Positions 1-64,000 of a DNA stretch of 64,000 nt are shown here, piece by piece (the first letter of the stretch is position 1; each line of letters begins with the position of its first letter). Source of the stretch: a virus. Below the pieces are notes generated by a model. The model had not been told where the DNA came from, ran no database searches, and saw only the letters and a list, made by a program, of their open reading frames with translations. Made by a program: the position numbers and the translations under genes. Location: IMG/VR virus record IMGVR_UViG_3300030098_006630, positions 33,176-97,175 of that record. One strand, 5' to 3'.

Positions 1-54
1 TTGAAAAAAAGCGTGAAATATTTTATAAATGCAATGGAGAAAGTAAATGATTGA
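1..54 (+). CDS. C-terminal end of an upstream gene (partial)
   Basis: The first bases stay open in two + strand frames. Frame 1 ends at TGA 52-54 and would give a lysine-rich helical tail ending in AMEKVND. Frame 3 ends at TGA 48-50 and would overlap the next start as ATGA. Frame 1 looks more protein-like, but the choice is not secure. Nothing can be said about function. Confidence 0.35.
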   Translation: MKKSVKYFINAMEKVND

Positions 55-988
55 TATAAACGTCTTTGCGACAAACTCTTATCTGTATTTAATACAAAAA
101 ATCCTACTCCCCAGTATTGTAGCCTATCACCCAGGCGCAGAGGTTAATGTCCTTTTTACTGAAAAAGGTGCTCTTCCCAATATCGGTGGCTCGACTCATG
201 ACCCTCAGTTTAAAGACTTAATGACTCATCGCATGGCTCATTATTTAAGAGTTTTAAAGAAGAATAAAGGTAAGAAAGTTTTATTTCTAGATGGCGATAT
301 AATCATTTTACAACCTTTTCTACACGATTTAGAGGAGCGATTAGATAATTATGACATTCTGCACCAAGGCGGAGGGATTCTTGCTTTTAATTCAAACGAA
401 CACACTATTAAGCTGTTTGAAGATTTTGTAAACCAGTGTATAGCAACAAAACCAGAAGATCGACCCCCTGGTTTCCCGGAGTTCGAACTGCAAGCAGCTT
501 TTAAAGAATATTACGACTCTTCTTTGGTGTCGCTCCTTCCTGAACAATATGGTTATTTGTGCGAAGATCCTTACATGTATCACGCCATGAATAGTGGAAA
601 TACAATGCCTGAAAAAATGGTCATTCTTACTTGGGCAGAACAAATAGCTATTAAACTTAGAAATGTCAAACCAACTGAGTCAGAGCGATTTAAAAGATTT
701 AAGAAAAATAAAGAAAATATATTATTTGGGTGCGGTTATGTAAAATATAACGACCCCGCCGACCCCTCTAAAGGATTAGATTATTTTGCCTTCGACTCTT
801 CTAAAACCGAAGCCTTTGTGGATTTGGACATTATTAAAGCCCATGCTGATCATCTTTATTTTTGTTTTGAAGCCTCTTGGGATAACGAAGAGGGTATAGA
901 AAAAGACGATAAAATAGTATATTTCGCTGATATGCGAGAGCCTGGTTTTCCAATTTTTGTTACTCAAAAAGCGGCTCCGTTCTTTTAA
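47..988 (+). CDS. Glycosyltransferase, DxD type
   Basis: A 313-residue protein whose N-terminal half resembles nucleotide-diphospho-sugar transferases. The clearest mark is FLDGDIIILQP, which places a DxD-type metal and nucleotide-sugar binding motif (DGD) at residues 82-84. It is followed by a Gly-rich loop near residue 108 that is often seen near the acceptor site. The ATG at 47 has a good GGAGAAAG ribosome binding site. No signal peptide or membrane segment is visible, so it is probably cytoplasmic. It heads a cassette of sugar kinase, nucleotidyltransferase, epimerase and dehydratase genes, which suggests that it transfers a sugar made by those enzymes to host LPS, capsule or a virion component. 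Donor and acceptor are unknown. Confidence 0.72.
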   Translation: MIDINVFATNSYLYLIQKILLPSIVAYHPGAEVNVLFTEKGALPNIGGSTHDPQFKDLMTHRMAHYLRVLKKNKGKKVLFLDGDIIILQPFLHDLEERLDNYDILHQGGGILAFNSNEHTIKLFEDFVNQCIATKPEDRPPGFPEFELQAAFKEYYDSSLVSLLPEQYGYLCEDPYMYHAMNSGNTMPEKMVILTWAEQIAIKLRNVKPTESERFKRFKKNKENILFGCGYVKYNDPADPSKGLDYFAFDSSKTEAFVDLDIIKAHADHLYFCFEASWDNEEGIEKDDKIVYFADMREPGFPIFVTQKAAPFF

Positions 989-1004
989 CGTCAAAGGAAA
1001 AATT

Positions 1005-1406
1005 ATGACTAATAGAAAATATTTACCCACACTATCCGAGCTTATAGATCGCCTCTCTATTGTTCAATTAAAAGAGGTGTTTATTCCTGAGCACAAAATG
1101 GAATATTCTCAGGAAATCAAAGATATTGTTCACGATATCCAACTATCTCTAAATGAAGGTGGAAAAATTACTGCCGAAACAATTAGAGCAATCGTTGTTC
1201 TTTCACAGATGAACTTACACATTTGGCACAATGAATCCAACTATCGCAAAGGAATTAAAGATGGCAACAATCTTGAATTAACTCACGGTATCAATGGCAT
1301 TAGAAACACTGCTAAAAATAAAATCCAAGAGATTGTTGGAGGCAGGAAAGACTACAAAATTGATTGTCTCGCCGCAGATTTCAAAGATTGGGAAGTAAGC
1401 TGGTAG
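1005..1406 (+). CDS. Unrecognised small helical protein in sugar cassette
   Basis: A 133-residue protein starting at ATG 1005, chosen because an AAAGGA site lies just upstream. An in-frame TTG at 957 would overlap the glycosyltransferase gene. The sequence is mostly helical, with SELIDRLSIVQLKEVFIP near the N-terminus and LHIWHNESNYRKG in the middle. I do not recognise an established family with certainty. Similar small proteins next to phage glycosyltransferases come to mind, but that is memory rather than evidence. Its stop codon overlaps the GTG start of the next gene, so the two are probably translationally coupled. Confidence 0.7.
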   Translation: MTNRKYLPTLSELIDRLSIVQLKEVFIPEHKMEYSQEIKDIVHDIQLSLNEGGKITAETIRAIVVLSQMNLHIWHNESNYRKGIKDGNNLELTHGINGIRNTAKNKIQEIVGGRKDYKIDCLAADFKDWEVSW

Positions 1407-2149
1407 TGAAAGTTTTAGTCATAGGAGACGCTTGTGAGGATGTTTATATCTATGGAGACTGCTCCAGGCTAGCACCAGAAGCCCCTATTCCGGTATTTGT
1501 ACCCCAAGATAAAACGACCAATGGAGGCATGGCTATGAATGTTTTTGCAAACTTAAAGTCACTGGGTACGGATTGCGATATTCTTCATAATGTTGAAGAA
1601 ATTACCAAAACACGATATGTGGACAAAAAGACTAATCATATTTTCCTGCGAGTAGATACAGATGATAAAAAATTAAAGAGGATTGAAGAGAATAATCTTG
1701 ATAAAGATTTCCTTAATCAATATGATGCTATTGTAATATCCGATTACAATAAAGGCTTTCTAACCGAAGAGGATATTGAAAAGATTTGTTATAATCATCC
1801 TTTGACTTTCATGGATACAAAAAAAAATTTAGGTCGTTGGGCAAAAGATTGCACTTGGATTAAAATAAACGAAGAAGAATATAATAAAACTTTTAATAAA
1901 ATCGCCAACTTAGGGCACATTTTTGATGATAAACTCATCGTAACTTTAAGCGAAAAAGGTTGCCGCTATAAGGGAGACATATTCCCAGTAGAAAAAGTAG
2001 AGATTAAAGATTTAAGCGGAGCTGGAGATACTTTTCTCGCAAGTTTTGTTTCGGATTATCTTAAAAATAAAAATGCTACACAAGCAATAATTTTTGCTAA
2101 TGAATGCGCTACGCAGGTTGTACAAAAGAGAGGGGTAAATGTCATTTAA
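1406..2149 (+). CDS. PfkB-family sugar kinase, HldE (RfaE) N-terminal type
   Basis: A 247-residue ribokinase-family protein. I place the start at GTG 1406, which overlaps the preceding TAG and has GGAAG upstream. This puts the protein start directly at VKVLVIGDACEDVYIYGD. Residues 20-30 (SRLAPEAPIPV) match the signature of D-glycero-manno-heptose-7-phosphate kinases. LSGAGDTF at 203-210 is the PfkB signature, with D208 as the probable catalytic base. The family phosphorylates a sugar phosphate at the anomeric carbon using ATP. It is shorter than cellular HldE kinase domains (about 320 residues), with the middle region compressed. The matching nucleotidyltransferase domain is a separate gene at 3363. 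Heptose as substrate is inferred. Confidence 0.8.
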   Translation: MKVLVIGDACEDVYIYGDCSRLAPEAPIPVFVPQDKTTNGGMAMNVFANLKSLGTDCDILHNVEEITKTRYVDKKTNHIFLRVDTDDKKLKRIEENNLDKDFLNQYDAIVISDYNKGFLTEEDIEKICYNHPLTFMDTKKNLGRWAKDCTWIKINEEEYNKTFNKIANLGHIFDDKLIVTLSEKGCRYKGDIFPVEKVEIKDLSGAGDTFLASFVSDYLKNKNATQAIIFANECATQVVQKRGVNVI

Positions 2150-2429
2150 AGAATATTACGAGCACTATCTAACACTACATCAAAACAAATGGAATCGAAG
2201 ATTACACGTTCTTGGGAACGCTGCGACTATTACATTCGTAACTCTTTGTATTTTACATTCGCTCTGGTTTATGCTACTATTAACACCATTCATAGTTTAT
2301 CCTTTTGCTTGGAGCGGGCATTTTTTCTTTGAGAAAAACAAGCCTGCTGCCTTTTCTAACCCTTTATGGGCAAAAGCGTGCGACTGGGTAATGTTAAAAG
2401 ACATCCTAACAGGAAAAATAAGGTGGTAA
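2139..2429 (+). CDS. DUF962/Mpo1-like membrane protein
   Basis: A 96-residue protein with the hallmarks of the DUF962 (Mpo1/YGL010w) family. It has NRRLHVLGN near residue 19, two hydrophobic helices around residues 28-58, WSGHFFFEKNKPAAF, and a C-terminal WVMLKDILTGKIRW. Yeast Mpo1 is an iron-dependent dioxygenase that shortens 2-hydroxy fatty acids, and the conserved histidines are present here. The gene overlaps the end of the kinase gene by 11 bases and sits 3 bases before the epimerase gene, so it belongs to the same transcription unit. A lipid-related role in a sugar cassette is unexplained. The family call is firm and the function here is unknown. Confidence 0.85.
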   Translation: MSFKEYYEHYLTLHQNKWNRRLHVLGNAATITFVTLCILHSLWFMLLLTPFIVYPFAWSGHFFFEKNKPAAFSNPLWAKACDWVMLKDILTGKIRW

Positions 2430-2432
2430 CAA

Positions 2433-3362
2433 ATGGCTAATGTATTAATTACAGGGGGAGCAGGCTACATTGGAAGTGAGTTGGTCGAGTTTCTTCTTCC
2501 AGAGCACAAGGTAACAGTGGTAGATAACCTGATGTACGACAGAGATTCGCTTTTACGATATGTTCCAAATAAGAACTTTGATTTTATCAGAGGAGATGTA
2601 AGAGACACTGCTTTATTTGAAAAGCTCTTAAAAAATTCTGACATTATCATTCCGCTTGCAGCATTGGTGGGGTTTCCTTTGTGTGACCGCAAACCTGTGG
2701 AGGCTATCGATGTTAATTGTGGAGCGAATGAGTGGCTTGCACAAAAAAAATCCAATGATCAGATTGTTATTTATCCTTGCACAAACTCTGGCTATGGCAA
2801 AAGCATCGATGGCTCTGTGGTCACAGAAGAATCTCCTCTTAATCCTGTATCTTTGTATGGAAAAACCAAAGTTGAAGCCGAGGATGTTTTTAGACAAACT
2901 GACAACTGCGCTACTTTTCGCTTAGCTACCGTTTGCGGTCCATCTAGCAGAATGAGAACTGACCTTTTAGTTAACAACTTTGTCCTGCGAGCCCTACGCG
3001 ATAGAGTTTTGGTTCTTTACGAATGCGAGTTTATGAGGAACTATGTTCATATTCATGATGTCTGTCGCTCGTTTAAGTTTTTGATTGATAATTGGGATGA
3101 TTGTAAAAACGATACTTATAACCTTGGTCATGATGCAATGAACATGAACAAGCTTCAGTTAGCAGAGAAAATCGCTGGGCACACTCCGCTTGAGATTATC
3201 AAGGCAGAGTTCACCAAAGATCCAGATGTAAGAGATTACATTGTCAGCAGTCAAAAGATTTACGACAAAGGCTTTGAGTGTCTATACGACCTCGACACCA
3301 GCATTGAGCAGCTTATAAAGGCTTACAAGATTATTGACTCTCCTTGGTACGCGAACTACTAG
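2433..3362 (+). CDS. NAD-dependent epimerase/dehydratase (extended SDR)
   Basis: A 309-residue extended short-chain dehydrogenase. The Rossmann motif ITGGAGYIGS gives GxxGxxG at residues 8-14. Asp31 after the second strand suits NAD binding. The active site is visible as TNSGYG at 117-122 and YGKTK, with Tyr142 and Lys146 as the YxxxK pair. Such enzymes act on nucleotide sugars. The nearby kinase, phosphatase and nucleotidyltransferase suggest an HldD-like or related epimerisation or dehydration of an NDP-sugar. The exact substrate cannot be read from the sequence. It abuts the next gene, with its TAG immediately followed by ATG. Confidence 0.85.
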   Translation: MANVLITGGAGYIGSELVEFLLPEHKVTVVDNLMYDRDSLLRYVPNKNFDFIRGDVRDTALFEKLLKNSDIIIPLAALVGFPLCDRKPVEAIDVNCGANEWLAQKKSNDQIVIYPCTNSGYGKSIDGSVVTEESPLNPVSLYGKTKVEAEDVFRQTDNCATFRLATVCGPSSRMRTDLLVNNFVLRALRDRVLVLYECEFMRNYVHIHDVCRSFKFLIDNWDDCKNDTYNLGHDAMNMNKLQLAEKIAGHTPLEIIKAEFTKDPDVRDYIVSSQKIYDKGFECLYDLDTSIEQLIKAYKIIDSPWYANY

Positions 3363-3767
3363 ATGAAAGTTATCTGGACTAATGGCTGTTTCGATATTCT
3401 TCATCGAGGGCATGTAGAGCTTTTTAAGTTTTGTAAATCACAAGGGGACTACCTTGTTGTTGGCATAGATACCGACAGTCGCGTAAAAGAAAGTAAAGGA
3501 CCCAGCCGCCCTTTCAACAGCCAAGAAGACCGAAAGTTTTTCCTTGAAGCAATCAAGTACATTGACAAGGTTGTGTTATTTTCAACCGATAACGAGCTAC
3601 GACAAAGGCTTGCTGAAAGCAATGTAGATACAATGATTGTTGGCTCTGATTGGAAAGGTAAACGAGTCGTAGGACAGGAAAAAGTTAACAAAGTTTTATT
3701 TTTTGATAGAATAGGAACATACTCTACCACAAGCATTTTGGAGGCAAATAATGACGTATGTAGTTGA
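3363..3767 (+). CDS. Cytidylyltransferase-fold nucleotidyltransferase, HldE C-terminal type
   Basis: A 134-residue stand-alone nucleotidyltransferase. WTNGCFDILHRGHVEL carries the HxGH motif (His14, His17) of the cytidylyltransferase superfamily. The later STTSIL corresponds to the ISSTxxI-type motif. Length and sequence fit the C-terminal domain of HldE (RfaE domain II), which transfers AMP to heptose-1-phosphate. In Escherichia coli this domain is fused to the kinase. Here the two are separate genes with two other genes between them, as in organisms with split HldA/HldC-type enzymes. The start directly follows the epimerase stop codon, implying coupled translation. Confidence 0.85.
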   Translation: MKVIWTNGCFDILHRGHVELFKFCKSQGDYLVVGIDTDSRVKESKGPSRPFNSQEDRKFFLEAIKYIDKVVLFSTDNELRQRLAESNVDTMIVGSDWKGKRVVGQEKVNKVLFFDRIGTYSTTSILEANNDVCS

Positions 3768-4080
3768 TATTGATGGAACAATCTGTGAAAAGGTCTCTGG
3801 TAACGACTACACACAAGCAGAGCCGCTACACAATCGTATAAAGGTTATTAACCAGCTTTACGACGACGGTTGCGAGATTATTTATTTTACTGCGAGAGGA
3901 ATGGGTCGTCACAACAATGATGCTGAAAAAGCCATCGCTCAGTTTTACGATCTAACCGAAAAACAACTTGCCTCTTGGGGAGCTAAGTATCATAAGCTTA
4001 TGCTTGGCAAGCCGGCTGGAGATTTTTACATTGACGATAAAGGAATAAGTGCTCATGTCTACTTTGAATCAGGCTCCTGA
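3751..4080 (+). CDS. HAD-superfamily phosphatase, capsule-biosynthesis type
   Basis: A 109-residue compact HAD hydrolase. Motif I is VDIDGT (nucleophile Asp6, Asp8), motif II is the Thr in FTARG, motif III is the Lys in GKPAG, and motif IV is IDDKG. It resembles small phosphatases of capsule and LPS gene clusters rather than the longer zinc-loop GmhB proteins. A strong GGAGG site at 3740-3744 precedes ATG 3751, and the gene overlaps the nucleotidyltransferase by 17 bases. In context it could remove the phosphate left by the kinase or an isomerase product during NDP-sugar synthesis. That role is inferred. Confidence 0.82.
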   Translation: MTYVVDIDGTICEKVSGNDYTQAEPLHNRIKVINQLYDDGCEIIYFTARGMGRHNNDAEKAIAQFYDLTEKQLASWGAKYHKLMLGKPAGDFYIDDKGISAHVYFESGS

Positions 4081-4423
4081 AATAATTCATGTCGAAAAAG
4101 GCTGGGGTTATGAAAAATGGATAGTAAATAAGAAAGAATACTGTGGGAAGCTTTTATTTTTTCATCAAGGCAAGAGATGTTCATGGCATTATCATAAGTT
4201 AAAAGATGAGGTCTTTTATCTTCAATCTGGAGAAATGTTAGTAAAGTTTTCAGAAGAGGATGATATTTCTAAAGCCGAAGAGTTGGTACTAAAACCAGGA
4301 GACAATTTTCATGTCTATAGAGGACTACGCCATCAAATGATAGCGCTAAAGCCATCAGAGTTGTTTGAGTTCTCTACAGAACATTTCGATTCAGATTCTT
4401 ATAGGGTTATAAAAGGAGATTAA
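4055..4423 (+). CDS. Cupin-domain protein (sugar isomerase-like)
   Basis: A protein of about 122 residues with a single cupin barrel. Motif 1 is seen in CSWHYHKLKDEVFYLQSGE, with the metal-binding HxH and Glu. Motif 2 is PGDNFHVYRGLRH. It resembles mannose-6-phosphate isomerase type II C-terminal domains and other cupins of sugar clusters. The start is ambiguous: GTG 4049 lies 4 bases after AAAGGA, and ATG 4055 lies 10 bases after it. I prefer ATG 4055. It overlaps the HAD gene and runs to the base before the next ATG. It could isomerise or epimerise a sugar, or only bind one. Confidence 0.8.
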   Translation: MSTLNQAPEIIHVEKGWGYEKWIVNKKEYCGKLLFFHQGKRCSWHYHKLKDEVFYLQSGEMLVKFSEEDDISKAEELVLKPGDNFHVYRGLRHQMIALKPSELFEFSTEHFDSDSYRVIKGD

Positions 4424-4424
4424 G

Positions 4425-5375
4425 ATGAAGTTAGTTGTTATTACAGGATGTCTAGGTTTAATTGGCTCATATGTCACCCGTAAATGCCTCTCTAAGGGCT
4501 GGAAGGTCTATGGGGTAGACAACCTTACCTATGCGGCAAACAAATCGTTTCTAGAGGCATTTAAGAGGGATTCTAACTTTACCTTCTTAGAAGAAGATAT
4601 CGCCCAGCTTAAATCTTTGCCAGATTGTGATTATGTTATTAATATTGCTGCGGAATCTCACGTAGGTAATAGTATCATTGATAGTAGTGATTTTATTGAA
4701 ACAAACGTGAATGGAGTAAAGAATCTGCTAGATCTTATCCGCCGCAAGCCCGACAATACAATGAAGCGCCCTGTTTTCTTTCATTTTAGCACTGATGAAG
4801 TCTATGGAGATATTGCCGATGGTGAGCATGTAGAGACAGACCCGCTTATCCCAAGTAACCCTTATTCAGCTTCCAAGGCATCGTCAGACATGCTTATTTT
4901 GGCTTGGGCAAGAACTTACGGTGTAAAATATGTTATTGTTCGCCCAACAAACAATTATGGCGAAGGACAATACCCAGAAAAGCTCATACCTTTGTGCGTA
5001 AAGCTTCTCCAGAGAGGGAAAAAAATTAGACTTCACGATGAAGGAGAGCCAATTCGAAACTGGCTTCACGCAGAAGATACAGCAGAGGCAGTTACAACTA
5101 TTGTAGAATCAGGCAAAGTAGATGAAATCTTTAACATTCCAGGAGATTTTGAACAAAAAAACTGGTTAACTGTTAAAAAAATCATTGAAGCGTACTATAA
5201 TAGTGAGGTAAACTGGAAAGATTACGTGGACTTAAGCCACAAAAGACCTGGACAAGATGTTAGATATGCTCTTAATGGAGATAAATTAGAAGCACTTGGC
5301 TGGAAACCTACAAAGGTTTTCGACGAAGAGATTGTAAAGCTTGTTCAGTTTTACAAAGAAAATTTCAAATGGTAA
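4425..5375 (+). CDS. rmlB: dTDP-glucose 4,6-dehydratase-like NDP-sugar dehydratase
   Basis: A 316-residue extended SDR enzyme close to RmlB. The coenzyme motif is TGCLGLIGS (Gly8, Gly11, Gly14). AAESHV at 75-80 and FSTDEVYGD at 121-129 are characteristic. They give the Thr123/Asp124/Glu125 catalytic group, with Tyr147 and Lys151 in PYSASKAS. RPTNNYG and RNWLH match the nucleotide-sugar binding part. The expected reaction is NDP-hexose to NDP-4-keto-6-deoxyhexose. It has a good AAGGAG site at its start and closes the sugar cassette. The nucleotide base and the final sugar are not determined by the sequence. Confidence 0.85.
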   Translation: MKLVVITGCLGLIGSYVTRKCLSKGWKVYGVDNLTYAANKSFLEAFKRDSNFTFLEEDIAQLKSLPDCDYVINIAAESHVGNSIIDSSDFIETNVNGVKNLLDLIRRKPDNTMKRPVFFHFSTDEVYGDIADGEHVETDPLIPSNPYSASKASSDMLILAWARTYGVKYVIVRPTNNYGEGQYPEKLIPLCVKLLQRGKKIRLHDEGEPIRNWLHAEDTAEAVTTIVESGKVDEIFNIPGDFEQKNWLTVKKIIEAYYNSEVNWKDYVDLSHKRPGQDVRYALNGDKLEALGWKPTKVFDEEIVKLVQFYKENFKW

Positions 5376-5385
5376 GGAGAAAAAA

Positions 5386-5577
5386 ATGAAACTTTCAAAT
5401 CAAGGAATGGGCACTCTAATGATGTGCTTACAAAAATCATTATTAGAACAGAGCGATATTGTACCACTGTTACAGGAGCTTAACTTTGAAGTCGATGGAG
5501 ATGAAATTGTATGTACAAACCCTCCTAAAATTGAACTCAATACAACAGAATTTTTTCAAGAAACTGAGGATGCCTAA
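5386..5577 (+). CDS. Unrecognised 63-residue protein
   Basis: A small protein beginning at ATG 5386 behind a strong AAGGAG site at 5374-5379. Longer in-frame starts would run back into the dehydratase gene and lack such a site. It reads as a helical N-terminal half with two consecutive Met (TLMMCLQKSLLEQSD) and an acidic end. No domain is recognised. It overlaps the next gene by 8 bases. Confidence 0.65.
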   Translation: MKLSNQGMGTLMMCLQKSLLEQSDIVPLLQELNFEVDGDEIVCTNPPKIELNTTEFFQETEDA

Positions 5578-5851
5578 ATATCTTTATAAATGTACAAACA
5601 CTGAGTGTGCTAAGGTGTTTGAAATTGTTCATTCTATGAAAGAAAAGCTAAAATCGTGCTCTGAATGTCTTGATGATTGTGACAAAGAATTCCCTCTAGA
5701 GAGATTACCAGCTCTATCTATCTCTATTTCTAAGCCATTATCACCTACACAAGATAAAAAAGCAGGTACATTAGTGAAAAAGAATATAGAAGAATTTAGA
5801 AAAGCCCTAAAAGAAGAACAACAGAAGCTGCGAGAGGTGGAATATAAATGA
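5570..5851 (+). CDS. FmdB-like zinc-ribbon small protein
   Basis: A 93-residue protein starting MPKYLYKC, the opening typical of FmdB/CxxC_CxxC_SSSS-type regulatory zinc ribbons. Cys8 and Cys13 form the first knuckle. Cys30, Cys33 and Cys37 supply the second. The spacing in the first knuckle is wider than the usual CxxC. The C-terminal third is a charged helix. ATG 5570 is chosen because it overlaps the previous gene slightly and starts exactly at the family's conserved N-terminus. The family's biochemical role is poorly known, so function here is unknown. Confidence 0.7.
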   Translation: MPKYLYKCTNTECAKVFEIVHSMKEKLKSCSECLDDCDKEFPLERLPALSISISKPLSPTQDKKAGTLVKKNIEEFRKALKEEQQKLREVEYK

Positions 5852-6270
5852 TTAAAATAATTTTATCTTTATCTATAGTGGTTAATTTAGTTCTTATGGC
5901 ATTGGTTGTTGGATTGATGCCATTTTTATTATCTCTATCCATAGTGGTGATAGGCGTTTTAATTTGGTATATTTCCAAACTTACAAGTCAGCTAAATGAA
6001 ATAACAGATAATTTTGACGATTTTTATTCTAAAGTTCAAAACTATGAACAACATGTCGAGAATATACATGGCTTAGAGATGTTTTATGGAGATCAGACAC
6101 TTCAGAGCTTAATGAATCATTCGCGCACTATTTTAAATGATATTTATGATTTCCAAGAGAAATTTATTATGACCGAGGAAGAAGAACTTGAGCGAGAACC
6201 CGAAACCCCGCCGCAGGCGGAAAAAGAAAAATCTATACTTTACAGAGACTCACCAGAAGGCGATAGTTGA
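5848..6270 (+). CDS. Small membrane-anchored protein
   Basis: A 140-residue protein whose start overlaps the previous stop as ATGA. Residues 2-45 are strongly hydrophobic and can form one long or two short transmembrane helices. The rest is soluble, helical and acidic, ending in a Glu/Pro-rich stretch. No enzymatic motif is visible. It overlaps the sigma factor gene by about 83 bases. Co-transcription with the sigma gene is likely, but a functional link is not established. Confidence 0.68.
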   Translation: MIKIILSLSIVVNLVLMALVVGLMPFLLSLSIVVIGVLIWYISKLTSQLNEITDNFDDFYSKVQNYEQHVENIHGLEMFYGDQTLQSLMNHSRTILNDIYDFQEKFIMTEEEELEREPETPPQAEKEKSILYRDSPEGDS

Positions 6271-6889
6271 TTACGCCTTAACAGACTGTAGAAAGATTAG
6301 AACAGAACTTTATATTCAATATATTGGTCCTGTTTTCGATGAGATGGTAGATAAAATTACTTATACCTACAAGTTTACTACATTGCCAAACATCGAAGTT
6401 CTCAAGGACGAATGTAAGATCTGGCTTACAACCATCTTAGATAAGTTCGACCCAGAGAAAGGCTCCAAAGCCTTTTCTTATTTTAGTGTGATTACCAAGA
6501 ACTGGTTTATTCACAAGGTCAAAAAGAACTCTAAAAATCTTAAGAAAGAAGTAAATTACGAAGACGCAGTAGGTGAAATAGAGCAGCAATATTTATCTGA
6601 AGAAAACATTTATTTAGAAAAAAGAGAGAAATATGAATTTTGGCAATCGCTGATGAAAGAATTTGATATCTGGGAGAAACAAAACCTTAAAGAAAACGAA
6701 AGAAAAGTTTTAAATGCGATTATTGATCTTTTTGATAATGTTGATGAACTTGAAATTTTTAATAAAAAAGCTATTTATATGCATATAAGAGAATTAACTA
6801 ATCTCAACACGAAGCAAGTAGTAAATAACTTAAATCGACTTAGAGAAAAATATAGAAATTTCAAAAAAGAATATAATAAGGATATTTAG
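6188..6889 (+). CDS. 55: gp55-like late-transcription sigma factor
   Basis: A 233-residue protein resembling the T4-type sigma for late promoters. The segment KFDPEKGSKAFSYFSVITKN matches the conserved core of gp55, where T4 also has a KFDPEK segment followed by an Phe-Ala-Tyr-Phe stretch. It is followed by a basic region suited to RNA polymerase binding. The N-terminus is very basic (PRRRRKKK). The only start that keeps this region is TTG 6188, placed after GAGGAAGAA inside the upstream gene. An upstream in-frame stop at 6170-6172 rules out anything longer. The family binds host RNA polymerase core and recognises late promoters with the clamp and gp33, neither of which is in this window. The start codon is less sure than the family. 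Confidence 0.8.
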   Translation: MSENPKPRRRRKKKNLYFTETHQKAIVDYALTDCRKIRTELYIQYIGPVFDEMVDKITYTYKFTTLPNIEVLKDECKIWLTTILDKFDPEKGSKAFSYFSVITKNWFIHKVKKNSKNLKKEVNYEDAVGEIEQQYLSEENIYLEKREKYEFWQSLMKEFDIWEKQNLKENERKVLNAIIDLFDNVDELEIFNKKAIYMHIRELTNLNTKQVVNNLNRLREKYRNFKKEYNKDI

Positions 6890-7183
6890 ATGTCAGCGCC
6901 TGATTTAGAAAATTGCCTGGATGCAGCTTTAGAAAATGTTAAAAATGATAGAGCCTTGGCTTTAACATTATTGACTGATCTAATGAAATATATTCAAGCA
7001 GAAGAGGCTCGACATAAGGAAGTGGGACTTACAGCAGCAAAATATCTTGAAACCCTTCAGCGCTCTAATGAACAATTGGTGAAGTTGTCTGGCTTGTTAT
7101 ACAAAAAGAATAATCAAGAAGTAGGGTTATCAGCCGACGATAAGGAAGATTTATATTCTCTTATTCAAAGCAATGAGGGCTAA
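6890..7183 (+). CDS. Unrecognised 97-residue helical protein
   Basis: A small, all-helical, mildly acidic protein that starts on the base after the sigma gene stop codon and ends just before the hub gene. It contains LTLLTDLMKYIQAEEARH and SNEQLVKLSGLL, which look like two packed helices. I recognise no family. Its position directly after gp55 invites comparison with the gp33 coactivator, but I see no convincing sequence match and do not claim it. Confidence 0.65.
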   Translation: MSAPDLENCLDAALENVKNDRALALTLLTDLMKYIQAEEARHKEVGLTAAKYLETLQRSNEQLVKLSGLLYKKNNQEVGLSADDKEDLYSLIQSNEG

Positions 7184-7185
7184 AA

Positions 7186-10100
7186 ATGGGGACTAAATCT
7201 TTTCGTAGAGCGCTAGACGAACAAAGAAGAGGCGAGGATGGCTTAAGATTTGTCAGTCGAGCTTTAGATTTGCTAGCGCAGAAAGATGAGATTTTAGACC
7301 ATGGACCTTTTCTCGCTTTTGTATTGCGCGTAGAGATACAAGAAGGCGCAAATCCTAAAACAAGCGATAATGATTGGTTATCTATGCTCCAAGCTCAAGA
7401 AGCCACTTATCAATCATCAGCCGGCGGCACCAACAAGCAAGGGAAGCTACCTAATCCCGTCAGAGGAATAAAGAAGATGATTGTGACCGCACGGGTCGCG
7501 AAAGATATCTTTCCACGAACGAAAATAAGTTCAGCTCCTGGTTCGTTTCCTCAACCAGACATCCACGCATGGATTCCTTTCCCTCAACAATTTGGGAATA
7601 TAACTGAAGTAGACGCCGTTTCTAACTATTATATTTCTCAGCATACTCAATTTATTTCTGAGTCTGAATCTGTGTTTGAGTATGGAATCCCCGCCCCTGG
7701 AAGCTTGGTTCTGGTTGATTGGATAAAAAAAGGTCAAGATGGACCTCGTATGCCCATTTATAAGAAACCTTTACGAACGGGTCAATCGGGAACCAAATCG
7801 CTAAATCCTGATTGCGATAAAGAAAAAAATAAATCACAAACCAACCCTCCACCTGGTGGTAATAAAAAACAAAAAACACATCCTGGAAATAATAAAAAAG
7901 GCAAAGTGGCACCTCCACCGCCCGCCGGGTTTCGCAATTACCCTATATACAGTCACTTAACACCCCGTCTTCGCGGAAAAGGAATTATTCAGGGCAACGC
8001 TGCGAGCAAGAATTATTTTAAAAGCTCTCAAAGTCTTTTGAATAATATAAATTATCTTTTAGCTTCCATGCAGGTAATGCAATATTACGTTCAAGACCTG
8101 GCTTTATCAGGATGGATTCAAAAGCAATTTAAAATTTGTTCCACTTGGCCTGGTGTACGAGCGAAGGTATACTACACGGGAAACGGAGGAGCGACCTATA
8201 AGGGACACGCTAAAGCCTCTCAACACAAAACAGGTAAAGCGGTAGATTTTGGGATTAAAATCTTTCCCGTAATAGATAAAAATAACGCTCAACATCAACA
8301 AATAATGACGGATTATGTTACCGCTCATCATAAGAGAAGTTTCATGAAGTGGCGCAAAAAACGAAAATCGCGAAGACGCATGTCTGATGCCGACGCCTCG
8401 ATCGCCTTCGCAAAAAAAGGGGTAAAATTGAGCTATGATTTTGCTTATGCCGTCATAGCTTCTTTAGTTGTAAAAGGAAAAATTAAAGATGGAGGCTGGG
8501 GAACTTACAAAAATGGAAGTTCACGAACCGGCACCAATCGACCCGGTAAGACATATTACGATAGTTATAAAAATTTGTCTACCGTTCCAGTAGATTCTAC
8601 TCATTGGGATTACAAGAGTAATCGTCGCTGGATGTGGGTGGCAGTTGGAAGTTCGAAACGAGTACATTGGTTTAAAAAATATTGGAAAGCATGGCGTAAA
8701 AAGAATAATTTAACGAAATCCCAAGCCTCAAAGATGAAACTTTGGATGAAATTTCAGATGGATTCTAATTTTACCACACCCCAGGTTGATAGTTGGTACA
8801 ATGCTTTAACTGTTGGTGCTGGTGCTGCTTTTGGACAACCCATTCCATCTCCAGAGACAGTGTTAAAATATTGGACCGACAATAATTTAATTTTAAGAGT
8901 AAAACAGAAGCCGTATGATAAAAGCTCTTTAAAGATAAAGATCCCACCAGTGCTTCCAACACCGACTAGTACATCTCAAGTTCCGCCACCCGCATCAGCA
9001 ACTCCGCCCGTGTCTACTGCTACTGTGATGCCTCCTCCCAAACAAGGACCTGGAACTACAGGAGCACAACATAGAGCAATGTCTATGGGCAACGTAGGAA
9101 CTCCAGTAGGCGGTGGAGGTGGTGCAGCATCACCAGCCGCAGCCGCAGCAGCATCCGCAGGGGCAGGAGTAGGAAACACAGCGCCTGGAACGGCAGCATC
9201 TAAAGCAGGCGCAGCCGCCGCGAAGATTGCAACCAAGACAACTCCCAAAAAATCTACCCCATCACAACCAAATGCCGAGTGTGAAGAAAGCCAGACAAAA
9301 TCCACCTCTAAGAGTCAAACTTCAAAGAAAAATACAAATGCGAACAAAAATCAAATAGCACCTGGAAAATCTCAACCTGTAGCAAATGCTCCCGCAGGTA
9401 CAATACAATATCCTTCTCAAAAATTAGAGTGGCAAAAGAAGAAATATAATACGGCTTTGAAAGCCACCATGTTGGTAATCCATGAAACAGGCAAATCTAA
9501 ACCAGCTTACCACGTAGCTAAAGAAAACTTTGAACGCTCTCAAAAACGCAAAAAAGACGGCGCAGGGTGGATGCATTTTTATGGTGGTCGCGCAGGAGAA
9601 ATTATTCAACAGCTCCCGACCAATTCTCCTGCTCTGCATGCCAACTGGGCTAGCACTAACGCTATTGGTTATGAAGTCTGTAATCTTGGTGCAATCTCAT
9701 CCACATCATCACTTCTTAGTAAAACCAAGATAAATAAACTAGGGTATAAGATTTTAGGACCCGAGGGTAACGTTGGAGGTAAATTAGGAAACGGCAAGGT
9801 AAAATCTTTGGGATTGTATCCTGGAAAAAACTACGCCCTTCCTGGTGAAAAACAATGTCTAAGAGTATGGGAAACAATCAAGTGGCTCGTAGGAACATCC
9901 AAACCTCATCCAGAATTAGCATTAAGTATTGTTTTCCCAGCGGTTCTTAACGATACAGCCAAAACCATCGGAACAGGATTGCACAGTTCAAAACTCGGCG
10001 GCTCTTCAAAAGAAAAGGTTTTTGTATGGGGCAGGTTTAACCCACTTAAACCTCCTTTCTATAAAAATGGAAATTACATGTCTTCGTGGAAAAAAGGACA

Positions 10101-10491
10101 ACCTTCTACTTTTGAAAGTCGATTGGCATGGAAAGTGGAGAAACCTTTCCAGCGCGGAATCGTAGGACATCATCGCTGGCAGGATAATGATGGGTGCTTT
10201 ATAGAATTCTATTGCCTGGGGCGAGCATTAGGAATGACGTCGCCGGATGCATACTTCGCTGCTATTGGAGCCCTTGCAATGACTTCAGATAAGAATGCCA
10301 CAGGCGCTAAAAATGTAACATTCTTGCCGGATTATAAAAAAGCCAACTATGTAAAGACCGGGCGAGATATTTGGGGTAATAATGGCGATATTAACTGGAA
10401 ACAATGGATGAGCAGCATACCTCTGGCTCTTCCCAAAGACAGGGACAAGAAATACGAAACCGGAGTAGGAATTTATGAAAAATTTATTTAA
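7186..10491 (+). CDS. Baseplate hub/spike protein with M15 peptidase and Amidase_2 domains
   Basis: A 1101-residue protein with several modules. Residues 1-200 look like a hub OB-type domain (PAPGSLVLVDW near 180). Residues about 270-480 carry M15 (D-Ala-D-Ala peptidase) zinc motifs: SQHKTGKAVDFG gives His347 and Asp354, and STHWDY gives His473. A Pro/Ala/Gly-rich low-complexity linker spans about 590-740. The C-terminus is an Amidase_2/PGRP-like N-acetylmuramoyl-L-alanine amidase with His766 (VIHETG), His996 (GHHRW) and Cys1004 as likely zinc ligands. The 8-residue His-to-Cys spacing matches T7 lysozyme. T4 gp5 has one lysozyme domain in this position, whereas this protein would have two different hydrolases. 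Domain calls are firm, and hub location is inferred from the baseplate neighbours. Confidence 0.8.
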   Translation: MGTKSFRRALDEQRRGEDGLRFVSRALDLLAQKDEILDHGPFLAFVLRVEIQEGANPKTSDNDWLSMLQAQEATYQSSAGGTNKQGKLPNPVRGIKKMIVTARVAKDIFPRTKISSAPGSFPQPDIHAWIPFPQQFGNITEVDAVSNYYISQHTQFISESESVFEYGIPAPGSLVLVDWIKKGQDGPRMPIYKKPLRTGQSGTKSLNPDCDKEKNKSQTNPPPGGNKKQKTHPGNNKKGKVAPPPPAGFRNYPIYSHLTPRLRGKGIIQGNAASKNYFKSSQSLLNNINYLLASMQVMQYYVQDLALSGWIQKQFKICSTWPGVRAKVYYTGNGGATYKGHAKASQHKTGKAVDFGIKIFPVIDKNNAQHQQIMTDYVTAHHKRSFMKWRKKRKSRRRMSDADASIAFAKKGVKLSYDFAYAVIASLVVKGKIKDGGWGTYKNGSSRTGTNRPGKTYYDSYKNLSTVPVDSTHWDYKSNRRWMWVAVGSSKRVHWFKKYWKAWRKKNNLTKSQASKMKLWMKFQMDSNFTTPQVDSWYNALTVGAGAAFGQPIPSPETVLKYWTDNNLILRVKQKPYDKSSLKIKIPPVLPTPTSTSQVPPPASATPPVSTATVMPPPKQGPGTTGAQHRAMSMGNVGTPVGGGGGAASPAAAAAASAGAGVGNTAPGTAASKAGAAAAKIATKTTPKKSTPSQPNAECEESQTKSTSKSQTSKKNTNANKNQIAPGKSQPVANAPAGTIQYPSQKLEWQKKKYNTALKATMLVIHETGKSKPAYHVAKENFERSQKRKKDGAGWMHFYGGRAGEIIQQLPTNSPALHANWASTNAIGYEVCNLGAISSTSSLLSKTKINKLGYKILGPEGNVGGKLGNGKVKSLGLYPGKNYALPGEKQCLRVWETIKWLVGTSKPHPELALSIVFPAVLNDTAKTIGTGLHSSKLGGSSKEKVFVWGRFNPLKPPFYKNGNYMSSWKKGQPSTFESRLAWKVEKPFQRGIVGHHRWQDNDGCFIEFYCLGRALGMTSPDAYFAAIGALAMTSDKNATGAKNVTFLPDYKKANYVKTGRDIWGNNGDINWKQWMSSIPLALPKDRDKKYETGVGIYEKFI

Positions 10492-10508
10492 TATAAAGGA
10501 ACTTCAAC

Positions 10509-11459
10509 ATGGTCGAATTTAAACAAAACAACCCTTACGAAGGAATGGCAGAGCCCGAAAAGACAAATTTTTCCAGTCTTAATTCAAGCACAATACCACA
10601 CCAGACTGGGATTGCGGGAGCCGAATTAAAAGAAGCAATCGCGAGATTTAATCAGCTTCCTTGCGAGAAAGTTATTAAAGGAAAAAATGATGCTTTTATT
10701 GTACTAGGGAGAGACCGTACAGGAACTGCCCTACAAGGTAAAGGAATGGAGGGTGCACCAAAAAGCTCTGCTATCGACCTAGTGGTAGGTCGCTGGGGCG
10801 GCGCAGTGCCTGAAACGGATGCCGCCAATGAACACCTATATTTAGATCCTGAGTTTCATGAAGACGCAGCTCGAATATACATTTCTCAAAACACAGATAT
10901 CGACAAAAGTTTCGGACTGGCTGATGGAAAAGTTGGACATTACACTGACCGCTCCGCCATCGCGCTAAAGGCTGACGGCGTAAGAATAATTTCTAGAGAG
11001 GGAATAAAGTTAATCACTAAAAATGTGCCCGATATTGACGAAAAAAATTCAAAAAATATGTCCATTGAGGTCCCTCAGTTTGGAATCGATTTGATTGCCA
11101 ACAATAATGATGAAGATTTGCAGCCGTTGGTTAAAGGAAAAAATCTTGTTTTAGGTCTGAGGTCTTTAACTCGACATATCCATGCTTTAAATAACATAGT
11201 AAAGAATTTTTTAATATTTCAAATGAAATTCAATAGAGCAGTACAAGATCATGTACATGTAAGCCCTTTTTGGGGGGATGAGTGCGCTCCATCGGATAAT
11301 TTAAGCATGTTTGATGGACCTATAAACATGAAAAGCTTGCAAGAAATTGTGGATGAGGACACAAAAAAGTTCAAACGCAATTTGATTGGCTTTGAACTAA
11401 AGTATCTTAAAGATAGCGGTAAGAAATACATTAATAGTGAATATAACAATACAAATTAA
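10509..11459 (+). CDS. Virion structural protein, probable spike/hub accessory
   Basis: A 316-residue protein following the hub gene, with an AAAGGA site. The segment around residues 150-172 (RSAIALKADGVRIISREG) resembles the beta-prism region of gp5/VgrG-type spikes, where repeated strands of this kind form a needle. The C-terminal part has a conserved-looking helix followed by PFWGDECAPSDNLS. No enzymatic motif is seen. It may form or cap part of the membrane-piercing spike, but this is inference from one segment and from gene order. Confidence 0.6.
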   Translation: MVEFKQNNPYEGMAEPEKTNFSSLNSSTIPHQTGIAGAELKEAIARFNQLPCEKVIKGKNDAFIVLGRDRTGTALQGKGMEGAPKSSAIDLVVGRWGGAVPETDAANEHLYLDPEFHEDAARIYISQNTDIDKSFGLADGKVGHYTDRSAIALKADGVRIISREGIKLITKNVPDIDEKNSKNMSIEVPQFGIDLIANNNDEDLQPLVKGKNLVLGLRSLTRHIHALNNIVKNFLIFQMKFNRAVQDHVHVSPFWGDECAPSDNLSMFDGPINMKSLQEIVDEDTKKFKRNLIGFELKYLKDSGKKYINSEYNNTN

Positions 11460-11472
11460 TTATTTTATGATA

Positions 11473-11478
11473 TATAAT
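11473..11478 (+). promoter_or_regulatory. Possible -10 element before the 2448-residue protein gene
   Basis: A perfect TATAAT lies in the 43-base gap before the gene at 11503. No good -35 hexamer is seen at the usual distance, and the region is AT-rich, so this may be chance. Confidence 0.25.
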
Positions 11479-11502
11479 GAAATTACTAAGTTAGGATAAA
11501 CA

Positions 11503-14500
11503 ATGGCAGAAATATTAGATTTTCTTGATAAACGAGTCACCAAAATAGAGGGCGAGTATGGAAACATGCTAGAGGTTTCTGAATACACCCCCGAAGAGAC
11601 TGCGGATAAATATTATATCTACGACATAGGATTCGAGGAAGATACTGGACCCGTAGTGAACGCTTCTGATAATTTAAATTATTGGTTCTCGCAAGATTCT
11701 ACAGATGCTAAAGCCCCATATCATTTGAAAAATTATACTTTAGTGGCGTGGGATGGGGTTAGATATTTTCTTAACAATAGTGAAAATAGATGGGTCGGAA
11801 AAATTACCGTAGTTGATAAAAGTAAAGAATATGCTAGACAACCCGAGGAGCCAGATTATTTAAAAGATTTTAGCGGAGGCTGGTCAACTGTCGAAGATAT
11901 ACCTGATTTTGATAAACAAGACAGTTTCTGGAAAAATACCTGGTACGAGCCTACTGTCGTCCCAGATGCTAAAATTTTAAGAACGATAGGCAAGCCAACC
12001 AGGGGCGTTGAATATTGGATAGATCTTAGCAAGATGCTTACCGTAGGACCAAGTGACTTTCAAGAAAGCAATTCTTTGGTAGTAAAAGATGTCATATTAG
12101 ACAATGCAGAGGATTTAGAGTCCTTAGATCGTTCTACTCCTTGGCGAGACTCGCCAGACAATACAATATATCAGGATACTTTAAATTATTATGTTCATGT
12201 AAATTCGTATAAAAAAACTATCCCGCTTGAATCTCAAGATGCAGACCGCAAGAAATTTTTTCGGCAATTTGTTATCAATGCAGTAGAGGTCTTAGCAGAC
12301 AAGCAACACAGAAACATTTCTCAAGCAAATGCAGAATCAATAGCCAATTATCTTGTAAAGTTGCCCCGAAAGGACGTTTTTACTACCAGTATAAAACCGA
12401 GACCTAATTCATTTTGGAAAGCCTTGGTTAAAATACCGAGAGCATATATTGATCCTTATGAAATTGTTCCAAAGGTTCAATCTACGCATGTAGGAGTCTT
12501 TAGATCTTGGCACGACTTAGAAGAAAGTTATAAGAAAGTAATTAAATATTTCAATAAGTTAATCCCTCTTGTTGAACAAAACACCGTCAGATTAGACATG
12601 AAGCAGGAAATAAAATTTTTAGAAAAGGTGTGGACTAATCTTGCATCTATTAAACAAGCTCCTGTACTTCAAGAAGGCACTATTAGATACTATGGCGCTA
12701 AACAACCATCTAATATTCAAATAACTGATGATACAATCGTAAAATTTGCGTTCAACAGGCGTAATAATTTTTCTCTTGAAAATATAGAAATTGTGAATCA
12801 AATGGAAGGCTCCGGCGTCGTAAGTATTACTGAACGAATTTTACGAGCAATGATAGATCTCAATAAATCTGGCATTAAAAATAATGACGTTTTTAAACGA
12901 GCCCGAACAATGATTTATTTGATGAATTTAGATCTCATGGCTCGCGACATAGATGATAAGGCTTTCGGTGGAGAAAACAAATGGATTGATTTTTTGTTCA
13001 AATACACCTACAAAATGCCTGATTTTCTTCCTTCTAACACTGACTTTGATAAAATAAATTTTCAAAATAATGAAGTGACATCGTTCTTAAACAAGATAGA
13101 CCGAGCTTTAGACGGACCAAAGACTTTATTTTCCAACAACAAAATAATGAGAGAAATATCTCCCGATGTTAGGGGGCTTTTAGCAGACGTTAAAAAGTCG
13201 GTCTATTCCAAGATAGAAGATCCTACTTTACAAAAAATATTTCAGACAATCGATGGGGTTAATTCGTTAGAATCTTTATATAGCGATGTACTAAACAAGG
13301 CACCTATTGATAAGCTAATAGAAATGGGAAGACAAGTTGCAGACCCTATAGCTAAGCAGCAAATGTTTATGAAGAAGTCGTCACTCTTAAAGTCCCAAGC
13401 AAGGCTAAGCGAAGGGCGTTTGGAAAATTTAAGAGGGAAAAAATCTTTACGCAAAGTGCAGGTTACAACACCTCAAGAGAAAGCCATCACGGACCTTACC
13501 GGGCAACAGCCCGACATGATTATGAAGGCTATTGAGGAGCTTTTTGTAGAGGGCTTGTGTAATAATATAAAACACATTATCAAGACCATTAGGAGAATGG
13601 CATTTTCTCCTACCACCACTCAAGATACGAAAGATTTTGGAAAGCTTAATATTCAAGATACTGTAAAAGAAAGTCAAGATGAAATAATAAAAAATATCTT
13701 GAATTCCATACCCGAGGGAAAAGATTTAGATTTATTTGATGTCAAAAAGATACTTACAATAATTTCAGAAAATTGCATTCCTAGAGAGATTGTGGCTCTT
13801 GTCGAAGGTGAGGCTTCCTTACCTGTTTTAGAGATTTTAGGATACTTGATCGGTTATGAGTTTCCCATTCTAGGAGCGAGGCTCGATAGTGTTTATGATA
13901 TAGAAGAGTTTTTAGCGTTGATATTGAAGCCATTAAGAGAGCAAATAATTCAAGCTACTGCCAAAATCGAGCTGGACCGAAAAGATGAAGAAGAAAAGGC
14001 TACCTATTGTGCGCCTGATTATGAAGAAGTGACTAATCATCTCGTAGACCGCTTCCCTGAAGATATTGCTAGAGCAGCTATGGACGGCGAAAAAAGCAGC
14101 AAGATTGATTTTTTAAATCTCTTGAATGACATCGACAGTGCACTTAATAAAGATATAAATGAATTTATTTTTGGAAATAAGCTGGATTCAATTTTAAATC
14201 AAATTATGACAGAAGATCAAGGTTCTTCTTTTCTCACTAGCATGGTTATAGAGAGCTTTTTCTCTCCTTTCATAAGAAATTTTTCTATCGAGGGTTTAAA
14301 TATTTCAACTTTCTTCTTAGAACCGCAGCTGGTAGATAAAAACCCTTCAGATACCACCTCTAGAACAGTTTCCCCTCCTGAAATTACATCTAGAATTGGG
14401 GAATTGACAGCGGAAAGAGATTCTTTAGTTTTAAAGAGAGACTCTTTAGATAAAGACGATAACAAAGCACAACGAAAGAAACTAAAAGAACAAATCGACA

Positions 14501-17500
14501 ATATAAATTCTTTTTTAGAAGCAACTACGAATTCCAAAAAAGTTGTCTTGGGATTAAAAAATAGAGTACAATTTTTAAAAGACGTATTTGCAGAAGGGGT
14601 AGGTACATGGACAAGAACCTCGACAGACCCCATAACATATATTCTATCTATCCCTCTTACACAAGAAGACGAAGCCGGAACTTCCAGTTTTATAGAAATG
14701 AAGATATATCCGATGGAGGAGGTTTATCAAATAGATCCTGATAAACCTTTAGCTTATGATGCTTCCTGGAAGAAGCCTGGTAATTTTCAAGAAAAAGATT
14801 CAGTTAGGATAGAAATAAGAGCAGTTATTACTGACACAGTAGTTGTAGAAAGTAGCAGCATCATAAACACTCGTGAATTATCTATATATGACTTCATATC
14901 CAACGACGATACCGGACATACCATTCAAGCTTCTGCTTTCTCTAACATTATTAAGGCGCAGATAAAAGATTATTTTCCTGACTATATCTGGACAGAGGGT
15001 TTAGGAGAAGAAGAAGAACTTGATGTAGGAAACGCATATAAACTTCAACAGTTGATAAATGATTTTAAAAGTTATTTATTTGATCTGCTAAACCAGCAAT
15101 TATTAAAACTTGTATCTAAAGAAGCCTCCAAGTCTTCCTTTTTTAAAGAAAGCGTACTGTCACAACTTAGGATTGCTTCATTACCAGGAGATGCAGAAGC
15201 AGGACCTCCTCCTCTCTGCGGCGAAGAATATAGTGAAGAAGTGGTTCCGCCCGCAGACAGGTCGTTGTTCCCAGAGCTTTTTGATTTAGATGATATTGTA
15301 GAAAATGTTAAGACTCGAAAAACGTATTTTGATGTTTTGGCTGCGACTGGTCACACAGGGGGCGTCCCCAATCGCTCGTCTTTAGATAATGCAATAATTT
15401 TTGAATCTTTAGAATTGCTAATGCAAGTAATTTGCTTAGAGTTTTTACTTAGTGGAATATCCATCTATGGCGAGGTTAGCTTAGAAACTTTTATAAAAGA
15501 AAAAAATAATTTTAAAATTTTGCAAGATGTTTTAGATTTTTCTCTTGAAAGCCTTGGTGGCGACTTTACTGGAGCTTTCTATAATGTTGTAGATGAATAT
15601 GCTACTCTTCGACAAGAAGTGGCTTTTGAGGCATCTGTTATGCCGCCTATGCCTCTTTTTGCACCTGCAACACCGGACGGTAGCATTACTCCTTCAGTTA
15701 GAGATGAAATAGTGAAATTTTGTCTTACCGAGGCTTTGGAAGAAATCTTTCCCATCTTCCAAAGCATTGTTCAGGTTTTTTCTGCTAGTGATAAATTATC
15801 GGCTAATGAGTTGTTAGATATTGTTCCAAATATGGACACCGCCCCACAAACCATATCAAATACAGTAAGATTTGATTTTAATGACGAAAAAATAAAAGAT
15901 GTGTATGATTTTGGAGGAATCGTAGTAGAGAAGTATATTAAAGCCATCTACACGCCCCCCGCAGGACTAGAAGATAAAAGCTGGTATCACCCTGCTCATT
16001 CTGCCTTGCACAAAATGCTAATAATAGATCCTCAAACTCCTTCTTCTTATGTTCAAGATGAATCTGGTCAATGGATTGAGAAAGAAGGCTCTCCTGTGAG
16101 CGCAGCCAGAAATATAAAAATTGAGGAATGGTTAGCAAGTAGAAATCAAGAATTGAACCTTAATCAAAACCCTCCTTACATGGCAGGGGTATCGTGGGAA
16201 AGTAAAAAGAAAGCCGAACGATTAAAGTCTTGGTTAGATATATTCTCTGAACAAGGATTGGAAGGAATTGAAAAGCTTAATATTGCGGGTTATCAAGAAT
16301 TTGTAATTGAGTTAAACGCTTTTGATTATTCGTCGCTAAAAAACAACGAATTTTATCCTATCGGAGGCAAAACAGGTGTTGTAAATTTAAAATCTTTTGA
16401 GTTGCTTCAACAACAAATTAATGATTATAATGCCCCTTTTATAGAAGAGTCACAAGACAAATTGGATCTTTTAACCAGCGCTTCGACATTTAAGAATAAT
16501 TTTTTAGCTCTAAAACAAGAAAAAGAACTTCATCTTTTAACGCTAGAAACTTTAGGCGCTCAGCTGGATGAATACTTAATGGACTACTTAAACACATTTA
16601 GAGACGATGGCGCTAACAAAGGAAAAGAATATATTGTTCAACACGGAACGTTCACGTTCGACGCAGAACCTTCAATGGATGAAGACCCTAGAATTTTTTC
16701 GGATAAAGTTATATTTGAATGGATCTCGGGAGATTCGCCTTATTATCATTCTTTAACAAAAATATTAGAAGGAGGACCAGTACAAAAAAATACTGAAGAG
16801 TGGTGGGGGTTAGAATATCCTGGATATGAATTGGCTCAAAAATACTGGACAGCTGTTCTTGCTATGACTGGTCTACAACAAAATGCATGGCTTGTATCAG
16901 GTTATGATATGGACACGGTGACAAATCTTTTCAAAGCTCAGATGGAAAGTTATCTTAAAGGTGATAAATACATGGCAGAGAATGACCCGTTTCTTTTTGG
17001 TCACGTAAAAAAATTACAACAATTCTTTTTTCTAAATCCTCTTTTTGGCAAGATGATTTCTACCCTTGTAGGTGGAGCTTACTATTCTGATTACACCGGT
17101 TTTGAAAACTCAACCGCCGCCGGAGATCTTTTTGATCCAGCGGGAATTCTTGGAGGAATATCTAGTTTAATTCAAGCTGTTGATAATCAAGGAACTGAAG
17201 CCTATACTGACGACCTGGAGCAAGGAGGAATGGCAGAGACGACTTCTGTCTCAACTTCTTACTATGATGGATTGATAGAGTATTATGAGAATAGAATAGA
17301 TCCTATCTGGCGCAAATGGAGCGAAACTCTCCATTATCTCTTAAACCCTCCAGAGGCAGCTTTAGAGAAATTTAATTACTGGGACACTCAAAAGAAAATA
17401 ACTGAAAAAAGAATAGAATGGTTCGAAAAAAACATGGAAGCCATGAAGACGATATATACACAATTTCTTTCTGCACAACAAGCAGTATTGACAACCAGTC

Positions 17501-18849
17501 AAGCGATGTCTTCGTTACTTGCGGAAGCTGAAGTTAATTTTGAGTCGGACATTGATGACTCTAGCCGAGCTTACGAGCTTTATACTGACCCTACACAATG
17601 GTTTGAAAATGCCGAGTTTATTAGACAATACCTTCTAGATAAAGCGGAAAAAGAAAAAAATAACAATGTCATTATGGGTGATTATAAGAAATATTTTGGT
17701 TCTTTAAAATATGGAATTAGGATTTCTTATGTTTTTCCGAACTTTGAAGATATTAGTGTTCCCTTCGGTCTCCAGCATAAATTACAGGCAATACTTCCCA
17801 GCCTCTCAGAAGATAAAGCTAGGTTGGCGGAAATTAAAGAGAATCTTAATGAACTGTTTAACGAACCTACGCATAGCAGAAATATCTTTCATAAAGCTTT
17901 TAAATTGGAAGAAAAGCTCTTAAGTAATACTGGAGTTCAAACAACTAAGATTAATTTATTGCCTCTGGTTACTTACGAAGAGGACATAGATAATTTCCTT
18001 TTTTCCGATGAGGAACAAACGGGACCTACTGTACTAGAAGGTCTCTCTGTTCCTATCGAAAATATGGACATTTCAAATGAAAAATCCTTTCCTTTTAAAG
18101 AATTAAAACAATCTTTGATGGAGACACCTGGATATAGAGGGATTTTTGGAGAGTGCATGTATTATGGAGAATTAATTAACTGTCTAGGACTCTTCAGCAG
18201 TTTGGTTATTTTAAAAGACTTCTACAACACATCGCAATCAGGGATATTTTCAGGTACAAAAATTAACTTAAAAAACATCATGGAAGGGGTTATGGAACAA
18301 AGAGATTTTAGAGCCAAATCCGCAGATTTAACTCCATTGGAAAAAATGAAAAACAACTTCCTTTCCCTGTCGAATGTGGCGGAGAATCCACGCGGAGAAG
18401 GGAAAGACCCTCCCAATAAATCAGGATATGCTGCTGTTTTTGCTGCCAAGACCGCGTTAAAAATTCTAAAAGGAGTTGTAGAGACAACTGACCCAGCTAT
18501 TATTCAAGGTAAAAAGCTTCAATCAGCTCTAGTGGGAGCGATAAATGCTTCTAAAGATATATCTCAGACTTTAGCACAGATCACTGGTAACGAGATCCCC
18601 TCCAGCGATTCAGATAGCTTTTCGCAAGCCGAAAAAACACTTGTTAATGATGCCATGCTTGGACCCGTCGTCTTTATTGGAGTAAGACCTTTCCCGCCCA
18701 TTCCTTTCCCGGTAGGGAATCCTATATTCCCCCTTACAGCCGCTGGAGCCACATATTTAGCTTTAACGACTGCCATGTCTTTAGGCGACTTGACAGGAGA
18801 AAAGAAATCTAAAGCTGAAAAAGATGAACCTTATTGCGTAGAAGGATAG
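11503..18849 (+). CDS. Giant virion structural protein (2448 residues), baseplate region
   Basis: The longest gene in the window, with an AGGATAAAC site before ATG 11503. No catalytic motif is apparent. Visible features are a mixed-charge, acidic N-terminus, long helical stretches, a likely coiled coil near residues 960-1010 (GELTAERDSLVLKRDSLDK), and a Pro/Gly-rich hydrophobic segment near residues 2385-2430 (FPPIPFPVGNPIFPLTAAG). It lies between the hub/spike genes and gp25/gp6, so a baseplate role is likely. Length far exceeds any single T4 baseplate protein (gp7 is about 1030 residues). It could be a fused or expanded wedge protein. Its identity is not established. Confidence 0.6.
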   Translation: MAEILDFLDKRVTKIEGEYGNMLEVSEYTPEETADKYYIYDIGFEEDTGPVVNASDNLNYWFSQDSTDAKAPYHLKNYTLVAWDGVRYFLNNSENRWVGKITVVDKSKEYARQPEEPDYLKDFSGGWSTVEDIPDFDKQDSFWKNTWYEPTVVPDAKILRTIGKPTRGVEYWIDLSKMLTVGPSDFQESNSLVVKDVILDNAEDLESLDRSTPWRDSPDNTIYQDTLNYYVHVNSYKKTIPLESQDADRKKFFRQFVINAVEVLADKQHRNISQANAESIANYLVKLPRKDVFTTSIKPRPNSFWKALVKIPRAYIDPYEIVPKVQSTHVGVFRSWHDLEESYKKVIKYFNKLIPLVEQNTVRLDMKQEIKFLEKVWTNLASIKQAPVLQEGTIRYYGAKQPSNIQITDDTIVKFAFNRRNNFSLENIEIVNQMEGSGVVSITERILRAMIDLNKSGIKNNDVFKRARTMIYLMNLDLMARDIDDKAFGGENKWIDFLFKYTYKMPDFLPSNTDFDKINFQNNEVTSFLNKIDRALDGPKTLFSNNKIMREISPDVRGLLADVKKSVYSKIEDPTLQKIFQTIDGVNSLESLYSDVLNKAPIDKLIEMGRQVADPIAKQQMFMKKSSLLKSQARLSEGRLENLRGKKSLRKVQVTTPQEKAITDLTGQQPDMIMKAIEELFVEGLCNNIKHIIKTIRRMAFSPTTTQDTKDFGKLNIQDTVKESQDEIIKNILNSIPEGKDLDLFDVKKILTIISENCIPREIVALVEGEASLPVLEILGYLIGYEFPILGARLDSVYDIEEFLALILKPLREQIIQATAKIELDRKDEEEKATYCAPDYEEVTNHLVDRFPEDIARAAMDGEKSSKIDFLNLLNDIDSALNKDINEFIFGNKLDSILNQIMTEDQGSSFLTSMVIESFFSPFIRNFSIEGLNISTFFLEPQLVDKNPSDTTSRTVSPPEITSRIGELTAERDSLVLKRDSLDKDDNKAQRKKLKEQIDNINSFLEATTNSKKVVLGLKNRVQFLKDVFAEGVGTWTRTSTDPITYILSIPLTQEDEAGTSSFIEMKIYPMEEVYQIDPDKPLAYDASWKKPGNFQEKDSVRIEIRAVITDTVVVESSSIINTRELSIYDFISNDDTGHTIQASAFSNIIKAQIKDYFPDYIWTEGLGEEEELDVGNAYKLQQLINDFKSYLFDLLNQQLLKLVSKEASKSSFFKESVLSQLRIASLPGDAEAGPPPLCGEEYSEEVVPPADRSLFPELFDLDDIVENVKTRKTYFDVLAATGHTGGVPNRSSLDNAIIFESLELLMQVICLEFLLSGISIYGEVSLETFIKEKNNFKILQDVLDFSLESLGGDFTGAFYNVVDEYATLRQEVAFEASVMPPMPLFAPATPDGSITPSVRDEIVKFCLTEALEEIFPIFQSIVQVFSASDKLSANELLDIVPNMDTAPQTISNTVRFDFNDEKIKDVYDFGGIVVEKYIKAIYTPPAGLEDKSWYHPAHSALHKMLIIDPQTPSSYVQDESGQWIEKEGSPVSAARNIKIEEWLASRNQELNLNQNPPYMAGVSWESKKKAERLKSWLDIFSEQGLEGIEKLNIAGYQEFVIELNAFDYSSLKNNEFYPIGGKTGVVNLKSFELLQQQINDYNAPFIEESQDKLDLLTSASTFKNNFLALKQEKELHLLTLETLGAQLDEYLMDYLNTFRDDGANKGKEYIVQHGTFTFDAEPSMDEDPRIFSDKVIFEWISGDSPYYHSLTKILEGGPVQKNTEEWWGLEYPGYELAQKYWTAVLAMTGLQQNAWLVSGYDMDTVTNLFKAQMESYLKGDKYMAENDPFLFGHVKKLQQFFFLNPLFGKMISTLVGGAYYSDYTGFENSTAAGDLFDPAGILGGISSLIQAVDNQGTEAYTDDLEQGGMAETTSVSTSYYDGLIEYYENRIDPIWRKWSETLHYLLNPPEAALEKFNYWDTQKKITEKRIEWFEKNMEAMKTIYTQFLSAQQAVLTTSQAMSSLLAEAEVNFESDIDDSSRAYELYTDPTQWFENAEFIRQYLLDKAEKEKNNNVIMGDYKKYFGSLKYGIRISYVFPNFEDISVPFGLQHKLQAILPSLSEDKARLAEIKENLNELFNEPTHSRNIFHKAFKLEEKLLSNTGVQTTKINLLPLVTYEEDIDNFLFSDEEQTGPTVLEGLSVPIENMDISNEKSFPFKELKQSLMETPGYRGIFGECMYYGELINCLGLFSSLVILKDFYNTSQSGIFSGTKINLKNIMEGVMEQRDFRAKSADLTPLEKMKNNFLSLSNVAENPRGEGKDPPNKSGYAAVFAAKTALKILKGVVETTDPAIIQGKKLQSALVGAINASKDISQTLAQITGNEIPSSDSDSFSQAEKTLVNDAMLGPVVFIGVRPFPPIPFPVGNPIFPLTAAGATYLALTTAMSLGDLTGEKKSKAEKDEPYCVEG

Positions 18850-18878
18850 GTTTTGGAAGTAATAAGGGTAATATTTTT

Positions 18879-18886
18879 TATAAATC
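18879..18886 (+). promoter_or_regulatory. Candidate T4-type late promoter element TATAAATC
   Basis: TATAAATC matches 7 of 8 bases of the T4 late promoter octamer TATAAATA. It lies in the 61-base gap before gp25, 25 bases upstream of ATG 18911, on the correct strand. A gp55-like sigma is encoded in this window. AT-rich background makes a chance match possible. Confidence 0.4.
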
Positions 18887-18910
18887 TAATTAGTTAATAG
18901 AGGAATCATC

Positions 18911-19291
18911 ATGGGCAACAAAGGCTATTCTCCATCATTACCATTAAGGGCTTTCCCGGTTCATTACAAGATGATCGATAATATTGGAGCGAATATCCGA
19001 CAAAATTTAAAAAACCTTATTTTAACTATACCTGGAGAAAGAGTAATGATGCCTGAATTTGGTGTAGGTTTAAAACAATTTATTTTTGAAAACAACAAAC
19101 AAGACATTGCTGCCGAAATCGACGGAGCTATTAGAGATGCTGTAGAGGAATATATGCCTTTTGTAGAAATTATATATATTGATTTCCCAACAGCTAACAA
19201 CGGCGAACTTATAGATGAAGAAAATCTTTTTATTGTGATATCCTATGCCGTACCTCCTCTGAATTTACAAGATAATCTAATTATTACATAA
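18911..19291 (+). CDS. 25: Baseplate wedge protein, gp25 family
   Basis: A 126-residue protein with the GPW/gp25 family signature: LTIPGERVMMPEFGVGL at residues 38-54, a pattern conserved in myovirus and contractile-injection-system wedges. It starts behind AGAGGA. In T4, gp25 joins the baseplate wedge to the tail sheath. The gene is followed after 13 bases by gp6, the usual wedge neighbour. Length matches the family (about 130 residues). Confidence 0.92.
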   Translation: MGNKGYSPSLPLRAFPVHYKMIDNIGANIRQNLKNLILTIPGERVMMPEFGVGLKQFIFENNKQDIAAEIDGAIRDAVEEYMPFVEIIYIDFPTANNGELIDEENLFIVISYAVPPLNLQDNLIIT

Positions 19292-19304
19292 CGGAAAGAC
19301 AAAG

Positions 19305-21107
19305 ATGGTAAAAAAATTCACTCCCCCTATTGACTATACAGCTAGAGATTTTGATTCTATTAAATCTTCATTAATAGAATACGCTAAGAGATACTACCCC
19401 AATACTGCTACAGATTTTAATGATGCTTCTTTTGGTGCGTTAATGATTGATATGGTGTCGTATGTAGGAGATGTCCTTTCTTTTTACTTAGATTACCAAG
19501 CATCCGAGTCTTTTTTGGATTCTGCAATTGAACTAAAAAATGTAATACGCTTAGCCAAACAGCTAGGATATAAATATGATGGAGAGGTCACTGCATATGG
19601 TATAGTATCTTTATATCTCCAAGTACCAGCGAATGTTTCTGGTCTTGGTCCCGACACTCGCTATCTCCCAGTCCTCCGCGAAGGAACTCGCTTATCCTCT
19701 ACATCCCGAGTGCCTTTTATTTTAACTCAAGACGTTGATTTTAATTCCGGCGATGCACAGGTTCTTGTTGCACAAGTCGATGAAGAAACCGGAAATCCTT
19801 TATCTTACGGAGTAAAGATGTATGGCGAAGCAATATCTGGCGACATAGGAACCTACACCTTTCCTCTGGGAGAGGACGTTTCATTTCCCAAGGTATTTTT
19901 AGATACTCCTGCGGTAGCTGAAATATTGTCTGTATTTGACGCCGAAGGACATGAATACTATGAAGTCGAGTATCTATCGCAAGATATAATTTATAAAAGC
20001 TTGCCTAATCGAGGAAACGACAAAGACATTGTTTCATCTATTTTAAAAACAGTGTCGGTTCCGAGGCGTTTTGTTTTAGATAAAACACCTGAAGGCTCTT
20101 TCTTACAATTTGGCGGCGGCTCCACATCAGACGCCATTATTGAAAACGATGAAACCCTTAATCCTAGCAACGTTGCTTTAAAGATGCATGGAAAAAAATA
20201 TATTAGTGCTACCTCTTTTGATCCTTCAAAGTTAACTAAAAACAATAGCCTTGGGGTCGCTCCATCAAATACAACTATAACCGTCACTTATCGCTCTAAT
20301 TTATCTGGATTGGTTAATCTTGGAGTTGGAGAGCTTTCGAGCGTAGATGTGACTTTGATGTCCTTTGAAGAAGAGAACTCACTTACCCCTGGCATCATGA
20401 CAACAGTCAGGAACAGCCTAGAAGTCACTAACGAAGAGCCTATTGTAGGAGATATACAGTTTCCTACTGTTGATGAAATAAGAATACGTGCTCAAAATGC
20501 CTACTCTACTCAAAACCGAGCAGTAACTGTCGATGATTACAAAAGTCTTGTATATAATATGCCGGCTAAATTCGGAAAAATAAGAAAGTGTAAAATAATG
20601 CAAGATAAAGATTCTTTTAAACCAAACATGAATTTATATACGATTGGAGCAGGTCTCGATAATACTTTACAGCCTCTTAACAATAAAATTAAAGTAAACT
20701 TAAAAAATTGGCTTTCTAACTATAAAATGATAAATGATACTTTGGATATTTTGGATGCAAATATTGTAAATCTAGGCATAAAGTACAAGGTAATAGGAGA
20801 AACTAACATTAATAAGTTTGATTTAATGCAAGATATTTCTGTCGCGCTAGAAAATCACTTTAGCAAAATTCCTGAAATTGGAGAGCCTTTTTACATTACA
20901 GACGTGTATAATGTTATAAATGTTTTAGATAATGTAGTAGACACGGTTGATGTAGATATTTTTATTCAAAACGGTGCGCTTTATTCCGATTACAGCATTA
21001 ATCTCACTGAAGCTCTGTCTCCTGACGGACGCTTTATTAAAATACCCCAAGATGCTATATATGAAATAAAATTTATAGAAGATGATATTCAAGGTAAGAT
21101 TGTATAA
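19305..21107 (+). CDS. 6: Baseplate wedge protein, gp6/baseplate J family
   Basis: A 600-residue protein beginning PPIDYTARDFDSIKSSLIEY, then SFGALMIDMVSYVGDVLSFY and QASESFLDSAIELKNVIRLA. This is the conserved N-terminal region of T4 gp6 and baseplate J-like proteins. The middle contains RAVTVDDYKSLVYNMPAKFG, another standard block, followed by a KINKFDLMQDIS-type C-terminal domain. The family forms the ring that joins the wedges around the hub. Length is close to T4 gp6 (660). It shares one base with the next start codon. Confidence 0.9.
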   Translation: MVKKFTPPIDYTARDFDSIKSSLIEYAKRYYPNTATDFNDASFGALMIDMVSYVGDVLSFYLDYQASESFLDSAIELKNVIRLAKQLGYKYDGEVTAYGIVSLYLQVPANVSGLGPDTRYLPVLREGTRLSSTSRVPFILTQDVDFNSGDAQVLVAQVDEETGNPLSYGVKMYGEAISGDIGTYTFPLGEDVSFPKVFLDTPAVAEILSVFDAEGHEYYEVEYLSQDIIYKSLPNRGNDKDIVSSILKTVSVPRRFVLDKTPEGSFLQFGGGSTSDAIIENDETLNPSNVALKMHGKKYISATSFDPSKLTKNNSLGVAPSNTTITVTYRSNLSGLVNLGVGELSSVDVTLMSFEEENSLTPGIMTTVRNSLEVTNEEPIVGDIQFPTVDEIRIRAQNAYSTQNRAVTVDDYKSLVYNMPAKFGKIRKCKIMQDKDSFKPNMNLYTIGAGLDNTLQPLNNKIKVNLKNWLSNYKMINDTLDILDANIVNLGIKYKVIGETNINKFDLMQDISVALENHFSKIPEIGEPFYITDVYNVINVLDNVVDTVDVDIFIQNGALYSDYSINLTEALSPDGRFIKIPQDAIYEIKFIEDDIQGKIV

Positions 21108-22639
21108 TGGCTATTAAAAGATATTCCGCAATTAAAGATACGACAATTTCTAACGCTTATAAATCAAACTTAAGCGGAACGGCTACGGGCTCTAATATGG
21201 GCTCCGCCGACGCATTGGAAGTTTTTTCCATATATGGACAGATATCCAATAGCTCTGGTTTTTCAAAAGAGTTGTCTCGTATTTTGGTACAATTTCCAAT
21301 CACGGGGACCACTAGTATTAAATCTGATCGAACCTCTGGAGACATTCCAGCCTCCGGTAACGTATCTTTTTATTTAAATCTTTATAATGCAGTAACGCCC
21401 AATACTGTGCCGAAAAAGTTTAAATTAAATTTATATGCAGTCGATGCCGGCTGGGATGAAGGTTTCGGACTAGACATGGAAGAATATAAAAATATCGGAG
21501 TTGCCAATTGGGACCAAAGAGCTACGAATGCGGACTGGTCTTATACGGGAGGTTCTTATATTAACACTGCTTCTATGACCGATGGCGGAGCGTATGCGTT
21601 TTTCGAAGACGGCACTGAAGACTTATCAGTAGATGTCACCCCTTATGTAGAATCCTGGATTAAAGGCGGCGCAGCCGGCGGGTTTGATAACTTTGGATTT
21701 TTGGTTGCCTTTACTCCTACTGAAGAAAGTGCTTCTAGGTCCTATTATGATAAAAAATTCTTTGCTAGAAGTAGTGAGTATTTCTTTAAACGACCCAACA
21801 TTGAAGCAAGATGGAATAGTTCTAATACCGATGATAGAGGAAAATTTTACCTTTCTAGCGCCTTAGCTCCAGCCTCAGACAACATCAACACTCTATATCT
21901 TTATAACTATGTTAGGGGGCAACTCCAAGACATCCCAGGGCTAGGTAGCGATAAATACATTTATGTCAGCTTGTTTTCCGGCTCTCTATTAAATACCGTC
22001 CCTACAGGAGCAGCTCTTGAATTGTCTGCTGACGACGCAGGGCGCGTCCGAGCAGACTATAACACTGTAGTAACTGGTGGGATAGCTTCAACAGGCATAT
22101 ATACCGCCTCTTTTGCATTCACTGGCTCTTCCGGTTTAACTGATGTGTTTGATGTATGGTTTACGGGTAGTATGACAACTACTAACGCGGAGGATGCTAT
22201 CATACAATTCCATACAGGAAATGTATCAGTTAAGCATCTTGACGCTTCTAATATCAACCCTACTACTCGTTATGTAACTAAAATTACCAATCTAAAACCA
22301 TCATATACCCAAGACGAAGAGCCTAAACTAAGGGTATATACGAGAAAAAAAGACTGGTCTCCTAACATATACACTGTTGCCAATTCTCATATTCAAACTG
22401 ATAATATTGAAAAATCTTATTATCGAGTGGTGAGAACTGTAGACAATTTGGAAGTTATTGCCTATGGAACAGGAAGCGATCAACAAACAAAATTATCATA
22501 CGATGTGAGTGGTAATTATTTTAATCTAGACATGAGTCTTTTGGAAAGTGGATACATGTATGATTTAAAGTTTGCTTATTATTTAAATGGAACCTACAAG
22601 GAACAACCAGAGAGCTTTAAGTTTAGAGTGGAGGATTAA
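21107..22639 (+). CDS. Structural protein with DNRLRE-like beta domain
   Basis: A 510-residue protein overlapping gp6 by one base. The N-terminal 200 residues follow the pattern of DNRLRE-type carbohydrate-associated beta domains: KDTTISNAYKSN, then an Asn/Gly/Ser-rich strand, SRILVQFPI, FKLNLYAVDAGWDEG, and a distal WIKGGAAGGFDNFGFLV. The C-terminus (YMYDLKFAYYLNGTYKEQ) looks like a second beta domain. It probably forms a baseplate appendage or fibre connector. The domain resemblance is moderate and the structural role is inferred from position. Confidence 0.6.
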   Translation: MAIKRYSAIKDTTISNAYKSNLSGTATGSNMGSADALEVFSIYGQISNSSGFSKELSRILVQFPITGTTSIKSDRTSGDIPASGNVSFYLNLYNAVTPNTVPKKFKLNLYAVDAGWDEGFGLDMEEYKNIGVANWDQRATNADWSYTGGSYINTASMTDGGAYAFFEDGTEDLSVDVTPYVESWIKGGAAGGFDNFGFLVAFTPTEESASRSYYDKKFFARSSEYFFKRPNIEARWNSSNTDDRGKFYLSSALAPASDNINTLYLYNYVRGQLQDIPGLGSDKYIYVSLFSGSLLNTVPTGAALELSADDAGRVRADYNTVVTGGIASTGIYTASFAFTGSSGLTDVFDVWFTGSMTTTNAEDAIIQFHTGNVSVKHLDASNINPTTRYVTKITNLKPSYTQDEEPKLRVYTRKKDWSPNIYTVANSHIQTDNIEKSYYRVVRTVDNLEVIAYGTGSDQQTKLSYDVSGNYFNLDMSLLESGYMYDLKFAYYLNGTYKEQPESFKFRVED

Positions 22640-22641
22640 AA

Positions 22642-25600
22642 GTGTCTCTAAAAGACTTATTTAAAGACATTGAAAGAATCGGGACAACCACCACAGCATC
22701 AGCTCCAGATGTTCCTGTTATTAAAGAACAGGTAGAGTCTGTCAGCTTTAGTCGCGAAGTTCAAGAAAGACAAAAATCATTTGTTCCTCATGTGGATTTC
22801 ACACAGGCTAAGAACTTTGCTAAATATGGGTCGGCGGAAGAATATTATGCTAAAGGTATTGAATATATTTATTCCTATTATCCTTACGACGGCTCTCTCA
22901 AAGAAAAAGAAGAGTGGTATAATAATGTTACTTATTTAGAACAATATGTGTTTGATCATGAATATCCCCGCACTAATGGATACGTGATTTTGTCAGCCGA
23001 TGGATGGGGGACCACCACTGTAACTGACGGGTATGGTTTGCCATCATCACTAGAATACATACAAGTGAAGAGTGGACCTCATGAAAAAAACATATGGGAT
23101 GAAAGTAAACACAGAGAAGAAAATTTAAAATTTGCTCTGACGGGTGGTCTTACGGTAGAATTTTGGCTAAACAAGACTGAATTTGTTACCAGTAAAACTC
23201 AAAAAGAAGTTATTTTTGACCTGTGGAATGGTAAACATTTTAATGATACTGAATATGGTCGATTTAGAATCGAACTCTCAGGAACGTCACCAGGAGCAGC
23301 ATTCCGGCTCACTGCTCTGTCAGGCACCAGTGGATTTCATGATGCACCGGTTGGTGAGACTGTAACCCCTTCTATTGTTTCTAATAGTGACTGGTCTCAC
23401 TATGCTTTTTCATTGTATAACACTGGTTCCTCGGTACTGGTTGAAATGTATAGAGACGGCGTGTTCATAGAATCCATGACCACGGGAAGCGCGATTGGGC
23501 ATGTTACGGGAACTATGATTGCGAACATAGGGGCGCTTCGTACTCCTCCTCGAAATACCTCTGCCGCAACCGGTTCAGGAAAGCTTTCCGGCTCTTTAGA
23601 TGAGTTTAGGTTCTGGAAATCACGTCGTACCGCTAGAGATATTGGGAGATATTATATCTCTCAAGTGGGAGGAGGGACAAATACTGATGACGCTAATACT
23701 GAACTAGGGCTTTATTATAAATTCAATGAAGGGATTACCGGCGATAGCACGTATGATAGGGTCGTTTTAGATTATTCAGGTCGCCTTAGTAATGGAACTT
23801 GGACTGGATATAACTCTAATTCTCGTAATACCGGCTCTGCAATGGTTTTATCAGGAGAGACTACCTTCGAGTTTAAAGACCCTATTATTTACCCAACTCA
23901 CCCAGCGGTAGTTGCTCTTTTAAATTCTAAAAAAGAACTTGGAGAAGAGTACGATATTAATAATCCTGCTAACATGTATAATAGCTTTCCTTCTTGGATT
24001 ATAGATGAAGATAGCGATGCGGGGAGTGAGCTAAAAAGCCTTACTCAGATAATGTCTAGCTACTTAGATGAGTTATATCTTCAGATAGAAAACGTCCCTG
24101 CGCTCAAGGACAAAGAATATCCTTCTGGTAGTTTATTAACTGGAAGTCACAAGCCTTATCCATTCTCTAAACAACTCCTCACGAGCCATGGCTTTAACAC
24201 GCCAGAATTGTTTGTAGATACCAGTGTTATAGAACAATTCTTATCACGCAATGAAAAAATTAAATACGAAGAGAAAATTTATAACACAAAAAACCTTATT
24301 TATCATAACATTTATAACAATCTAATAAATATTTTCAAATCCAAAGGAACAGAAAAATCTATTCGCAATTTAATTCGCTCCTATGGCGCTGATGAAGATA
24401 TCATAGCAATCAATGTTTATGGACATAACGAACCATTTGAATTAAGAAAAAATGTCGAACAACGCACTTTTAAAAATAAAGTTATTGATTTTAATCAAAG
24501 CGATAGAAATGTAGCTACCATCTTCCAATATCAAACTGGCTCTGGTACAACTTCTTACATCTCCGGTTCTCGATTAAACGATCTTACGGTCCCTAATACT
24601 GTTGAATGCGAAGTGTTCTTTCCTCATAAAGCACAAGAGGGTAATCGTAGTTACTATTATTATCCTGATATCTCCTCTTCATTGTTTGGGCAACATACGG
24701 TTAACCTTGGAGCAGCGGACATTAATGTCTTGCAATGGGCAGACAATGATGATGCATCTTTCCAGGTATACGCAGTCCGTGACGTTATTGATTCAACTAG
24801 GGCTAAGTTTGTTATCACAGGAGCTGCTTTTTCTCCGCTCACCACAAGTTACTACTCTAATGTTTATGAAAATTCCAAATGGAACTTCGCTGTTAGATTA
24901 AAGCCGTCTCGTGAATTTGGCGATTTAGTATATTACGGCTCTAATACTGATTATGATTTAGAATTTTATGGAGTTCATGAAACAATGGGTTCTATTGAAC
25001 ATGAATTTATTCTTACGAGCAGCCTTTCCGCTACCCGAGGAGAGGCTTGGTCAAACGCCCCAAAACGTATTTACGCAGGCGCTCACCGGACAAACTTTAC
25101 CGGTAGCTTGTTAGAATATACTGATGTAAAGATAGCTAATGTGAGATTCTGGCTTTCGTATTTGACCAATGAAGTTATTCAAGACCATGCGAAAAGTTAT
25201 GCAACTTATGGACCATCCCAGCCTTTAAATGATGAAGGATTCACGCATGTAAACTTAGATAATACTGAGATTCCTTCTTTAGAAACTTTAGCATTAAATT
25301 GGAATTTCGGCAATGTTTCTTCATCGGCTGACTCTTCTGGGCGTCTTCTTGTGGATGACTTTTCATCAGGATCATCCGAATTGACTAGTCGATATTCCTG
25401 GGTTGGCGACATCACTAAACAGCTATATTCAGGAAGGGCAGATTTCTTTTTACCGAACGAGCCGAAAGCTGCCGATATCGAATATGTGTTTTCTACGAGA
25501 AATCGACTACCCGAAACCTTTATTAGCTCTGACATGATTTCTATTGGAGAAGACGCAGATAAAATTTTCACTTTAGATAGCCGACCTGTCCATTATTATT

Positions 25601-28032
25601 TTTCTATTGAAAATAGCTTGTATAGAGTTATTTCGGAAGAAATAATTAATATTTTTTCTTCTATTATAGACTTTAATAATCTTATTGGAGAACCTGTAAA
25701 TAAATATAGAGAAACTTATAAGGATTTATCTAAACTCAAACAACTGTTCTTTGAAAGAGTAGAGAACAAGCCAGATATTGAAAGATATTTCACCTACTTT
25801 AAACATATTGACAGCTTCCTACAACAGTGCCTGGAAAAGCTTTTGCCGGCTTCAGCCAATGTTTCTGATTCTGTTCTTAATATTGTTGAAAGTCACGTCC
25901 TAGAAAGAAATAAGTATAGACATAAATTCCCTACACTAGAAAGCAAACAAGGTGACCCCGAAGCTGCGATTCTCGGTATTAATGAGATGCTCTTTGACTG
26001 GAAGCATGGTCACGCCCCTATTCCTGAAAATCAAAATACTAACTGTTTATATTGGCATGACTTAGCCGAACGAGGCGGTTCTGTCTTGACTTCAGGAAAT
26101 CCAACCGTAGATGAACAGAGAGAAACAATAAAAGATATTGTAAATTCTAGTGTATCCGGTAGCAATTACGCCACAAGAAAATTTGCCCAAGTTTATAATT
26201 TAACTACCAAAGAACCTCTTGATCTCGGCGGCGGCGCAAACTTAAAATCTAACAATATATTTGGATTTTACCGCCAAGTTATTAAATTTAACGACAGAAA
26301 CAATTATATTAAAATACCTTTCGCTGAAAGCAAACTTAATAAAGATTGCAAGGAAGCCACAGAACCACAAGAATTAACCAAGAGAGTAATGGATGTTCCC
26401 GCTATCGCTTACAACGACGGAGAACCCCCGCGAGCTAATGATTATAAAGATGGAAATGCAAACTTATTGCTTCCCTTTACTATCTTTTCATCGTCTTTGG
26501 ATACAGGATATTTAGGTATTGTTGCCGACGCACACAGCGCTTCTTTTGAAAATATGCATCTAGATGTTGTTGGGACTCATGGAACACTCCCCTTACAGGG
26601 TCCATTTACCGAAAAGTATGTTGGAGGACTCCAGTACCGCCATGCCGGTTTAAATTACAAATCCCCTACCAAAGCTCTAGACAATTCCTTCACCAGACCA
26701 GAAGGATGGTTCTTAAAAATTCCCACCGCCCCAGGACGCGCTGCAAGCCTCCTGAGCGAATCTTTCTCCGCAACTGACCCTGTGGGTTGGCGGAACGTTG
26801 GAAGTACCGCTACAGGACCTTCTGGGTGGATTCTAACGCATTCTGGACCGACTCCTTCTATGAATACTGGACCAAACTCAGCATTCGATGGAGATTACTA
26901 CGCTTATGCTGAAACTTCCAACCCTAATCACCCCGGCAGTGCTTTCGGGCTAGTGACTCCAATAATCGACGCAGCCGATATGGGTGGAGATAACTTTAGT
27001 GCGTCTTTTTATTATCATATGTATGGCGTAAATGTTGGTAGCCTTAAGGTTCAACACTGTGAGAGCCCTTTATTCGGAGCAAGTGTAACTGATTTATCAG
27101 TGGTCTGGGATTTTGTATCTGCCCCTGGCGTTGAAGCGGAGCATATCGCTGGACAGCAACAAGCTAATGCAACAGATCCCTACAAACAAGCTCAAATTGA
27201 TCTTTCTGCTTATGCAGGAACAGAATTTTATTTACGATTCTTCTATGAAGGAGGTATAACTTATCTCTCTGACGTTGCTATTGATGCTATCGAGGTTTCT
27301 GGTACATCAGGAGGCTCAACTTATAAGCTTTTAGATCCTTCATGGGATAATCCAAATAAACCAAGAGCTGTTTATTATAGAGATGAAGTAGCGAAAAGAC
27401 CTCTTAATATTAGAAATATTAAAATGACGAGTTCTTCTCCTACCATTATTGGTAATTATTCTCACAATTATGAAGTTGTTAATATTCCTGGAAGAAACGT
27501 GAACAACCTATGGTTTGTTCAAAATTCGGGAGCAGTGGGGCAAACAAAGGTTTTATCCGATTTTATAACCTCTAGCTATGATTACTCGCTGAAAAACCGC
27601 GACAACCTACAAGACGGTAGTAAAAACCGTACTGTGATAGTGGAAAGGTTTTCCGCACCCGGAGGACCTGAAGTTATGAGCCGGGGATTTTTAGATGTAG
27701 CCTCAGAAACGTATTCCGTCTATAACTGTTTAAACTACAGAAATTCCACTGTCCGAAACAACTTAAATATTTGGGAAAAACATCATAGTATATGGGGAGG
27801 GTACGATGGAGTTTATGGTTTCCCCACAGCATCATACCATCAGGTTCAAAGGAATACAGGACTGAGACTTCAATTGAGTGGAAATTTAGTATTAGCAGGG
27901 TCGAGCATCAATAACGGAATGCCCGTTGTAACTGCCTCTTATTACGATAATGGCTTTGTAACACACCAGATTCCCCAAACCGACGCAGGATATGCTTGGA
28001 TTTCTGGTTCTATTACTGGCTCTCTAATTTAA
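22642..28032 (+). CDS. Large structural protein with LamG-like and MAM-like domains
   Basis: A 1796-residue protein starting at GTG 22642 behind a strong GGAGG site. Residues about 170-345 look like a concanavalin/LamG-3 domain (GGLTVEFWLNK, WSHYAFSLYN, GSLDEFRFWKSRRTARDI). Residues about 650-850 hold a second one. Residues about 1370-1555 resemble a MAM-type beta-sandwich (FSASFYYHMYG, ELRFFYEGG-like strand, SDVAIDAIEV). Near residues 545-590, a segment ending in KSKGTEKSIRNLIRSYGA resembles the hinge of P2 gpI-type tail proteins. Such lectin folds suggest surface glycan binding. It is probably a baseplate-attached adhesion protein, and no catalytic residues are seen. Confidence 0.62.
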   Translation: MSLKDLFKDIERIGTTTTASAPDVPVIKEQVESVSFSREVQERQKSFVPHVDFTQAKNFAKYGSAEEYYAKGIEYIYSYYPYDGSLKEKEEWYNNVTYLEQYVFDHEYPRTNGYVILSADGWGTTTVTDGYGLPSSLEYIQVKSGPHEKNIWDESKHREENLKFALTGGLTVEFWLNKTEFVTSKTQKEVIFDLWNGKHFNDTEYGRFRIELSGTSPGAAFRLTALSGTSGFHDAPVGETVTPSIVSNSDWSHYAFSLYNTGSSVLVEMYRDGVFIESMTTGSAIGHVTGTMIANIGALRTPPRNTSAATGSGKLSGSLDEFRFWKSRRTARDIGRYYISQVGGGTNTDDANTELGLYYKFNEGITGDSTYDRVVLDYSGRLSNGTWTGYNSNSRNTGSAMVLSGETTFEFKDPIIYPTHPAVVALLNSKKELGEEYDINNPANMYNSFPSWIIDEDSDAGSELKSLTQIMSSYLDELYLQIENVPALKDKEYPSGSLLTGSHKPYPFSKQLLTSHGFNTPELFVDTSVIEQFLSRNEKIKYEEKIYNTKNLIYHNIYNNLINIFKSKGTEKSIRNLIRSYGADEDIIAINVYGHNEPFELRKNVEQRTFKNKVIDFNQSDRNVATIFQYQTGSGTTSYISGSRLNDLTVPNTVECEVFFPHKAQEGNRSYYYYPDISSSLFGQHTVNLGAADINVLQWADNDDASFQVYAVRDVIDSTRAKFVITGAAFSPLTTSYYSNVYENSKWNFAVRLKPSREFGDLVYYGSNTDYDLEFYGVHETMGSIEHEFILTSSLSATRGEAWSNAPKRIYAGAHRTNFTGSLLEYTDVKIANVRFWLSYLTNEVIQDHAKSYATYGPSQPLNDEGFTHVNLDNTEIPSLETLALNWNFGNVSSSADSSGRLLVDDFSSGSSELTSRYSWVGDITKQLYSGRADFFLPNEPKAADIEYVFSTRNRLPETFISSDMISIGEDADKIFTLDSRPVHYYFSIENSLYRVISEEIINIFSSIIDFNNLIGEPVNKYRETYKDLSKLKQLFFERVENKPDIERYFTYFKHIDSFLQQCLEKLLPASANVSDSVLNIVESHVLERNKYRHKFPTLESKQGDPEAAILGINEMLFDWKHGHAPIPENQNTNCLYWHDLAERGGSVLTSGNPTVDEQRETIKDIVNSSVSGSNYATRKFAQVYNLTTKEPLDLGGGANLKSNNIFGFYRQVIKFNDRNNYIKIPFAESKLNKDCKEATEPQELTKRVMDVPAIAYNDGEPPRANDYKDGNANLLLPFTIFSSSLDTGYLGIVADAHSASFENMHLDVVGTHGTLPLQGPFTEKYVGGLQYRHAGLNYKSPTKALDNSFTRPEGWFLKIPTAPGRAASLLSESFSATDPVGWRNVGSTATGPSGWILTHSGPTPSMNTGPNSAFDGDYYAYAETSNPNHPGSAFGLVTPIIDAADMGGDNFSASFYYHMYGVNVGSLKVQHCESPLFGASVTDLSVVWDFVSAPGVEAEHIAGQQQANATDPYKQAQIDLSAYAGTEFYLRFFYEGGITYLSDVAIDAIEVSGTSGGSTYKLLDPSWDNPNKPRAVYYRDEVAKRPLNIRNIKMTSSSPTIIGNYSHNYEVVNIPGRNVNNLWFVQNSGAVGQTKVLSDFITSSYDYSLKNRDNLQDGSKNRTVIVERFSAPGGPEVMSRGFLDVASETYSVYNCLNYRNSTVRNNLNIWEKHHSIWGGYDGVYGFPTASYHQVQRNTGLRLQLSGNLVLAGSSINNGMPVVTASYYDNGFVTHQIPQTDAGYAWISGSITGSLI

Positions 28033-28056
28033 TGAAAACAACTATTTAAGAATAAC

Positions 28057-31000
28057 ATGAACGACGAAAACCTCACATTTATTAGCGCCAGTAGCGTTGG
28101 AACTTTCATGGGCACCAACACCAGCTTCAAGGGAAGGCTTTTTGGTGCAAATCATAAAAACATCGGAGAGTTTTATACAGGTATCTCTAATATTAATAAT
28201 TTTATTCCTAATGATTTCGTCGGGTTAAACACTATTATTTTTGAACCATTTGATGCCAACAGTCATACTTTGGGATATCCGGCTTTAACTTTCACGAATA
28301 ACGACAACGCCCCAGGAACGTTAAATCCTGGTCAGACTGAGTATTGTAATTATATTAATTCTTCTATTGTTGTTGGAATGGACCCTTCTACGGGAAAGAT
28401 AGATAACACGATAAACATGAAAGACCCTAGCGGAAACGGCTGGGGAGAGCTAGCTGGAAACTCTACTATACTAAATGCTATCATTCACCACCGCCAAGGT
28501 CCTTATGGTTGGCCAACGTGGAAACAAGTTCGCACTGGCAACCATCCTCTGGCGAGATATTGGAAAGAAAACAGCACCTGGACAATTACTTTAAAACCCA
28601 CCATTAATCAACTTACGAGCTTGATGTTTTATGACAATAATGCCACTAATTTAGCTGAAGCAGCTCAAGGGGCACCTATAAATCTACAGTTCGTCCAATC
28701 TCCAGTTAGCAATAGAGATAAACCTTTGGTTCATACTTTTCGTGTCCAACAAGATGGCAACACCAACTATCTAACTCTTAGAAGTTCATATGCCAATTTA
28801 AAAGATCAGTTTGCCAATAATAACCAAAACTTATGGTCTCTTAAGACTAACAAATATGCATCTAATATAGAAATAATTTATGATGACTTAAAAAATATTT
28901 ATATCGATGAAGACTATGGAGACAACACTCCTTTTAAAGAATTTATGGTCTTTAGATACGGACAAGGAATTTACCCCAAACAAACCAATAAATTCCTACA
29001 GCGAACTCGTCAAAGAACCGTATATGGAGAAGTCGCCGGAACTGGACTTAACGGCATCGATCAGATAAATCCACGAACTTTCTGGAAAGTGGTCTCTTCC
29101 TCTGCCACTCCCGTTAAGACCGTCGCTGAGTGGGATTTAAGCCCTAGACGAATAAGAACATCCGAAGCATTAAATTCGCAAGGAAACATTATAGGAGCCA
29201 GAACCATAAGTGGCTCCGCTTTAGGCGGACAGCCATATGCCGCTCTGCACTCCCCTGGAATTCGCAGTGTGTGGTCACTAGATACGGGAATTAATACTGG
29301 TAGTGCTTATTCTAACGGCACGATAGTCGCAGGCGAATTAGGGTGGAGACAGACTCAAGGGAGTGTAGGTGGATTTAGAACGCAGGCTTATAATACTTGC
29401 TCCGCAGGTGCTTATAGGCAAGACCTACGAGCAGATTATAGTGGCACCTACACCCAAATACCTGTGTATGCATCCGACCTAATTTCAGGAAAGCAAGCTT
29501 TTTTTAATTCTTACGAAGATTTCGCGGAAGATATAAGAGGTTTGGGAAAAGGAATGTCTATCTTACCAGAATTCAAAATCTCAGAGCACATGGAATATTA
29601 TGTAGTAGAAGAGGACGGCGATTTCTTGGCTCAAAACGATGCTTATCTTTCTTTAGAGGGTGCAGCTATTACCTCAAGCGCTGCAAGCGAGCTACAGTAT
29701 ACAGGCGAGCGTGATAGTGCATTTATAATAAACAGCCGCACATCAGGAATGAATGAAACATTTTTCTCTGATTATTCTCACAGCGACTTTCTTAAATATT
29801 TTGATATGTTTAAGTCGGATCACAAAGGTAAAGCTAACTTATCTTCGTATACTCTCAAAACCACAGGGATTAAAAAGCTATTACCTTATAGAGGTTTTTA
29901 TCCTCACCAACGTGCACTTCAGCTTGCTACATTATTTTCTCAGTCTTTTGCTGAAAGCTATAATTTTAACGGGACGCATACTAACACTTATTCTCCCAAT
30001 GAAAAAGCTGGCTGGAATGCAATCTTACGCCCCTTCTTTAATCCAGGCGTTTGTTTCAACTCTTTAAGATCTGCTGTGGCAGTTAACTTTCCAATGATGA
30101 CAGGCTCTTCTGTCGTCGATTTGGGAATAGAAAACGTAGGAGACATTCTTGGATACACTAGTATAGAAGGCGGAACTTCTAATTACAAACTTCCATTTGA
30201 AGCTATTATTTCACCTGATCAGTATCTTCCGTTGAGCACGGGAGCCACTACTAAATATATATTAAATGACGAAGTAACTCTAGGTGATTGGGCTGCTGGT
30301 ACATATAATTTTAATACCGCCTATGCACTTTACGGAGGGACTCATACTGAACTTTATTCACTAGCTGCAAATAACTTTTTCGGAGAAATTCCGCGATTTT
30401 TCTTAGAGAATAAAGCCTTTACGAGCATTACATCTGCTCCGCAAGGAGAGTGGCAAGAAGTTGTGCCGACAAAAACCTACTATATGGACGTGTCTCTATA
30501 TAAGACAAAGAACATGCTATTATCAGAAGGCAACGCTGAAGAAAATCTTCGCGGCTCGATATATGGGAATCCAAACGCCAGTAATTATGCGAACACTACC
30601 CATTCTAATAAATTTAAAGATCCTGCTTATGCTGCATACACACCTCCGTATTTTTATGAGAAATCGACTGCTAGAATAGCCTACACGCCCAGCACCCCTG
30701 GTCGCCCAACAGTAAAAGAACTTTTATCTCGAATTGAACAAGCTATTTCTTTAGATGATAACTTCAAAGCTAATGATTTCGGAGCCACCGCTGTTTCTGG
30801 AACTTTTTACACAGGTTCAGCCTATAATGTAAATGCTTTCGACGGTGGAGATCTGGCTTCATCTAATAGAATGAGGATTTCTGGTTCTGTTAACTTATTT
30901 GGCAGAGCAAAATATAAAAAAGTTACCTATGACAATAAAGTAAATCTCTTAGATCCTGATGGCGGATATATTCCTTTAGTATTCGAAGATACATCGGATG

Positions 31001-32019
31001 AGGCGTTTGATGCCTGGACAGTAGGGACTAAGTTTGAATGCCCCGCTCTTAACTTTGTTGATGCTACACAGTTTCATAGCGCTTCGGGTCCAAGAGGGAT
31101 ATGGGGGGGTTATGGAAGATTTCCGAAGGGGTCGGAGGGTATGTATTTGGAAGTTAAAGATCCATTCCCCGACGCAGATCCTGCTACTACTGGTTCTTTA
31201 TTACAGGTTTGTAAATTTTCGACTTTCGGCTCTACAAAGACTCGCAAAAAAATCGGGAAGATGGCAAAAGAAAAGCAAATATCTGAAGCAATTGTAGCAA
31301 TTCCTTATGTATGGAACTCGCTAGAAGGCACAAATCAGCCTGCTTTAATAACATACCCTGGAACACAAAAGAAATTCTTTAGCATAAGTCATGAGAATCA
31401 TTCAGAAACTTTACTAAATTTAAATGCAGGAGAAGAGCCGGCGAGTGTTTCGTGTGGCGATCTTTACAAAAAGATGAAGAAGTATAATTTACCACCACAA
31501 TTTGACTTCTTGACCTTTCCTTTTAACCCTACAGATAATAGCGGATTAAAGCCTATTGTAATGTTTATGTTTGAATTTACTCACACTTTATCTCGTCAAG
31601 ACTTAAGAGATATTTGGCAAGGATTAATGCCGCAAATTTCTCGACAAGCAGAAGTGCAAGAAGTAAAATTAACTTATCCCACTGGAAAAAAAGAATTCTT
31701 TGATGGAAAAGAGATACCATCTTATGTCCGATGGATGGTTTTCAAAGTTAAGAAGAAAGCTGAAACAAGCTATTTCGCTGTTACGTCAGATGTGGAGGAT
31801 GATAGCAACTTTAAATTCAAGTTCCAGGGTCAAGAAAAACCACCGGAATATAATTATAATTGGCCATATGATTATTTTTCATTAGTAGAGTTGGCAAATA
31901 TAGAGAGTATGATGAATTTTACAGGAAACGGAAATGAAATTGGAGAAGTCGAAGAAGATGTCGAGTTCCAAGGCAGCGCCTTTACCCAGGGTAATCCTTT
32001 CTTAGATCCAGACTCTTAA
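28057..32019 (+). CDS. Large virion structural protein, unrecognised
   Basis: A 1320-residue protein with no motif that I can tie to a family. The composition is rich in Asn, Thr, Ser and Gly with many short beta-like stretches, typical of fibre or baseplate appendage proteins. The C-terminal 170 residues are more helical and charged (TLSRQDLRDIWQGLMPQISR), perhaps an assembly domain. The last residues are acidic. It lies in the uninterrupted run of tail genes. The ribosome binding site is weak, and a box ACTATTTA lies at 28041-28048, just before it. Confidence 0.6.
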   Translation: MNDENLTFISASSVGTFMGTNTSFKGRLFGANHKNIGEFYTGISNINNFIPNDFVGLNTIIFEPFDANSHTLGYPALTFTNNDNAPGTLNPGQTEYCNYINSSIVVGMDPSTGKIDNTINMKDPSGNGWGELAGNSTILNAIIHHRQGPYGWPTWKQVRTGNHPLARYWKENSTWTITLKPTINQLTSLMFYDNNATNLAEAAQGAPINLQFVQSPVSNRDKPLVHTFRVQQDGNTNYLTLRSSYANLKDQFANNNQNLWSLKTNKYASNIEIIYDDLKNIYIDEDYGDNTPFKEFMVFRYGQGIYPKQTNKFLQRTRQRTVYGEVAGTGLNGIDQINPRTFWKVVSSSATPVKTVAEWDLSPRRIRTSEALNSQGNIIGARTISGSALGGQPYAALHSPGIRSVWSLDTGINTGSAYSNGTIVAGELGWRQTQGSVGGFRTQAYNTCSAGAYRQDLRADYSGTYTQIPVYASDLISGKQAFFNSYEDFAEDIRGLGKGMSILPEFKISEHMEYYVVEEDGDFLAQNDAYLSLEGAAITSSAASELQYTGERDSAFIINSRTSGMNETFFSDYSHSDFLKYFDMFKSDHKGKANLSSYTLKTTGIKKLLPYRGFYPHQRALQLATLFSQSFAESYNFNGTHTNTYSPNEKAGWNAILRPFFNPGVCFNSLRSAVAVNFPMMTGSSVVDLGIENVGDILGYTSIEGGTSNYKLPFEAIISPDQYLPLSTGATTKYILNDEVTLGDWAAGTYNFNTAYALYGGTHTELYSLAANNFFGEIPRFFLENKAFTSITSAPQGEWQEVVPTKTYYMDVSLYKTKNMLLSEGNAEENLRGSIYGNPNASNYANTTHSNKFKDPAYAAYTPPYFYEKSTARIAYTPSTPGRPTVKELLSRIEQAISLDDNFKANDFGATAVSGTFYTGSAYNVNAFDGGDLASSNRMRISGSVNLFGRAKYKKVTYDNKVNLLDPDGGYIPLVFEDTSDEAFDAWTVGTKFECPALNFVDATQFHSASGPRGIWGGYGRFPKGSEGMYLEVKDPFPDADPATTGSLLQVCKFSTFGSTKTRKKIGKMAKEKQISEAIVAIPYVWNSLEGTNQPALITYPGTQKKFFSISHENHSETLLNLNAGEEPASVSCGDLYKKMKKYNLPPQFDFLTFPFNPTDNSGLKPIVMFMFEFTHTLSRQDLRDIWQGLMPQISRQAEVQEVKLTYPTGKKEFFDGKEIPSYVRWMVFKVKKKAETSYFAVTSDVEDDSNFKFKFQGQEKPPEYNYNWPYDYFSLVELANIESMMNFTGNGNEIGEVEEDVEFQGSAFTQGNPFLDPDS

Positions 32020-32035
32020 TAAAAATAGGATAAAG

Positions 32036-33091
32036 ATGGAGTTTTTTAATCAAAAAGAAGATGTAATAGACATAAAGCTGACGCAATATGGAAAACGTGT
32101 GCTTAAAGCAGGAAACTTTAAACCAGCTTTCTACGCTTTTTTTGACAAAGATATTCTTTACAATAGATATGGCGATACCAGAGAGTCGGAGCTTCAAAAC
32201 CAGATAGAGCCTCGCATTCGAGAAGAAACTCCTCGCTTAAAAACTCAACACAACTTTATTGGCGTTGAGACTCAATTTAACGAAATGAAGGAAATTTTTA
32301 CTTTTAGTGAGAAATTTTCTAAATTTCAAATCGTCCAAAAACTTCAAGACACGGATAATACTTTTTTCTCTCCTAATGCTGCCATCGCCAATACTCAACT
32401 AGGAAATCCGTACAGACCAAGCTGGGATTTATCTTTTTACAACGAAAATCTTACATCGGTGACAGGTTCACTTACATCTTCTAACTCTCCAGTCGTCAAC
32501 ATCCCTCAACTCAACGCTACTCTTAATTTTACCACTTTAATGTCTAACGCTACATTGAACTTAGGAGAGTCTCCTAACGTAGCGAATAATGATTATTCTA
32601 GTGATTTAGAGTGGCTTGAAAATGAACCTCTAGAGTTTGAAGATGGTTCTATGGTAATATTAAAAGATGATTTTTTATTAATCGGAATAGACGAAAAAAA
32701 TACAGATTTTTTAAGTGACAATTTTGAGATAGAGGTTTTTAGAATTGAAGAGACAAAAGGGGATAAATCTTTCACGGGCTTAGAAGAAGATCAGAAAAAA
32801 ACTAGACTTATTCCACTTCAATTTCTTCCTTCGCGTGCACCAAATCAAGAGGACATGTTTGATGAGGAAGAACTAGAGATAAAGTTAGGCAACCCCAATT
32901 ATGTAGAATATTATTTTGATTTATTAATTGACAGTGAAATACCTGAAGGGATTTTTTGTAAAAAGGTTGGAGACGATGTTAAATCTAATTTATATGTTAA
33001 GCAGATATTTAATTGTAATGAAGTTGATTTTTCTCAACGGCAAGATTACAATATTTACGAAGATGATGATCTAGGAGAACCTTGCGAATGA
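32036..33091 (+). CDS. Structural protein sharing an N-terminal module with the gene at 39678
   Basis: A 351-residue protein with AGGATAAAG before ATG 32036. Its first 45 residues (DVIDIKLTQYGKRVLKAGNF, then FYAFFDKDILYNRYG) align with the start of the 317-residue protein at 39678, which suggests a shared attachment or assembly module. The rest is acidic and unlike any family I recognise. It overlaps the next gene as ATGA. Confidence 0.6.
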   Translation: MEFFNQKEDVIDIKLTQYGKRVLKAGNFKPAFYAFFDKDILYNRYGDTRESELQNQIEPRIREETPRLKTQHNFIGVETQFNEMKEIFTFSEKFSKFQIVQKLQDTDNTFFSPNAAIANTQLGNPYRPSWDLSFYNENLTSVTGSLTSSNSPVVNIPQLNATLNFTTLMSNATLNLGESPNVANNDYSSDLEWLENEPLEFEDGSMVILKDDFLLIGIDEKNTDFLSDNFEIEVFRIEETKGDKSFTGLEEDQKKTRLIPLQFLPSRAPNQEDMFDEEELEIKLGNPNYVEYYFDLLIDSEIPEGIFCKKVGDDVKSNLYVKQIFNCNEVDFSQRQDYNIYEDDDLGEPCE

Positions 33092-36000
33092 CCGTCCCCG
33101 TAACCAACGATCAATTAATTGGAGATTTCCTCCCCAAGGTTTTTGTCACAAGGATTATTTTAACAGAATCTGGCGGTTCTACAACCACCCGAGGCGATAA
33201 TCCTCATATTGATATTCGCATTCCTAGTAATATCCCTAAGCTGGATAAAGATGGAAACTTAACTGAGAAGGAAAAAGATTATGCATGGACAATGGCGAAA
33301 CTGGAACAATCTTTTAGAGGTCTTGCAGAGGATGAAAAAACAACACTATCTACTTACGGAATGTCTTCTAATCAAGAAAATTTACCTCTTTCAGCTCGAA
33401 TTGATTTAAACTTTAAAGACAGCATAGAAAACAATCTTTTGGGAACTTGGTTTAACAACGAAGATTTAAAGAAAATGGTAAAAGTTAAAGTAATAGCTTG
33501 CTGCACTTCTATTGCATCAGAACAAATTCAAGCAACCATTCTCAAGATTAAGTCTGGAGAAGACAATATATCTACATTAGATAGCGCAATACAATCTTCT
33601 CAATCTATAATTAGCCAGTCGTTTACACTGGCTGAAGGCGGAGGAGCGTGGCAAGGAAACATAATAACTCAAAGCAATTATGATACGGAATCAGAGCAAA
33701 CAACTTATGATATAAGGTCGTCACTCCAGTTTAAACTTAACAAGCCAAACATCAATCATTTGACTTTTTTTGTTGTACCGTATGTTGACCGAGAAATTTT
33801 GCAAAATAGCTTTAATCCTCCTTTACAATTGGATTCGGTGGATAGCAGTTTGTTCTTTGGTGACTGTCGAGTTGAACCCGTTATTCAAAATGGAGATACG
33901 GTCTCTACAGGAACTGTCTATTACGATTCTTCAGGTAACCTCTACTTGGGATATGTAAATTGGATGGGCAATGATGAGATCCCCAATTCTCCATTATTTC
34001 CTTACGCCGCGACAACCGGCGCTCTTTTAGAATCGCGGGATATTACAAATACTGTTATTCAAGACTTTAGACAGCAGAATTTAACGAAAAAAATACATGT
34101 AGATTTTTCTGACGCCAAAAAAAATCTAAATGTATCAGGATTTACCAAGAAACAGTTTTTTAATGACAAATTAGACAATTCAAATTTGTTTTACACTCCC
34201 GTCATGAGCACTCGAAGCCCTAAAGGTGATGTTAAGCTGTGTTTTGGTATTAATTTAGAGTGGTTCCTAAGAACGAATTCGCCTTATGGTAAATTATGGG
34301 ATAACATGACGCCTGATCAAAAAGACAACTTGTTTAACTCCAAGCTTTTCAAAGATGTATCTCTAATACGAAGAAGAGTAAAAGGGATTGACGATGAAAG
34401 ACTCCTAGACGCGAACACTCCTATAACTGTTGTAACTACGGCGGACTCTCTTAATTCTCTAGCAGAGTCTCAACAAAGTAACGTGAACAAAAGCAGTATT
34501 TTAACGCGCATCTCCATAGACCATTTTATCAAAGACAAATCAAATAAGAAATTTGTTTATTTTAGTGCCAGAGATGCAGATATCAACAACCAAGGTCCAG
34601 GATATTATCAATATGGATTGCGCTACACGTTTGATGATTCTATACTAAAGACAGTTCAAAACTTAACTCTCGCTCTACAGCAAGATTTTAAAGTTTATCG
34701 ACAACTTGTCTATACGTCTAGAAATCCAAAATATTATGATGTTTATACAAATTCTTTTAATAAGGCATTTGGCTCCGAGGCGGCGAATTGGCTAGGTGTT
34801 GTTCCCGTAATGCTAGCAAATTTTGTCCTACTCAGAAATATTCTAACTGGAGACCACATGAATGGGGGGATAATAAATAGCCAAACTGCCCTCATTATGA
34901 TCAATTTATTAAACATTACTTCTCCAAAAACAGGCTCTCCACAAGGAATGGAGTTTTTATTAAACTTGGTAGATGAATTGCTATCTCTTACTACTGAGTT
35001 GTTTGAAATAAAAAGCATTGCCAATACTTCACAAGGATTTAGAACTCCTTCTCCTTCCTCGCCACAGAAGCATGTTAAAAGTATTACCCGTGAGGTGTAC
35101 TTTTCCTCTGCAATGGGAGGAATTGTAGACACCACTATGGATAAAAATTTAGGATATGACTTCTTGTGGAAAACAGACAGCGAAGGTTTCCTAAAAAACA
35201 CAGGCATTGGGGGAAACATAAAAGTTAATCGCACAAGTCCACAGGGATTGTCTTCTTTTTCGTATGATTATTTTACAGAAAGAACCAAACAAGAGACAGA
35301 AAAGTATTTCACCAGCGATCAGCTTGAACTCAACTTGATGCTGCCAAAGCTAGAAAACAAAAAAATCCAGACCGATCTTGAAAGCCAAAGATACACATTT
35401 CTTTCACCATCACTTGTGCAAACTCCGCAATTAGGATTTATTCCTGTACTAAGCAACGGTTCAAATAAAATTGAGTACGATCGCTTGAATACTCTTTACA
35501 CCGAAATAATCAAAAGAAGACTAAACGACTTAGACTCGGGTTTTAAAGTGGATAAAAAGGAGCTTAAATTTTTAAGCCAAAACGACAAGGAACAAAAATA
35601 TCAATTAGAGCAAATAATCTCCCTCAAAGGAGGTACAGTGGTGTCTACGGACAGAGGAGGAGCCGAGCTTTTTGGACTCCTTAACCCTCCTACAGAAGAG
35701 GGTCAAAATATTTCTTTTAACAATTTAGGATCTCCGTTAGGACCATCGCAGACAGAAATACAAGAGCAAAGCAACTTTGAAACTCTAGGCTCAGGAGTAC
35801 CTCCTGTTGATGAATCAAGCTCAGATTTGTTGCAAGAAACAAATTACAATGATGCTCTACTTGGTTTAACTATTGTAGACGCTCACGGTGGAATGAATGA
35901 GTTAAATAAATTTACTAACAGGATTAATGGCGGTGGTCGAAATAAAAATGAAATACCTTATGTAACGCTAGAAGATCTTGTTCCGTTACCTAATCAGCTT

Positions 36001-36732
36001 AAACAACTGGTTATTTTAAATTCCAACACTAACATCGGAAGTATACAAAATAATTTAAATTTCCAAACAAATACGCTTACTATGGCAGATATAGATGAAG
36101 GTGCTACACGCTTGGACACTGCCGATGCACGAAAACTTGAAAAGCAATTTGGTATTTGGATGAATTATTTTAACTTGGTCAAAGTCCAAGTATTTACAGG
36201 GTTTCAATGGTCCCAAGCAGGCGGCACTGACTATGTGATGCAAAATGTATTTGTAGATATGACACCAGAGCACTTTACAATGATTAAGAACTCTAATATG
36301 CGAGTAGTGTGTCGCCTAACTCCTTATGTTAATGAGCTTTTAGACATCACCACTGACAACACCTTGTCTCTTCCTATTTTTGATCAGTATTTTATTATCG
36401 AAAGCGGACCCAGCACGGCTGTTAAAACAGCAGCTCAAAACTTAGCTAGTATGACAAGGCTCCTTAATACCATGTCATCTCACATAGATGCGCTAGAAAC
36501 ACCGCCGGATTATGTCAATACCGGAGGGTTCTATGGAGGCGGAATAGGTGGCAACAAGCCTGACCATGCCTACACAAGCATTCCAGATGGTTTTACTGCA
36601 CCAGGACCCGACTCTACATCGAAGAAGCTTGGATATAACACTTCTCCAGGAAATCCAGGATTAAATAAGAGAGGAAAAACTTTTAAAAATTTCCCCGATT
36701 CAGAACTCAAGCCCAAATGGGGCTCTTACTAG
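33088..36732 (+). CDS. Large virion structural protein (1214 residues), unrecognised
   Basis: The start is ATG 33088, overlapping the previous TGA and preceded by AGGAGA at 33073-33078. An in-frame TTG two codons earlier is less likely. No known domain is visible. The N-terminus has VFVTRIILTESGGSTTTRG. The C-terminal part contains WMNYFNLVKVQVFTGFQWSQ and ends in a Gly/Pro-rich, probably disordered tail from about residue 1145. The position in the tail module implies a virion component. Confidence 0.6.
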   Translation: MTVPVTNDQLIGDFLPKVFVTRIILTESGGSTTTRGDNPHIDIRIPSNIPKLDKDGNLTEKEKDYAWTMAKLEQSFRGLAEDEKTTLSTYGMSSNQENLPLSARIDLNFKDSIENNLLGTWFNNEDLKKMVKVKVIACCTSIASEQIQATILKIKSGEDNISTLDSAIQSSQSIISQSFTLAEGGGAWQGNIITQSNYDTESEQTTYDIRSSLQFKLNKPNINHLTFFVVPYVDREILQNSFNPPLQLDSVDSSLFFGDCRVEPVIQNGDTVSTGTVYYDSSGNLYLGYVNWMGNDEIPNSPLFPYAATTGALLESRDITNTVIQDFRQQNLTKKIHVDFSDAKKNLNVSGFTKKQFFNDKLDNSNLFYTPVMSTRSPKGDVKLCFGINLEWFLRTNSPYGKLWDNMTPDQKDNLFNSKLFKDVSLIRRRVKGIDDERLLDANTPITVVTTADSLNSLAESQQSNVNKSSILTRISIDHFIKDKSNKKFVYFSARDADINNQGPGYYQYGLRYTFDDSILKTVQNLTLALQQDFKVYRQLVYTSRNPKYYDVYTNSFNKAFGSEAANWLGVVPVMLANFVLLRNILTGDHMNGGIINSQTALIMINLLNITSPKTGSPQGMEFLLNLVDELLSLTTELFEIKSIANTSQGFRTPSPSSPQKHVKSITREVYFSSAMGGIVDTTMDKNLGYDFLWKTDSEGFLKNTGIGGNIKVNRTSPQGLSSFSYDYFTERTKQETEKYFTSDQLELNLMLPKLENKKIQTDLESQRYTFLSPSLVQTPQLGFIPVLSNGSNKIEYDRLNTLYTEIIKRRLNDLDSGFKVDKKELKFLSQNDKEQKYQLEQIISLKGGTVVSTDRGGAELFGLLNPPTEEGQNISFNNLGSPLGPSQTEIQEQSNFETLGSGVPPVDESSSDLLQETNYNDALLGLTIVDAHGGMNELNKFTNRINGGGRNKNEIPYVTLEDLVPLPNQLKQLVILNSNTNIGSIQNNLNFQTNTLTMADIDEGATRLDTADARKLEKQFGIWMNYFNLVKVQVFTGFQWSQAGGTDYVMQNVFVDMTPEHFTMIKNSNMRVVCRLTPYVNELLDITTDNTLSLPIFDQYFIIESGPSTAVKTAAQNLASMTRLLNTMSSHIDALETPPDYVNTGGFYGGGIGGNKPDHAYTSIPDGFTAPGPDSTSKKLGYNTSPGNPGLNKRGKTFKNFPDSELKPKWGSY

Positions 36733-36757
36733 GCACTAGCCAGAAAAGGACTGCTAA

Positions 36758-39592
36758 ATGGCAACAAAACTTCAACAAACCCCTCTTCAAAGAGTATATA
36801 TCGAAGCAGACAATACGAACCTTGTTGATGCTCAGAACACGGACAACAATGTTCAAACCCTCACACTTGGCAGTGTTATAGCCGGCGATCCTTTCCGTCA
36901 AGATGCAAATATCTTCTGGACTCAACGAAAATTAGTACCCAACCCGGCGGAAAGAAATAATAAATATGTTTACGATCCCGATGGTCACTTAAGCTTAATT
37001 TCTACTCCTCAATATTCTCTTTCAACAACAAATAATAAAGAATTTTGTATACGAAGCCGCGCTCTCGCCGGGAAAAAAGTTTATTTTAGACCTGTGACAG
37101 TTGCTCAAGACGAAGCGATGTGGTCCATGAATGGAACAAGCCTTCCTACTAAAACGGAACAATATCGAGTTTATGTGCCAAACACTTCTGATTATACTAT
37201 GCCAAAACTCAATGAATCATTACAAGGCACGACCAGTTTTTTAATAAATAACGCCTCGCAGACTTTACAAGTTCAGTGGTGGGAACAATGGATTAATTTT
37301 AATTTTCCTCAAGGTTCTTTTTACAAAGATCATTATTTTTCTATGGATCTTCCTACGCCTAAAGACATATCTTCATTTGTTCCTAATCAAAACTTTGTTC
37401 ATATTAAGACAAATTATAATTTTTATTTTGAAGAATATGAAGATGCCATTGCGATGGATGAAGTTCCTGAAGTTTTATTGCCGAACCTCTACACTTATAT
37501 GTATGTGTCGGACTGGAATTATGATGTTAATCAAGCTAATTGGGAAGAAACGAAGTTTAAATATTTAAGTCCATTTATAAATCACGCTACGTTTGGCGGG
37601 TTACTCCCCACAGATAACGTGATTTCTATTTATGCAGAAGCAGGGCTTCCAAACGCTCCTATGTCGCTGGAGCCTTTAGGTTCTATTAATAGATACTTTG
37701 ATACATGGTCTAAAACCGTAGGTGATTTTTATAATCCTAATTTTAAATTTGGCGAGGCAATTCAAACAGAAGTTCTTGATGAAGTTGTACAAGATTTTGA
37801 TAAAATTGCCTTTGCGGAAGATTCCTACAAGACCACATTTAAGCATAATAGAGTTGCTAAACAGTTTCCTATGAATGTAGAAGTTACTTTTTCTACGGAT
37901 AATAGAAATAATTTTCTTAATATGTTGAAGCAGTCGAATCAATATGATAATTTACTTTTATATCTATTAAACAGCCCAGGAGAAACCAAAGAGGCTACAG
38001 TACTTGCTCAAGCAAATGCAAATACCTCTATCGTAACCGACATGGTAGAGTGGGATTTAACAAATTTTTTCAATGAAATAGACCCTATTTCTAATAAATT
38101 TAACAGCGTGTTGCAAAAAAAGCAAGACTTTGTTTATTTGGGTAAAAATGTGAGCCCTGCCCCCGAAAATCAATTTTTTAATCAATTAATGGCAATAGGC
38201 TTAAAAACAAAATTTAATAACTTTGCAAAAAAGCACACCAGAGGTTTCGAAGAAATATTAAACGGCGCAGAGGCTTACGAAGAGATAGTATTATATGAGA
38301 TGGAAAAATGGTCCTCTAACGTAAATGGTGAACCACAAGAGCTACTGCAACGCTTTTATCTTCCTAACGATGAAGACAAGATTCTAACTTTTTTTGACAC
38401 CCAGGTAAAATATGCTAAGTTTTATGTTTATAAAATGTATGCCTATAAGTTAGTTATCGGCTCGATGTATTCTTACAATCAAAGCTCCGTATCATCTCTA
38501 TCAAGTCCCTCTATTGGTGACGCCGGTTCTTATGGGAATGATCCTTTGGCAGGCGGCGGCTCTCCTCTTGATAGTCCAATTGCTTATTCTTCTGATACAG
38601 CTCAGCTAGGGAGCGCTAATCTTAGCGTAGAGATAACTCCTTCTCCAAAAATAATAAAAGTCCCTTATTACAACGCAGGACCTCCTCCTGTTTTTAGAAC
38701 TACGGGAGATGCTTACAGTCTTATCACTGGAGAACCAATAAACAATCAAGTCGAACATCAGACAACATATGTTTTAGATGATCCTCCTCTCGCACCAGAA
38801 ATAGAGATTGTTCCTTTAATGGAAGATAGACGAGATATCATTATCAATATTAGAGATACAATTGGACAAAGTATTGATACGCCCAAGCCCATCAACACCC
38901 CTGGTGGATTTAAAAATTTCAACGATACTACCATATTTAAACTTATTGCGACAGTACAGAAAAAAAATGAAGATAACATATCTTTAGAACAAGCACAAAA
39001 AATAATCACAGATTCTTCATTCTATACTATAAATTTTTCATCTGACGAACCAGCTAAAGAATTCCAAGTATTTAGAACTAAAACCAAGCCTGTTATTTAT
39101 CAGAATTTCTCTGATTCTTTATACGAAACTGTTTCCGGTCCAAATGGCTCTACTAAGGTAAGATTAAATTACAATGAAAAAAATTATTTTGTTTTTAGAA
39201 CTGTAGATAATCATGGTAAGTTTTCTAACCCTACCGATGTCTATGAAGTAGAAATTAAAGAAGATAGTGGAATTTCTTACCCGGTTATAAGAGCGTTCAA
39301 CTTGCTTACTGAAAATGCTAAAACTTCTAAAACAAAATATGTCTTTTCCTTGGCGGGACGAAAGTTTATTTACCTCAAGCCTGCTTTTGAACAGTGGGAC
39401 ATGACAGAAAAATATAACGAAGCAGATTACAACAGTGCCTTTGATATACCAAATTTTTCGCTCGGTACATCCAAAGAATCAGTTTTTCAAGAAAACAGAA
39501 AATTTAAAATTCGCTTAACATCTAAAAAGACTAATAGGAAAATAGATATTAATGTTTCTTGTAAACAAAAGAATAAAAAAGTAATACAATAA
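36758..39592 (+). CDS. Large virion structural protein with a C-terminal FN3-like region
   Basis: A 944-residue protein. Most of it is unrecognised, and aromatic-rich. A Gly/Ser-rich linker lies near residues 585-625 (SIGDAGSYGNDPLAGGGSP). Downstream, around residues 680-850, a pattern such as EFQVFRTKTKPVIYQNF and FVFRTVDNHGKFSNPTDVYE resembles fibronectin-type III or similar Ig-like beta-sandwich modules common on phage surfaces. No promoter or strong ribosome binding site is evident in the 25-base gap before it. Function is inferred from location only. Confidence 0.58.
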   Translation: MATKLQQTPLQRVYIEADNTNLVDAQNTDNNVQTLTLGSVIAGDPFRQDANIFWTQRKLVPNPAERNNKYVYDPDGHLSLISTPQYSLSTTNNKEFCIRSRALAGKKVYFRPVTVAQDEAMWSMNGTSLPTKTEQYRVYVPNTSDYTMPKLNESLQGTTSFLINNASQTLQVQWWEQWINFNFPQGSFYKDHYFSMDLPTPKDISSFVPNQNFVHIKTNYNFYFEEYEDAIAMDEVPEVLLPNLYTYMYVSDWNYDVNQANWEETKFKYLSPFINHATFGGLLPTDNVISIYAEAGLPNAPMSLEPLGSINRYFDTWSKTVGDFYNPNFKFGEAIQTEVLDEVVQDFDKIAFAEDSYKTTFKHNRVAKQFPMNVEVTFSTDNRNNFLNMLKQSNQYDNLLLYLLNSPGETKEATVLAQANANTSIVTDMVEWDLTNFFNEIDPISNKFNSVLQKKQDFVYLGKNVSPAPENQFFNQLMAIGLKTKFNNFAKKHTRGFEEILNGAEAYEEIVLYEMEKWSSNVNGEPQELLQRFYLPNDEDKILTFFDTQVKYAKFYVYKMYAYKLVIGSMYSYNQSSVSSLSSPSIGDAGSYGNDPLAGGGSPLDSPIAYSSDTAQLGSANLSVEITPSPKIIKVPYYNAGPPPVFRTTGDAYSLITGEPINNQVEHQTTYVLDDPPLAPEIEIVPLMEDRRDIIINIRDTIGQSIDTPKPINTPGGFKNFNDTTIFKLIATVQKKNEDNISLEQAQKIITDSSFYTINFSSDEPAKEFQVFRTKTKPVIYQNFSDSLYETVSGPNGSTKVRLNYNEKNYFVFRTVDNHGKFSNPTDVYEVEIKEDSGISYPVIRAFNLLTENAKTSKTKYVFSLAGRKFIYLKPAFEQWDMTEKYNEADYNSAFDIPNFSLGTSKESVFQENRKFKIRLTSKKTNRKIDINVSCKQKNKKVIQ

Positions 39593-39611
39593 GAAAAGTT
39601 AGAAAATTCAA

Positions 39612-39630
39612 TAAAAAACACTATTTATAG
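39612..39630 (+). promoter_or_regulatory. Intergenic box ACTATTTATA, candidate late promoter
   Basis: It lies in the 85-base gap before the gene at 39678, 58 bases upstream of its start. Read on the + strand it is AT-rich DNA followed by ACTATTTATA. Read on the - strand it contains a perfect TATAAATA, the T4 late octamer. The box recurs at 44510, 55626 and 63039. It is followed by an inverted repeat, ATTTAT-AGAA-ATAAAT. Orientation is unresolved. Confidence 0.4.
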
Positions 39631-39677
39631 AAATAAATGAGTATCCAAATGCCACCAAGAGATAGAGGAGTACAACA

Positions 39678-40631
39678 ATGGGTTTCTTAGATAATTCAGG
39701 TGACATCATCCTTGACGCAGTTTTGACAGACGAAGGTCGTATGCGTCTAGCTAGAGGCGATGGCAGTTTTAAAATTGTAAAATATGCGCTTGGAGATGAT
39801 GAAATAAATTATAAACTTTATGATAAAAACAATGCAAGTGGGTCTGCCTATTATGACTTACAAATTCTACAAACTCCTGTTTTAGAAGCTTTTACTAATA
39901 ACGTCTCTTCTATGAAGTCTAAATTAATGTCAATGACAAAGAATAATCTTCTTTATCTCCCGGTTATTAAATTAAATCGTCTTAATGACAGTAGTCAAAT
40001 GTTCGATGCTAACACTTTTTTGATTCTCGTGGACTCAACAACAGAAGATAAGTTCAAGTCAACTAATGGAGATTCGTTTCCAAAAGGAATTTTATTCGGA
40101 CAGACATTAGATTCCGACTCACATATTCTTCTCGAACAAGGGCTAGATACAATTGAAATACCCCAATCAGTCGCCCTGGATTCTGACTTGGTTGAAACTC
40201 AATATATCTTAGAAATGGACAATCGCTTTGGAAAACCTGCCAAAGCAGGGACGGCGAATATTCAAATTGCTCAACAGTCTTTTGTCGATGATGATCAAAT
40301 CGCAAGCTATTACTTCTCCTTAGCTAACAACGCTGACTATGTGAGTGATAGTTGGACAGGTAAAGCTGACCCACCTCCCGGCGGAGTCCCCGCTAATACC
40401 AATTCTATTCGCGGACCACAAGGTACGCAGTTTAAGTTTGAAATTGCTTCGTCATTAGATTTGGCAACGAGCACTTACTTGTTCGATCAATTAGGCACTA
40501 GCACTACGATTAACGTTAATTCAACCGATATATCGTGCTTAGTGCTTGATAGCACCATTAGAGTTATGGGAGCTACAACCGGATATACGGTTGACATCCC
40601 TGTTAGATATGTTAAATATACCGCAAGTTAG
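39678..40631 (+). CDS. Tail/baseplate structural protein with conserved N-terminal module
   Basis: A 317-residue protein preceded by a strong GAGGAG site. It opens with SGDIILDAVLTDEGRMRLAR and FKIVKYALGDDEINYKLY, a module also present at the start of the protein at 32036. The rest is beta-rich with a Gly/Pro linker near residue 235 (GKADPPPGGVPANT). No enzyme motif is seen. It heads a group with two paralogous structural genes downstream and is preceded by a promoter-like box, so it may begin a transcription unit. Confidence 0.62.
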   Translation: MGFLDNSGDIILDAVLTDEGRMRLARGDGSFKIVKYALGDDEINYKLYDKNNASGSAYYDLQILQTPVLEAFTNNVSSMKSKLMSMTKNNLLYLPVIKLNRLNDSSQMFDANTFLILVDSTTEDKFKSTNGDSFPKGILFGQTLDSDSHILLEQGLDTIEIPQSVALDSDLVETQYILEMDNRFGKPAKAGTANIQIAQQSFVDDDQIASYYFSLANNADYVSDSWTGKADPPPGGVPANTNSIRGPQGTQFKFEIASSLDLATSTYLFDQLGTSTTINVNSTDISCLVLDSTIRVMGATTGYTVDIPVRYVKYTAS

Positions 40632-40642
40632 AGGAAAAATGA

Positions 40643-41866
40643 ATGGCTACCGTATTTAAAACACTTACAAACAACGATATTACCACTACTAGAACGCTTC
40701 TGCACGAAGCTATTCCTATTACTGGAAGTATCATTTCAGGCACGTACAATGCTGCTGGCGCAGTGGCGCTGGGCTCAGAAGCTAATATTAAAACCTATTC
40801 CCACGGTATGTTTGAATCGGTGTATGATTATCCTTACCTAAGCTCATCAGCAAATCATATTATCGACATTACGCTTGGGTATTCTACCTCTTCTGCTGAA
40901 AATGACGCCGATAACACTCAAAACAGTAAAAAAATTAATATCTATACCGAACTTGCTCAAGTTTTGGCTGGCTATAATACCGACAATAATATTTTAAGAT
41001 TCGATGAAGATGGAAATATTTCAGACGGCGGAACAAAAATTGATGAATGTTTCTTTTTGAACTTTTCACGCCTCCTCGCTAAAGATGAAATTAAAAAAGG
41101 ATCTTTTAACCTTGAATTAGGTGTGGGGGCTCCTTTTCAAGAAAACCCCGCCAGCCAATATACAATGCAAAGTAGAATCTTAATTACAGACTATAGTGGA
41201 ACCTCGGGTTATAAAGTCAACTCCCCCGCAGGAGAATACGGCATTCTTTATGCTACAGGCGCTGCTATACAAGGAGTAACTGATTTGACCACAACTCTTG
41301 GTCCACTCTGGACGGGAAGTGCGACGGTTAACGATGCTTTTAACGACGACGGTAGAGTTGCGGTTGGACTTCTCTATTACCAAGCTGGTATAGCGGTTGT
41401 ATCCGGCTCTGTTTTTAATGGAAATCAAATCGGAGGAATTTTAGATCCCGTCTTGTGCTCCTCTTCTTATCTAGGCTCTAATACATACGGCTCTCCTTTG
41501 GCAGGTGACACGAACACTCAAGGCGGCGGATTTTATTCAGTGACGGGAACATCAATCAATGCTATGTCCAACGCTATTAGAAATCGTATTTATAATGTAT
41601 CCTTCAACAATACTACAGAGTTAAATTCTACGATTTACTTCTGCCGTGCGAACCACAATGATTTTAATTACAGCACCAACCCCACTTACCTGGCGGAAAG
41701 TAAAATAAGAGTTAAAAACACCTCCACTGATAGTCCTGTCTCTTACGCTACAACGGTAGGGTTGTATTCCTCCGACAATGCACTTCTTGCGGTTGCTAAG
41801 CTTTCAGAGCCTTTGAAGAAAACTCCTGAAACAGAGCTTACCTTAAGAGTTAGACTGGATTATTAG
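40643..41866 (+). CDS. Structural protein, first of a paralogous pair
   Basis: A 407-residue Gly/Ser/Thr-rich protein with an AGAGGAAA site. Its C-terminal 90 residues (ANHNDFNYSTNPTYLAESK, then VGLYSSDNALLAVAKLSEP and a final RVRLDY) match the end of the next protein, including the spacing of the motifs. The N-terminus is different. The pair probably arose by duplication and may form alternating components of a tail structure or fibre. No known fold is assigned. Confidence 0.62.
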   Translation: MATVFKTLTNNDITTTRTLLHEAIPITGSIISGTYNAAGAVALGSEANIKTYSHGMFESVYDYPYLSSSANHIIDITLGYSTSSAENDADNTQNSKKINIYTELAQVLAGYNTDNNILRFDEDGNISDGGTKIDECFFLNFSRLLAKDEIKKGSFNLELGVGAPFQENPASQYTMQSRILITDYSGTSGYKVNSPAGEYGILYATGAAIQGVTDLTTTLGPLWTGSATVNDAFNDDGRVAVGLLYYQAGIAVVSGSVFNGNQIGGILDPVLCSSSYLGSNTYGSPLAGDTNTQGGGFYSVTGTSINAMSNAIRNRIYNVSFNNTTELNSTIYFCRANHNDFNYSTNPTYLAESKIRVKNTSTDSPVSYATTVGLYSSDNALLAVAKLSEPLKKTPETELTLRVRLDY

Positions 41867-41876
41867 GCGATATGTT

Positions 41877-43061
41877 ATGTCTTTATACAAGTTTGGTCGA
41901 AATGATGTATTTGTAACAAATATAAAGACCTATCCAAAAGCAAATTTTTTAATTTATTCGGGTTCTTATTATTACAACCATGAAGCCCCTCAATCAGGCA
42001 CATGGTCCGACCCGGTAACTAACGTACCAGTAGGTAATCTTAGCTTATATGAGTATAATGTTGATCGCCCTGCGAATCAATTTATCTATCCTTTTGTAAC
42101 CAAGCAAGGCACTCTTACAGCTTTTAAAACCATATCTAAAGACTCTTTCATGGGTTTTGATTATGGCGATGTTATATCTGGTAGTTATCCTCTATCTGCC
42201 ACTATAGATAGAAAATTTTATTTAGAGTATACAGGCAAGCTTCCTATACCTACAACGGATGCAACTTATCGTCCGCATGTGATGGCTTTGAGAAACATCC
42301 TTAATGACAACCGAAGATTAAGCCCGCGTTATGCATACTCCGCTTCTTTTGGGGATAAAGACACTCAAATGATGACGATGATAAGTATTCCGTCCATTTT
42401 CTACGGGTCATCGATCAAGCAAGGCTCTGTAGATCTCAAATTTTACACCACAGGTTCTTTGGCAGGACAACTTATTGACTATTATAAGAATGGAGAGTTA
42501 ATTCAATATTCTGGGTCGGTTTCCGAAAATGACGGAAAAGTGGCAGGAGTTGTCCTCTATAATCAAGGAATTATTCTATTGACCGGCTCGTGGGCTATAT
42601 CTGGACATCAAGACAAATATAGGAATAGCGCGACTGATTATAATGCTGCTTGGGTTTATTATGGAGCCTCGGGTTCGGCTGGGAATGACTATCTTAGAGA
42701 ATCCAGTTATACTTTAGACTTTGAAGGATCTCAAACAATCCCGAGTCTCACTATGTTTGCACATGCTAAAAAGCATCAACTGAACAACTCTTCTAATCCT
42801 ACCTTTGTGGTGAGCAGTTCGTATAATACCAACATTATCACTGGCTCATCTAAATATATGGAATATGACAAAGTAAAGGTTAAAAATATTGTTAGTAGCT
42901 CTTATAATAATTATAGCGCGAGCTTTGCTCGACAAACTTACATTTCTGAAATAGGGATATATGACGAAGACAGAAATCTTCTGGCAATTGCTAAATTGGC
43001 AAACCCTGTTAAGAAAACTGAAGAAAACGACTATACATTCAAACTTAAGATAGACATTTGA
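41877..43061 (+). CDS. Structural protein, second of a paralogous pair
   Basis: A 394-residue protein. Its C-terminal part (HAKKHQLNNSSNPTFVVSS, EIGIYDEDRNLLAIAKLANP, then FKLKIDI) is homologous to the preceding gene's end. The N-terminal half is Tyr/Ser-rich. The start has only a weak site (AGGCGA). Its stop codon overlaps the TTG start of the RuvC-like gene as TTGA, so late structural and nuclease genes appear to be translationally linked here. Confidence 0.62.
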   Translation: MSLYKFGRNDVFVTNIKTYPKANFLIYSGSYYYNHEAPQSGTWSDPVTNVPVGNLSLYEYNVDRPANQFIYPFVTKQGTLTAFKTISKDSFMGFDYGDVISGSYPLSATIDRKFYLEYTGKLPIPTTDATYRPHVMALRNILNDNRRLSPRYAYSASFGDKDTQMMTMISIPSIFYGSSIKQGSVDLKFYTTGSLAGQLIDYYKNGELIQYSGSVSENDGKVAGVVLYNQGIILLTGSWAISGHQDKYRNSATDYNAAWVYYGASGSAGNDYLRESSYTLDFEGSQTIPSLTMFAHAKKHQLNNSSNPTFVVSSSYNTNIITGSSKYMEYDKVKVKNIVSSSYNNYSASFARQTYISEIGIYDEDRNLLAIAKLANPVKKTEENDYTFKLKIDI

Positions 43062-43594
43062 TTTTAGCCTTAGACATTTCAACCAGCATCACAGGAATAA
43101 CAATACTTGAAAAAGATGGAACCCTTGTTTATAATGATGCATGGGATACAAGAAAATATAAGAACTTTTTCGAGAAGGTAGAGCATGTTGAAAAAAATAT
43201 TAATAAGCTTTGTAGCAAACCTTGGAGAATCGAGAGAGTATATATCGAGCAATCTCTCCAGTCTTTCAGATCTGGATTCTCGTCGGCTAAAACTTTGTCA
43301 ACTCTCGCTAGTTTTAATGGGGTGGTGTCATGGTTGGTATATCGAATATTGCAGATTGAACCACAATACCTAGCCGCAACCTCCGCCCGTAAATTGTGCG
43401 GGATTAAAGTTCCCCGAGGAACGAAAGCAAAGCAAGTTGTTATTCAACATATTTTAGATAATGTCCCTGAAATCGAAATAGAATACACAAAGCAAAACAA
43501 CGTGAAGCCTCATTGTTACGATAAGGCAGACAGTTGGGTTATTGCTAAAGCAGGACTTATTCAATGTCAACAGGAAGAAAAACAGCAATCATAA
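43058..43594 (+). CDS. RuvC-like Holliday-junction resolvase/RNase H-fold nuclease
   Basis: A 178-residue protein starting at TTG 43058. The carboxylates of the RuvC active site are visible: Asp6 in LALDISTSITG, Glu64 in VYIEQSLQSF, and Asp155 and Asp158 in CYDKADSW, with the DxxD spacing of RuvC. These enzymes cut four-way DNA junctions. T4 instead uses gp49 (endonuclease VII), which is an unrelated fold. A role in resolving branched replicative DNA before packaging is likely. It overlaps the primase gene by 31 bases. No convincing ribosome binding site precedes the TTG, so translation may depend on coupling to the upstream gene. Confidence 0.8.
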   Translation: MILALDISTSITGITILEKDGTLVYNDAWDTRKYKNFFEKVEHVEKNINKLCSKPWRIERVYIEQSLQSFRSGFSSAKTLSTLASFNGVVSWLVYRILQIEPQYLAATSARKLCGIKVPRGTKAKQVVIQHILDNVPEIEIEYTKQNNVKPHCYDKADSWVIAKAGLIQCQQEEKQQS

Positions 43595-44505
43595 GGGATA
43601 TTTTCGGAGACTGTTATGGCTCCGGTTCCGAAATGCTGTTTCACTGTCCTAAATGCGAACACCACAAGCGCAAGCTCTCTATCAATATAGAGAAAGATTG
43701 CTGGAAGTGTTGGGTTTGTGATTGGTCAGGACGAAACTTAACCAAGATTGTACGTCGCTTTGGTGATGTCTATCACAAAAAGAAATGGTCAGAACTTGTA
43801 AACAAAGTCGAACTTGCTTCTTTTGAAGAGAAAATGTTTGCCGTTGAGGAGCCAGAACCAGAACAAAGAGTTGAACTTCCACAAGAATTTAAGTCGCTAG
43901 CTAACAAGAATGTCCCTCGTTCAGCAGGACAAGCCTTGCGTTATTTGCGGGACAGAGGAATAAAAAAAGATGACATTATAAGATGGAAGATTGGTTACTG
44001 TGAAGAAGGCGAATTTGCCCGCCGCATCATCATACCATCCTTTTCTTTAAATGGACATAGCAACTACTTTATTGCCCGTTCCTACGATGGGCACTGGAAG
44101 AGATACCTAAACCCCAAGGCATCCCGTAACATCGTTTTTAACCACCTTTTCTTGGACTTTGAGGACGATTTAACAATAGTCGAGGGAGCATTTGACGCAA
44201 TCGTAGCAGGACCTAACGCAGTTCCTCTTTTAGGCTCGACCCTTCGCGAATCATCCAGGTTGTTTCAAGAGATTGTAAGAAACGATACAACAGTCTACAT
44301 GGCACTTGACCCTGACGCTTATAAGAAAGAGACCAAAATTATTGAATTGCTTCTTAAATATGGAATAGAGGTTTACAAAGTCGATTTAGCAGAGTATAAT
44401 GATGTAGGCGAGATGCCTCCTAGTGTCTTTGTCGAAAGAAAACAAAACTCTTCTCTTGTAGAAGATAAATTCTATTTACTTGCTGAAAGGTTGTTTTCCT
44501 TATAA
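43564..44505 (+). CDS. DnaG-type DNA primase
   Basis: A 313-residue primase. The N-terminal zinc ribbon is FHCPKCEHH with CWVCDWSG (Cys28, Cys31, Cys49, Cys52), followed by a TOPRIM core. TIVEGAFDAIVAG gives Glu207, and ALDPDAYK gives Asp249 and Asp251, the metal-binding residues of TOPRIM. It is shorter than bacterial DnaG (about 580) because it has no helicase-interaction domain, which is normal for phage primases. It makes RNA primers for lagging-strand synthesis. The helicase and polymerase are not in this window. Confidence 0.88.
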   Translation: MSTGRKTAIIRDIFGDCYGSGSEMLFHCPKCEHHKRKLSINIEKDCWKCWVCDWSGRNLTKIVRRFGDVYHKKKWSELVNKVELASFEEKMFAVEEPEPEQRVELPQEFKSLANKNVPRSAGQALRYLRDRGIKKDDIIRWKIGYCEEGEFARRIIIPSFSLNGHSNYFIARSYDGHWKRYLNPKASRNIVFNHLFLDFEDDLTIVEGAFDAIVAGPNAVPLLGSTLRESSRLFQEIVRNDTTVYMALDPDAYKKETKIIELLLKYGIEVYKVDLAEYNDVGEMPPSVFVERKQNSSLVEDKFYLLAERLFSL

Positions 44506-44519
44506 AACAACTATTTATT
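44501..44519 (+). promoter_or_regulatory. Intergenic box ACTATTTATT, candidate late promoter
   Basis: TATAAAACAACTATTTATT at 44501-44519 spans the end of the primase gene and the 35-base gap before the gene at 44541. It shares ACTATTTAT with boxes at 39620, 55626 and 63039. On the - strand the same site reads AATAAATAGT, close to the T4 late octamer. Confidence 0.4.
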
Positions 44520-44540
44520 TCAGATAAAAGAGGCATTTTT

Positions 44541-44801
44541 ATGAAAATTACATCATCCCGACTTAAAGAAATTATTAAAGAAGAAGTTGAACTAGCCCTA
44601 AAGGAAGCCTGGAAAGGAGATCCTGAGATCGACCAAACCGGAGAATACGCAGATAAATCAAAAGAAGAGCTTTGTAAGATGCGAGATGATTTAAAGAAAA
44701 AAGAAAAACGAACCAAAGCCCAATCTAAAAAACTTAGACAAATAAATTTTGCTTTGCGTTCTAAACAAAAAGGACCCAAGTTTGGAAAGGTAGATTGTTA
44801 A
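44541..44801 (+). CDS. Small basic protein with a putative capsid-targeting N-terminus
   Basis: An 86-residue, highly charged protein preceded by AGAGGC. It begins MKITSSRLKE/IIKEEV. The first ten residues end in Leu-Lys-Glu, which fits the (L/I)xE consensus of T4 prohead protease sites. T4 internal head proteins carry a ten-residue capsid-targeting peptide of the same design, beginning MKT and ending IAE. The rest is lysine-rich helix (DDLKKKEKRTKAQSKKLRQ) with a Gly/Lys tail. It could be packaged in the head and injected with the DNA. It is a tandem partner of the next gene. Function beyond that is unknown. Confidence 0.65.
   Translation: MKITSSRLKEIIKEEVELALKEAWKGDPEIDQTGEYADKSKEELCKMRDDLKKKEKRTKAQSKKLRQINFALRSKQKGPKFGKVDC
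44560..44589 (+). repeat. 30-base direct repeat, copy 1
   Basis: This stretch, from GACTTAAAGAAATTATT through GAAGTTG, is identical to 44821-44850. The copies are exactly 261 bases (87 codons) apart, in the same frame, at the same place in two adjacent genes. This suggests a tandem duplication of the gene start or recent gene conversion. Confidence 0.85.
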
Positions 44802-45149
44802 ATGAAAATCACAAAACAGAGACTTAAAGAAATTATTAAAGAAGAAGTTGTCAAAATCTTGGAAGGTAAAAAAACTAATGCCTCTGGAACCAAGGATAAA
44901 CAAGGCGGATGGCAAAGCGGCGTAATCGCTGAGCCGGTGTTCGAAGAAGAAGAACTAGATGAAACTTCTGCCATGGGCGGAACTCCTACAGGCGCAGTCG
45001 CGGGATATTCGGGACCCGTGAAGAAAGAAGAGAAGCTTTCTCCCAAACAAAGCAAAGAGATGGACACCGACAAGGACGGCGACATCGATGCAAAAGACTT
45101 AAAGACCCTTCGACTTAAAGAAGATGGCTGGGACGAGCCTATATCTTGA
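44802..45149 (+). CDS. Small protein with capsid-targeting-like N-terminus and EF-hand loop
   Basis: A 115-residue protein starting on the base after the previous stop. It begins MKITKQRLKE/IIKEEV, nearly the same as its neighbour, with a ten-residue peptide ending in Leu-Lys-Glu. Residues 88-99 (DTDKDGDIDAKD) form a complete EF-hand or dockerin-type calcium-binding loop, with acids at positions 1, 3, 5, 7, 9 and 12. The middle is Gly/Glu-rich. The reading frame ends at TGA 45147-45149 but stays open for another 30 codons. A packaged or prohead-associated role is inferred from the N-terminus. Confidence 0.68.
   Translation: MKITKQRLKEIIKEEVVKILEGKKTNASGTKDKQGGWQSGVIAEPVFEEEELDETSAMGGTPTGAVAGYSGPVKKEEKLSPKQSKEMDTDKDGDIDAKDLKTLRLKEDGWDEPIS
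44821..44850 (+). repeat. 30-base direct repeat, copy 2
   Basis: This is the second copy of the identical 30-base stretch at 44560-44589. It encodes the same RLKEIIKEEV segment at the start of the next gene. Confidence 0.85.
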
Positions 45150-45242
45150 CCTGATGATCTTAAATGGCCAGGTAGGTCAGAAGACATAAGAAAAGAAAAA
45201 GCTCGTAAAAAATCAAATCAGAAAAAGCCCAATAAAAAATAA
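45150..45242 (+). other. In-frame open extension after the TGA of the EF-hand gene
   Basis: The frame of the gene at 44802 continues past its TGA for 30 codons to TAA 45240-45242. It would encode PDDLKWPGRSEDIRKEKARK, then a Lys/Asn/Gln tail. The predicted peptide is strongly basic and looks coding. The stop has the context UGA-C, which is known to be leaky. It may be a readthrough product, a gene broken by a nonsense change, or chance in an A-rich stretch. No other gene is seen in this 131-base gap. Confidence 0.45.
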
Positions 45243-45246
45243 ACCC

Positions 45247-45274
45247 TTGATTAACTGCAAATAGTGTTTATAGT
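45247..45274 (+). promoter_or_regulatory. Candidate promoter just upstream of the fused SbcDC gene
   Basis: TTGATT at 45247-45252 and TATAGT at 45269-45274 are 16 bases apart and match sigma-70 elements at 4 and 5 of 6 positions. The start codon at 45281 is only 6 bases past the -10, so a transcript from here would be leaderless. The spacer contains AAATAGTGTT, which also occurs at 60271-60280. Confidence 0.4.
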
Positions 45275-45280
45275 ATACGC

Positions 45281-48200
45281 ATGAAAATTGCTCATATTAG
45301 TGATATTCATATTCGTAATTATCGTTATCATTACGAGTATGAACAAGTGTTTGAACAACTCTATACTAAACTTAAAGAGTTAAAACCAGACATCATTGTC
45401 AATACCGGCGATACAGCCCACACCAAACTAAATCTTAGCCCGTCTTATTTTGACATGGCTGCGAGGATGTTTGAGAAGTTGGCTGATATTGCTCCGTATC
45501 ATATTATCTTGGGTAACCACGATCTTAATCTTCGTAACCTTTCCAAGATTGATGCCGTTTCCCCCCTTGTTGCGGCACTCGACCACCCTAACATTCACTT
45601 TCACAAGTATTCTGCGGAAGTAGATGTTGGCGGTGGTATTTGTTTTCATGTCCTGTCTATTGTAGACGAAGAAAACTGGACACTTCCAACAGATATGGAT
45701 AAAGTACACATAGCTCTTTTCCACGGCTCTGTTGCTGGTGTTCAAACTTCTACTGGCTGGACAATGACCCACGGCGACATTAGCTTAGACCGCCTTACAG
45801 AATACGATTATGCCCTTCTTGGCGACATTCACAAGCCTAATCAAGAGTTAGATAAAGAAGGTCGTATTCGCTATGCTGGCTCTCTTGTCCAACAAAACTT
45901 TGGAGAATCAGAAGAAAAAGGATTTCTTCTTTGGGATATTAAAGATGCTGATACTTTTAAAGTAAAGCATCACGCCCTTGAAAACCCCAAGCCTTTTGTA
46001 ACTATCAATCTAACCAAAAAGGGAAAGATTCCCACAAAGGCACAAATTAAAGAAGGTTGTCGCCTTCGTTTGGTTTCTAGTGTTAATCTTCCGATAGATG
46101 TCATTAAACGTACCATTGACGTTGCGAAGACCAAATATAAGCCAGAAACAGTAAATTATTATTCTAATGTCTTCGGGAGAAAAGATAAGAATGAGATTAT
46201 CAATTCGGTTTTTAAAGATGACCTAAGAAGCTTAGAAGTTCAACAAGATCTCATAACTGATCATTTGATAGATTACGAACTTGAAGAAGACATGCTAAAT
46301 CAAATCTTCGACCTTAACCAGAAGTATAATAAACTTGTGACCGAAGAAGAAGAGGTAAGCCGCAATATCCACTGGTCAGTAAAAAACTTTGGATGGGATA
46401 ATCTGTTCAATTATGGTGAACAAAATTCTATTGATTTTGAGAAGTTAGAAGGAATTGTAGGTATTTTCGGTAAGAATTTCTCTGGCAAGTCTTCTATTAT
46501 TGATTCTTTATTATACACAATGTTCAACACGACTTCCAAGAATGAAAGAAAGAATCTGAATGTCATTAATCAAAACAAAGATAATGGTGCTGGAACGATT
46601 GAAATAGACATTGGAACGAACACTTATAGAATTGAACGTTCCAGCGAGAAATATGAAAAGAAACTTAAAGGAAATGTCTCTACCGAAGCACGCACAAATG
46701 TAGAGTTTACCAAAATAGATAACCTAACAGGAGAAGAAACGCCTCTTAATGGAGACACCCGAGCACAAACCGATAAAAACATTCGCTCTGTGTTTGGCTC
46801 AATAGATGATTTTCTTCTTACCTCGATGGGATCCCAGGTAGATTCTCTTGCTTATATCAACGAGGGTTCAACGAAAAGAAAAGAGATTCTTGCAAAGTTT
46901 CTTGACCTTGAAGTCTTTGAGAAGAAGTTTAAGAAAGCAAAGGATGACGCCGCTGATTTGCGCGTTGCCATCAAGAAAATGAAAGGAAGAGAATTTGGAA
47001 CTGAACTAAAAGAGAAAAGAAAAGAACTGGCTATTAATGAAGCAAAGATTGATGTAAGACGCAGAGAGTGTGATGAGCTAAAGAGGCAAGTAGTAGAATT
47101 TAGAGACTCTCTATCAGCCTTGCAGGAAAAAATCAACTCCATTCCTACGGAAGTCATTCAGATTAAAAATGTTTTAAAACAAATAAAAGACAAAAGCACA
47201 CAACTTGAAACTATTTCCAAAAAAGAAAAGCAATCTTTAGAAGAGATTGAGAGTAAGGTGGAGTTTATCCACAAGTTTGAAAAGTTTCAGAATATATTCA
47301 ACATTGATGACGCCACAGAGAAAAAAGAAAAAGCCGATGCTTTAATCAGCGAACTTGAAACTCTTGAAAAAGATATTGAGGTAACATCCTTAAAGTATCA
47401 AAATCAAGTGAAAAAGGTATCTCTTTTGAATGAAGTTCCCTGTGGCTCTGAATATTCGTCATGTAAGTTCATTAAAGACGCCTACAAGGCATCGGAAGTA
47501 ATAGAGAATACCAAGGTCGCCTTAAATGACTTAACTCTCTTAAAACGCCAAAAAACTGCTCATTTGGATGATTTAGAATATGAACAAAATAACGAGTATA
47601 TTGAGAAGTATAATAATGCGAAAGTAAAGAAGAATCAATACGAAAAAGAAATAAAAGATATTAAACTGGAAATTCAGAAAAACAAAACTGCAAGTTTAAA
47701 ACTCAACAATGAAATCAACGACTTAATTGAAAAAAGAGAAGAGTATGAAGAGCATAAAGAAGCTATTGAGAACTTAGAAACTCTCACGCAGGAAAAAAAG
47801 CGAATTGAAAAAATCATCACCACTAACGAAGCAGCTTGCGAGCGCTGCAACGAAGGGTTGTTAGAGCTTTATAAATCTAATGGCTTTCTAGAACAACAAT
47901 ACAAACAAATTGAAATTGAACAGAAAGAATGCGAGAATCTAAACACCAGTTATTCTGTCTATGATTTATACATGAAAGCGGTTCACTCTAACGGCATTCC
48001 GTCCAATCTTATTAATCGTAGCCTTCCTGTTATTAATCAGGAGATACAAAAGATTTTGTCTAATGTGGTAGATTTTGAGGTTATGTTCGAGAACGAAGAT
48101 ACAAAACTCGATATTTTGATTAAACATCCCAAGTATGATGCTCGCCCTATTGAGATGGGCTCTGGCGCTGAAAAGACAATTGCTGCGATGGCTATACGCC

Positions 48201-48433
48201 TAGCGTTGTTGAATGTTTCAACACTCCCAAAAGGAGATATTTTTATTCTTGACGAACCAGGGACAGCCCTAGATGAGGAAAATATGGAAGGTTTTATTCG
48301 TATTTTGGATATAATTAAGAGTGAGTTTAAAACAATTTTCCTTATTTCCCACCTAGAGGTCTTAAAAGACATTGTGGATAAACAAATAATCATTAACAAA
48401 GAAGATGGTTATGCTAAAGTAAATGAAAGTTAA
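45281..48433 (+). CDS. Fused Mre11-Rad50 (SbcD-SbcC, gp47-gp46) recombination nuclease
   Basis: A 1050-residue protein joining two enzymes that are usually separate. Residues 1-340 are an Mre11/SbcD phosphoesterase: SDIH (Asp8, His10), NTGDTAH (Asp44), LGNHD (Asn79, His80), LFHGS, and GDIHKPN. From about 375 it is Rad50/SbcC: Walker A GIFGKNFSGKSS at 394-405, a long coiled coil of about 540-900, signature GSGAEKTIAA, Walker B IFILDEPGT with Asp991 and Glu992, and the final SHLE. In the coiled coil, Cys721/Cys728 or Cys853/Cys856 could form a zinc hook. T4 gp46/47 resect double-strand ends for recombination-dependent replication and host DNA breakdown. No ribosome binding site precedes ATG 45281, and an in-frame stop rules out an earlier start. 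Confidence 0.93.
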   Translation: MKIAHISDIHIRNYRYHYEYEQVFEQLYTKLKELKPDIIVNTGDTAHTKLNLSPSYFDMAARMFEKLADIAPYHIILGNHDLNLRNLSKIDAVSPLVAALDHPNIHFHKYSAEVDVGGGICFHVLSIVDEENWTLPTDMDKVHIALFHGSVAGVQTSTGWTMTHGDISLDRLTEYDYALLGDIHKPNQELDKEGRIRYAGSLVQQNFGESEEKGFLLWDIKDADTFKVKHHALENPKPFVTINLTKKGKIPTKAQIKEGCRLRLVSSVNLPIDVIKRTIDVAKTKYKPETVNYYSNVFGRKDKNEIINSVFKDDLRSLEVQQDLITDHLIDYELEEDMLNQIFDLNQKYNKLVTEEEEVSRNIHWSVKNFGWDNLFNYGEQNSIDFEKLEGIVGIFGKNFSGKSSIIDSLLYTMFNTTSKNERKNLNVINQNKDNGAGTIEIDIGTNTYRIERSSEKYEKKLKGNVSTEARTNVEFTKIDNLTGEETPLNGDTRAQTDKNIRSVFGSIDDFLLTSMGSQVDSLAYINEGSTKRKEILAKFLDLEVFEKKFKKAKDDAADLRVAIKKMKGREFGTELKEKRKELAINEAKIDVRRRECDELKRQVVEFRDSLSALQEKINSIPTEVIQIKNVLKQIKDKSTQLETISKKEKQSLEEIESKVEFIHKFEKFQNIFNIDDATEKKEKADALISELETLEKDIEVTSLKYQNQVKKVSLLNEVPCGSEYSSCKFIKDAYKASEVIENTKVALNDLTLLKRQKTAHLDDLEYEQNNEYIEKYNNAKVKKNQYEKEIKDIKLEIQKNKTASLKLNNEINDLIEKREEYEEHKEAIENLETLTQEKKRIEKIITTNEAACERCNEGLLELYKSNGFLEQQYKQIEIEQKECENLNTSYSVYDLYMKAVHSNGIPSNLINRSLPVINQEIQKILSNVVDFEVMFENEDTKLDILIKHPKYDARPIEMGSGAEKTIAAMAIRLALLNVSTLPKGDIFILDEPGTALDEENMEGFIRILDIIKSEFKTIFLISHLEVLKDIVDKQIIINKEDGYAKVNES

Positions 48434-48450
48434 TCTTAAGGAGAAAGAAG

Positions 48451-48645
48451 ATGGAAAAAATTAAAGCACTTTTAGATAGAATGACTGAAAAAGTTATTAG
48501 CCGCAAGTTTCTTGCGTGGATTACAGCGACTGTATTGTCTGCCTACAATCATATTGATTCTGCGGACTGGGTTGCCGTAACGGTGATGTATATTGGCTCT
48601 GAAGCTCTTGTCGATCTTGCTGCTCGGTGGAAACACGGAGCCTGA
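48451..48645 (+). CDS. Holin-like small membrane protein
   Basis: A 64-residue protein with a good AAGGAG site. After a basic N-terminal helix it has SRKFLAWITATVLSAYNHID and a second hydrophobic stretch, VAVTVMYIGSEALVDLAARW, compatible with one or two membrane helices and a basic end. Many phage holin-like proteins share this size and layout. The two following genes have spanin-like features, which supports a lysis role. Small membrane proteins are hard to assign, so the call is tentative. Confidence 0.5.
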   Translation: MEKIKALLDRMTEKVISRKFLAWITATVLSAYNHIDSADWVAVTVMYIGSEALVDLAARWKHGA

Positions 48646-48649
48646 TATT

Positions 48650-49045
48650 ATGCTTACTTTAAAGAAAGCTTGGATATGGATAAAAAAGCACTGGTATGTT
48701 CCGGTGCTTTTTGTTTTGTTTCTCATTGGCAGTGTTGTTGGTCTTATGGGGTTTTCTCATAATAAAAAACTAATCAAAATGCTCGAAATAAACAAAGAAA
48801 GCTATGAAAAACAAATCAAAGCCATAGAAGAAAACCATGCAGCCGAGCTTAAGAAACGAGACGAACTTTATGCCAAATATGTTGAAACAATGAAGAAGCT
48901 CAATAAAGAACATGAGATAGATTTAGATAATCTTTCCAAAGAAAAGAAAGAAAAAATGGACGAGATGGTAAAGAAATATAAAGGAACTCCCGATGAGTTA
49001 GCTAAAGAACTTGCAGAGATGTTCGGAGTAGATTATGTTGAGTAA
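48650..49045 (+). CDS. Rz/i-spanin-like membrane protein
   Basis: A 131-residue protein with ATG 48650 placed 9 bases after GGAG. A longer start at 48593 inside the previous gene is less likely. A single N-terminal transmembrane helix (about residues 14-35) is followed by a long charged helix with heptad character (residues 38-115), the layout of inner-membrane spanins. The C-terminus is a short conserved-looking FGVDYVE. Topology is visible, but the spanin call is inferred from it and from the holin-like neighbour. Confidence 0.5.
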   Translation: MLTLKKAWIWIKKHWYVPVLFVLFLIGSVVGLMGFSHNKKLIKMLEINKESYEKQIKAIEENHAAELKKRDELYAKYVETMKKLNKEHEIDLDNLSKEKKEKMDEMVKKYKGTPDELAKELAEMFGVDYVE

Positions 49046-49514
49046 ATTATTAGCAGTATTTTTAAGTTGTCTTGTGGCTTTCATCCCGTCTGTTGTTATG
49101 GCTGGACAAGCTGACCCCGACGATTCTCTTTCTGCCAATGGAAGAGTAATGGTGATTGGAAAAGGCGAAAAAACCCCTTTTGGAGGGCTATTGTTTGACT
49201 TGCGAGCATCACTTAAACTTAAATTGGACAAGGAGTTTGCGGAAAAGAAATACCAACTACAGCTGGATTTACAAAAGAAGCTCATTACATCAGAGTTTAC
49301 TTTAAAGCTCGGATTACTCCAGACAAAACATGATTCTTTGCAAGACAAACACACATCTTTATTAAAGATTAAAAACGAAGAAATAACCCGCTTACAAGAG
49401 TTGGTTAAAAAAAGCCCCAACGAGTATAATCATTGGTGGTTTGTAGGAGGAATCCTCGCAGGGTGTCTTCTCTCTATAGGGGTATACTACGCTGCGGTAA
49501 AAATTGGAGAATGA
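49035..49514 (+). CDS. Exported protein with signal peptide and C-terminal membrane helix
   Basis: A 159-residue protein with a probable Sec signal peptide, residues 1-23, cleavable after VVMA. It has a central heptad-rich helix, about residues 55-130, and a C-terminal membrane segment (WWFVGGILAGCLLSIGVYY). There is no lipobox cysteine at the cleavage site, so it is not a typical outer-membrane spanin lipoprotein. It could be a periplasm-spanning lysis protein or a membrane-anchored envelope factor. It overlaps both neighbours by a few bases. Confidence 0.55.
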   Translation: MLSKLLAVFLSCLVAFIPSVVMAGQADPDDSLSANGRVMVIGKGEKTPFGGLLFDLRASLKLKLDKEFAEKKYQLQLDLQKKLITSEFTLKLGLLQTKHDSLQDKHTSLLKIKNEEITRLQELVKKSPNEYNHWWFVGGILAGCLLSIGVYYAAVKIGE

Positions 49515-49909
49515 AAGATAAAGACCCAAACTATGTTGTCAAGTTAGAAAAAGCGATTGCCGAGAAATACGGCGAACAAGCTATTCAAAACCCCAAGTCT
49601 GGCTGGACACCCGAAAAAGAAAAAGAATACATTGAGCAAGTAAAGAAAATCCAAGAAAAGAGAAACCAAAAACAAGATGCCTCAGAAAAGGTTGAAACTA
49701 ATGGGTTTTTGATTAATAAAAAACTACTTAATAGAGAACAAAAAAGAAACTGTCCTGTTTGCGAAAGTTATTCGCTAGAAAAAAAAGATGATGTCTATAT
49801 GACAAAATTCGAGTGTTGTTTTAAATGTTATTTAACTTATGTAGAAGATAGAGAGGAACGCTGGAAAACAGGATGGCGACCAAACACAGGAGATAAAGAT
49901 AATGTCTAG
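49511..49909 (+). CDS. Small protein with a CxxC zinc-ribbon-like motif
   Basis: A 132-residue protein. ATG 49511 overlaps the previous TGA, and a longer start would be embedded in the upstream gene. The N-terminus is helical and charged (YGEQAIQNPKSGWTPEKEKE). The C-terminal part has CPVC at 81-84 and CCFKC at 102-106, a likely zinc knuckle. It lies two genes before the terminase large subunit, so a packaging-related role, such as a small-subunit substitute, is possible but unsupported by homology. Confidence 0.6.
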   Translation: MKDKDPNYVVKLEKAIAEKYGEQAIQNPKSGWTPEKEKEYIEQVKKIQEKRNQKQDASEKVETNGFLINKKLLNREQKRNCPVCESYSLEKKDDVYMTKFECCFKCYLTYVEDREERWKTGWRPNTGDKDNV

Positions 49910-50414
49910 TAAAGAAGATTTAGAAGTGATTAGAGCGATTGGGCAGTGCGCTGCCAATGCTTATGATGGTGCTTTAGACGATAAAGGCGAACCTATCGTC
50001 ATTGGACTTTCTAGGGATGTAGGAAATCCAAATATTGATAGCCGCATTGTTGACGGATTCAAAGTAAAAATGGTTGGCAAAAAGCTTATGATCTCCTATC
50101 AATCTGATGTGTTTTTAAAAGATGTTCATGATAAAGGCTTTGAAAACGATCTTGAAAGAAAAATGGGAGATATTGTCTCTTATCTGAAAAAAGAATTTAA
50201 AAAGATTACTAAGAAAGCCCTTAATTTAAAATCTCTTGGAGATGTAGATGCCTTGGTACAACAGACTTCCCGCGTTAGAGTATTTGTTGTCGCTACGAAA
50301 ACTTACGAAGTAGGCAATCTTTCCAGCGTTGATGCTGTGGAGGGGGACACGACAGTGAAGAATACTCACCGCAACTTCCAAAATTTCCTCGCAGAAGGTG
50401 CATGGAAGGCTTAG
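49902..50414 (+). CDS. Unrecognised 170-residue protein upstream of terminase
   Basis: It begins behind CAGGAGATAAAG. The composition is mixed alpha/beta: DSRIVDGFKVKMVGKKLMIS, a lysine-rich helix (LKKEFKKITKKALN), and a beta segment RVRVFVVATKTYEVG. I do not recognise the family. It immediately precedes the terminase, so it is a candidate packaging or head-completion factor. Confidence 0.58.
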   Translation: MSSKEDLEVIRAIGQCAANAYDGALDDKGEPIVIGLSRDVGNPNIDSRIVDGFKVKMVGKKLMISYQSDVFLKDVHDKGFENDLERKMGDIVSYLKKEFKKITKKALNLKSLGDVDALVQQTSRVRVFVVATKTYEVGNLSSVDAVEGDTTVKNTHRNFQNFLAEGAWKA

Positions 50415-50436
50415 TAGACAACTTATCTAAAAAATA

Positions 50437-52011
50437 ATGTCATATGAGCTAACCAAAAAACAAATATTATCTGAGATTGTTAAAGCGGGAAAAGATCCAT
50501 CTTATTTTATAAACAACTACGCCAAAATCGCTCACCCGATGCGAGGATTAATTCCTTTTAAGTTGTATCCCTTTCAGGAGCAATTACTTGATGATTTTAA
50601 CGATCATAGATTTAATGTTATCTTAAAAGCAAGACAGCTCGGTATTTCAACTATTACCGCAGCATATATTGCTTGGATGATGATGTTCCACCGAGATAAA
50701 AATATTCTTGTTATCGCTACAAAGTTTGGAACAGCCGCAAACCTTGTAAAAAAAGTAAAATCTATTATCAAGTATCTTCCTTCCTGGATGAAGATCGCCA
50801 ATATTCATATTGATAATAGAACTTCTTTCGAGCTTTCGAATGGCTCTCAGATTAAAGCTTCTTCAACTTCTTCTGATGCAGGTCGTTCCGAAGCTTTGTC
50901 TCTTTTAGTTGTTGATGAGGCTGCACACGTAGACGGATTAGATGACCTTTGGACGGGTCTATACTCTACTCTATCGACTGGAGGACGGTGCATCGCCCTC
51001 TCTACCCCAAATGGCTGCGGCAACTGGTTTCATCAGACCTATGTAGACTCTACAGCAGAAAAGAATGATTTTTATCCCACAAAGTTAATGTGGGATGTAC
51101 ACCCAGAGCGCAATCAAGAGTGGTTTGAGAAAGAAACTAGAAATATGTCTCGTAGACAAATCGCTCAAGAATTAGAGTGCAATTTCAATATGTCAGGAGA
51201 AACCGTTTTTCATCCTGATGATCTAATTTATATCGCGGATAGTGCAAGAGAACCCAAATATAAAACGGCTTTTGATAGAAACTTTTGGATTTGGGAAGAA
51301 TATCAAAAGGATTCCACTTATCTTATTTCAGCTGATGTAGCCAGAGGCGATGGAAAGGATTATTCTACATTTCATGTTGTTAAAATAGAGACAAACGAGG
51401 TGGTAGGAGAATATCAAGGAAAGTTAACACCTGATATTTTTTCTGGTATACTTTATGATGCGGGAAAGGAATATGGCGACTGCATGATTGTTGTTGAGAA
51501 CATGGCTGCTGGACACACAGTATTAAACAAACTAATTGAGCGCGATTATCCCAACGTATATCATTCTTACAAATCCACTCATGAGTATGTCGATCAAGTG
51601 ACTGCTGAGTATTCTAACAGCGCAGTCGCAGGTTTCACAACCTCTAGCAAGACTCGTCCTCTAATAATCGCAAAAATGGAAGAATTCATTAGAAATAAAC
51701 TACTTACGATATATTCGACAAGATTACTTGAGGAGATGAAAACATTCATTTGGCACAATGGTCGTCCACAAGCTATGAGAAAGTATAACGACGACTTGGT
51801 TATGGCTTGCGCGATAAGCTGCTGGGTGAGAGATACAGCTTTTGAAACAAACAAGAGAGAGCTTGAATATAAAAAGGCTTTCTTAGGCGCAATGACAACA
51901 ACAAAAAAAGAAATGAACACAACAATACCTGGAATGCAGGGTTACAAATCAAACAAGATGAAGAAAATAGAGAAGCAATACAAAGACTACAACTGGCTTT
52001 TAAAAGGTTAA
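50437..52011 (+). CDS. 17: Terminase large subunit, gp17 family
   Basis: A 524-residue packaging motor and nuclease. The ATPase domain has an atypical Walker A, LKARQLGIST at residues 63-72, in the R-Q-L-G form used by T4-type terminases, and Walker B LLVVDEA with Asp160 and Glu161. The C-terminal RNase H-like nuclease shows ADVARGDGKDYS (Asp300), MIVVENMAAG, and NDDLVMA (Asp452/453). Length is slightly below T4 gp17 (610). It translocates DNA into the prohead and cuts concatemers. The gap before it has no good ribosome binding site. Confidence 0.93.
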   Translation: MSYELTKKQILSEIVKAGKDPSYFINNYAKIAHPMRGLIPFKLYPFQEQLLDDFNDHRFNVILKARQLGISTITAAYIAWMMMFHRDKNILVIATKFGTAANLVKKVKSIIKYLPSWMKIANIHIDNRTSFELSNGSQIKASSTSSDAGRSEALSLLVVDEAAHVDGLDDLWTGLYSTLSTGGRCIALSTPNGCGNWFHQTYVDSTAEKNDFYPTKLMWDVHPERNQEWFEKETRNMSRRQIAQELECNFNMSGETVFHPDDLIYIADSAREPKYKTAFDRNFWIWEEYQKDSTYLISADVARGDGKDYSTFHVVKIETNEVVGEYQGKLTPDIFSGILYDAGKEYGDCMIVVENMAAGHTVLNKLIERDYPNVYHSYKSTHEYVDQVTAEYSNSAVAGFTTSSKTRPLIIAKMEEFIRNKLLTIYSTRLLEEMKTFIWHNGRPQAMRKYNDDLVMACAISCWVRDTAFETNKRELEYKKAFLGAMTTTKKEMNTTIPGMQGYKSNKMKKIEKQYKDYNWLLKG

Positions 52012-52014
52012 TAA

Positions 52015-53961
52015 ATGGCAAGTAATAAAAAAAATACCAAAAATCCTCAAAGTAAACTGTTCCGTCAACTTACGCGGCTTTTTTCTGGACCTATTACCGA
52101 CTATAGAAGGCAAAACCCTCGTAAGCTGAGACGCCGCCAGTTAGATAAGTTTAATTTTCAGTCAGCCGGAGGGTTAGAATTTAAAAAAAGCGCTTACGAT
52201 CCTTATCGTAATCTTGGAGCAGGGTTCTTCAATAATCAAAGTCGTATGGAGAGGTATATTGACTTTGATCAAATGGAATACTCACCAGAACTTCACTCTG
52301 CCCTTGATATTTATGCTGATGAGATGACTACCTCTAATGAGTTTAGCCCTTTGTTGACGATTAAATGCCCTAATGAAGAAATACGCTTTACTCTTGACAA
52401 CCTTTACCATAATGTCCTAAATATCGATTTTAATCTTTTTGGTTGGTGTCGAACAATGTGTAAGTATGGAGATTACTTTCTTTATTTAGACTTAGACGAT
52501 GAGACAGGCGTTAAGAATGTTATTGGATTGCCAGCAAAAGAGATTGAGCGCCTAGAAGGCGAAGACCCAACAAATCCAAACTACGTCCAGTTCCAATGGA
52601 ACTCGGGCGGCTTAACTTTTGAAAACTGGCAAATGGCTCATTTTCGTATTTTAGGCAACGACAAGCACGCTCCCTATGGGACTTCTGTCCTCGACCCTGC
52701 CCGTCGTATTTGGCGGCAACTGACGCTCCTTGAAGATGCTATGATGGCTTATCGTATTGTCCGAGCACCAGAAAGAAGAGTTTTCTATATTGATACTGGT
52801 AATATTTCTCCCGAAGATGTCGAACAATACATGCAGAAAGTCATGACTCAGATGAAGCGAAATCAAGTTGTAGATACCGATACTGGTCGAGTTGATCTTC
52901 GCTACAACCCTATGTCGGTTGAAGAAGATTATTGGGTTCCCGTAAGAGGAGCAACTAACACTCGCATTGAAAACCTTCCAGGTGGAACTTATACAGGAGA
53001 CATTGATGACGTTAAGTATTTGCGAGATAAGTTGTTCAGTGCGATCAAAATCCCTGCCTCTTACTTGTCCGCTACCGAGGATACCGAAGACAAGACAACG
53101 TTATCTCAGAAAGATATTCGATTTGCCCGAACAATCCAGAGACTACAGCGCTCAATCATTACAGAATTGGAAAAAATCGGGATTATTCACCTCTTCACAT
53201 TGGGCTTCCGAGGACCTGACTTAATTTCGTTTAATTTAACTTTGAATAATCCGTCGAAGATTGCAGAATTGCAAGAACTTGAACATTGGAGAACAAAATT
53301 TGAAGTTGCATCTGCCGCAACTGAAGGATTCTTTAGTAAGCGCTGGATTTTTGAGAAGTTATTTAATCTTTCTCATGAAGAGATTAATCAAATTCAGAGA
53401 GAGAAGTTTTATGATAAGGCATACGAAACCTCTCTTGAAACAACATCTGAAGATTCTTTAGGCGGCGGCGGTGCTTTCGACACCGGCGCAGGTGGCGATC
53501 TTTTTGGAGATGATGAGTCTGACGATCCTCTAGCAGATATAGATCTAGAAGAAGACCCCACTGATGCAGACTTGCCCGGACTCGACGACCCCGCCGGCTC
53601 AACAGGAGAAGACTCCCCCACCGGAGGTCTTATTACCGCCCCAGCAAAAAGAGATGATGAAAATTATAAAATAACAAAGCAAGATTTTATGAATCGTCCA
53701 AAAACCACAACCTCTAAATCTAAGCTTAAGTGGTATGAACCCGTAGATACTGACGGTCGCAAATCCACTGGTCCTCGCAAGCGTCAATGGAACGCACAGG
53801 CGACTCCCGGTATGGGACCAATGAAAAGTTTAGGTAAAGGTATAGTCGCAGAAGAACTTGCTACTACTTATAAGAAGGAAGAAGAACTTTTGTTCCAAAC
53901 AAAGCAAAGCATTGATAATCTAATAGCTGGATTGGAGAGTAAGAAAAAAGATGAAGTTTAA
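52015..53961 (+). CDS. 20: Portal protein, gp20 family
   Basis: A 648-residue protein four bases after the terminase. It matches T4-type portals: ERYIDFDQMEYSPELHSALD and YADEMTTSNEFSPLL near the N-terminus, then SVLDPARRIWRQLTLLEDAM, YRIVRAPERRVFYID, and TTLSQKDIRFARTIQRLQ. The twelve-mer forms the DNA channel and head-tail connector. Residues about 480-545 are an Asp/Gly/Pro-rich low-complexity segment, not present in T4 gp20 (524 residues), and the C-terminal tail is Lys-rich. It is followed by the head-assembly genes. Confidence 0.93.
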   Translation: MASNKKNTKNPQSKLFRQLTRLFSGPITDYRRQNPRKLRRRQLDKFNFQSAGGLEFKKSAYDPYRNLGAGFFNNQSRMERYIDFDQMEYSPELHSALDIYADEMTTSNEFSPLLTIKCPNEEIRFTLDNLYHNVLNIDFNLFGWCRTMCKYGDYFLYLDLDDETGVKNVIGLPAKEIERLEGEDPTNPNYVQFQWNSGGLTFENWQMAHFRILGNDKHAPYGTSVLDPARRIWRQLTLLEDAMMAYRIVRAPERRVFYIDTGNISPEDVEQYMQKVMTQMKRNQVVDTDTGRVDLRYNPMSVEEDYWVPVRGATNTRIENLPGGTYTGDIDDVKYLRDKLFSAIKIPASYLSATEDTEDKTTLSQKDIRFARTIQRLQRSIITELEKIGIIHLFTLGFRGPDLISFNLTLNNPSKIAELQELEHWRTKFEVASAATEGFFSKRWIFEKLFNLSHEEINQIQREKFYDKAYETSLETTSEDSLGGGGAFDTGAGGDLFGDDESDDPLADIDLEEDPTDADLPGLDDPAGSTGEDSPTGGLITAPAKRDDENYKITKQDFMNRPKTTTSKSKLKWYEPVDTDGRKSTGPRKRQWNAQATPGMGPMKSLGKGIVAEELATTYKKEEELLFQTKQSIDNLIAGLESKKKDEV

Positions 53962-54769
53962 ACATAATAAAAAAAGAAATACTGCTTTTGTATTTGAAAG
54001 TTTAACCAGGGAAGTGGTAAAAAGTATTATAAATGAAAATTTAGAAAAGAAAAATATCATCATTAATACATTAAAAAAATTCTTTAATAAAGAGACAGAG
54101 CTTTATAAAGAGCTTCAAATCTACAACTCTATTCTCGAAACTAGAGAGATGGATAAAAATACTAAAGAAAAAGTAATAAAAGAAGCAAGATTTCAACATT
54201 CTAAGCTTGATAAAGATAAGATTTTTCAATCTCAAACTGCGCTTATCAACGAAATCAATAAGACTGTGACAAAAGATCTTTTTAATAATTTTGTTCCTAA
54301 TTACAAGAACTTAGCTACTATCTATAACTTTTTAAACCTAGATGTAGCTCCTAAAAAGAAAGTTATCTTGGAAAATAAACTCGTAGAAGAGCTTAAACAA
54401 CTTGAGGAAGAAAAGAAAATCCCTACCGATAAGCTAACCTTTAATGTTTTCTTGAAGAAATATAACCAACAATATGGCGATGGACTTCTTCAAGAACAAA
54501 AGATACTCCTTAATAAATATATTACGTCTTTTTCAGATAACGGACTGGGATTAAAAGTTTTCCTAAATGAAGAAGTTGGACGTATCAAAACAAAACTTAA
54601 AAAAACACTTGACACTGAAATTGTAAGAGAAAACGAACAGATTAAAGAAAAAGTTTTTAAAGTCACCGAGATTGTTGAATCTTTTAAGAGTAAACCCGTC
54701 ACTCAAGACGTTTTAAAAAGTATTCTTAAAATACAGAACTTACTAAGTGAGCTAGAGACAAATGACTAA
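53951..54769 (+). CDS. Helical protein downstream of portal, unrecognised
   Basis: A 272-residue, highly helical, lysine- and glutamate-rich protein overlapping the portal gene by 11 bases, with GGAG before the start. It begins MKFKHNKKRNTAFVFESLTR. The T4 order places the prohead core genes 67 and 68 between 20 and 21. This protein is much larger than gp67 or gp68, and I see no clear homology. A head or core-assembly role is likely from position only. Confidence 0.6.
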   Translation: MKFKHNKKRNTAFVFESLTREVVKSIINENLEKKNIIINTLKKFFNKETELYKELQIYNSILETREMDKNTKEKVIKEARFQHSKLDKDKIFQSQTALINEINKTVTKDLFNNFVPNYKNLATIYNFLNLDVAPKKKVILENKLVEELKQLEEEKKIPTDKLTFNVFLKKYNQQYGDGLLQEQKILLNKYITSFSDNGLGLKVFLNEEVGRIKTKLKKTLDTEIVRENEQIKEKVFKVTEIVESFKSKPVTQDVLKSILKIQNLLSELETND

Positions 54770-55286
54770 ACAAATCAACATTACTTTAAAACAAAAAAAG
54801 CTTGTCGAGGTTGCTTTAGATGTCAAAAAATCTCTTGATGGAAATATTATGATTTTTGATCATAAAGATATTGATATTGTTATCATTCCCGAGGGCAAAA
54901 AGGTGGTCACCTTTCCCAAGAGCGAATACTCTAAGCACGTCTACCCTACACAAGATAAGTTATTTAATTATTTAAGGCGAGATGGCGTCATTAAATATGA
55001 CAGTATTAGAGGTGGGAATATTTTTATGTCTATGGAAGCCATTATAGCCGAGTCTGAAGAGGTGAACTCTATTGATGCAACGTTGTACTCTATTTCCAAG
55101 TTTATGATAGGAGAGAGAGAAATATTCGACTACGAATACGACATGACACAACAAGAAGAAGATTATCTGACAGAACCTACGCCGGAGGATTCTACTGCAC
55201 TGGGCGAGGTTCCCCAAGAACCAAGAAAGGGCAGTATCATCCCAGGAGTTAATCCCTACGGAATGCCTGGTCAGTATAACATGTAA
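54762..55286 (+). CDS. Unrecognised 174-residue protein in head cluster
   Basis: It overlaps the preceding gene by 8 bases. The N-terminal half has alternating strands (GNIMIFDHKDIDIVIIPEGK) and basic segments. The C-terminal third is acidic and Gly/Pro-rich (VPQEPRKGSIIPGVNPYGMP), probably disordered. No family is recognised. Position between portal and protease suggests a prohead-associated protein. Confidence 0.6.
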   Translation: MTKQINITLKQKKLVEVALDVKKSLDGNIMIFDHKDIDIVIIPEGKKVVTFPKSEYSKHVYPTQDKLFNYLRRDGVIKYDSIRGGNIFMSMEAIIAESEEVNSIDATLYSISKFMIGEREIFDYEYDMTQQEEDYLTEPTPEDSTALGEVPQEPRKGSIIPGVNPYGMPGQYNM

Positions 55287-55290
55287 TTAA

Positions 55291-55605
55291 ATGGATTTAG
55301 TTTATTTTATTCTATGCGCCTATGGAATGACGCAAATCATTCTCTACGGCTCAATATTCAATAAAATCCGACCTTCCAAAGATTGGCTCGGAGGTTTCGG
55401 AAAATTATTTCACTGCGCGATGTGCATGGGCTTTTGGGTAGGGGTTTTTCTTGCTTTTTTAAGTCCTTTTTGTTCTTTGTGGCAGTATGAACTTGCAGTT
55501 GCTAATATTTTTCTTTTAGGGTGCCTATCGTCGGGAACATCGTATATTTTAAACCGCCTTGTGAATGACGACGGAGTTTCTATCACTTTAAATAAAAATG
55601 AATGA
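55291..55605 (+). CDS. DUF1360-like small membrane protein
   Basis: A 104-residue membrane protein with two to three hydrophobic helices. It contains FHCAMCMGFWVGVFLAF, resembling the CxxCxGFW motif of DUF1360 proteins found in phages and bacteria. Function of the family is unknown. No strong ribosome binding site is visible, so it may be translated by coupling to the gene 4 bases upstream. Confidence 0.62.
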   Translation: MDLVYFILCAYGMTQIILYGSIFNKIRPSKDWLGGFGKLFHCAMCMGFWVGVFLAFLSPFCSLWQYELAVANIFLLGCLSSGTSYILNRLVNDDGVSITLNKNE

Positions 55606-55625
55606 TGCTTTAAGTGCTTAAAGAT

Positions 55626-55635
55626 ACTATTTATT
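55626..55635 (+). promoter_or_regulatory. Intergenic box ACTATTTATT, candidate late promoter
   Basis: It is preceded by TAAAGAT. From TAAAGAT through ACTATT it matches 11 of 13 positions of the extended T4 late consensus as I recall it (TATAAATACTATT). It lies 31 bases before the mini-ORF at 55666 and 133 bases before the prohead protease. On the - strand it reads AATAAATAGT. Confidence 0.45.
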
Positions 55636-55665
55636 GTGGTATTTTATATTTAGGAGTCTAATAAA

Positions 55666-55731
55666 ATGCGAAGACAAAACACACCCCAAGTTCGACGCTG
55701 TTGCAGTGGAAGCAATATCAAGCAGGGGTGA
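55666..55731 (+). CDS. Possible 21-residue basic mini-protein
   Basis: ATG 55666 follows AGGAG with good spacing and opens a 21-codon frame, MRRQNTPQVRRCCSGSNIKQ plus Gly, ending at TGA 55729-55731. It sits between the promoter-like box and a strong terminator hairpin, whose left arm lies within its last codons. It could be a real micro-protein or a leader peptide whose translation affects the terminator. Codon evidence alone cannot decide. Confidence 0.35.
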   Translation: MRRQNTPQVRRCCSGSNIKQG

Positions 55732-55746
55732 GCCCTGCTTCTTTTT
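55720..55746 (+). terminator. Rho-independent terminator before prohead protease
   Basis: A perfect 8-base stem (AAGCAGGG / CCCTGCTT) with a 5-base loop GTGAG is followed by CTTTTT. It lies upstream of the prohead protease gene and overlaps the end of the 21-codon frame. The protease ribosome binding site (AGGAAA) starts right after the T-run. Confidence 0.85.
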
Positions 55747-55758
55747 AGGAAATAAAAT

Positions 55759-56385
55759 ATGACTAAACAACTTATTAGAGAATTTTATGAACTTTGTTCT
55801 GACGGGAACTGTGTCATGGATGTATTGACCGAAAGCGAAAGAATCCGTCGTGATAACGGAGCAGTGTTTCTTGTTGGTATTTGCCAAAAAGCAGGCACAA
55901 AAAACGGAAACGGTAGAGTTTATCCTAAAAACGTCTTGGAACGAGAGATAGAACATTACCAGCAACTTGTTCGCGAAAGGCGAGCCCTTGGAGAGCTTGA
56001 CCATCCAGACGATTCTGTTATTAATCTTAAAAATGTTTCTCACCTTATTACAAAGATGTGGTGGGACGGTGATAGTGTAATGGGCAAGATCGAAGTTTTA
56101 GACACTCCATCTGGTAAAATACTCAAAGATCTTTTAAGCTGCGACATCAAGCTGGGTGTGTCTTCCCGAGGCATGGGTTCTGTTAAAGAATCTATGGGTG
56201 CCCTAACTGTAGAAGACGATTTTCAACTTATCTGTTTTGATATGGTAGCAGATCCTTCAATCGGAGAGTTTATGAACCGCACTTCCGGTCTGAATGAAAA
56301 CAAAAACCCTTCTTTCATAAAGGAACTTACCCAAGTTGATAAAATCAACTTTGCTTTGAATGATATTTTAAAGGAAACGAAATGA
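55759..56385 (+). CDS. 21: Prohead core protease, gp21 family
   Basis: A 208-residue serine protease. GELDHPDD supplies His82, and LGVSSRGMGSV supplies the catalytic Ser135 or Ser136, matching T4 gp21 and the herpesvirus-like assemblin fold. It matures head proteins after (L/I)xE sites and then digests itself and the core. Start and size match the family (T4 gp21 212 residues). It overlaps the next gene by ATGA. A terminator and a promoter-like box lie before it. Confidence 0.93.
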   Translation: MTKQLIREFYELCSDGNCVMDVLTESERIRRDNGAVFLVGICQKAGTKNGNGRVYPKNVLEREIEHYQQLVRERRALGELDHPDDSVINLKNVSHLITKMWWDGDSVMGKIEVLDTPSGKILKDLLSCDIKLGVSSRGMGSVKESMGALTVEDDFQLICFDMVADPSIGEFMNRTSGLNENKNPSFIKELTQVDKINFALNDILKETK

Positions 56386-56786
56386 AAAAAGCAGAACTAA
56401 AAAGAGCCTTAAAACCACTAGTCAAAGAATGCATCAAAGAAGTTCTCTTTGAAGATGGTGTATTGTCTGGTATTATTGCCGAAGTCGTCACAGGTCTTGG
56501 AGCAGGTCAAGTTGTCATGGAACAAAAAACCCAACAAGTTGACCAAGAAGCCCTTCTTCGCGAAAAAGCAGAGAAGATGGAAGCTCAACGACAAGCAAAA
56601 ATAAAAAGACTCAATGAAAGTTCTGGTTTGGGTAAGAAAGTCAATGTATTTGAAGGCGTTAAGCCTATGCAAGAGTCCAAACAAAGCGGTCCTTCTCCGC
56701 TTGCCGGGACAGCTCCAGGCGACAGCGGAGTTGACATTTCAGGCATTTTAAATGTCTCACGCCATAATTGGAAGGACCTCATCTAA
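56382..56786 (+). CDS. Probable prohead core or scaffold accessory protein
   Basis: A 134-residue protein starting in ATGA overlap with the protease gene. Its N-terminal amphipathic segment (LKRALKPLVKECIKEVLFE) contains IKE and LFE, possible (L/I)xE protease sites. A Glu/Gln/Lys-rich helix follows, then a Gly/Pro/Ser-rich tail with a conserved-looking end, SRHNWKDLI. In T4-like phages this slot between protease and scaffold is usually empty. A core-accessory role is inferred from context. Confidence 0.6.
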   Translation: MKKAELKRALKPLVKECIKEVLFEDGVLSGIIAEVVTGLGAGQVVMEQKTQQVDQEALLREKAEKMEAQRQAKIKRLNESSGLGKKVNVFEGVKPMQESKQSGPSPLAGTAPGDSGVDISGILNVSRHNWKDLI

Positions 56787-56795
56787 GGGAAAACA

Positions 56796-57014
56796 ATGGC
56801 AAAACCAAAAAATTTAGAAGTGACTCTTCGTCAATGCAAAGGAGACCAGAACAGATTAATTAAGCGATTTATCAAGAAATTTAAAAAATCAGGAATCCTT
56901 GACGAAGTTAAAAATCGCAGGTTTTACGAAAAACCTTCAAAGAAAAGAAGAAGAAAGAAAAATCAAAGAAAGAGAATACTTATGAAAGAACAGAAAAAAT
57001 CAGGAGTTAAATAA
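56796..57014 (+). CDS. rpsU: Phage-encoded ribosomal protein bS21
   Basis: A 72-residue, very basic protein. EVKNRRFYEKPSKKRRRKK at residues 37-55 matches the core of bacterial bS21, which has EVRRREFYEKP followed by basic residues. The upstream LRQCKGDQNRLIKRFIKK matches the first helix. The length is that of bS21 (about 70). In bacteria it sits on the 30S platform near the anti-Shine-Dalgarno and influences initiation. Phage copies are known from marine phage genomes. It has a modest AGGGAAAA site and is followed by an overlapping start, TAATG. It could replace host bS21 and favour late phage mRNA. Confidence 0.9.
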   Translation: MAKPKNLEVTLRQCKGDQNRLIKRFIKKFKKSGILDEVKNRRFYEKPSKKRRRKKNQRKRILMKEQKKSGVK

Positions 57015-57484
57015 TGGCAACTTTTCAACAATATACACCAGGGCTAGGCAGTGTAGGTAATTATCAAGTGGCAGGAGTTCCTTGGATAACAAGTTCTGTT
57101 TTACCTCCAAGCGGAAATACAGATGGTTTAAATAGCAGCACTCACCATATCAAGTTTCCTTATGTGACAAAAAGCTTTACTGTCTGCAATATAGGACAAA
57201 CTGATATTGATGTTCGACTTGCAAACGATCAAGGCTCTATTGGCATTACCAATCAAGGCGGACACGCCTTTTTGATTCCAATGTCAGGTACGGCAACGTC
57301 CAACAGAAGAGCTGAGTTCACGTTTGAAGCAAAGGTAAAAGAAATATTCATCTCTAATCGCGAAAGCGCAATAGGAGCTTTCCAGATTTTTGCTTCTTGT
57401 ACTAGGATTGATCGCAAGCACATGTTTGAACTTACAGGCTCTGGGGTCAATAGCGAGCCAGGTGACACAACAATCACACCATAA
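57014..57484 (+). CDS. Small virion structural protein
   Basis: A 156-residue beta-rich protein that begins QYTPGLGSVGNYQVAGVPW and has many Gly, Ser and Thr. Its start overlaps the bS21 stop by one base. It has no known enzyme motif and a composition like head-decoration or fibre-base proteins. Position before the fibre gene suggests a surface component. Identity is not established. Confidence 0.6.
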   Translation: MATFQQYTPGLGSVGNYQVAGVPWITSSVLPPSGNTDGLNSSTHHIKFPYVTKSFTVCNIGQTDIDVRLANDQGSIGITNQGGHAFLIPMSGTATSNRRAEFTFEAKVKEIFISNRESAIGAFQIFASCTRIDRKHMFELTGSGVNSEPGDTTITP

Positions 57485-57503
57485 GGATTTTTAAGGAAGA
57501 ATA

Positions 57504-60224
57504 ATGCCATCATTTATTGGAGCAGGAAAGTTTTTAGGCTATTGGAACGCGAGCACAAATAGTGGCTCTGCGGCTGATTTAGCACCTCCTTTGCAACCTC
57601 TTTTGGAAACCGGCGGTTATGACAGCAGTACAAGTCTAACGCCTTCTGTAGGAGACTACTGGCAAATAAACACTGCCGGAAACAACAGCGGAACGGCTAT
57701 TGATGGTATTACTGTATGGACCGTAAACGATTGGATGGTCTATACAGAAGGAAACAAGTGGGAAAGGTTAAGCGCTAGCGATACTGTAGCAGCGGTAATG
57801 GTTGGTGATGCATCTTTCCAAGGATTAAAAGACGCCCTATTAGCATCAGGAAGCGCCACCGCAGTTGCTGCTACCCACCCAGGCGGCAAAGAGGTTACGT
57901 TCGTCGCTTCTAACAACGATGGCAAGTATTTTGACGGTGACCCTCGACTTACTTATGATACGAACGCCGGAACTCTTTATGTTACTGGAAATATTTTTCT
58001 TACCGGTACTCTAGAAGCAAGCATTTTTCACACTACTACTGTTTCTTCGAGCGTTATTTACGAGAGCGGCTCTACAAAGTTTGGTGACACCAACGATGAT
58101 ACACACCAATTCACGGGCTCGGTTTATGGAAACTTGGGAATCACATCGTCTTTAGGAATGTCTGCTTCTTATTTTATGGGCGACGGTTCTCGATTAACCG
58201 GCATCCAAGGCGGCGGCTCCTCTTTGGGTAATCCTGCTTATGTAAACGCTGCTTCCTCTAGCGTGCCTTTCTGGGGCGCAGTCGATGGCTCTGGCGAATA
58301 CGGTCTTACAGGATCAGGAAGGTTTAACTTCTACTCAGGCAGCTCAGAACTTCAAGTTACCGGCAATATCCGCGCCTCAAACATGTATGTTGGAGAATAT
58401 ATTTACCACGAAGGTGACGCAGATACTTTTGTTTTTGTCAGTGACGATCAATGGATTCTACGCGCTGGTGGACAAAACATGCAACGCTGGCAGGTCGGTG
58501 GGTCTCAAGATGTTGTAGCTATTAACGATCAAAATAATGATGTAGACTTTGTGGTAGAGACAGACACTTCAGACCGCACCTTCTGGGTTGACGGCGGAAG
58601 CAACAACGTAGGAATTAAATGCGCTCCATCCGGCACATCACCGGCTCTAACCGTCTCCGGTTCAACCTTACTGGGAGAAAGTCAAACTAGCATTCACCAG
58701 TTTACAGGATCCGCTAGGTTCTCTAATTCTATCTCGGTGGGGAATGGAAGCTCAGTCGATGGAATTTATCACTGGGATGATGCGGATACTCATATTAAGT
58801 TTGAAGACGATGGAATAAACTTTACAGCCGGCGCAGCCACTCTGTTGAGCCTAGACCAAGGAACTCAAGATACAGCCATAATAGGCGCTACTGGCACAGA
58901 TGTAGACTTTAGAGTTATAACATCTGGCGAAAATCATGCTTTGTTTGTCGAAGGCTCCTCCAACAAAATATCAATGGGATACACATCGCCTACTCAAGCA
59001 AAGCTTTCTGTCTCAGGGTCTTCGCAATTTGGTAGACCAGACGGACATAACGACGAGCATTGGTTCTCTGGCTCTGTATTCGTCACGGACGACCTTCACG
59101 TAGAAGATAAAATCTATGGACTAGGAGATGCCGACACCTACATTGATTTTAATACTGACAATAAGATATCTATTGCTGCTGGCGGCTTCACAATGGCGGA
59201 GTTTGTCAGGCACGCCTCTTCAGATGATTACGTTGAAATAGGAAGCGACTCTTCCTCTGGAGGATATGACATAGATGTCCGCATAGCCACTCCAAATGAC
59301 GACAGAACACTATGGGTCGATGCGGGAAGCAACAATGTAGGTATTAAGTGCGCCCCCTCTGGCACCGTCGCCGCGCTTACCGTGTCCGGTTCGAGCGTTT
59401 TTGGTTCTGGGAGTATTAGCACTCACGAGTTTACTGGATCTATCTTTACCGACAGTAGTATTCATTTTGCGAATAGATTAGTGAACTGGGCTGATGATGA
59501 CACATACATTCAATTTGATGACGATGCAATGTCTTTTGTAGTAGGAAACGCTGCATTTATTAGCCTTTCTGAGGCAGCTGATGATACCATTACTATTAAC
59601 AATAGCGGCGCTGATATAGATTTTCAATTGAAATCTAACGGAGCTACAGGAGGCGGCGCAGGAACTAATTTAACTCATACTCTTTTCGTTGAAAGCTCTA
59701 CAGCCAGAGTCGGTATCGCTGAATCTTCACCTTCTGCTCAACTTGATGTTTCAGGTTCAGTTCGTTTCGGTATCGATTCCTCTACTTACAACGCCATGTC
59801 AGGAACCTTAGAACTGACAGGAACAATCGGAGTAAATACTCCAGCTACTGATTATTCATTATCCTTGCCTAACACAGATACCGTGGCTGGTAGAGGCATG
59901 GCGTATGCGTGGTCCACTTATTCTTCGGCTCGATATAAGGAAGGGGTAGCTACAATGTCTAATCCTATCGAAACAGCAAAAAAGCTTCGAGGGGTTGAAT
60001 TTACTTGGAAAGAATCTGGGTATCAAGATTTTGGCTTTATTGCAGAAGAAGTGGGTAAAGTATTGCCACAGTTAGTTTCTTACGAAGCAGACGGAAAATC
60101 AGCAGTTGGCATGGATTATGCCAAGATCACTTCTCTTTTGGTGGAGTGTGTCAAAAAACAGCAAACTCAACTTGAAACTCAAGAAAAACGTATCAAACTT
60201 TTAGAGAAAAAGGTAAAAACTTAA
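57504..60224 (+). CDS. Tail fibre or spike with S74 intramolecular chaperone
   Basis: A 906-residue fibre. The N-terminal 100 residues (GDYWQINTAGNNSGTAIDGI, then VNDWMVYTEGNKWERL) form a small domain frequent at phage fibre bases. The middle holds four repeated modules ending LTVSGSSxFG, each followed by a DADTYIxF-type strand. The C-terminus is the S74 chaperone of endosialidase-type fibres: YSSARYKEG with Ser808 and Lys812 as the predicted self-cleavage pair, then GFIAEEVGKVLPQLVSYEAD, MDYAKITSLLVE and a trimeric coiled coil. Host receptor binding is the expected role. Target is unknown. Confidence 0.86.
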   Translation: MPSFIGAGKFLGYWNASTNSGSAADLAPPLQPLLETGGYDSSTSLTPSVGDYWQINTAGNNSGTAIDGITVWTVNDWMVYTEGNKWERLSASDTVAAVMVGDASFQGLKDALLASGSATAVAATHPGGKEVTFVASNNDGKYFDGDPRLTYDTNAGTLYVTGNIFLTGTLEASIFHTTTVSSSVIYESGSTKFGDTNDDTHQFTGSVYGNLGITSSLGMSASYFMGDGSRLTGIQGGGSSLGNPAYVNAASSSVPFWGAVDGSGEYGLTGSGRFNFYSGSSELQVTGNIRASNMYVGEYIYHEGDADTFVFVSDDQWILRAGGQNMQRWQVGGSQDVVAINDQNNDVDFVVETDTSDRTFWVDGGSNNVGIKCAPSGTSPALTVSGSTLLGESQTSIHQFTGSARFSNSISVGNGSSVDGIYHWDDADTHIKFEDDGINFTAGAATLLSLDQGTQDTAIIGATGTDVDFRVITSGENHALFVEGSSNKISMGYTSPTQAKLSVSGSSQFGRPDGHNDEHWFSGSVFVTDDLHVEDKIYGLGDADTYIDFNTDNKISIAAGGFTMAEFVRHASSDDYVEIGSDSSSGGYDIDVRIATPNDDRTLWVDAGSNNVGIKCAPSGTVAALTVSGSSVFGSGSISTHEFTGSIFTDSSIHFANRLVNWADDDTYIQFDDDAMSFVVGNAAFISLSEAADDTITINNSGADIDFQLKSNGATGGGAGTNLTHTLFVESSTARVGIAESSPSAQLDVSGSVRFGIDSSTYNAMSGTLELTGTIGVNTPATDYSLSLPNTDTVAGRGMAYAWSTYSSARYKEGVATMSNPIETAKKLRGVEFTWKESGYQDFGFIAEEVGKVLPQLVSYEADGKSAVGMDYAKITSLLVECVKKQQTQLETQEKRIKLLEKKVKT
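58552..59790 (+). repeat. Repeated fibre modules
   Basis: Four related modules in the first fibre share a pattern of FVE or WVD, NVGI, LTVSGS and a final FG. Two of them, near 58570-58670 and 59290-59396, share GSNNVGIKCAPSGT and differ by only a few residues. The others are more diverged. Confidence 0.75.
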
Positions 60225-60270
60225 GCTCTTGATTTCATTGACAGTTGTTACGCCCCCCGTTTGCATCCTT

Positions 60271-60280
60271 AAATAGTGTT
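60271..60280 (+). promoter_or_regulatory. AAATAGTGTT box in the 146-base gap between fibre genes
   Basis: The same 10 bases occur at 45259-45268 before the fused SbcDC gene, and the exact reverse complement at 39617-39626. Here it lies 91 bases before ATG 60371, preceded by CTT to give CTTAAATA. The gap also has TTGACA at 60238 without a convincing -10, T-rich runs at 60282-60298 without a good stem, and a GGGAGAA ribosome binding site. Confidence 0.3.
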
Positions 60281-60370
60281 GCTTTTTTGCTTTTTTATGC
60301 CTACTTATTAGCGTTATGGATAGGTGTAACTTATTCATACGCATAATAACAAACAAGGGAGAAAATTATT

Positions 60371-62905
60371 ATGGCTGCACCTTTTGATGCAAATGCTGTC
60401 ACTATTTATGGACAGTATTCACAATTCGAACTACTCACAAGTGGTTCCTCCATGCCCGCCGCATCACAGTCGGTTTTACGACTTTTTGCTCAGGATGATG
60501 GAAAACTTTATTATATGCCCGCAGGAGCTTCTGGCTCTGCGGCGAAAGAAATTGCTACCGGCGACGGTGGTCTTTCTTTTGCTCTAACACAAGGCGCTGG
60601 TATCGCGTCTTTTACCTATAATGGATCTGCTGCTGCTACAGTCGCAGTTGACATTAATGGTCAAACGGCTACCACAACGGCTGCTGACGTTGATGAAATG
60701 CTCATCGACGACGGTGCTGGTGGTACTATCCGCAAAATTACTCGTGCTAACTTCCTCGGAAGTGCTCTTGCTAGCCTCGACGCTGGTATTGATGTTAACG
60801 GTGCGAACTTCGCGGTTTCCACCGCAGGTGCTGTTACTTCGGTAAGCACTATCTCTGGTTCAGGTGCTGGTTCTTTCGGAAGTTTAACTCTCGATGGAGT
60901 CGCAAACCTACAAAGTGCTGGTATTAGCAATGCCGGTGCCATTGCAGGAGTTACAACTATTGATGCAACCGGTCTTGCCTCGCTCGACGGCGGTATTGAT
61001 GTAAATGGTAACCTAACAGTCAGCACTGCTGGCGCGGTTGCCGGTGCCACAACCGTTTCTGGTTCGGGACGCTTCTCGGCTCAAGCTCTTACTGTCCACG
61101 GCGGCGCAAACTTGCAAAGCAGTGGTATCGCTAATGCCGGAGCAATCGCCGGTGCTACTACTATCTCGGGTTCTTCAACTATCTCTGGTTTCGACCTCGA
61201 TATGGAAGGTTCGGGTAACTTCCTCGGAGACCTCACCGTTCAGGGTAATCTTGTCGTTGAAGGTAAGAGAACGTTGCTCGATACTGTAGATTTGTTGATT
61301 GAAGACAATCTCGTTGAGCTAAACAGAGGAACAGGTGCTTCGGGTACTGCTAGTACAAACGCTGGCGCAGGTTTCTTTATTTCTGGCTCTAATGCCGATC
61401 GTGGTATCAGTATTACTGGTGCTTCGGATGGTGGACGCTTAAAAGTGTCTGGTTCTTCGGTTGTAGGCGCTGGTTACGATGTTGTCGCTGGTGGTGATTA
61501 CGCCATTGACGGTACTTCGGTTCTTACCGCAACTACACTTGGTTCTGGTGTTGTTAACTCTAGCTTGACTTCTGTTGGTTCGCTTACGAGTTTAACTGTT
61601 GCTGGTACATTGACTGCCAATGGCGATGTAGACCTCGGTAACGCCGCAACAGACAGCATTACCTTCACAGGTCGCGCTGACTCGGATTTCTTACCAATCG
61701 CTGACAGTGCTCATGATCTTGGATCTTCGGCGCTTCAATGGGCTGAACTCCATGTAGATACTGCCAACATTGACCAACTTGGCTCGGCTCTTGATGCTAA
61801 TGGCGAAAACATCACTAACGTCGGTACATTCGAAGTTGATGGTGGAGCTACATTCAACGGAGCCGTTACTCTTGGTGATGCTGCTTCTGATGTAATCACT
61901 GTTACTGGGCAACTGTCTTCATCGGTCGGAATGTTGATTAATGATAATCAACTTTTAAATTTCGGTGATGATGCTGACGCTGCCATTAAGTTCACCACTG
62001 CAAGTGGTGGAGCACTGGTTATCAGTGGTTCTTCTCAAGGTATTGCTACTGTTGGAGCACTCGCTCCAAGCGCAGGTAGCCTTTTCGATATTGGAAATTC
62101 TACCTTTAAGTATAGAAATCTCCACATCGATGCTTTTGGTTCCAACTGGACCAATGCTGGTCGTACTGTAGCTGACCTTGGTAATGTGACAACTGTTGAT
62201 ATCAACGGTGGTTCAATCGACGGAACAGTTATCGGCGCTGCAAGTGTTGCTAATGGTTCTTTTGCCGCCATCGTCGGTACAACAGCTACTTTAAGCAGCA
62301 CTCTTACTGCTAATGGCGATGTAGACCTCGGAAATGCTACAAGTGATACAATCACCTGCACAGGTCGTTTTGACTCGGATCTCGTGCCTTCTACTGATAG
62401 TGCTCGTGACTTAGGAACAAGCGCACTTCAGTTCCGCACAGCTTACGTTGATGAAGTTGAGTCCGCTACTGGCGTTCTTAACCTTACAACGGCTGCTGGT
62501 GTTGAAATTGCTGGTACAGCAAATTCTGACGGTTACCTTTTACAGCTTCCAACAACTGGAGACGCTCGTGCTCGTGCTTGGGTTACTTACTCATCGGCTC
62601 GTCATAAGACCAACGTCAAGACAGTTAAGAATCCAATTGATACTGTGAAGTCTCTTCGCGGTGTTACTTACGACTGGAAAGGAACTGGACAGGCTGACGT
62701 CGGGTTTATCGCTGAAGAAGTTGGAGCAATCGTTCCTGAAGTTGTGTCCTTCGGTAAAGACGGACGCGCAGAAGGTATTGACTACGGTCGTTTAACTTCT
62801 GTCCTCGTTGAAGCTATGAAACAACAACAGAGCGAGATTGAGAAGCTACAAAATGTAGTTCAAAATCTTACTTCTGAGCAACCTAGCCTCTTAGAAGCCA
62901 AGTAG
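60371..62905 (+). CDS. Second tail fibre or spike with S74 intramolecular chaperone
   Basis: An 844-residue Gly/Ala/Ser/Thr-rich protein with GGGAGAA before ATG 60371. The body has short repeats (NAGAIAGVTTI, NAGAIAGATTI) and two copies of TLTANGDVDLGNA followed by TGRxDSD. The C-terminus is an S74 chaperone: YSSARHKTN with Ser742 and Lys746, GFIAEEVGAIVPEVVSFG and DYGRLTSVLVEAMKQQQ. It is homologous to the end of the first fibre, but the N-terminus is unrelated. Codons differ from its neighbours, with many GGT, GCT, CTC, GAC, AAC and CGT, which suggests very high expression or transfer. Confidence 0.85.
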   Translation: MAAPFDANAVTIYGQYSQFELLTSGSSMPAASQSVLRLFAQDDGKLYYMPAGASGSAAKEIATGDGGLSFALTQGAGIASFTYNGSAAATVAVDINGQTATTTAADVDEMLIDDGAGGTIRKITRANFLGSALASLDAGIDVNGANFAVSTAGAVTSVSTISGSGAGSFGSLTLDGVANLQSAGISNAGAIAGVTTIDATGLASLDGGIDVNGNLTVSTAGAVAGATTVSGSGRFSAQALTVHGGANLQSSGIANAGAIAGATTISGSSTISGFDLDMEGSGNFLGDLTVQGNLVVEGKRTLLDTVDLLIEDNLVELNRGTGASGTASTNAGAGFFISGSNADRGISITGASDGGRLKVSGSSVVGAGYDVVAGGDYAIDGTSVLTATTLGSGVVNSSLTSVGSLTSLTVAGTLTANGDVDLGNAATDSITFTGRADSDFLPIADSAHDLGSSALQWAELHVDTANIDQLGSALDANGENITNVGTFEVDGGATFNGAVTLGDAASDVITVTGQLSSSVGMLINDNQLLNFGDDADAAIKFTTASGGALVISGSSQGIATVGALAPSAGSLFDIGNSTFKYRNLHIDAFGSNWTNAGRTVADLGNVTTVDINGGSIDGTVIGAASVANGSFAAIVGTTATLSSTLTANGDVDLGNATSDTITCTGRFDSDLVPSTDSARDLGTSALQFRTAYVDEVESATGVLNLTTAAGVEIAGTANSDGYLLQLPTTGDARARAWVTYSSARHKTNVKTVKNPIDTVKSLRGVTYDWKGTGQADVGFIAEEVGAIVPEVVSFGKDGRAEGIDYGRLTSVLVEAMKQQQSEIEKLQNVVQNLTSEQPSLLEAK
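61605..62370 (+). repeat. Internal DNA repeat in second fibre
   Basis: AATGGCGATGTAGACCTCGG occurs near 61619 and again near 62311. The flanking sequence is also similar, encoding LTANGDVDLGNA followed by a TGRxDSD pattern. This suggests a domain duplication of about 230 codons spacing. Confidence 0.7.
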
Positions 62906-62925
62906 TAACAACTACTATTTTTATC

Positions 62926-62952
62926 CCTGCCGGGGGTTTATCCCCCGGCAGG
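62926..62952 (+). terminator. Strong hairpin, first of two tandem terminators
   Basis: A perfect 11-base GC-rich stem (CCTGCCGGGGG / CCCCCGGCAGG) has a loop TTTAT and is followed by only a short TTT run. It lies 21 bases after the second fibre gene. Confidence 0.8.
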
Positions 62953-62958
62953 TTTAAG

Positions 62959-62988
62959 CCGGAAGGAATACCACCTTCCGGTTTTTTT
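62959..62988 (+). terminator. Second tandem terminator
   Basis: A perfect 8-base stem (CCGGAAGG / CCTTCCGG) with a 7-base loop is followed by seven T. With the preceding hairpin it separates the fibre gene from the scaffold gene. Confidence 0.9.
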
Positions 62989-63038
62989 ATATGACATTTT
63001 ATAAAATTTTCCATTTAAGTCTTTTACAACAATAAGAT

Positions 63039-63048
63039 ACTATTTATT
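63039..63048 (+). promoter_or_regulatory. Intergenic box ACTATTTATT, candidate late promoter
   Basis: AATAAGAT followed by ACTATTTATT lies between the tandem terminators and the scaffold gene, 40 bases before ATG 63079. This is where a new promoter must lie if the terminators work. The box matches those at 44510 and 55626. A TATAAAAT also occurs near 63000. Confidence 0.45.
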
Positions 63049-63078
63049 AGAGACTAATTCTATTCGGAGGAGAAAAAA

Positions 63079-64000
63079 ATGTCATCTATGTTGGAACAAG
63101 CAATAATTGATGCTGAAGCTTTAAGAGAAGTTGCTCTTAAAAATGCTGAAAGCGCCGTGATCGAAAAGTATTCTACCCAAATTAAAGAAGCAGTAGAAGA
63201 GATTTTAACTACATCTCCTATTAACGAAGAAGAAGAAGAGGAAGAGACGGAAGTTGTAGGCGATGTCACTTATGCAGTGGCAGATGATGACCATGAACAT
63301 GATGATGAATGTCCTTGTCCTGATGAACAGGAAGTGGTTACGCTAGATCTTACTGACCTCTTAACTCAAATGCGACAAGATGACAGCGATGGCGAACTCT
63401 CTGTCGATGATATGGAAGAAAGAGAAGAGATTGCAGATGAAATTATCTCTGAGGAAGAAATGGAATTAGATGAGACAGTACTTCAAGATATCTTAGAAGA
63501 AGAGTCGCTTGAAGAAGATGCTGAAGAAATTGATGCAACCCCTGACTTTGATACAAATATTAACGAAGAGTCTCTTGCTTCGATGATTGAAGAGGTTGTA
63601 GCTGAAATTACGGAAGAAGTAAAAGTTGATATCGCTGAAGATCTTCCAAAAGCCGGATGGTCAGAAACTAAACCTGCCCTTTCGCAGACCGAAAAATATC
63701 AAGAGCCTTTAGAAAGCGAGATCGAAAGAATAAAAGAGAAGACTAATGAAAACAAATCACTCCAGGCTCGTAATAAAAAACTAAACGAAACACTTAATAA
63801 GGTGCATAAAGCCCTCACAGAGACTAACACAGCTAATGCACGCTTGTTATACACAAACAAGGTTTTAACAAACACCTCCTTGAATGAGCGACAAAAAATT
63901 AAAATTGTCGAAGCTTTGTCTAAAGCCAGTTCCGTTGAAGAAGCAAAGATTATCTTTGAGACTCTTCAAAGCGCAGTGGGCACTTCTGCTAATGTAAAAC
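63079..64000 (+). CDS. 22: Prohead scaffold/core protein, gp22-like (partial, 3' end beyond window)
   Basis: The frame is open from ATG 63079, behind a strong GGAGGAG site, to the window end (307 codons). The N-terminal two thirds are extremely acidic, with several runs of Glu/Asp. The C-terminal part has a coiled-coil helix, then YTNKVLTNTSLNERQKIKIV and EALSKASSVEEAKIIFETLQ, the block seen in T4-like gp22 scaffolds. A His/Asp-rich stretch with CPCP occurs near residue 80. The gene is expected to be followed by the major capsid protein gp23. Confidence 0.82.
   Translation, partial: MSSMLEQAIIDAEALREVALKNAESAVIEKYSTQIKEAVEEILTTSPINEEEEEEETEVVGDVTYAVADDDHEHDDECPCPDEQEVVTLDLTDLLTQMRQDDSDGELSVDDMEEREEIADEIISEEEMELDETVLQDILEEESLEEDAEEIDATPDFDTNINEESLASMIEEVVAEITEEVKVDIAEDLPKAGWSETKPALSQTEKYQEPLESEIERIKEKTNENKSLQARNKKLNETLNKVHKALTETNTANARLLYTNKVLTNTSLNERQKIKIVEALSKASSVEEAKIIFETLQSAVGTSANVK

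Follow-up and report, generated by a model that had tools for sequence, protein, structure and literature searches.

In E. coli SbcCD and the archaeal Mre11-Rad50 complexes, nuclease and ATPase are two subunits, the hook is of the CXXC type and the fifth metal-binding motif of the nuclease reads GHxH. In T4 and the cyanophages, the corresponding proteins gp47 and gp46 are also products of separate genes, in the order Mre11 then Rad50 and separated by at least one small ORF. A fused form is known as well. Mre11/Rad50 fusions from bacteria, plasmids, eukaryotes, one Bacillus phage and Mimivirus, where the protein is R555, were reported by Yoshida, Claverie and Ogata in 2011; R555 has an Asp at the position of His206 of Pf Mre11 (PMC3175470). 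R555-like genes were abundant in aquatic viral fractions, phage primases occurred on the same scaffolds, and it was proposed that some of these aquatic genes may belong to phages (PMC3175470).

The DNA analyzed here, referred to as the window, is a stretch of 64,000 nucleotides (positions 33,176 to 97,175) of the 97,175-bp IMG/VR virus record IMGVR_UViG_3300030098_006630. It encodes an R555-type fusion, one polypeptide in which a Mre11-like nuclease domain is followed in one frame by a Rad50-like ATPase, an Asp (D182, in GDxH) stands at the place of Pf His206, and the relatives are aquatic and phage-associated with nearby primase genes. The two proteins also differ, in that R555 has 1351 residues and belongs to a giant virus, whereas the present protein has 1050 residues, a shorter coiled coil and a CX6C hook, and belongs to a bacteriophage with T4-type head genes. 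This comparison was made through giant-virus relatives as stand-ins for R555, and the similarity extends over the full length (Foldseek, with the Tupanvirus protein as the top viral match: E 5.5e-65, 23% identical across 1322 alignment columns).

The protein shares domains, motifs and fold with SbcCD and archaeal Mre11-Rad50, although the coiled coil of SbcC is longer. With T4 and the cyanophages it shares the gene order, the T4-type phage background and a presumed role in recombination-dependent replication; however, those phages have two genes where the window has one, GHxH where it has GDxH, a CXXC hook, and a position on the opposite side of a branch with a support of 100. A named relative, WWT39521.1 of the Microcystis phage Mel-JY01, is of the same family, fused and adjacent to a primase-like gene, but it is only ~30% identical and carries a CXXC hook; its annotation, "AAA domain containing protein", does not mention the fusion. 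Because this kind of fusion was published in 2011 (PMC3175470), its novelty is modest, and the parts that are new to the specialist, as far as could be found, are a hook variant and a re-split form. No papers on Mel-JY01, on non-CXXC Rad50 hooks or on re-split Mre11-Rad50 were found in the open-access literature, an absence that carries little weight.

Domain Organization of the Fused Protein

The fused ORF starts with ATG and is free of stops over its 1050 codons. Its parts, given by position in the window, are as follows.

45281..48433 (+), Mre11-Rad50 fusion ORF, single frame (Pfam, PHROG; four other environmental contigs, L002-L005, 78-89% identical over the full length)
45281..45976 (+), Mre11/SbcD phosphodiesterase domain, residues 1-232 (Pfam Metallophos, conservation, Foldseek to SbcD/Mre11 cores)
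45977..46216 (+), Mre11 capping domain, residues ~233-312, with probable boundaries from AlphaFold secondary structure
46217..46351 (+), putative Rad50-binding helix-loop-helix (RBD), residues ~313-357, assigned by position (AlphaFold, conservation)
46349..46370 (+), fusion junction or linker, residues 357-364 (length constancy; split Rad50s of other phages start near here)
46370..46906 (+), Rad50 N-lobe with Walker A (N399..GK403S), residues 364-542 (Pfam, PDB sequence matches, conservation)
46910..47983 (+), antiparallel coiled coil, residues 544-901 (AlphaFold helices), the fastest-evolving part
47441..47464 (+), apical hook Cys721-X6-Cys728 (PCGSEYSSC) replacing CXXC (alignment; C728 kept in 164/166)
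47993..48430 (+), Rad50 C-lobe with signature SGxEK, Walker B, D-loop and switch His (PDB sequence matches, conservation)

Profile and structure searches agree on this order. Pfam Metallophos covers residues 1-185 (E 4e-13) and Metallophos_2 residues 1-221, while AAA_29 matches weakly at residues 382-418 and SMC_N matches residues 769-1040 with E 7e-9 and 35.9 bits, below its curated cut-off of 40. The PHROG family phrog_77, "SbcC-like", spans residues 181-1049 (E 1e-54), and among PDB sequences, those of Rad50 match the C-terminus and those of SbcD/Mre11 match residues 137-261. The AlphaFold model of the single chain, built from 70 sequences, has a mean pLDDT of 83.7 and a pTM of 0.50. Its best Foldseek matches in the PDB are Mre11-Rad50 complexes, along with SbcCD structures, and those among viral models are full-length repair or fusion proteins of Tupanvirus, Harvfovirus and other giant viruses.

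The catalytic residues of both halves are intact. The Mre11 half has all five phosphoesterase motifs (D8xH10, GD44xxH47, GN79H80D81, H148 and GD182xH184), followed by the capping domain, with the predicted elements E239-243, E261-266, H272-286 and E290-295, and by the Rad50-binding helices, in which R316, D317, Q321, N346 and N350 are conserved. The Rad50 half has Walker A (GKN399FSG402K403S404), the Q-loop Q519, the signature S961G962xE964K965, Walker B (D991E992), the D-loop (L997D998) and the switch His H1024. These residues are invariant or nearly so in an alignment of 166 sequences, composed of the window protein, Mel-JY01, LR756501 and 163 IMG/VR loci; the fifth Mre11 motif is GDxH rather than the canonical GHxH, with D182 in 166/166. 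The chain thus contains the whole of an Mre11/SbcD nuclease and, after it, the whole of a Rad50/SbcC ATPase. The initial annotation, which had read both sets of motifs in one phage frame and set this against the separate gp47 and gp46 genes of T4 and its relatives, is borne out in both respects.

Substitution rates estimated with NG86 against close relatives give dN of 0.02-0.11 with saturated or near-saturated dS in Mre11, the junction and the Rad50 heads, and dN/dS is ~0.03-0.06 in the Mre11 part. Both halves and the junction are therefore under purifying selection, and the coiled coil is the segment that changes fastest.

At the junction, AlphaFold places helices at residues 318-328 and 336-356, which we read as the RBD, directly before the first Rad50 strand (364-373), after which come the two long arms of the coiled coil and then the C-lobe. 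The linker is ~7 residues long, is constant within 1 residue in 165/166 sequences and contains no disordered stretch, and 86-87 residues separate the RBD from Walker A, again in 165/166. Since the Rad50-binding helices lead straight into Rad50 strand 1 across a short linker of invariant length, the model points to the normal geometry being enforced in cis, with the RBD probably packed against the coiled-coil root within the same chain. The suggestion, made at the outset, that fusion may alter how the nuclease sits on the ATPase head finds no support so far.

Distribution of the Fused Family

How widespread such fusions are had been left as a question for a search of phage genomes, and the answer is that they are very widespread. 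In IMG/VR, more than 580 relatives were confirmed by each of two alignment-based scans, and the best 80 from each scan were taken. The frame is continuous across 163 IMG/VR loci, in Mel-JY01 and in a 735-kb phage, which shows the fusion to be genuine and common among aquatic phages. Apart from incomplete contigs and the 1202-aa LR756501 protein, the members are ~1030-1065 aa long.

An interrupted member occurs in a 484-kb phage (LR756508.1, positions 4944-9169; L007), where an insert of ~1 kb lies in the Mre11 half just after GDIHK. The insert carries an ORF (5665-6582) for an HNH/TnsA-like, that is, nuclease-like, endonuclease, and a search of the insert with Rfam gave no intron and nothing convincing.

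A search of bacterial and archaeal genomes gave 14 matches, most of them to short contigs from metagenome bins; several of these carry the phage primase or terminase and are therefore probably binned phage. One candidate bacterial carrier, the "WOR-3 chromosome" CP070664.1 (L186), was rejected; its piece of this phage family is interrupted and lies among runs of masked bases, beside unrelated bacterial genes, and the assembly is probably chimeric.

Hook Variants and Probable Re-Split Forms

CXXC is a highly conserved motif of the Rad50 hook (PMC9569753). The tip of the window protein instead reads P-C-G-S-E-Y-S-S-C, with CX6C formed by Cys721 and Cys728, whereas 92 relatives have CXXC at the same place. 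In all, 69 of the 166 sequences (~42%), the window protein included, have CX6-7C and 5 have other tips, and a downstream [FV][IV]KDA motif is often shared. Because CX6C stands in place of CXXC, we assign the protein to the R555-type fusion family and not to canonical Rad50, although all the other Rad50/SbcC motifs are present. On the tree, the hook type changes 5 times. The sisters L020 and L054 have different hooks; they are 30% alike at the tip, against ~80-90% both in the N-terminal part of Mre11 and in the C-lobe of Rad50. The split form of Moorella phage MTATph1 also has CX7C. The CX6-7C hook is new as far as could be found, and zinc-mediated dimerization through it is putative.

A first tree combined 59 fused representatives with 8 split pairs, from T4, three cyanophages and Staphylococcus, Providencia, Vibrio and Moorella phages, and all fused representatives fell together on the same side of a branch supported at 100% (SH-aLRT). 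A second, careful tree added six pairs from rumen-type jumbo phages; in it, the two ORF translations of the interrupted LR756508.1 gene were joined end to end as one row, which has no bearing on the re-split forms.

In these jumbo phages, probably derived from the rumen (L189, L194, L200 and L202-L209), the Mre11 core and an RBD-Rad50 protein are two separate, distant ORFs of ~277 aa and ~790-808 aa, lying a few to ~14 kb apart. Their Rad50 ORFs start with ~115 residues that other split Rad50s lack. A 44-column stretch of this extension matches the fused RBD helices (hhalign E 1e-5, probability 81%), and the extension is predicted, with moderate confidence (mean pLDDT 73), to form strand-helix-strand-three helices, repeating residues 261-356 of the fused protein. 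In the second tree, the rumen-type pairs cluster with LR756501, a fused protein (98/97), within the fused side (100/98). The simplest reading of these data is that a fused gene came apart anew within the capping domain of Mre11, a break that would have left the Rad50-binding helices on Rad50. Overall, it is likely that this family has rebuilt its Mre11-Rad50 more than once, through the 5 swaps between CXXC and CX6-7C and through the re-split in rumen phages, where the nuclease core alone became one subunit. If so, the part that must stay attached would be the contact between helices and coiled coil, not the whole of Mre11.

Genomic Context and Proposed Function

Three neighbors in the window give the fused gene its context.

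43058..43594 (+), RuvC-like Holliday junction resolvase (phrog_159, E 4e-9)
43564..44505 (+), DnaG-like TOPRIM primase, the conserved upstream neighbor (phrog_47, E 1e-32)
50437..52011 (+), T4-type large terminase subunit, which places the phage (Pfam, PHROG)

In 154 loci the primase precedes the fused gene on the same strand, at a median gap of 102 bp; LR756501 excepted, it was found in all loci whose upstream sequence reaches 2.5 kb or more. The RuvC-like resolvase is found further upstream in 68 loci, and 64 have the T4-type terminase downstream. Between primase and fusion in the window, two small adjacent ORFs (44541-44801 and 44802-45149) start nearly alike (MKIT..RLKEIIKEEV), perhaps through tandem duplication; this pair was not found at the loci of relatives. 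Elsewhere in the window, 57504-60224 and 60371-62905 encode tail-fibre-like proteins, both of which have a Peptidase_S74 chaperone domain close to the C-terminus. The window contains no tRNA and nothing at the Rfam gathering score.

The source record is a 97-kb fragment in which no RecA was found, and the pathway context is therefore drawn from relatives. The large sister genomes tested (~183-191 kb) each have one fused gene and one RecA/UvsX, and no separate gp46/gp47-like Mre11 or Rad50 was found in them or in the source record. Two genomes carry a second small phosphoesterase, of 258 and 306 aa; in one of these (G001), phrog_100 matches the fused gene only. By terminase, the closest cultured phage is Flavobacterium phage immuto (NC_055915, L179; 45%), in which Mre11/Rad50 was detected neither fused nor split, suggesting that the function is replaceable; there, a PD-(D/E)XK exonuclease follows the primase. 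A 907-aa ORF of immuto labeled "NadR" was considered as a Rad50 and rejected, having only a weak nucleotidyltransferase-like match.

Taken together, these observations make it highly probable that the fused gene is the only Mre11-Rad50 found in its phage, an R555-type single chain that would act as a cis-tethered, M2R2-like dimer and resect ends for RecA/UvsX-dependent replication. Two copies would dimerize through Mre11-Mre11 contacts, ATP-dependent engagement of the Rad50 heads and the apical Cys hook, and the single chain would lock the stoichiometry at 1:1. Entry of the Rad50-binding helices into Rad50 strand 1 would tether each nuclease in cis to its own coiled-coil root in the normal geometry. 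The ATP-gated nuclease may then trim double-strand ends, probably including hairpins and blocked ends, so that the phage RecA/UvsX could load for recombination-dependent replication, by analogy with T4 gp46/gp47. We infer this resection role, the most likely one, from the sister genomes, with their one fused gene, one RecA/UvsX and no separate Mre11 or Rad50, and the adjacent RuvC-like resolvase and primase fit the same recombination pathway.

Other explanations deserve consideration. As the source is a metagenomic contig, an assembly or sequencing error could have joined two adjacent genes; however, purifying selection runs through the junction and the same continuous frame recurs at 163 independent environmental loci and in 2 phages of an annotated collection, which rules out a sequencing error and leaves the likelihood of an artefact negligible. 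Nor do relatives show a stop and start at the native junction, the other outcome that the initial annotation had held against a true fusion, as none occurs among the 166 aligned sequences. A single gene might still yield two products if an internal start, or protease cleavage in the linker, released Mre11 and Rad50, and some members do have in-frame start codons near residues 338-353. No start codon is conserved there across the 166 sequences, though, 80 of which have no in-frame ATG anywhere in residues 326-371, and the constant, ordered linker described above also argues against cleavage, so that two products are very improbable.

The function rather than the product could also be different, with the fusion serving mainly in host takeover or counter-defence, by degrading host DNA or attacking foreign DNA, and not in replication-linked resection. 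In T4, host-DNA degradation is annotated as requiring gp46/gp47, just as recombination is, and the Rad50 half of the fusion is weakly similar to the defence ATPases LmuB and Mad3. These matches, however, cover the SMC-like part common to all such ATPases, and the fixed position beside primase and RuvC-like genes across the family, together with RecA/UvsX and one fused copy in the same genomes, argues for replication; a role chiefly in takeover therefore appears unlikely, if somewhat less so than two products. End resection for recombination-dependent replication, by a nuclease tethered in cis to the ATPase of its own chain, is the reading that we prefer.

Conclusion

In many aquatic T4-type phages, the end-processing machine is made as one polypeptide, and the prediction made in 2011 of R555-like genes in aquatic phage fractions now has long genome contexts. 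A one-chain Mre11-Rad50 of fixed stoichiometry would be convenient for experiments, requiring one plasmid and one protein. In addition, the natural hook swaps and the re-split form allow tests of whether CXXC is needed and of which Mre11-Rad50 contacts matter.
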